Source: Dinochytrium kinnereticum
Lineage: Eukaryota; Chytridiomycota; Chytridiomycetes; Chytridiales; Chytridiaceae
Direction of reading: 5' to 3'
NCBI GenBank assembly: GCA_027604005.1
Contig: JADGJT010000251.1
Coordinates: 1-34,694, forward strand
DNA: 34,694 nt
Positions 1-34,694 of the stretch are shown one piece after another (the stretch's first letter is position 1; the number at the start of each line of letters is the position of its first letter). A model generated the notes under the pieces. That model saw only the letters and a program-made list of their open reading frames with translations. It ran no database searches and was not told the DNA's origin. The position numbers and the translations under genes were made by a program.

Positions 1-43
1 CCCTCGCCTCGCAAGGAGCGGCAGGCATGGCGTCGGGAAGAAA

Positions 44-3000
44 ATGCGCAGCGTCAGCGTTCTTCAGAGGGTGTTTTGGGAGGTGTGAGAGCAACCGCCG
101 TCAACCCTTCAACTAATGCACAGTAGCACGACTCGCATTCCATCGGACAGCCCCCTCCGCGGTCCGTCCTAGTAACGGGACTTCCGCTCAGCCTACCCCA
201 CTCCGAATTACTCGAGTTCTTTGAGGGTTCCGTCAAAGCAACATTGGAAGAATGCAAGGAAGCCAACCGAAGCTTGGGGATTGCTGTCATTGAGTTTGGC
301 GGAGACAATGTCAAGGCTGGTAACCTTGCGCTCAAGGCCATCAAGAAAGAAAATGGGGCGTCCATTGGAGGTTCGATTGTTAGAGTGGAGTTTGATCCGA
401 CTGGGGAGAAGAGGAGGCGGGCTGTTGCGGCTGCTAGAGGAAGTAAGGAAGATGGCTCAAAAGTGCCGCAAAAGGGGCCGCCATTGGATATAAAGCCCTT
501 CCCGACGCCGGCGTTTTTGCCTGCTACACCTTTTTTGGCGCCAGTGAATGTGGAGAACCTGTCAAGTTCATTGTCTAAACCGGCATCTGCCTCATCATCT
601 CCGAAACGCCAGCTTTCTTCGAGCTCTTTGAATTCAGAGTTGATGCCTCATGCATGTCCCTCCGGTTTGGTTTCAAAGAAGCTTCCCTCCATCGCCATCC
701 CCACACTACCAAAACTAATACCGCCGGTAATGAGTTGATCATCCTTCTTTCGTGAAAACCAACCCATGTTATTCCAACACTTACCACTCCACAGCTCCCA
801 TCTCCCTGGAGATCATCCAACCCATCAAATCCTACCTCGCACTCCATAACTCCCTCCGCGAAAGTCGGCGTCGTCGATGACTTCAATGACCCCCCTCCTC
901 CAGGCGTGACTGACAAAAGACTAAATCTGTCCCTCCCCTCTAAACCTCCCCCGGAACTAAACATGGCTACTCTTGAGCTCCTAAAATCTTCTGCGTTCCC
1001 TCCACCTCTCCGAGGCTGTAAAGAGAATGAAGCACGATCCCGAAGCATTTCTGCGGAAGCAAGTGATTCGAAGGTTCGGAGGTCTAGTAGCCCTTCGCAG
1101 ATGAAGGACGGGAGACGGATGGTGGATAGCTACGTTGCTGGATATGCGAGAGATAGGGATCATAGAAGATATGAGCCGTTGGATAAGAGAGACATGCATT
1201 GGAGTAGGGACGGCGCGAGAAGAGGCTCCTATGAGGTAGATAGGGGGTCTTCTTTGAGGAAGAGGAGTCGTAGCAGAAGTCCTATTCGTGGTAAATCTCA
1301 TGAATTTCCGCCGAATAAGAGGTGGAGTCCGGATAGAAATCGTTGCCATTCAAGCTTTTTCGGTATCCTCCACTTTTCCTTTTTTTTATAAGTCTAAAGT
1401 GTATTGCAGATGATCGGCGCGACAACTTCCGCTATACTCCTAGAGAAACCCGCGACCCACTGATGACGAGTTCCTATCATCACAGGGAAGCGGCATCAGG
1501 AAACCCTCCTTTATCCAGGTCGAATTCTTTTCACAACCGGCCACATCTGCCTTCTAGTGTTCCATCACATGATCATCGGTAAGAGATGAGCCAATGCGGT
1601 TTAAATTATCATGCCTTATTTATTTTTATTTTATAAAGCCACAACGTGAGAGACCGCAACGAGCGCGCTACGACTAGCGCCTGTATTCTTATCACCAAGG
1701 ACCTGAAAGAATACCTGCAAAATGATATTCGACGCGTGGTTGTCGCTCCTATCGTTAATGCGTTTCTGGATGAGATGCAACGCAGTGCGTCAGAAGAGAA
1801 GCTTACAAAGGAGGTCAAGTCGGAGGTCTTTGAAGCCTCAGGTGATGCTAAGCCACCTCTTGAGATCAAAGGTATTTTTCTCCATATTATGGCTAGCTCT
1901 CACTGCCTTGTCTCAGTTTCCGAGATGCCCCCATTGGTGATCTCTAGCCTTCCATCCTTTAAAAGGAAAGTCCGGTCTTTCGTTCAGGACTCAGCCAGCA
2001 GCGAAAAATCAAGGAAGTCGCCAGACCTATTTCAAGCGGATGATAGAGGCGAGGATTCGCGTGAAGCCACTTCTCCCCGCCGGAGAAGTGTTTTGCTGGA
2101 TGAGCGGCCTTCAAAGAGGGAACGAGTGAAAGACTCTGGTGATGATTCAGATTCTCCCGTCGTCAGGAGGAGTCGTAAGCTCGTTGAAAGTCAATCCAAG
2201 GACGAGGATGCCCCGAAAAGGTTTAGCAGGAAGCATCTTGCTGATATTCTGTACACTAGTAGCGAGAGTGGAAGCGATAGTGAAGAAGAGGCTGAGTCTT
2301 CCGAAAATGACGTTGCGGTACGAAAGGCGGCTAATGAGGAAAAGGGTGCTGGGACAATAGAAGCGGAGCATGTACCGGAATCCACTGAACCCGATTCGTC
2401 AAGGACGACTAAGGCCGGTCCTAGGCGCTTGATTCAGCGATCAGCCTCTGAAGCGGCTGTTCCGGATAAAGACGCCCGGCCTTTCCCAGCCGAAACCCCA
2501 GTAGCAGTCTCCTCTCCTAGAAAGCCATCTCGTCGTGCAAAGAAACAAAAGAGGGTACGAAAGCCTATAGATTCTAGGGATACCCATATGATCATAGTTG
2601 CTCCTCGATCGCCTCGTATTCCAATACAGTTTCCCCCTTCCCCGGATTATCACCTTGACGACACGTTTTGGGACAGGATGCACGAGATGGAAGACAGCCG
2701 TGTTACGGCCATGCAGACTGACGTGATAACAAATGGGGCCGTGCAAGAAGATGTTCAAGTCGAAGTCGAGGACTTGGACTTTAGCAATATTGACTTAGCG
2801 ACTGGAATGGGAATGGGGTGTGATCGTAATGAGGAGGACCTGGCTTTTTTGAGACAGGCAGTTGAAGAGGAGATCTGGCGGCGCCGTACCCCTAAGCCAG
2901 ATTCATGTAACGAACCTGAGGATGCTAAAGTAGAAGGGGTTGTCGCTTTTAGTCGTAAAGAAGCTCTTATTGCGAACGAAACCATTTTCGAAAGACACAG

Positions 3001-3890
3001 AACCGGTAGCGCTCGCACCGAAGGGTATTATCCTATCTCTGAAACCGACAAGACGATTCAAAGACGTCTCGCTAGCATACAAGACCTCTCTGATGCCGAA
3101 GCGGACGTAACTCCGACTTCTTATGCTCCACCAATGGCAGCGGCCGTTCAACCCTCAAAGGCCAACTCCCGAGCAGAGCGCGTCCAATATAGACAGCTAG
3201 CACTGGGCTACCGGACCATGCCGTCGGCCTTAACTCCAGGACACGCATTGACTAGTTTGGAGACGAGCCATATTGATATTGCTAAGTTCGGGCAGCTGAA
3301 GAACAGGAAAAAGAAGATTCGGTTTGGGAAGAGTACTATTCACGATTGGGGTTTGTTTGCGATGGAGCCGATTGAGAACAACGATATTGTTATTGAGTAT
3401 ATCGGGGAGATTATAAGGCAGAAGGTTCGCATTCATGCTGATATTTGTGGACTCATAGTTTTGGCAGGTAGCTGATCATAGGGAAAAAATGTACGAGAAG
3501 TCCGGGATCGGTAGTAGTTATCTTTTCCGAGTGGATCAGGACACTATTATCGACGCGACAAAAACAGGGAATCTTGCAAGGTTCATCAACCATTGCTGTG
3601 ATGTAAGGAAGCTCTTTTGTCTCAGACCTCCTTATAAAGCAACAAATTCCTTAGGGCAATTGCAACGCCAAAATCATTTGCATCGAGAACGAGAAGAAGA
3701 TTGTGATCTACGCGAACCGCGACATTAAGGAAGGCGAGGAAATTACATATGACTACAAGTTCCCCATTGAAGAGGACAAGATACCCTGTAACTGTGGCGC
3801 GGAGGTAATAGATCACAACTCCCTTTTTGAATCAACACTGAATCATTTCCTTGCCAACCTTATCAGAAATGCCGCGGTTACTTAAATTAG
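44..3890 (+). CDS. SET1: SET1-type histone H3K4 methyltransferase (COMPASS catalytic subunit)
   Basis: Methylates lysine 4 of histone H3 as the catalytic subunit of the COMPASS complex in the nucleus. The rebuilt chain has nine exons: 44-70, 127-726, 795-1362, 1410-1578, 1639-1871, 1917-3424, 3468-3602, 3655-3804, 3867-3890. They sum to 3414 nt, or 1137 residues, in frame throughout. An RRM fold starts near residue 23 (VLVTGLPLS... GIAVIEFGG). A long Ser/Arg-rich, low-complexity middle follows, then the N-SET motif [14 protein letters not shown] and the SET core ([46 protein letters not shown]). The post-SET tail CNCGAEKCRGYLN ends the protein, as in Set1/Trx enzymes. The start at 44 was chosen because it joins in frame to the RRM exon; it is the least certain part and the true start could lie left of the window. 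The stop lies 10 bp from the convergent HCCS stop. Set1 is favoured over Trithorax/MLL by the RRM and compact C-terminus. Confidence 0.93.
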
Positions 3891-3900
3891 TCGCCTTTAT

Positions 3901-4772
3901 TTAATTCCCCGACGAAAACATGCTGGACCACCATCCTCCGACCGCGTCCTTTGCCCTATCCCAAATTGCTGATGGAGAGTCTAACGCCGGTCGCACGTCA
4001 ACGTTGAATGCTGGGTTTCCAGGCTCATCGTGACCTGAGTAGTAGTCGATCACGTATCGCACGTCCTTGCCGCACCTATTCACCGTCCAGTCGTGCCTAT
4101 CGAAGGGTCGCTCCGCACTATGCATTTTGCATGTTAAATGGATGGGCACAGCTTGTAATTATCAATAATTCAACCCACCCATAGAACTTCCCCATGAACC
4201 ATGCCTTTGGGCTTAAATCCTGGGGCCTCCCTTGGAACCTTTTTAGCGTGATGTCCTTGCAGTCGCTGTTCAGATCGATCATTAGTCCTAGCAATCATCC
4301 AGGAGTAACCTGCGAGACTACTCACCAGTGGTACTTCTCTTCCCACTTGAGGATTTCTCCCCAGCATGCCTCGTTGAGGAAGTTGTGGATCGCAACCATG
4401 GTGGGGATGTCGCCTTCAGGTGTTTCCCAGCCTTTCCGCTTCAGTGCATTGTAGAATCCCTAAAAGCTCTGTAAGCATATCAACACCCTGGGTTAAGGAT
4501 CACCCTACTTGTGGTGACGGATACTCCCAGGTCTCTTGCGACGAGGGATTCTTTGGGATGGTTGACTTTTCTCTCTCCTTTGACAAAGGCGCCTTCTGCC
4601 CTGGGGCCATCTCGTCGGACAGGTGAGGGATCATGTTCAAAGGGTTAAGCTCCGAGGATCCCTTCGCACCGGCAGCAGCGCCGGCGTAAGCGCATCGCTG
4701 GGCGTCTCCGCTGGTCTGAGCCTTCTTTGCGAACGCTGAGTGGTCGACGGGGCACTCCGACTTCTTGTCCAT
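3901..4772 (-). CDS. CYC3: Holocytochrome-c synthase (cytochrome c heme lyase)
   Basis: Attaches heme covalently to apocytochrome c on the inner mitochondrial membrane, facing the intermembrane space. Exons on the minus strand are 4772-4509, 4459-4326, 4265-4179 and 4117-3901, summing to 702 nt or 233 residues. The N-terminus carries a Cys-Pro heme regulatory motif (ECPVDH, residues 6-11). The family blocks follow in order: [63 protein letters not shown] and [25 protein letters not shown]. The last block contains the His of the heme-binding region known from this family. The gene is divergent from the NCLX gene, with 76 bp between the two ATGs, and convergent with SET1. The sequence alone does not say whether it serves cytochrome c only or also c1. 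Confidence 0.95.
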
Positions 4773-4848
4773 TTTTCACTTTCGCAAACGGATCTCGACA
4801 ACTCAGTGCAGATAAGTCGCACGTCTCTCCTGAACGGCTGCGATTGCG
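4773..4848. promoter_or_regulatory. Short shared promoter between HCCS and NCLX
   Basis: Only 76 bp separate the ATG of the heme lyase (minus) from the ATG of the cation exchanger (plus), so both genes must share regulatory DNA here or inside each other's 5' exons. No TATA box or clear paired motif stands out. The assignment is positional inference. Confidence 0.5.
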
Positions 4849-7166
4849 ATGCAGGTAACCGACCCCTGCGCATTGTGCATCCCCTGTCAACCGCTGGATT
4901 CCACATCGCTGCCGGCTGCATGGCCTCCCTGGTGCTAACCTGCCGTTGAAACGCAGTGCCATGATGTGTGGAATGCATCCCTCTCTGAGCAATGTGCATT
5001 CGTGAAGGAGCACTGCCCGGAATCCTCGGGCATCTTTGACTTCCTGAGGCTCAACTTCTGCTCCATGCAAGCGTTCCAGACACCATTTACCGCATTCATT
5101 GTAAGCTTCAAGTCTTGTCGCATGCTTCGCTTCCTGATACCACCTTCCATCCAGATCACTCTCGTGTTGTTTCTGTTTCTGTGGTTTGGAACGACGGCTG
5201 GGGACTTCTTTTGCCCCAACGTGTCCTCCATCAGCAAGCTTCTTGGGCTCACCGAAACAGTTGCTGGGGTGACCTTGGCAGCTTTGGGGAATGGGGCGCC
5301 AGACATGTTTGCAACTTTCTCGGCCATGAGGTCTGGGTCTGGGATGCTTGCATTGGGAGAGTTGCTTGGCGCAGCTCTATTTATCACACTGATTGTTGTG
5401 GGTGCTGTTGCTTTAACAGCTTCAACCACCTTACCAAGGTAACCTTCACTGTATGTTTCAATCTAACAAATATGAAGGCGACCTTTAATACGTGACATCC
5501 TCTTTCTGATTTTCACGGTTTCCATGTACTGTTACTTCAAACCTTTATCGCTGAACTTTAAAATAGAGTCCTTTTCGTCACAAAGGATGGCAAGCTGACC
5601 CTATTAGAGAGTATCTCCATGGTTCTCATGTACCTTGGTTACGTCTCCGTCGTCGTTATTGGACATGTAATCCATCAGAAGAGCAAGCGTCGAGTACTGG
5701 AATTAGAGGCTGCAACGCAGGCGTTGGTCTATGAATCCGGTGATGGTAATTGGACATCCAAACCTTTTTGAGCTGAACATCTTTGCTGTCGCATTATCCA
5801 TCAGACGTTCCATCTCAATTGGGAGCTACGATGCTCATGGGGGACGAAGAAACATTCTATGATGACGACGAGGCTACCACTTCATCAGCCTTTGTTCCGC
5901 ATATCGCTTCTGAGCATTTTCCTTTTCTACGAGGATTGTCCGACTTAACTGGCGGGCGCGGGGAGTACTCGCTTCTTGATTCATCTGCAGAAGAGACGAC
6001 CCGGGGATCCATTTCATCCAAGTTACCTTTTTCAGAAGTTACACGTTTCCTTACGCCAACATACTACTCCTGGTCCCAGATGTCGATACCTCACCGGATT
6101 TTAGGGGTCATTACCTTCCCAATTATCTTTATGCTTCGACTCTCGATACCAGTCATTTACTCTGAAGAAGTTGAGGCTTGCCTGAAGCAAGCCACCGATT
6201 CTTTTCGCGGTCAAGAGCCTATTTCGTTGCTGAACGCAGAAGAGAGCGATACGGAGGATTTGGACGGGGAGAGTGGAAATGGAAAATCCAGTGATTGGAT
6301 CTCAGTCCTGCAGCTATTCTGCGGGCCGCAACTCATTGCTTTCATTCAAATTCGTGAGTACTGAGTTACGAAAAGCGCATTATCTTAAAAGATCTTTTCT
6401 TTTTGCTCCTCTTTCAGGTTGGGCAGGTGCGGGTGAGATGGCAGGGCTTTGGTTGGGTTCGCTTCTCATTGGAGGGATCCTTGGATTTGTTTATATGCGT
6501 TTTGTCCGTCAGGTGAAGATGCGCAAGCTTGTGATGCTCTCAACAACTGGATTCATAGTTTCCATATTTTGGATATATGGTAACGCATTTTAGGAATTTA
6601 AAAGGAACTGACCACCTTAAGCCATTGCGAGTGAGTTGGTAGGCCTTTTAGAAGCTGTGGGTGTTATTTTTAAGATTAAAGACGCGGTTATGGGTCTTAC
6701 TATTTTTGCCCTGGGCAATAGTTTGGGAGGTAAGTGAATTTTCCTATTATGACTCTATGACTCTGACAGATTTCCGATTAGACCTGGTAACCAACATGTC
6801 TATTGCTCGCATGGGATCACCAGCCATGGCTCTTGGCGCCTGCTTTGGTTCCCCTATGATGAGTATGTATATTAATTCTTGTCGTTGTATTTTGTTTCCG
6901 AAACGATAGCGTCATTAACTTGCACTTCAGACATCCTTCTCGGTGTCGGGGTGACGGCAACCTCCATAATACTACCATCTGGGAACCCTTACATCCTTGG
7001 CCAATCTGCCATCCTTCAAAACACATGCCTCGCCCTCCTAATCTCCCTGGCAATCACATTGCTCCTTGTTATTGTCGCTAAATTCAAGATCGACTTCAAG
7101 GTTGGATGGGTTCTTCTAGTGGAATACGCCATCATTGCATATATTATCTTACAAACAAAAGCTTAA
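4849..7166 (+). CDS. NCLX-type sodium/calcium exchanger (CaCA superfamily)
   Basis: An antiporter that exchanges Ca2+ for Na+ (or Li+/H+). Relatives are mitochondrial NCLX/SLC8B1 in animals and a vacuolar/ER homologue in yeasts. Ten exons: 4849-4854, 4957-5100, 5155-5438, 5478-5525, 5567-5745, 5805-6353, 6418-6579, 6622-6729, 6782-6862, 6931-7166. They total 1797 nt or 598 residues. A Cys-rich N-terminal lumenal segment (CHDVWN..SEQC..VKEHC..FLRLNFC) precedes the first exchanger domain, with DFFCPN and alpha-1 repeat GNGAPDMFAT. A long acidic loop follows (LMGDEETFYDDDEATTSS, SDTEDLDGESG). The second domain has alpha-2 repeat FALGNSLGDLVTN and GACFGSPMMNILLGVGV, ending in hydrophobic helices. 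The first coding exon is just ATG CAG. The intron at 5101-5154 is 54 nt and open, so retention would insert 18 residues. The stop is 33 bp from the convergent ATG4 stop. Confidence 0.93.
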
Positions 7167-7199
7167 TTGATGAGTGGGAGGGATCGGGGGTTTGGATGG

Positions 7200-8735
7200 T
7201 CAAAAGGATTCGTTGTCAGACATGACTTCGGCGTCGAGAAAATCGGGTGTCTTTTCTTGGACTGAGAATAAAGGTGTTCTGCTTTCCGTCAGCTGGATAG
7301 ATGCCAGATTGGTGTTTAGTGTTGCATTTGGGGAAAAAATACTCCTTACAGGTGACATCTCCTTTAAGAATTGTTGATAAGAGAGTTCATCTTTGCAGTA
7401 AAACGCTGCTACCATCGACGGGTCTACTGAATCTAAGCTGATGCTACGAACCGTTGGACAATGGTAGCTTTCCAGATCCTTTAATGACATTAGAAATTAT
7501 CGTCTCAAAAATAATAGCATTGCAAACCTCGAAACTATACGATGAACCATCTTTAACTTCGACCGCTAATTATGTTAATAATTATTCAAAAAGATTTCAA
7601 CAAGATGGAATCCTCACCAACACGCATATAATGTGGATCGAGGTATATTAGGGAGTCCCCCTGGTACCCCATAAAAAATAGCGATGAATTAGGGCGTCCC
7701 CTTAAAAATGGAAGAAAAAAACATTTCCCTCAGTACTCTAAAACCAGCTAATAAAGGCTAGTTACCCTGCAATCCCAACACAGAACTGAGATTGGAAGCA
7801 GAACTAAAATACATAATAATTAAGAATCGCACCACACAACGACACAGTTAAAGTCAAAACTACCTTCAAATGCGGTACATATAAGGTGTTTAACGAATCC
7901 AGCCCAAGCCTTAACGGCACAACGAGCAAAAGTGGCATCCAAATCTTCTTCCCGTCATCGGATCTCTTTTCACACGTGTGTCTAACCTCGTCCATATACA
8001 AAACTCCGTCATTAACAACATGCAATGATAATGGAGCTTCTTTATGATTTGATAATAGCACTCTAATAGTTAAAGCGAGTAAAGGAATCAGTCTATCTAC
8101 CACCCTGCAACGAACACCACCTTAAAACCTGCGAAATAGTCGATGGTCCAAACCATTCACCTATCTCCTTTCCAAACTGCTTGCCAATTAGTGCTATGCG
8201 GTGAATCGAGTATGTGCTGGAATTCGAGTCCAGGAACCAGGAAACCGTCTGTGGCCAAGTTAGTGGAAGAAAAATGATAATGGCACCTCCACATAGAGCT
8301 TCCACTCTCTACTGGACAAGCTCGGTCTTCTTCTCCAATCTACGCTTTTATAAGCAAACCGAAAGAAGGACACCCCGAAATAACGACCCTACCTCTTCCC
8401 AACAAATGCAACAAGAATGCATTGGACAGCATCATCTGCCCAGACCTCAGCATGCATCCCCAGCCAACGTCTGCCGTATATCCACTCGGTTTAATGGGGG
8501 GATAAGAGTGCCGATACGTCATCCAGAGCTTTGACGCAAAGTCTTCAAGGAACGCCTCGTCTTTAACACCAGAGTACTTGTTTCCAAGAAGCCACACCTC
8601 ATCACCGCCAGGAGAACGGTCACTAATCTGACGAAAGCTCTCGGCGGCAGCGCTTATTAGACTCGACACGCCTGATTTGAATTGCTCCCAGAGGCTGGAA
8701 TCGTTGTCGGTCTCCACGCCACCCCCTCGGTCCAT
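7200..8735 (-). CDS. ATG4: ATG4 cysteine protease (peptidase family C54)
   Basis: Cleaves the C-terminus of Atg8 to expose its glycine and later releases lipidated Atg8 from membranes during autophagy. Eight exons: 8735-8393, 8339-8287, 8248-8121, 8062-7864, 7803-7766, 7700-7624, 7565-7528, 7478-7200. They sum to 1155 nt or 384 residues. The catalytic Cys is residue 94 in DVGWGCMLRSGQMML. The catalytic Asp-His lie in LIYLDPHYM (exon 6, about 7640). The conserved GRPNSSLFFMGYQGDSL and ESYHCPTVRSI..DSVDPSM blocks are present, as is GEWFGPSTISQVLR. No obvious LIR motif was checked at either end. The gene is tandem and downstream of CSE1, with only 38 bp between stop and start, and convergent with NCLX. 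Introns are 38-65 bp. Confidence 0.95.
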
Positions 8736-8761
8736 CGTTTGAGCTTGTCCCCAAAATAATA

Positions 8762-8767
8762 TTTATT
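8762..8767 (-). terminator. AATAAA polyadenylation signal of CSE1 inside the 38-bp gap to ATG4
   Basis: The plus strand reads TTTATT, so the minus strand reads AATAAA, 6 nt after the CSE1 stop codon and about 26 nt before the ATG of ATG4. Its place fits a 3'-end signal for CSE1. The upstream mRNA would then be cleaved inside or very near the start of the next gene. Confidence 0.5.
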
Positions 8768-8773
8768 GATTGT

Positions 8774-11700
8774 TTAACCCAGCAAGGAAACAACGGCTGG
8801 AGGCAAGACATTGGCCTTGGGAGAATGCTTGAGGCGAGACATCTCCTCCATCACGAATTGTTTGTGGTTGGCGATGCCAGCGGTTCGGTCTTTCCGCATC
8901 TTGGTGGCGGACGAGAGCTTGACAAAGTTGGATTGGTAACCTTGCCCCTCCAAATCCAAAACAGTTCTGTCATTGTTCAAGTTCTCGTCTCGTTCCGCGT
9001 CAGCAATCTGCAAGAGGTCCGAAATAATGTTCAGTAGTTCCGGCCTGAAAAAAAGGCTCAGTGTGAGACTAAAATACGCGGATACGAAAAAAAAAAGGCA
9101 ATACGCGAGAATGCCAATACTAACCACAAAGAAAGGTTAGGTGCCTCCAACATCTTGGACGACGTTGTCAACAACCTAGCAAAGGCAACGCAAATAAGCT
9201 TCCTATCGGTAGGCGAGTGGCCCTGTTCACCCAAAAACGGTATAATGATAGACCTCAAGACCTTTGCAAATAGTCTGAATAACGTTAAAGTTTATTCTTA
9301 CTTATCCAACTCACCCTGGCTCAAGACTATCAAAGATCCCAATAACCATGTCGGCAGTCACATTCTGCTTGTCACTTAAAAAGAGATTGCAGAGGAATCG
9401 GACAAATGACCTAGTGAATTTGGGGGTCCGGCTGCTCATCAGCCTCTGCAAAATAAGCAAAAAGATGTTCTTGTGGAAGTTGGCCAGAGTCTCCCTATAG
9501 AAAAGAAAGTTGAAAAGAAGTTCGAAAAATGAATAGCCCTTACATCGGAATCATATCGTAAATGGTCTCAAGGAGGTCAAACCCATACTGGTCATTCATT
9601 CGCGAAGCAATCAGCTTCTGATAAACACCAAGAATTTGAGGGATCTCACTATGCCCAATATTCCCACTCTTTCCCTTCTCCAAAAAGATTTCGAGTAAGG
9701 CCACCAACGCCGGAATGTTTCCTAAAAATAAAAAGGTAAAACAGCGGTACAGATACATGAACTGGGAAGATATGACTCACCATGGGACTCCCATAAAACA
9801 GGAAGCAAGATAGGCTGGAACATTGGCGCGTAGGCGGTTGGAATTCCTTCCTCCTTATGCAAAGAAAGCATTTGGGAAAACAATTGGAACACATACGGTG
9901 TATACTCTTTTCCAGTTTTAGCAAAACAGATCGCATCACAAGATATCTCCTTACCCGAAATATCCTGTTGAAGAATGGCCTGAAACGGGGGAAACAAAAC
10001 GGCCTCAAACTGCTCTAACAATCGTGGGTCAACGGCGCTCACGTTACTATAAGTATTTAGTAGTGACCATTAACAAAAGCCATTAAGTGATATGTACCGG
10101 ATCAATAAGCCCAACGACTCAAACAAAAAGTGGTTGAACTTCGGGTTGGACGGGTTCGCAGAAATAACCTGCAAAATAGCGTTGAACCTATTCAACAGCT
10201 CCCCGACATATTCAAGAATGTCGGCTCCCATCGTCGCGATCAATCGAGTCACAGCTTAAAAAATTATTAGTATAGATACGAAGAAAAAAAAGGGCCGAAA
10301 ACTTACCTTTTAACGCATAATCATTCTCAGCAACCTTCTCGGGGGTGGGACCGCCCTTGTACATCAAAGCGAAAAGACCGGTGAACATATTCTGAGCAAA
10401 CGGCTTGAGGTCAACGTTCGTAATGCTGCAAGAAAATTCAATAGGCGTTCGAACTGGATAGAGCATTACGAGAAAGAGCTGTCCGCCTTCACCAACAGGA
10501 TCCGCTCAATGCACACAGCCGCGTAGGTTGCCACGATCGAGTTTGCCGACGTCAGATGCTGAGCCACGAATGGAAGAATATCAAGTGTTTGCTCTTTCGT
10601 CAACTAGAAGGGAAAGAAGAGGAGTTCGTATGCAAATGAAAATATACAAAGAGCGAATCACCTGCGCCCGGAAAGTGGTAGTAAACTTCAACGCATCGAC
10701 CCTAATAATGTCCTTGACCTTCCCAGTAAACGGGGTTTTGAGATCGGGAAGAACGTGCATCAGAAAAATCGGCATCGGGTTAACAAGCTCGTTTAACTTT
10801 GTCACGCCGGCCTATCGAAATGTTAGATGAGTGTCTCTTTTGAATAGTCATACGATGCTTGAGAAACTACGTGCAGCGAGCGCCATCACCAGGTAAAGTG
10901 CGGTATCCTTAGACTTCCAGTTCTCGATGGGGTCTTTTTCGTAGTTCTATTTGAAGAGAATTTTAGTCTCAACTCTACGGGGACTAAGTACAACCTCGAA
11001 GTACAACTTTAAGTAATTCATCATGATGACAGTGATTTCGTTGTTGAAATGCTCAAGCAACCCTCTGATTAAATCTGTTGCTGACTTTCGCCGTGTTTCA
11101 AACTCTTTGAATATCGTTAGTCTAACCGTGTCAGTTGACGTAAAATTAACGCACCAGATCCTTCAAGGTCGTGACGAATAACCTCAAATCCTCCATCCTC
11201 AAACTGCTCCTCATCGATATCTACACATACGTGAATTTGCGAGTGATAATGAAGCTAAAACCTCTCAAGGTGATGTTTGGAAGAACAATTTTCTCGCAAA
11301 TGCTCTGAATGATTTCCGGATTCTCAAACATAGCCTTATGCCTCGCTGGTTTTACCACCACAGTCAAGAAGTCCATCGCTTTGCAAATAAGCTAACTCAG
11401 TGTTAGACTAAAGGAACATGGAGGCACTCAACAGTATCATTTCTCGTTTGAGGTCCCAATGTCGTCAATAGGTTCCAAATAATGGTAACAAAATCGGGGA
11501 GTCTTGGGAAGTCTTCCTCATATTTCGAGGCGTAGAGAGCAATAACCTCACAAATGGCAGACTTGACCTTTTCAACAATCGTTGCCTCGTCGTCATCCTT
11601 AAAAAAAGGAGGGAATCAGATGGAAAATGAAAATAAGAATACGGGCGGTTAGGAGCCTACCGAACTGCTTCCAAAAAGAGGGTTGCTGTAAAGCAGATAC

Positions 11701-12614
11701 TTTTGGAAAAATGACATAAACTCTTCCTGGTGGTTTTCAAAGAATTCCGGGAGGTCTTGGCAGTTAAGACTGAAGAAAATCTTAACGAGGAGGAGGAGGT
11801 TTTGGAATAGTATTTCGAGGGCCTTCTTATCTTGGGCATTGGTGTCAATAAGATTGTCTGTGGTCTAAATAAAAGTCAGTCGACGATTATGGTCCTGTTC
11901 CATCCCACCTTGAAGAAAAGAAGGAATGGCTCCGAAAACTCCTCCAGGACCTTTTTAATAGCCAAAAACAGAGTATCGGTTCGCTCTTGGTGACGCCATC
12001 TGCGTAATTAAGTAAAGCATAAAGAAAAAGAATCACCTTTTAAAAATAGAATGCAAAGCCTGCAACACTCCAAGGTTCATCGTAAAATCCTCCATAGTCA
12101 GCTTGCTCACAAGTTCCTATCGCGGGAGTCAGAACTTTCTCATCCACAACCTTCATACCGGAATCAAATTCGGCCATCTGTCAGGAAACTCATCTTCAGC
12201 AATAAGAGCAATAGATTCGCTCAACTGCAACTGCAAATTACCCCTCAGCGCTCCAAGCCCTCCAACAACCGCTGCTTTAATGGACTCCCGTTCACCTCCG
12301 CCAATGCTGGACGCCTGGCCCTCCTTTAATTGTAAGTCGGGCATTAAGAGACCACCGAATACCTCCTTCCAACACTTCTTCACAAGGTTTTTGAAGTACA
12401 CTATACCAGCGAATCGAACTGTGAGATCGATCGCATCACTTTGGCAAAGGTTTAAAAGCGACAAGGAGAACCCTGCTGTTTTTTCCATCGCCACTAAAGC
12501 TACCTCCGCTATGTCATGTGTCATTACAGACAGAATGTTGGCCATGATCCTACCATTCTTTCGTGCTTCGGCATGAGGTGAGAGTGTCGCTTGGAGGACT
12601 TCGACAATCTGCAT
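8774..12614 (-). CDS. CSE1: Exportin-2 / Cse1 (importin-alpha re-exporter)
   Basis: A HEAT-repeat karyopherin that returns importin-alpha to the cytoplasm with RanGTP. The N-terminus (LQATLSPHAEARKNAEVALV, after removing a 45-bp intron at 12553-12509) is the importin-beta N-terminal repeat. VRFAGIVYFKNLVKKCW and LQLQLSESIALIAEDEFPDRWPNLIP follow, as in Cse1/CAS. Downstream exons match the Cse1 order: HVLPDLKTPF..VDALKFTTTFR (about 10.7 kb), ENDYALK..VTRLIATMGADILEY (10.3-10.2 kb), NPSNPKFNHFLFESLGLLIRYI, ILPVLWESHGN|IPALVALLEIFLEKG, LGVYQKLIASRMNDQYGFDLLETIYDMIP, and a tail GQGYQSNFVKLSSATK..VLPPAVVSLLG. The gene is split by roughly 15 short introns, not all of whose borders I fixed. Exportin-1 is excluded by the C-terminal Cse1 blocks. 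The start ATG at 12614 gives the expected N-terminal length. Confidence 0.93.
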
Positions 12615-12886
12615 GGCTCGTGAAGTGAAAATTCAAATTGTCCGAATGTGTCAAATCCTCCTGAGAAATGCGGGAGCTCACAAGGATATTCGCTGCAGGT
12701 GCTGGGAACAGTTGCTAAGGCCTTGGAAATGTACAATATTAAAAGTAGGGAAGAACATCGAGATATTTTCAACTTTATTATCACGTCGACGTGATGATTG
12801 AAACGCGATGCTCCGGCTATTTCTGCATTTCATCACACAGGCTCGAGCGAAATGAGCAACTACGGCGAAAAAATTCAATTTCCAGC
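12615..12886. other. 272-bp intergenic region upstream of CSE1
   Basis: It lies between the CSE1 start and the CatSper2 stop, both on the minus strand, and is one of the two longest gaps in the window. No reading frame with recognisable protein similarity, tRNA or repeat is seen. It contains a perfect 16-bp palindrome (listed separately) and is the natural place for the CSE1 promoter and the CatSper2 3' end. Confidence 0.6.
12780..12795. promoter_or_regulatory. Perfect 16-bp palindrome ATCACGTCGACGTGAT
   Basis: The sequence equals its own reverse complement over 16 bp and contains two CACGT half-sites around GTCGAC. It sits about 165 bp upstream of the CSE1 ATG, in otherwise AT-rich DNA. Such CACGT/ACGTG half-sites are typical of bZIP/bHLH dimer sites; the function here is inference. 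Confidence 0.35.
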
Positions 12887-15050
12887 CTATGTATCATGAA
12901 TCTCCAAAAGTGCACATGCTATGGAATATTTATAGCGATCTGTTGTTTTAAAAAACAATCCGTGACTTACATGCTAGTAGTTGAAGCTCTTCATACTCCT
13001 TCATGTTTTCCTTTACAAATTTAGAGCCTCTTTTAAATCTTTCACTTACTTGAAGGTTCTCCATCAATTGGAGGTACTGTTTATTGTATTGAGTCCATAA
13101 ATGTGACACGATAAAACTTACTTTGAATAGCGTGTCTCGTGGCCACATGGTCTCGGACTGACTAGAAGCCAGACCAGCAAGCGTCTCGCCGACTGTCGCT
13201 TCCCACCCTGGTGCCTATTCAACATCATATTATAAAGTTTTAATACCTCGGGACATGCCATGGCTGGCAACCAGAAGTTTTTGAATGGACTGAAGAATAT
13301 CCTGGTCCTTCCTATTCAAAAATCAACAATTTCAATGGCAATCAGGAACTACTCTGGATTGTTTTCCTCAGCAGGATTATTCTTTTCCTCTGATCGAAGG
13401 CTGTTTCTGCTTCCTTCTGCATTTTCTTTCAAATTTGTCCTATTTCGCGTTATTCTAAATCGACTCGAGATGACCTACAATGATTTCTGCAACTGTGCAC
13501 CAATCGCCAGCTCCTTGTTCAATTTTCTCCGAAGTTTTTCAAAGCGTTTCAACTTAGCAGTCTCATTCTTTTCTTCCTTCAAGTTCTCACTTATTTTATC
13601 AAAGTTGTTGACTTTGCAAATTATTAGTTGTGATAAAATACTGGAATACGTACCCATTACACCAACAAAGATATTTCGAAAAATGTAGGCTCCTAGCCAT
13701 ACCCAGGACAGAATGTATAGTTGTGACCAGACGGGATCGGTAAACTGGGCTGCTTCTCTGTTAAGAGGGTCCCATTGATCGAAAGTTAAAAGCGCGAATA
13801 AGGTTTTGAAAGCAGATCCTATATCTCTACAATGCAAAGAATTTTCGAATTAGGTCGACCAAGTTAAATCCACTAACTGGAAGCTATCTTTGTAAAGGAG
13901 CTTATCTGATGTTGCCAATGTCCAGCTTTTGTAAAGGTATATTCCAATGACGGCATAGATATAAGCAACAACGATCACCAACATTGAAATATAAGTCATG
14001 GACTTAAAAGACAGTTATATGACTAGCTCAGAAAAAAACAAAAAACCTGAAAAGCTTGTATAATTGTTATCACCACAATCTTTAAACTTGGTGTTCGTAA
14101 AACGATCTTAAATATCCGCGCGACCCGAAAAGCCCTGGCCTCCCCTCCAAAAGTCCTCAAGAACTGACCTGTAGTTTCACTGAGATCTACAATTTCGGCA
14201 ATAGCGGACTCAATCACATTAGACCCGGAACGGAAATGAGTGTACCATCAAAACAATTACGAAGTCAGCAATATTCCATCCAGACTTCCAATAATCCTCA
14301 AAGCTATCTATCCATTTCAACGAAATCTCCATCAAATATATCATGAAAGCGAATATATGAAGTATTCTGATAAAGTGAAATAGCGCCCAATAATTTTCCT
14401 GGGTCTTCCATAGCTCTATTTAATTCCTCACATCAGCTAAATTTCAAAAATAATTAGACGCACCGATTTCAATGCCGATAAACAAAGAGTCCGTCAGAAG
14501 AATCAGCCATAGGAGATTGTTGAAGTAAGAATCTTCTGAAATCAGTTTTTCGTGGACATAATAAGACTATGAACCACGAACGACCCATGCAGCCCATGCT
14601 CCTATAGGAAGTGAATTAACATTCCTTGTCCTGGTTAATCTTCTGTCTGTTTTAATCTCATTGTTTGATGTTTGCTGAGTTCGTTTGAAGACCTTTTTTG
14701 GTTTTTGTTTGTCAGAACCGACCCTGAAGTTTGAGATGGAGACCAACCTGGAACTTGATGAGCTGATGAGGATTCTCCACCAGAATTTTAGAACGGGCTT
14801 TAGGATCTACAAGCAGAATGTCAAGGGGAGTTGCGGCTTGCTTGACGTACCAGCGATGTCTCTGGAAGAATGCGTTGGGGCCGATCCCCTGTTGTTTGAG
14901 ATGTTGTCCAGCAGCTGGAATTCCTCCAGCAGCTTTGATCGGAATATCTGCGGTGAATGATCGTCAGCATGGCATGCTGGCGTGCGCACAGATTACGGTT
15001 GTCCGTGATGAGAGGTCATGGAAGGTGTTCTCTGGCGCTGCCGAGGCCAT
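12887..15050 (-). CDS. CatSper2-like flagellar voltage-gated Ca2+ channel subunit
   Basis: A pore-forming subunit of the sperm/zoospore-type cation channel, expected in the flagellar membrane. Fifteen exons: 15050-14997, 14947-14851, 14806-14748, 14656-14578, 14535-14464, 14415-14246, 14208-14047, 14002-13878, 13826-13654, 13611-13501, 13425-13353, 13311-13247, 13207-13122, 13076-12971, 12918-12887. They total 1464 nt or 487 residues, one six-helix domain. The N-terminal block RSKLLEEFQLLDN..DPKARSKIL..NPHQLIKF and AWAAWVVQDSYFNNLLWLIL (S1) follow CatSper2. S4 is ARAFRVARIFKIVLRTPSLK, with Arg/Lys every third residue. The pore loop is LFALLTFDQWDPL, matching the CatSper T-x-D-x-W filter. S6 is WVWLGAYIFRNIFVGVMVNNFDKI. 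The C-terminal GWEATVGETLAGL..MWPRDTLF and NLQ..YEELQLLA blocks are also CatSper2-like and separate it from CatSper1/3/4. The intron 13500-13426 (75 nt) has an alternative solution. The start exon MASAAPENTF is chosen by splicing frame. Confidence 0.9.
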
Positions 15051-15153
15051 TGTTGACGTCTGAGGGTCTGTTTCCCACTCCGCTGGCTGGCCACAGAACA
15101 AGTCCGGATTGTCAGTTCACCTCAAATATTATTATTATTTTTCACCCAAAATC
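15051..15153. promoter_or_regulatory. Shared promoter of CatSper2-like gene and mL60
   Basis: A gap of 103 bp lies between divergent ATGs. It contains an AT-rich run (ATATTATTATTATTTTT, about 15126-15142) close to the mL60 start. A flagellar-channel gene and a mitochondrial ribosomal protein would share this DNA. This is a positional inference. Confidence 0.45.
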
Positions 15154-15594
15154 ATGTTTGGCGCATTCAAGTCAACGCTGCTCTGTCTGGGCGGTCTGGT
15201 CTGGTAAGCAGCGACACCACCCCCCCTCTGCGCTCTGACGCTGTACTCAAGGAAGAGGCGCTTTCGCTTGACGTCCACGCAGAAGTACAGGCATCGGCTG
15301 CGGCTGCGGGCGGTCGATGGGGTAGTGGAGAACCTGGTCGCCTCAAGAGTGAACTTTGAGGCATTGGTGAGATCGCAGCATCCTGCAGTGAACCTCATGC
15401 TTATCCTCTTTACTCCATGCCAGAACAAGTGTCGGGCAGCCCCCAAGGAGAGCGAGATGACGGCGCAGCAAAAGTACTGGGTCCACTCCAAGCGATACCG
15501 GAATGAGATCAAGCCCGCGCACTGGGTGCCAAAGTGGACCAAGGTACCTTTTGTGCGCAGATGGCTGCCGTCCAGCCTGCACCAGTCCGAGTGA
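15154..15594 (+). CDS. MRPL31: Mitochondrial large-subunit ribosomal protein mL60 (MRPL31 family)
   Basis: A structural protein of the fungal-type mitochondrial large ribosomal subunit. Three exons, 15154-15203, 15252-15366 and 15424-15594, give 336 nt or 111 residues. The N-terminus MFGAFKSTLLCLGGLVWK is the family hallmark and precedes (S)TQKYRHRLRLRAVDGVVENL. PKESEMTAQQKYWVHSKRYR and the C-terminal WVPKWTKVPF follow, again as in MRPL31. Length is close to that of known members. The family is best known from fungi, which is one reason for the lineage call. It lies between the divergent CatSper2-like gene and the tandem Rotatin gene, 132 bp upstream of the latter. Confidence 0.9.
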
Positions 15595-15726
15595 TGCGTG
15601 CAATCGATACCCCCTCAAAAACCGAAAAAAATCAACGCTGCATTCAACCCCCCCTCCATTCTGACAATCCATTCAGTTCATCTGCTGGCTCTTCTGCAGT
15701 CCGAAAACACGCCTGCCAATGCAACA

Positions 15727-18700
15727 ATGGACCTCGACGAGATCAAAATAAAACTCAGTTAATAAGTGCATGCCTGCGTAATCATCTGACCGTGTAGAGC
15801 ACCGGCTGCCAGAGATCCAGCAGCGAGCGCTTGCGTCGTTAAGGTTCAAATGCGACGCCGGACTCATCTCAAGAGGTGGGAGCTGGTTTTTTGAAGAGCG
15901 ACACGTCTTACCCCGTGCAGAGCAAATTGCCAACGAGGCTGGCGTTACAGACTACTTGATAAAGGCGTTGGAGGATTGCTACTCTGGGAATGCGTCTGAG
16001 CCAGCCACAGTGGCCGCAAACGCCATCACTATTTTGAAACAAACCGTCGAGGTAAAGCCTCCAGATTTAAGGGGAATCCTCTGAGTTTGAGCAGTTTGAT
16101 AGAGTTAGGCAGCAGCTTCTGAAGAAAAATGGCCTCACAATACTTCAACGGGTGAAAACATATGATTTCATAGACAAGGAAGTCTCAGCATTTGCAGGCG
16201 AAACCATCGCAGCCTTGGAGAGGACAGAACCCCAGTATCGATCCGCCAAAAGTGATAGAGAAATATTGAAGGAGGCAACAAAATCGTCGCCAAGGGAATT
16301 CCTGCCCGAATGGAATAGAGAGGAAACATACGGGGGTTTGTATATTCCATTGATTCAAATGCTGCCATCCAGCTGGTGGTGGTGGTGGTGGCTTCTCTTT
16401 TCCAAGGCGATGTTGAAAGCCATATTAAAGCTTACATGCACAATAATGCTCGATTCATTCTCAGGTGTTGACTATTTCAATGACTCCAAGACAAGGTTTT
16501 ACTCAATCGTTTATTTGCGGGACGCCGATAAAACCTCAATCAGCTTCTTCGAAAGCTTATTAATCTCAGGAGATAACCCTCAAAAGGAGTTGTATTTATT
16601 TCACCAGATTCGGCTCGATTTCGGTGCAGAGATATTTCTCCAAGAAAGTAGGCTCTTTTTTGTAAGCTAGACCTATTATATGAAAAAGTTTAACAACTAG
16701 GCTATTGTCGAAGGACTCAAATCTCGTTCCAATGATCGCGTCTCTACTGCGTTGCAGTATATCGAAACTTTGTTAAAAGATTGGACGGTGGTGTTTCGCA
16801 ATTCTATGGATCAACCGATAAGAACCAGAGCAGTGGGTATCGAATTATGATGCGTTGTAATTAACTCAGTTGTAAGACTTCAGAGATAGCTCAAGATATA
16901 CCCGATGGCGTGGGCTTAAGCATTCCGGGTGCTAGCAACTACATCTACTTCAAGATACTTGCCATTCTACCATCTATTACCATAACGTCTACCGTTTTAT
17001 GCATACTTCACTCAGTCATCAAATTCCTATCGATACATATTCGTTGTCTCCCATCTCCCGATTTCGATGACAGAGCTGGTTCAGCAGCAAGGCTGTCTAA
17101 ACTCTATTTAGACCCTTTTATAAGGGCTATTGACGAAGTGTTTTCGTCAAAGAATGCTTCTCAGGTGGATGCTTTGGCTCGAGAAAGCCTTCTGGACGTG
17201 TTAATAAACCTTACAGGAAGCCTTATGAGGATACTACAGGTAGATATTAGTTTTTCAGGCAATTCTAATGTGTAGTCTTCCTACTTTCTCTTAAGAGTTA
17301 TGAAATGGCTTTGTATTGGCGCGATACCAAGTGCTATCCCTTCCATGTTCATTAAATATATTCTCGAAAATGAAAGTTCGACCTTTCAGGCAACGGTCTT
17401 AGCCTGTGGACTTATATGTAGTGAGGAGGGCAATTATGCGATGGAGTTATTGGACATTGTTTGCAACAAAACAGCAAATTCGCTCCCCACAGAGCTAGAT
17501 TTAAAAGAGTGGGCTGTTATCAGCTGTGTTTCTTATTTTTTGTCTTCGAAGGAAGCTCAGGTAACTCTCCTAAATTTCCACTTATCCTAAAAACGTAGAT
17601 TCGCGATGTTTCGAACCGATTCATCGAATGCTCTATTGAAGAGAGAAAACCGCAGGATTCGTTCCTCCTTTCCGCATTTTTTCAAGCCAAGTCTTTGTCG
17701 AAGCCTTGCGCCGATTTTTTGCCCGAAGCAAATCTGTTGCGAACGACTTTAAGTGACACTCAAATACTTGAGCTTCTTCTTTTCGGGATGTTTCATTCAG
17801 ATCAAAAGTAAGATTTTTGAATATTTGTTTGTACTAACGTTGGCAAGAATACGAGAAAAAGCGTTCTTGGGGATGAATGCAGCCTTTTCTGAACGAGGCG
17901 AAATGAAAGACTTGCTGGAGAATCGGGTGCCGTTCAAATCGTTATTTAATGACCAGGTGGTTAGCAATTGCTTTCAGAATTGGAAATTGCCATCATCGAA
18001 GGCAGGTAAGCCCGCTGCCCACCATACTTCCTTGTGTTTACTGGTTATTTAAGATTCGAGCCAGGACATCAACGAGCTGATTTTTGAATACGAAACGCTT
18101 CTTCAAAAAAATGAGTCCACATCTGGGATGCTTGAGTTTTTGAGTAAACTTCCGTATGCAAAAGCTCGGAAAGTCTTTTTTGATAAGCTGGAAAATATTG
18201 AAAAGTTCTTGAAAGGTCGCGATTTAGTCCAATGAAAAGGTTTCTAATTATAGTTTGTGTGTAGGCATGTGCAATGAGACCGCTTCAACGCTATTAGATG
18301 CTCTCCCGCGACTGTTTTCTCTACTTATGGCGCGCTTTGACTTTTCTTGTTCTGGCGACGAAAGCTTGTTGGCATCTGACGCGATTATAGCCATATTTTT
18401 TACATCATCGTTTTTGATTCCATTAAAGACTGAGTGCAAGACAGTAGATAGAACGGTACTGCAGTTTTGTCTCGGTTGGTATACATTCTCTATGTGCAAG
18501 TAATCATCAGTATAGAATTGAAAACCATCCGGATGAAATATGAAAGCTTCAAAACTAACGTGGATACGACGATCAAACAATTGCAGAGAGCTCGGTCTCA
18601 TGAGTCCTTTGAAAAGAGTTTACATGTTTTGAAGCTGTACTCTACTCTCGCCCCCAAATCAATGTCGTTTTGGGGTTTATCTCCTCTCGAGGTTTTTCAT

Positions 18701-21700
18701 AGGTGATAAACGCTATCGTTTGGTTTTTGATTGACAGTGTAATAGATTCTTAACGACCGTCCCATCTAGTGGACAAGATGAAGCCTTGCTCACTGAAGTG
18801 TTAAACTTGATGTCTTCTCTCGTATCATGGTCAGAGTTCCGCGCGGAGTTTAGTGCGATCGGTTCAACAGTCATGAAGACAACCCTCATCCCCATTATTC
18901 AACATTCGTCTCTTCCAGGGGATAACACTGAAAAAAGCCAGGTGAGCGACAGATACCATCTCGTCGTTCAGGTTTTCAGTTTTATGAAAACTTTGCTTCG
19001 AACCTCGCGCAGTCAGTTTGCGGAGATTATTAAAGGAACGGATTGGACGAATACACTCATTGGGTACCTTGGAGCGCACATACCCGTCGATAGACTAGAC
19101 GTGCATCATTATCATCAGGTTGCAGGTTGTTTGGAATGCCTTCTGCAGTATTTTGCTTTGGAAGATTCGACGGTCTGTAGAGACATTGGCCCTGAAAAAC
19201 TAGGAAGGCTTACGGGGCTACTGGTTCAATTTGTTAGCACCCTTTATAAATCTGCTACCATTCCTGGACGGAGCGATGAATTCACGTTTGAGAAAAGAGG
19301 GGTCTACCGATTGGCAGTTTTATCGTTACGATGCATCTCTCGTTGCTATTTGGACGCTTTTTCTATCCTAGATCGTGAGACGTGGAATCACGCATGGCTT
19401 TTCGACAACGATATCGATTACCTCGCTCACCTTCTAAACGATGACGAAGAATGCATCCAAAAAAATGGCATCGGAATCCTTGGCAACTTTATTCTAATGC
19501 CACAAAGCTACGACGCACTTTTCGCCAAAATCCCACACCTCATCTCAATGGCCTTTTCTTTCGCATTCGACCAAGACCGCGAGACGACGCTCAGGAAAGA
19601 ATGCTTACTTCTGATCAAGAACTTTGTAGTGGCGTTTTGCTTTGAAGATCATCAAAGCACTTTGCCGATTTATCTAGAGGAAGCAACGCGAGGGTCAGAT
19701 GAATCCATTGGGAAAGTTATAGAGATGTTTGAGAGTTGCGGATTGTTTGAGAATTTAGGGGCGTTAGGAGCGTCGGATGAAGGGGACATTGTGTATCGAC
19801 TTGCACTTTCGGAATTGGTTTTGCTGCTGAGCCTGTTTATCCCAGATGTTATCTATGAGAAAGTTAAGGCGAAGGATGCTTGGAAGTCTTTTGAACGCTA
19901 CCTGATAGACGATGAGCCGACGGGAGAATGCGAGCCAAACCATTCGGATATGGTTGATAAATTACGGTGTAGGCAGCGGAAGGTTTTGCATGCAGAGTCG
20001 GAGCTGCAAGTCTTTGAGAATATTATCCAAACGTTGCGACACTGCTCCTACAACCGGCCAACGGCAGTCTCATACTTTGTCAATCACACGGACCTGTTCA
20101 CTATTGTTCTGAACTTGATCGGTCGAGAAGATACCTGTTCCACGTCTCGACCAAAGCTAGAATTTCATGCCTTCCATTTGCTATCAGAATGGCTCTGGCT
20201 CTTCTCTCAAACTTATCCAGAAGCATTACTAGGCCTTTTTAAAATTGGAAGCCCTGGGATGAAAGTGTTTCTTTGGGCATGTGAAGAGATGTGCTCTAAT
20301 GTATGTTACAGAGACGGAGCATTATCTCTCTTTGTTGCAAGGGTGCTATGCTTGCATTGCAGCGAGATATTGGACTTAAACCTGACCGATATTCTGGGCT
20401 TCTCTAGTGGAATTGGGTGGAGACTAACTGAGGCGCTCTTTGATGCGTTTGTCAATAAGTTTCAGACTTGGGATCCCGTTATTTCGGAATCGCTTACTGT
20501 GTGTTTGCAATGCCTCTGTAGTAGATTTGAGTTTGCTAAGGAGTGCTTGGCGTCTGGTATAGTGTAATTGTGAGAAAATATTTGACTTTTTTTAAAGATA
20601 AAAAGATGCAAAGTTTGACTCAAAAAGGCATAGCAGCTTTCCATGTGGTTTGTGTCATTACAATGACTTGCCATTCTGATTCATGGTATTATAGACACGT
20701 ACAAAGCAAACTCGCATAGGATCTCAAATTCAACTCAAAGCAGTCGTTTCTATCATTCGTAACCTTGTAGCAGGGCCACAATTATTTATAGTAAGGGGCT
20801 TAAAAGCGCGTTACGTTAATATCTATTATCAGAACCACACATCGTTTATTATCATGTACAACTTCCTCTCCGAGATTCTCGTCTACTTTGACTCGTTAGA
20901 TCGCGACGTTATTCTAGAAACTCTCTCTGCACTGCAAAATCTGATCACGGGATCGAGAGGGATTGGCCGCAAAACTATCGGCACGTCAAAAGAGAGACAT
21001 CGGCAGGCTTTGTCTGAATCGTTGGTTTCTATTTTAAAATCTGCATCTGTAAGCTCGGATGTATTGGAACATGTGGTAGACTTACTTTGCGTTGTCTGCT
21101 TTAGTGGGATGCTCATACTACCTAATTTTTGGGTAAGTCCAACTTTTGGCTTAGGATCCTATTTTCCTATCATGTACTTAAGCCTCATCCGCAGCAGATT
21201 TTTTCTGCAGTTGTAGACGTATACACAAAGGCCAAGAAAGTCAAAAACATTGCGAGAATGAATCTGTTAATGAAGTTGACTTACTACTCTACTTTGACGC
21301 ACGAGTGTCAAGTGCATTGTTTAAAAACAGAGGGTAAGTCGTTTAATAAGTTATCTCTGACCATTTAGGTTTTCTTCTTTGCGTGTTAAATTCTATTGAC
21401 ATGCGGCCGATTAGTCCATATACTCTTTTGACCTTGAAGAATCTAAGTAGGCAGCGTGAAAGTAAGACGGTTCTCGTGAAGGAAGGTAATGGGAACAAAT
21501 CATGTCCATAATTGCTTACGTTTTGGTAGACACTTTATTTTCCTTGACTAGTATTCTAGAGTTGCCAAACTTATCTCCAGAAATATTTGAGTTGGTTTTC
21601 ATGGTGATATGGGCAATTATATCGGACAGTGAGAAGGTACGACACATATCCTTTTGGCTGCTAATCAGGTATGATAGGCGAGAGGCGCAGTTATAAATAA

Positions 21701-21785
21701 TGCACATTTGAGAAGGGCATTATCGCATATTACTGAGATGATTCCAAATGGTTTTTTATTATTGCTGTTATTATCGCGCGACTAA
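15727..21785 (+). CDS. RTTN: Rotatin-like centriole/basal body protein (Ana3 family)
   Basis: An armadillo-type helical repeat protein needed for centriole and basal body assembly. The N-terminus, MDLDEIKIKLKHRLPEIQQR then ALASLRFKCDAGLI, is built from two exons. It matches the Rotatin N-terminus (K-L-x-H-x-L-x-E-I-x-x-R-A-L-x-S). Near 16.6 kb, DFGAEIFLQE..IVEGLKS..ALQYIETLL follows the family. At 19.4-19.6 kb, DYLAHLLNDDEECIQKNGIG..TTLRKECLLLIKNF aligns with the C-terminal third. The last exon ends EKARGAVINNAHLRRALSHI, like the Rotatin tail. The stop at 20567 is only an intron read-through. Exons at about 20.6-20.8 kb (AVVSIIRNLVAGPQLFINHT) link the halves. There are about 20 introns, several with unresolved borders, and an estimated 1.7-1.8 thousand residues, shorter than the human protein. 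It is a diverged sequence and the call rests on ordered blocks at both ends. Confidence 0.83.
16374..16391 (+). repeat. (TGG)6 trinucleotide repeat in the Rotatin coding region
   Basis: Six perfect TGG units lie inside open reading frame. One frame reads six Trp, another reads Val-Val-Val-Val-Val (NAAIQLVVVVVASLFQ). Which frame is used depends on a splice border just upstream that I could not settle; the Val frame looks more like a helical repeat. Confidence 0.7.
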
Positions 21786-22030
21786 TATCACCAAGACAAG
21801 CCAAGTGAAGACGATATAAGGAGACGTAAAGCTGTAGATCAATATTGCAAGCCGTTGCTACAAATAAGTTAAATGCCAATCGAATGTCGCAAATCGGTTT
21901 CGTGCGCGACATTGACTTGGCACACCGTGGTATCGTTTGTAAAGGCATTTTTCGACGGTGCCTCTTCTGTCGGCATGCTCTGTTCCTCACAACGCAAGAT
22001 TTCAAGATGAAACTAGACAGTCACTATCGT
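21786..22030. other. 245-bp gap between convergent Rotatin and SDE2
   Basis: Both flanking genes end here. Open frames occur on both strands but none resembles a known protein or continues a flanking exon chain. I see no tRNA-like fold or repeat. It probably holds two 3' UTRs. Confidence 0.5.
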
Positions 22031-22711
22031 TTAGACGGCCTTTTCTCCCTCGGGCTCTGAAGCGGATTCCTCTTCCCTAGGATCCTATCAGTCATCTGTC
22101 GACAGGGCAATTTCCTCACCATGCCGCCGCCACCTTCCGTTTTGCACTAGGCTTGGATGCTTTCTTTTTAATTCCTAGAATGATTGATGTAAACAACCAG
22201 CAACTGTAAAATAATTATAATAATAATAATGATAATATACCCTTGCTTATTGTATCCTTCACATTTTCTAACACTTTGGCGTGGTCCTCCGTGAACTTCG
22301 TGTCATTAAACCGGATCTTTTGTGTTTTTGGTTCCTGCATCCCTTTTTCGATTTTCTCCTTTACCGCCTCGGTCTTCCTTTTTTTCCGCTCGGGTTCTTT
22401 TTCCAGGAACTCTGCAAGCCTGTGGTCCATTTAGAGAATTCTGATTATAGCTCGACGTACTTTTTCGCATCGTTCACCGTTTTCAGTCGGCGTCCCGACA
22501 GGTCCCTGCACGCCTCAAAGTTTGTGGTTTTCTTCGAGGCCATCTTGCCTCCCTGAGCCCTAAGCATCGACCCGAAGCCACCCTTGCCTCCCCTGAGGCG
22601 CAGGGGCTCATGAAGGTCCTCCTCTTCGCAGTTGCCCGTCGTCTCAATTGCAGCTTCCTTCGAGTCCATCCTGTTGTACAACGTATTGAACAAAAATTCG
22701 GAGGCCATCAT
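22031..22711 (-). CDS. SDE2: SDE2, ubiquitin-fold splicing / genome-stability factor
   Basis: SDE2 proteins are made with an N-terminal ubiquitin-like fold that is cut after Gly-Gly; the released C-terminal part joins the spliceosome for selected introns and supports replication-stress responses. Exons 22711-22461, 22419-22241, 22174-22120 and 22076-22031 total 531 nt or 176 residues. The processing site [19 protein letters not shown] is intact, followed by [17 protein letters not shown] and the helical Sde2 region. The tail is basic then acidic ([14 protein letters not shown]). Only about 42 residues precede the Gly-Gly, so the first strands of the ubiquitin fold appear to be missing from this model. 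The ATG used overlaps the clathrin ATG on the other strand. A more upstream exon within the clathrin 5' region, or a start at Met-14 (about 22671), are alternatives. Confidence 0.85.
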
Positions 22712-25700
22712 GGGGGAGTCGCTTCCAATTCGGTTCCAGGAACATGTGCAGGTGTGCAGGCGAATGCGATTGCCGGGATATATGCGGCGCTTGCGCGTTG
22801 CTTGGATGTATCCGCAAGATCGCCTTTTCCAATGGAGGTTGCTGACCGCGCACTTTCTTTTTTCTTCCTCGCCATCAAAGCTGCAAGCGCTGGGTATCAA
22901 TGCCGCAAACATTGGGTTCAATACTCTCACCATGGAGTCCGACAAGTTCATCTGCGTACGCGAGAAGGTCGGGGAGCAGAACCAGGTGGTCATTATCGAC
23001 ATGAATGACCCGCAAAATCTCATCCGACGGCCGATTACCGCGGACTCTGCTATCATGAACCCTGCGACGAAAGTGATCGCTTTGAAAGGTTGATTTATCG
23101 GTTCAGCCTGGAACTAATGATGGGTTCAGCTGGTCGCCAGATTCAGATATTTAATATCGAGATGAAGGCCAAGGTAAAGGCGCATGTAATGGCCGACGAA
23201 ATCGTCTTTTGGAAGTGGATTAGTGTCAACACGATCGCCATTGCGACTGAGAAGACTGTTTACCACTGGTACTCGCTTTTCTCTTAGTTTTTTTTTTGAC
23301 ACCGTGAAGGTCGATGGAGGGCGAATCCCAGCCAGTGAAGCAGTTTGATAGGAACCCTAACTTGGTTGGATCTCAAATCATCAACTACCGCATTGATCCG
23401 GAGGAAAAGTGGCTTCTGTTGATAGGAATTTCTGCGCAGGTTTGGGTAATGCATTGGACTTAGCTAATAGGAAAGAACGGTCGAGTTGCCGGCAACATGC
23501 AATTATACTCAAAGGAGAAGGGTGTGAGCCAGCCTTTAGAGGGTCATGCTGCTGCTTTCGCCGAGTTGAAGCTTGATGGCGCCACTGCAAACACCAAGCT
23601 ATTCTCGTTCGCTGTCCGCACCGCTACGGCTGCAAAGGTATGAGCAGAAGCTTTACTATTCTTAACGGAATATAGTTACATATCGTTGAGATCGATCACA
23701 AGGAAGGCCAGCCAGTTTTCCAGAAAAAGGCTGTGGATGTGTTTTTCCCTCCCGAGGCGGTGAATGACTTCCCTGTTGCTATGCAAATTAGCAAGAAGTA
23801 CAATATCATCTTCCTCGTTACGAAGTATGGATTTATTCACCTTTACGATTTGGAAAGCGGAACCTGCATCTTCATGAACCGTATCAGTGGTGACACTATT
23901 TTCGTTACTGCCGAACTGGAGAGCACTAGCGGTCTGATTGGGGTTAACAGGAAGGGACAGGTAGATAGATTTGTGTCTGAGACGAATTCATTAAAATACC
24001 CAGGTTCTATCGGTGTCAGTTGAGGAGGAAACGATTGTTCCTTACATTCTTGGAACACTGAACAACATGGATCTGGCTCTTCGTTTGGCTCTTCGAAACA
24101 GTCTTCCTGGAGCCGATAACTTAATTATTGAGCGTTTCAATGCATACTTACAAACCGGAAATTTCTCGGAAGCCGCCAAAACCGCGGCTCTTTCCCCCAG
24201 GGTATACACATTAGATTAAAAGGCATCTAATGGTTTTTAGGGAATTTTGAGAACCCCTGCCACTATTGAGCGTTTCAAGGTCGCCCCTGTGCCAGCGGGT
24301 CAACTTTCTCCCATCTTACAGTACTTTGGAATCTTGCTTGAGAAGGGCGAGTTGAATAAGTTTGAGAGTATTGAGCTTGCTCGGCCCGTGCTGCAGCAAG
24401 GGCGGAAGCAACTTTTGGAGAAATGGCTTAAGGAGGATAAGGTGATATTATCTAGATCTTACATGTTAAGTGCTTACGGACCATTAGCTCGAATGCAGCG
24501 AGGAGCTCGGAGATATTGTAAAGCAGGTAGACCAAACATTGGCCTTGTCTGTGTACCTGCGAGCCAATATCCCCAACAAGGTAAGCTCTATTGCTATTTT
24601 TTATGTTATCCTTATAATTGTAGGTTATTGCTTGCTTTGCAGAGACCGGCCAATACAACAAAATCATCCTTTACGCTAAGAAGGTCGGATACCAGCCGGA
24701 CTATACATATCTTCTTCAGTTTATCATGAGGCTGGATCCCGAAAAGGGAACAGAATTCGCGACTCTTCTTATTCAGGACGAATCTGGGCCTCTTGTGAAC
24801 GTGGAGCAGATTGTTGACGTGTTTGCCTCTTTGAACATGGTCCAGCAGGCTACCTCCTTCTTGTTGGATGCGTTGAAGGAGAACAAACCAGAGCATGGGG
24901 CTTTGCAGACTCGTTTGCTGGAAATGAACCTTTTGCATGCTCCTCAGGTTGCAGATGCTATTCTTGGGAATCAGATGTTCTCCAACTATGACAGGGCTTA
25001 TATTGCAACTCTGTGCGAGAAGGCCGGTCTTTATCAAAGGGTATTGTGGTTGCTTCTCATGCTTTTCTAAAAATTTTAAGGCTCTTGAGCATTACACTGA
25101 TATCTATGATATCAAGCGTACCATTGTTCACACTCAGCTTTTGTCTCCTGAAGTAAGATATAATTTGCGAAGACTTAGATATTAACTTTCATAAAAGTGG
25201 GTTATCAACTTTTTCGGCAAGCTTTCAATCGACCAAAGCATTGAATGCTTAAAGGAGATGCTCACCAACAACATTCGTCAGAACCTTCAGGTTGTGGTTC
25301 AGATTGCCACAAAGTACTCAGATCAAATCGGTGCTTCTCACCTGATTAATCTCTTCGAATCTTTTAAAAGCAACGAAGGTATACCGTATATTGCTAAGTT
25401 GAGTTTATAATTAAAATTTGGACAGGTCTTTACTATTACCTTGGCTCCGTTGTAAACTTGAGCCAGGACCCTGAAGTTCACTTTAGGTATATCCAGGCCG
25501 CTTGCCGCACGGGTCAAATGAAGGAAGTAGAGAGAATTTGTAGGGAGAGTAACTTCTACGAGCCTGAGAAAGTGAAGACGTTCCTGAAGGTAGTAATATC
25601 TTAAAAAACGTAACATACTTAACTCTCTGAAGGAGGCGAAGTTAAGCGACCAGCTCCCGCTCATTATTGTCTGCGACCGCTTTGACTTTGTTCATGACCT

Positions 25701-28700
25701 GGTTTTGTACCTGTATCAGCAGAACCTTTATAAGTACATTGAGATTTATGTTCAAAAGGTGAATCCCGCCCGTACTCCCAAGGTTGTGGGTGCCCTCTTA
25801 GATGTCGACTGTGACGAGTCAATCATTAAGAATCTCCTATTCTCTGTTCGTGGCGCTGTCCCTGTCGACGAGCTTGTCGCCGAAGCCGAGAAGAGGAACC
25901 GTCTAAAGCTCTTGCTGGCTTGGTTGGAGTCAAAGGTGAAGGAAGGATCTACTGACCCACATGTCTTCAATGCTGTGGCAAAGATCTACATTGACACCAA
26001 CACGAACCCAGAGTACTTCCTAAAGGAAAATAAGGTAACCTATTTCATTCGAACGGCTATTGTTAATTACTCGCACAGTTTTACGATGCTCTCACAGTCG
26101 GAAAGTACTGTGAGAAACGTGATCCTTACCTGGCGTACATCGCTTATGAAAGGGGTCAATGCGACAAGGAGCTTATTGACATCACCAATGAAAACTCGAT
26201 GTTTAAGCACCAGTCTCGTTATCTTGTGAAGAGGCGCGACCCAGATCTGTGGGCTTTTGCTCTGCGCCTCGACAATGCCTACCGCCGTTCCCTGATCGAC
26301 CAGGTAATCAAAATACTTTTGGAAATTTCTAAGTCCTTCAGGTTGTTGCCACCGCTTTGCCCGAGACCCAGGACCCTGAGGATGTTTCGATCACTGTGAA
26401 GGCGTTTATGGCCGCTGACCTCCCTAACGAACTTATTGAGCTTCTTGAGAAGCTTGTTCTGGAGGGATCTGCTTTCTCTGACAACCGAAACCTTCAGAAT
26501 CTCCTTATTCTGACGGCTATTAAGGTACTATTCTTGTGTTTGTTTGTTTCTTTCTTCGCATGTTTTGTGTTTTTATCTAATTTTGGTTACAAAGGCCGAT
26601 AAAACGAGGGTGATGGATTACATTACAAAGTTGGAAAACTTTGACGCGCCGGACATTGCCAACATTGCGGTCGGAAGCGAGCTCTATGAGGAAGCTTTCA
26701 CTATCTACAAGAAATACGATCAGCATGTTAACGCTGTCACTGTTTTGATTTCGAACATTGGGAATATTGACAGAGCGTATGAGTACGCTGAGCGCGTTGA
26801 TGAATCCGAGGTCTGGAGTAAACTTGCGAAAGCCCAGCTAGACATTCTTCGTGTGAAGGACGCTATCGGTAAATAGTTACTCTCTCCTCGTCCTTTCTAA
26901 CGATTCTTAAAAGATTCTTACATCAAGGCCTCTGATTCCTCGAACTACAAGGAGGTTACAGAAACTGCGGCTTCGGCAGGCGCTTTCGATGACCTCGTAC
27001 GTTTTCTTCAGATGGCTCGTAAGACTGTCCGCGAGCCTGCGGTCGAAAGTGAGCTGCTTTTCGCCTTTGCCAAAACTGGCCGCCTGGCCGATCTGGAGGA
27101 GTTTATCATGAGCCCTAACATTGCTCAGGTAAGAAGAGGGAAAGCTTAATAAGACAGAGATTGTACTTAGCCTAAATGCTATCTTTCATAGATTGGCGAT
27201 GTTGGTGAGCGGTGTTTCAAGGAAAAGATGTACGAGGCCGCCAAGTTACTTTTTACCAGTGTTTCGAACTGGGCCCGTTTGGCCTCGACTTTGGTTTACT
27301 TGAATGAATACCAGGCTGCTGTGGACTGCGCAAGAAAGGCGAACTCTACTAAGTATGAACAATGTCTTTCCAGCCAGAAGGAATGCTAACAGCCCATTTA
27401 TTTGTCAGGGTGTGGAAGGAGGTCAACGCTGCCTGTATCGATAATGGCGAGTTCCGTCTTGCGCAAATCTGTGCTCTGCATTTGATTATCCATGCCGAGG
27501 AACTTGAGGTTAGAGCAATTTATTTGTGAACTTCATAATTTATTTTCTTTCAGGAACTCGTAAGGACATATGAGAAGAGCGGCCACTTCGATGAGCTCAT
27601 TCAGCTGATTGAGGCCGGCTTGGGGCTTGAGAGGGCTCACATGGGAATGTTCACGGAGTTGGCCATTCTTTACTCAAAGTATCGGCCCGATCGTCTGATG
27701 GAGCACTTGCGCTTGTTCTGGCAGCGAATTAACATCCCAAAAGTTATCCGAGCTTGTGAGGTTGCACACCTCTGGTCGGAGCTCGTGTTCCTCTACACCC
27801 ACTACGATGAGTTCGATAATGCTGCCTTAACCATAATGGGTAACTCTTCGGACGCTTGGGAACACTCGTCCTTCAAGGACATCATTGTTAAGGTTGCCAA
27901 CCTGGAAATCTACTACAAGGTTTGGAACATCCGCACGTTTGTACACTCTATACTAATTTACCGGCAGAGTTTGAGGTTCTACCTAGAGGAGCACCCGATG
28001 CTGATTAACGATCTTTTGGTTGTCTTGACGCCAAGGATTGACCATACCCGCGTTGTGCAGATGTTCCAAAAGACAAACAACCTTCCGCTGATTAAGCCGT
28101 ACCTTATCGCTGTTCAACAGGTGAATTTCGATCTCATTCGAGCTAGTCTAATTCATATTCGAAGGCGAACAATGTGGCAGTCAACACGGCATACAATGAT
28201 CTCTTGATTGAAGAGGAGGACTACAAGTCGCTTCGTGACTCTGTCGACCACTTTGATAACTTTGACTTGCTAGCTTTGGCTGTCAGGCTTGAGAAGCATG
28301 AGCTGTTGGAGTTCAGGAGAATTGCTGCACATATTTACAAGGTTAGAAGATCTCGCACCTCATGATTCCTACTTCGTGATATCCAGCTTATATGTTTTGA
28401 TTTGCCGTTTACAGAAGAACAAGCGTTGGAAGCAGTCTATTGCTTTGTCCAAGAAAGACAAGCTGTACAAGGATGCTATGGAGACAGCAGCTGAGTCTCG
28501 TGACGCGGAATCTGCGGAAGAGCTCTTGCAGTACTTCATCGATTCTGGACGGAAAGACTGCTTTGCGGCTTGTCTCTTCACATGCTATGACCTCCTTCGG
28601 CCTGATGTAGTCATTGAGGTTGCGTGGAGGAATGGGCTCATGGATTTCGCCATGCCCTATGTCATTCAGACTGCCCGAGAGTACTTGACGAAGGTGGGTA

Positions 28701-29070
28701 TCCCATTCTTGTTTTCCCTCCATCTCTTAAATTCTGACATGTTTCTCCGTCAGGTCGATGCCTTGGAGAAGGCCAACGCCGAGCGAAGCCAGAAGGAGGT
28801 TGAAAAGGAGAAGCAAGGTATTTTCACAGTTATTTTTTATGGTATTGGCTAATGTGATTTTTTTTTTTGTTTTTTGTTGTAGAAACTCCCATTATCGCGC
28901 CAAATGGTCTTGGCAACCCACTGATGATCACATACGGAGGAGCCATGGGTGGGATGGTACCGAATATGGGAGCACAGATGGCACCTGTGGGCGTAATGGG
29001 AGGGATGGGTATGGCCCCCAACTCCCCTGCGGCGGGTTACGGAGCATTCAATGGTGGCGGCCTCTACTAA
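22710..29070 (+). CDS. CHC1: Clathrin heavy chain
   Basis: Forms the triskelion leg of clathrin coats in endocytosis and trans-Golgi sorting. The first exon [14 protein letters not shown] joins across a 129-bp intron (22752-22880) to [20 protein letters not shown], the terminal beta-propeller start. The whole protein follows animal and yeast clathrin almost block by block. It includes the propeller ([35 protein letters not shown]), the ankle and leg repeats ([91 protein letters not shown]), and the trimerisation hub ([20 protein letters not shown]). The C-terminus is a Gly/Met/Pro-rich tail (about 28.9-29.07 kb). Roughly 25 short introns are present. Length is close to the usual ~1,675 residues. 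No breaks were seen. Confidence 0.98.
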
Positions 29071-29139
29071 GGCGTCTGGGCTTCTCCAGATCTTTTGATC
29101 AAATGTTTTTTTTTAATAGCAACTTCGTATGGTATCCCC

Positions 29140-29529
29140 TCATTTGCGATCCGCTGCCTGGTTGAAGACATTGATGATGACCATGCTCGAGTCAATGAAG
29201 CGATCCACGCAGTTCTTGATGCATGCTGCAAGATATCGTTAGCAGTCGTTTAAGGGGAAAAAAAAGAGCGCCTGCTTCATACTCACTTTCGTCGGACCTG
29301 TCTAGGCCAGGCTTGACCTTGCTGCTTGCAATGCACTTGTCCCAGCAGATGTCTGCGTAGGTGTGGACCTGCTGCTGGAAGTTGGCCCGCTGCTGCTCGG
29401 CGGCCACGAACGACGCCATCTCTACACGATGGGGGCAGGTTAGGCGTCAGTTAACGTGCGTTGAAACGGTCGATGCGATCCCCAACCAACCAACCAACCT
29501 TTCTTCTCGCTGTCAGTGAGCTGGTCCAT
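29140..29529 (-). CDS. TIM8: Tim8-type small Tim chaperone
   Basis: An intermembrane-space chaperone that, with Tim13, carries hydrophobic precursors to the inner membrane translocase. Three exons, 29529-29499, 29421-29287 and 29225-29140, give 252 nt or 83 residues, the usual size. Twin CX3C motifs, CWDKC and CIKNC, are present, with FQQQVHTYADICWDKC and NCVDRFIDSSMVIINVFNQ matching Tim8 rather than Tim9, 10 or 13. It has no presequence, as expected for MIA40-dependent import. The gene is convergent with clathrin (69 bp) and divergent from AMP deaminase, with 47 bp between ATGs. Confidence 0.93.
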
Positions 29530-29576
29530 CGTTCTGGGTTGAGGTGGTGGGAACTGGACAAATTTCAGCTTGAAAA
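29530..29576. promoter_or_regulatory. 47-bp bidirectional promoter between TIM8 and AMP deaminase
   Basis: The shortest clean divergent gap in the window: just 47 bp between two start codons. It holds a GGTGGTGG-type purine run and no TATA-like box. Both 5' UTRs must be extremely short or overlap. Positional inference. Confidence 0.45.
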
Positions 29577-32500
29577 ATGCAGAACGACAATCCGTCTCCC
29601 CTCGTCAAGGACGGCTCGCTCCAGTCACCGTCGGGCAGCCTCGCCGACCTCCCCGCGGGCTCTCCGGCGCCGCTGCGTCGAGGGTACTACAAGGGCAACA
29701 AGTCTGAGGGATCCACGTACTGGGCGAACAAGATCAACAAGTCGCCGCTCAACCCGACGATTGTGAACGCCAACGAGGAGATCATCCGCTCGCTGGCCAA
29801 CGCAAACATCTCGGGGCGGTCTTCGGTCTCTGGGGAGGAAAACCTCGCGAGTCTCGCCGACGTGGGGAGGTATCCGTCGCTGAGTTTAGCTGAGCGCATG
29901 GCTTCCGTCACTGGAACGGCTGTGACGTCCGAGAGTGTGGCGGCATTCTCACCCTCTGGTAGGTTTCAGGCTTGCATCAGCGGCAGTGAATAAATAATGT
30001 CTAAACGCTGTTAGTCGAGGACGACACTTCGGATGAGCTCTCGTCCGAGCTGAAGAAGATCTTTGAGGTCATGCAGCGCTGCTTAGAGCTTCGTACAAAG
30101 TACATGCAGGTAGGCCCCCTAATCAATCGTTAACCCAAAGCCTTAATCAATAAAAATTGTGTCGGCGCCACCTCTCACAGGCAAGCTACCAATGCCCTGG
30201 AGATAACCCCAAGGATGAGGATGACTGGCGTATTTACCCACGGCCTCCTCGACCCGCGTATAATCCTGGAAGCAATGCCGTGCCTGCCGTGCCTGAGGAG
30301 CCCGAAACATTTGACTTTGCTTCATGCGAGATTCCAAAAGCTCATCAGGTTCAGCTTTACGTGTTTTCTTCTTTGATTGCTTATTCTTCATCATTATAGT
30401 ATTCTTACAAGTTGGGTCCGAACGGAACATACTTGGTGTACCCAAACAGTACGTTTTTATTTATTCTGTAGTAGGAGCCCTTGACTGACTCTTTCCCGCG
30501 TAGAAGACAGTGACGAGGCGCTTTACCCATTTCCATCCATTGCAGAGTATTTTCGCGACCAGGACTTTATTCTTAGCACCATATCGGATGGCCCTATTAA
30601 AAGTTTCGCTTTCCGCCGTTTGAGATACCTCGAGAGCAAATTCCAGATGTACACACTCCTGAACGAGTATCAGGAGATCGCAGAGGCTAAGGTTATTTTC
30701 CTTTCTTTGTTGAAGCATAGTTAACGCGTTTATGAAAGAGGGTGCCGCACAGAGACTTTTACAATGTGCGAAAAGTGGACACCCACGTTCACCATTCGTC
30801 TTGCATGAACCAGAAGCATTTGCTTCGTTTCATCAAGGCAAAGTTGAAGAAGAGTCCGGATGAGGTCGTCATCTTCCGTGACGGCAAGGAGTTGACACTG
30901 CAGGAGGTGTTTGAAAGTTTGAACCTTACTGCTTACGATCTCAGTATCGATACTCTCGACATGCATGTAAATATCAGTTTTCCTTCTAAAGATTACTGAC
31001 TCTCTTCTTTGCAGGCCCACAAAGATTCCTTCCACCGATTTGATAAATTCAATTTGAAGTACAACCCCGTAGGGGAGTCTCGTTTGCGTGAAATCTTCCT
31101 GAAGACGGATAACAAGATTGATGGACGCTACCTTGCTGATCTGACGAAAGGTGATTTCCTTCTTCAACTTTCTATCTTCAATTGCTATTCCCTAACACGT
31201 AGATTTCAGAGGTGGCCAGTGATCTTGAAGCCAGCAAGTACCAAATGGCCGAGTATCGTATTTCTATTTACGGAAGGTGCAAGTTCATTTTTTCTCCGGT
31301 GCTTATTAGACTTTAGGAGTAAGGCTGAGTGGGATAAGCTTGCTCGCTGGGTTATCAATAATAGCCTTTTTTCTCACAATGTGCGCTGGCTCATTCAAGT
31401 ACCTCGTCTGTACAATGTTTACAAGGAGCAGAAGCTTGCACATAGTTTTGAGGATATCATCAGAAGTGAGCTAGTGTATTTTTCTAACTATGCTGATTTC
31501 AATTCCTAGACATATTTGAGCCCTTGTTTGAAGTTACTAAAGACCCTTCATCTCATCCGGAGCTGCATGTCTTCCTTCAGAGGGTCATTGGTTTTGACAG
31601 TGTGGACGATGAGGTGAGAATATTGCTTAAAGGAAGATTGTCTTACTATCTACTATAGAGTAAACCTGAGCGAAGGACTCATAAAAAGTGTGCTGTCTTT
31701 TTTTCCCCCACATGAAAATATTAAATTATCAATTATGAAGGTTCCCGAGGCCGAGCGAGTGGACCCTTAATACCAACCCGCCATACACCTACTACCTCTA
31801 CTATATGTACTCTAACTTATGTACCCTCAATGGCTGGAGAAAGGAGCGCAAATTCAGTACGTAACGGTCGCCATATTTACGGCTAACCCATCTCTTAAGA
31901 TACCTTCGTCTTGCGACCCCACTCCGGCGAAGCCGGTGACACTGATCATTTAACAGCCGCGTTCGTGACTTCACACAGCATTAGTCACGGTATTCTCTTG
32001 CGTAAAGTCCCAGCTTTGCAATATCTGTGAGTAAAACCAGCTCTTAAAACTTTCTTAATATCAATGTATAGGTTCTACCTCGATCAAATTGGAATCGCTA
32101 TGTCCCCCTTGTCCAACAATGCGCTCTTCCTTGCCTACGAACGTAATCCCTTCTTTACCTTTTTCCAGAGAGGTTTGAATGTCTCCTTATCGACCGACGA
32201 CCCGCTTCAGTTTCATTTCACAAAGGAGCCTCTTATCGAAGAATACAGTGTGGCGGCGCAGGTAATTGCTAGACTTTATATTTTCAGAGACTAAGTTCCA
32301 TCCTCAGATATGGAAACTGTCATCTTCTGACATGTGCGAGATTGCTAGAAATAGTGTTTTGCAAAGTGGTTGGGAGCTTCAGTGTAAGAAGCATTGGCTT
32401 GGAGACTCTTGCTACCTTCCTGGACCGGCTGGAAATGGTTTGTCTTCGTTCAATCCCTGCCTGTGTCTCATTATGATAAATCTCTGCAGCCATACAAAAG

Positions 32501-32998
32501 ACCAACGTGCCCAACATACGACTGGCGTATCGTTACCAGACTCTTATGGAGGAGCGGTACATGGTTTTTGCCTCACTTTGGCAGGGAATTCCGGAGCCTT
32601 TGGAAGTTGAGGATTTGCTGGGTGGCGAGACTGAGACTCGCCTCTCCGTTCCCAATGAAGACGAATCTGTTCAAAAGGCCAAATCGCCCAAGATGGCACC
32701 GACGGCAAACAGAGCTGGTCTTTCGGGGTCTCCCTCGGTCCTGCCCGAGCCGCTGCTCAGCAACTTGATGGGCTCGCCGTTCTCTGACGCCCGTATGACG
32801 ATGCCGTCGCCCCTGCAAAATGTGATCCCGAGCCTTGAGGCCAACGCGCCGTTCCTGGCACTCTGCGCGCCCGCTCTCCCCATGATCCCTGTCGGCAACG
32901 CGGGGTCCCTGGGCAACGCGACGGCGCTCCTTCCGCACATGCACGACAGGCAGAGGCGCAAGTCGGCGGACGTGCCTCACCCCAACTCAAAGCAGTGA
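29577..32998 (+). CDS. AMD1: AMP deaminase
   Basis: Deaminates AMP to IMP in the purine nucleotide cycle, in the cytosol. It is a TIM-barrel metal enzyme of the adenosine/AMP deaminase family. A variable Ser/Gly/Pro-rich N-terminus (about 120 residues) precedes [16 protein letters not shown] and the first metal motif, [20 protein letters not shown]. Further blocks are [46 protein letters not shown] (metal/catalytic His), [16 protein letters not shown], and [20 protein letters not shown] with the catalytic Asp pair. [20 protein letters not shown] closes the barrel. About a dozen short introns are seen; borders at 31.6-31.8 kb were confirmed by frame (KKFPRPSEW). The enzyme core ends near 32.6 kb and is followed by a ~130-residue low-complexity tail with an RRKSAD motif. 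The gene is tandem with ARPC3, 45 bp downstream. Confidence 0.96.
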
Positions 32999-33003
32999 AG
33001 AAT

Positions 33004-33009
33004 AATAAA
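33004..33009 (+). terminator. AATAAA polyadenylation signal of AMP deaminase in the 45-bp gap to ARPC3
   Basis: AATAAA begins 6 nt after the AMP deaminase stop and ends about 34 nt before the ARPC3 ATG. The position parallels that of the CSE1-ATG4 gap, which supports a real signal. It would place the cleavage site close to, or inside, the ARPC3 5' end. Confidence 0.5.
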
Positions 33010-33043
33010 TTAATTATTGATTTTTGGGAGTCGACAATCACCG

Positions 33044-33723
33044 ATGCCTGTGAGTCTGCCGCCGCTGGCGACGACCTGCGCTAACCACCCCGCAGGCCTT
33101 CCACTCAAATTACAACCAAGGCGACTACAGGGCCATCGGAAACACGGCCATCCTCCCCATCAAGTCTAAGCTCAGGGGGCCTGCGCCGCCGCTGACAGGT
33201 ATCTGGAGCAAAGGCTGCGTGAGGCTGCTGACACCACCGCAGATCCCAACGCGGACGACATTGTGGACGAGGCCATCTACTACTTCCGTCCCAACTGCTT
33301 CTTCCGCAACTATGAGATCCAGGGTGGAGCTGACCGAGTCCTGATCTACCTCATCCTCTTCATTCAGGAATGCATCCTCAAGTTGGCGGCAAAGAGCCCC
33401 ACGATTGTTGAGGGCCAGAAGCTTCTCTCCACGCATGCCCTGCAGAACTTTGCTATACCCGGAGAGGCTGGATTCCCGCTCAGCGCCATGTACGAGAAGC
33501 CCGCGACCAGATCGGATTCGGGTAAGGATAGGGGTGAATGGCGTTTGCATGCTAAGATAGATTTCTGTCGCCAGATCTCATGAGGCAGTACTTTGGCCAG
33601 CTCCGTCAGGAGGTTGCCGCGCGGCTCGTTGCCAAGGTGTACGAGGGCGATAAGCTCAGCAAGTGGTGGATGTGCTTCTCCAAGAGGCGGTTCATGGGTA
33701 TCTCTGGCGCGGGGACGCTGTGA
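33044..33723 (+). CDS. ARC18: Arp2/3 complex subunit 3 (ARPC3, p21)
   Basis: A subunit of the seven-part Arp2/3 complex that nucleates branched actin, used in endocytic patches and motility. Four exons, 33044-33049, 33096-33198, 33243-33521 and 33575-33723, sum to 537 nt or 178 residues, the same length as the human protein. The first exon is only ATG CCT. The product reads MPAFHSNYNQGDYRAIGNTA..ILPIKSKLRGPAPP, then DIVDEAIYYFRPNCFFRNYE, ADRVLIYLILFIQECI, FAIPGEAGFPLSAMY, and KLSKWWMCFSKRRFMG. All match ARPC3 in order. It is 42 bp upstream of the Elongin-B-like gene on the same strand. Confidence 0.96.
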
Positions 33724-33765
33724 GGGCCGTCACCAACTTTGTATTACAGCCTACAGTATATAAAG

Positions 33766-34206
33766 ATGTATTTGAGAGTCAAACGGTTGAAGTCGACGTA
33801 CTTTGTCTCGGCCGAGCCGTCGGAGAGCGTCCAGGCGCTGAAGATCCGTCTGGCTGCGATGCTTGGGCGGGGAAGGGATTATGTCAAGGAGATGCGGCTG
33901 TCCGTGCCGAACAAGGCTGGAGACGGACACAACACTTTGGAGGACAATGGCATTCTTGAGCAGCTTGCTTTGGTCGATGATGCGGTGGTTTACTTGACTT
34001 TGTGGATGCAGGGCAACCGTAATATCGATTGAGTGGTTGGGTTAGAGACGTCTGATGTGGTTTTTTTTTTTGTTTTTTTTTCTGGCTTTCTTGCAGCGAA
34101 CCCCGCGGATGGGTCATGGGAGTCTGTGAATGTTCCAGAGTTTGAGCCGCTCGGAGATGAGGGCGATATGGCTGTGGACGAGAAGGGCAAGTCGGCAGCT
34201 TCTTAG
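33766..34206 (+). CDS. Elongin-B-like ubiquitin-fold protein
   Basis: Elongin B pairs with Elongin C as an adaptor for Cullin-2/5 ubiquitin ligases and as a partner of Elongin A on RNA polymerase II. Two exons, 33766-34018 and 34097-34206, give 363 nt or 120 residues (human ELOB 118). The ubiquitin fold begins MYLRVKRLKSTYFVSAEPSE and continues VQALKIRLAAML, TLEDNGI, then VVYLTLWMQGN. The C-terminus, ADGSWESVNVPEFEPLGDEG, parallels the Elongin B tail (F-E-x-L-x-x-x-P-F). The intron 34019-34096 was fixed by frame. Similarity is moderate, so another ubiquitin-like protein remains possible. Confidence 0.75.
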
Positions 34207-34313
34207 GTATTTTATTCCTCTCTCCTCTGTTTTTTTTTCCCCTTCTTCCTGAGCTGGATGGGTGCAGTTAAATGGTTTGTTGCGCATTGATCTGATTCGC
34301 TGTATGTAGATGT

Positions 34314-34694
34314 TCAACTGGACTGCTTTTGCTTGAGATCCCGAAGACGCGCCTTTGCTCTTGACAATGCATCTGTTGAACTGATTAGATGCTGGTTCCA
34401 TGCCGATGAATGATCATCATACCTATCATGGGCGTTCCTCGCGATTTCAAGAAGCTGAAAATGGTTGTGAGAAGTTGAGAGAACCCCGGAGGCAATAATA
34501 TTTCATACATACCTTTGCAGATCACGGTCGTTGTATTCGTTTGTATCGACCAGCTGAGGTCCTCTGCTTGATCGTCAAAATAGATGGAAGGATTACCAAC
34601 TCACCTTGTTCGATGGATGATGTTGAGGTCAATACATAGGCTTCCACTCGTTTCCGTCTGCAAACCGTACTTGTTCAGCACCGGGCCCTGAAAG
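34314..34694 (-). CDS. Unrecognised protein, C-terminal part only
   Basis: A chain of four exons reads in from the right edge on the minus strand. Joined, it reads QGPVLNKYGLQTETSGS, CIDLNIIHRTSRGPQLVDTN, EYNDRDLQSFLKSRGTPMID and ALSRAKARLRDLKQKQSS, then stop. Introns of about 40-75 bp have good GT and AG borders and keep the frame (donors near 34604, 34512 and 34419). The last 20 residues look like a basic amphipathic helix or coiled coil. I do not recognise the family. It converges with the Elongin-B-like gene, 107 bp apart. The 5' end is outside the window. Confidence 0.6.

Follow-up and report, generated by a model that had tools for sequence, protein, structure and literature searches.

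A CatSper2 gene in the chytrid Dinochytrium kinnereticum, its candidate channel partners and the residues of their selectivity filters

The CatSper2 gene and its neighbours

The window analysed here is the whole stretch of 34,694 nucleotides from Dinochytrium kinnereticum, which NCBI places in the Chytridiales. Its minus strand carries a genuine, full-length gene for CatSper2, one of the four proteins from which the calcium channel in the tail of animal sperm is built. The gene runs from a start codon at 15050-15048 to a stop ending at 12948, and its 14 introns, all GT-AG and 37-55 nt long, leave a single frame across 495 codons. The gene and its parts are as follows.

12948..15050, minus strand: CatSper2 gene, ATG to stop, 15 exons, 495 aa
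15050-14997, 14947-14851, 14806-14748, 14692-14578, 14535-14464, minus strand: exons 1-5 (GT-AG joins, frame kept, orthologue match)
14415-14246, 14208-14047, 14002-13878, 13826-13654, 13611-13479, minus strand: exons 6-10 (same basis)
13439-13353, 13311-13247, 13207-13122, 13076-13050, 13010-12948, minus strand: exons 11-15 (same basis)
14918..14941, minus strand: N-terminal block RSKLLEEF, aligned with RSKLIDTF of mouse CatSper2
14582..14602, minus strand: pre-S1 block GAWAAWV, aligned with SLWAGWV of mouse CatSper2
14095..14142, minus strand: S4-like segment EARAFRVARIFKIVLR, basic residues at regular spacing (alignment)
13772..13789, minus strand: pore loop LTFDQW, with the selectivity-filter Asp codon GAT at 13780-13778
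13125..13207, minus strand: C-terminal block WEATVGETLAGL..MWPRDTLF, outside the channel domain, in the second phmmer stretch to mouse CatSper2
12817..12970, minus strand: alternative 3′ end with a stop at 12817 and introns 12970-12887 and 12863-12823, proposed by a gene finder on a weak basis

Intron 3 was drawn at 14747-14693 rather than 14747-14675 because at this place the orthologues P0001 and P0003 have KFQVFKR. A preliminary model with the longer intron, 489 aa and six residues short, was the query of the phmmer, Pfam and protein-database searches described below. An earlier note on this DNA had given a product of 487 residues and a gene end at 12887. Its exons do join into one frame, but the length differs from the 495 aa found here, and 12887 is where the first intron of the alternative 3′ end finishes, whereas our main model stops at 12948. 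The gene finder also flagged the intron-3 acceptor of CatSper2 and exon joins in the CatSper1 and CatSper3 genes; because part of its training came from the CatSper2 gene, its agreement with our model of this gene is circular.

The other genes of the window were located by Pfam matches.

1637-3475, plus strand: exons of a SET1-type N-SET protein
4939-5442, plus strand: sodium/calcium exchanger exon (PF01699)
8340-8762, minus strand: ATG4
11403..12632, minus strand: Cse1/exportin-2 exons (PF03810 and PF08506)
15208..15594, plus strand: mL60, mitochondrial ribosomal protein L31 family (PF09784, E 8.2e-18), divergent to CatSper2
22614-28207, plus strand: clathrin heavy chain exons
31000-31509, plus strand: AMP deaminase exons
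33170-33583, plus strand: ARPC3

The two neighbours recognized in the earlier note, mL60 and Cse1, were recovered by PF09784 and PF08506. A 610-codon open frame at 18735-20567 (plus strand) gave no Pfam match at E 0.001. The sodium/calcium exchanger may be a Ca2+ partner of the channel, or may lie here by chance. At least two deposited CatSper2 models also carry a neighbour's domain, namely ATG4 in P0005 (Blyttiomyces) and ARPC3 in P0011 (Chytridium); since both genes share the window with CatSper2, they are possibly old neighbours and the fusions possibly annotation errors.

Identity of the CatSper2 protein

Pfam Ion_trans (PF00520) matches one stretch of the product (residues 105-346 of the 489-aa model) with 108.9 bits (cut-off 25). 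Within the domain we take EARAFRVARIFKIVLR to be S4, judging by the alignment and by what is generally known of this family, and the CatSper2 pore motif T-x-D-x-W is present as TFDQW at 13786-13772. A CENP-Q match in the product (22.9 bits, below the Pfam cut-off of 28.5) was taken as chance. Among solved structures, the best phmmer match is mouse CatSper2 (PDB 7eeb chain B, E 2.9e-61), well outside what chance would give, in two stretches (15-409 and 403-485, numbered on the 489-aa model). The second pairs with residues 493-581 of the mouse protein (i-Evalue 6.9e-06) and includes the C-terminal block, in which WEATVGETLAGL lies at 13205-13170 and MWPRDTLF at 13148-13125. The alignment is thus nearly end to end, as claimed in the earlier note, which saw the CatSper2 match extend beyond the channel domain; the blocks it named (RSKLLEEF, AWAAWV and the C-terminal one) are all located in the gene.

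T-type Cav chains rank next in this search (E 8.5e-55), a score that could be read in favour of a fragment of a four-domain Cav or, more broadly, of a different one-domain channel (bacterial NaChBac type or EukCat). However, the Cav scores sum several repeats, and among the Cav chains with repeats printed the best single repeat reaches 69.1 bits, compared to 187.6 for the first CatSper2 stretch. CatSper3 (6.5e-17) and CatSper4 (3.6e-13) follow in the same search, with CatSper1 absent from the best 60 matches listed. A maximum-likelihood tree was built from 59 rows, including CatSper1-4, bacterial channels (five rows) and Cav channels (four repeats), with EukCat, TRP and polycystin channels outside its scope. 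In it a branch supported at 100/100 separates 18 CatSper2 rows, the window protein among them, from all others; within these the window protein is sister to the Irineochytrium annulatum protein at 100/96. Five changes, the minimum possible, suffice for the six labelled groups. The tree check suggested in the earlier note hence places the protein among the CatSper2 rows and separates it from the bacterial rows, the Cav repeats and CatSper1, 3 and 4, and we consider a channel of another kind extremely improbable.

A protein-database search with the 489-aa model, in which the 7999 candidates with the most shared words were scored, gave at least 57 matches. The named matches come mostly from zoosporic fungi (Chytridiomycota, Neocallimastigomycota, Blastocladiomycota and Rozella), and crinoid, lancelet and sea urchin proteins rank below. 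The earlier note was right in suspecting a zoosporic fungus, the organism being a chytrid, but it made too much of the find, since CatSper2 is already deposited for all four of these groups and CatSper in flagellated fungi has been published on. No deposited CatSper2 among the matches listed is closer than 56% identity, so the gene of D. kinnereticum is probably not annotated as such. Its absence from that database could also be taken as the mark of a decaying relic, which we think very unlikely given that all 14 introns are GT-AG, the frame is intact over 495 codons and four chytrid orthologues are 54-58% identical. Faulty annotation is likelier, and the deposited model of a second CatSper1 from this genome (P0079) skips exons too.

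The occurrence of CatSper in flagellated fungi is covered by a 2026 flagellum atlas (PMC13358043), whose available text mentions both CATSPER1 and CATSPER2 when discussing the 107 orthogroups that are specific to flagellated fungi but non-minimal, and describes CatSper as not universally retained in these fungi and outside the minimal flagellum. In the portions available of other papers, CatSper subunits were sought in Allomyces among other genomes (PMC5362262), or CatSper is merely used or cited (PMC3410928 and PMC4685582). From this atlas and the many deposited orthologues, CatSper2 in zoosporic fungi is already known; the pore pattern described below is the fresh part.

Partner subunits in the genome

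A profile search of the genome with Ion_trans gave 11 matches. Using rough exon joins, phmmer returned CatSper1 as the best one-domain structure match for contig C65 (1.6e-34), CatSper3 for the C158 copy at 26.5-27.4 kb (5.6e-30) and CatSper4 for C310 (5.3e-35), with some four-repeat Cav/Nav chains outranking CatSper1, 3 and 4 in these searches. The 59-row tree assigns CatSper1 (C65), a CatSper3 pair (C158) and CatSper4 (C310, in the CatSper4 clade). The CatSper3 pair is in tandem at C158:25082-27399, and its members are 70% identical to each other and sisters at 99/83. A second CatSper1 gene, at C122:34811-36367, was placed by blastp, outside the tree. A genome search with a CatSper2 orthologue found a single CatSper2 locus, that of the window, and otherwise matched weakly within the CatSper4 gene. 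Two deposited D. kinnereticum proteins could be read back from the genome: 350 of the 352 residues of P0133 (CatSper4) exactly from C310, and 263 of 264 residues of P0079 from C122. The exons skipped by P0079 leave the stretch from S1 to the pore missing. Three CatSper3 rows come from Chytridium lagenaria. Whole-gene models from the gene finder for C65 and the beta locus were poor and not used as such, and a predicted structure of CatSper4 (P0133 with 11 relatives; mean pLDDT 60.2, pTM 0.32) was too poor for use.

Two further subunits were found by profile. CATSPERB lies at C2:189313-189600 (CATSPERB_C PF15149, E 6.6e-26), with PF21548 (E 8.3e-08) matching another frame close by on that strand, and CATSPERG at C301:19468-20007 (CATSPERG_C PF22846, E 3.3e-18), matched again in two frames. 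The gamma propeller family PF15064 and the delta/epsilon families PF15020, PF22850, PF22844 and PF22841 had no match in the genome profile search, and no positive control responded for either set; the families concerned are the delta, gamma and epsilon propellers, a C-terminal family shared by delta and epsilon, and an N-terminal family of epsilon. The earlier note had proposed looking for these partners, and its expectation is borne out for CatSper1, 3 and 4, CATSPERB and CATSPERG, with delta and epsilon giving neither a match nor a responding control. The result is a fungal CatSper gene set of beta, gamma and four pore subunits, with CatSper1 and CatSper3 each present twice, which adds to the evidence that the sperm channel predates the animal/fungus split.

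Selectivity filters and proposed function

The available text of PMC2572835 calls the filter Asp of animal CatSpers "absolutely conserved", and that of PMC7041947 gives the mammalian filters as TVDGWTD for CatSper3 and TQDGWVD for CatSper4. We compared the corresponding residue among 197 proteins; the pore counts leave out 36 that could not be assigned to one family and 39 classed as bacterial or Cav. Phylum was looked up for nine taxa and taken from general taxonomy for the remaining ones. All 52 CatSper2 rows with a readable pore have TxDxW (56 rows classed; P0051, P0052, P0054 and P0055 lack the pore). In CatSper1, Asp is found in 21 of 23 readable rows; Sorochytrium has Asn instead and Entophlyctis Ala (two of 25 rows were excluded: P0118 lacks the pore, and P0128 is a weak match, E 3.8e-4, with Gly at the column). 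The CatSper3 filter is C[AG]DGW in 16/16 named Chytridiomycota among 24 readable rows, and TSSGW or TASNW, with Ser for Asp, in all four Blastocladiomycota rows from three genera. The other CatSper3 rows have Val in two proteins without taxon name (P0141 and P0163) and Asp in Thecamonas and one protein without taxon name; two of the 26 rows, P0162 (Glu at the column) and P0167 (Thr), end within the pore and were excluded. The CatSper4 filter is TQIGW, with Ile for Asp, in 11 of 13 readable rows, i.e. all ten named Chytridiomycota rows, D. kinnereticum included, and one row without taxon name. Asp is retained in the other two, from Sorochytrium (Blastocladiomycota) and one without taxon name (P0173 and P0196, of 15, were excluded).

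In D. kinnereticum, the filters read TTDTW (C65) and SQDTW (C122) in CatSper1, TFDQW in CatSper2 and CGDGW in both CatSper3 proteins, and the Ile codon of CatSper4 is ATT at C310:20004-20002. The pore of the CatSper3 pair is VCGDGW, the filter Thr being replaced by Cys. The genome therefore does not hold four filter aspartates: there is Asp in CatSper1, 2 and 3 and Ile in CatSper4, and a ring built jointly from these observed residues would be Asp-Asp-Asp-Ile. No Blastocladiomycota species is among the rows with both CatSper3 and CatSper4, and the full ring is found in no single blastoclad species.

The 11 TQIGW rows share 45-99% mutual identity (mean 60%), and 142 of 484 well-filled columns are invariant. 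With that many columns invariant, the constancy of TQIGW suggests selection to a modest degree. The five chytrid CatSper4 rows of the 59-row tree group together at 92/91. In a CatSper4-only tree with the pore columns excluded, deep forks are weak, several rows are very long and the fewest changes are two, so that a single loss of Asp in chytrids is not established by this tree. The CatSper3 tree likewise needs at least two changes. We suggest with some hesitation, and at rather less than an even chance, that the fungal ring may be asymmetric with fewer than four acids, via Asp to Ile in CatSper4 of Chytridiomycota and via Asp to Ser in CatSper3 of Blastocladiomycota, and that it may pass an ion mix unlike that of animals, perhaps monovalent ions or Ca2+ at lower affinity. 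Such a two-phylum pattern is weakened by the blastoclad rows, which give CatSper3 and CatSper4 in no single species: Sorochytrium keeps Asp in the one blastoclad CatSper4, yet its CatSper3 is absent from the rows and its CatSper1 has Asn. The Ala in CatSper1 of Entophlyctis also counts against it. The literature on the CatSper selectivity filter and on protists, so far as its text was available and with a 2014 paper on early CatSper evolution outside this coverage, holds no report of a change in the fungal pore.

The chytrid CatSper2 orthologue is very probably one of four pore subunits of a zoospore flagellar channel that would steer the beat. CatSper1, 2, 3 and 4 would form one heterotetrameric voltage-gated cation channel, of which CatSper2 would be one quarter, and CATSPERB and CATSPERG would be its outer subunits. 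Comparison with animal CatSper, together with the fact that flagellated fungi carry these genes, would place the channel most probably in the zoospore flagellar membrane. Depolarisation or alkalinisation may open it to Ca2+, and Ca2+ entry may alter the flagellar beat and with it the swimming path, by analogy with animal CatSper; on the same analogy, control of zoospore swimming by CatSper is likely. CatSper is not needed for swimming as such, because the available text of PMC13358043 has it not universal in flagellated fungi and outside the minimal flagellum.

That position outside the minimal set would also fit a true CatSper2 whose complex serves at another stage, for example in Ca2+ entry at encystment or germination, rather than in flagellar steering, and the available literature on CatSper in flagellated fungi holds no localisation data for the fungal protein. 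However, the atlas includes CatSper in the orthogroups it treats as specific to flagellated fungi (PMC13358043, available text), and D. kinnereticum retains four pore subunits together with beta and gamma. A role at another stage thus seems unlikely, if worth keeping in mind, and we prefer flagellar steering. The set offers a single-celled setting for asking what CatSper did before sperm, and since Ile occupies the CatSper4 filter in all ten named chytrid rows, natural channels can be compared to probe how many filter acids are needed for Ca2+ selectivity.

Compared with mouse CatSper2 (7eeb chain B), the window protein shares the ion-channel domain, TxDxW, the N-terminal RSKL, the pre-S1 WAxWV and the C-terminal WE..WPRDxLF, whereas a long Asp-rich stretch before the C-terminal block of the mouse protein has no counterpart. 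Its identity to lancelet and crinoid CatSper2 is 33-34%. The 54-58% identity to the chytrid orthologues (P0001 from Irineochytrium annulatum and others, four rows) extends over nearly the whole length and is ordinary divergence. In CatSper4 the filters differ: mammals have TQDGWVD and D. kinnereticum has TQIGW. The D. kinnereticum protein has CatSper4 as its best one-domain structure match and falls in the CatSper4 clade. With an Asp-Asp-Asp-Ile ring, the channel may be less Ca2+-selective than animal CatSper, and the neutral CatSper4 residue, as read from the gene, would argue against a simple transfer of animal Ca2+ selectivity to the chytrid channel.
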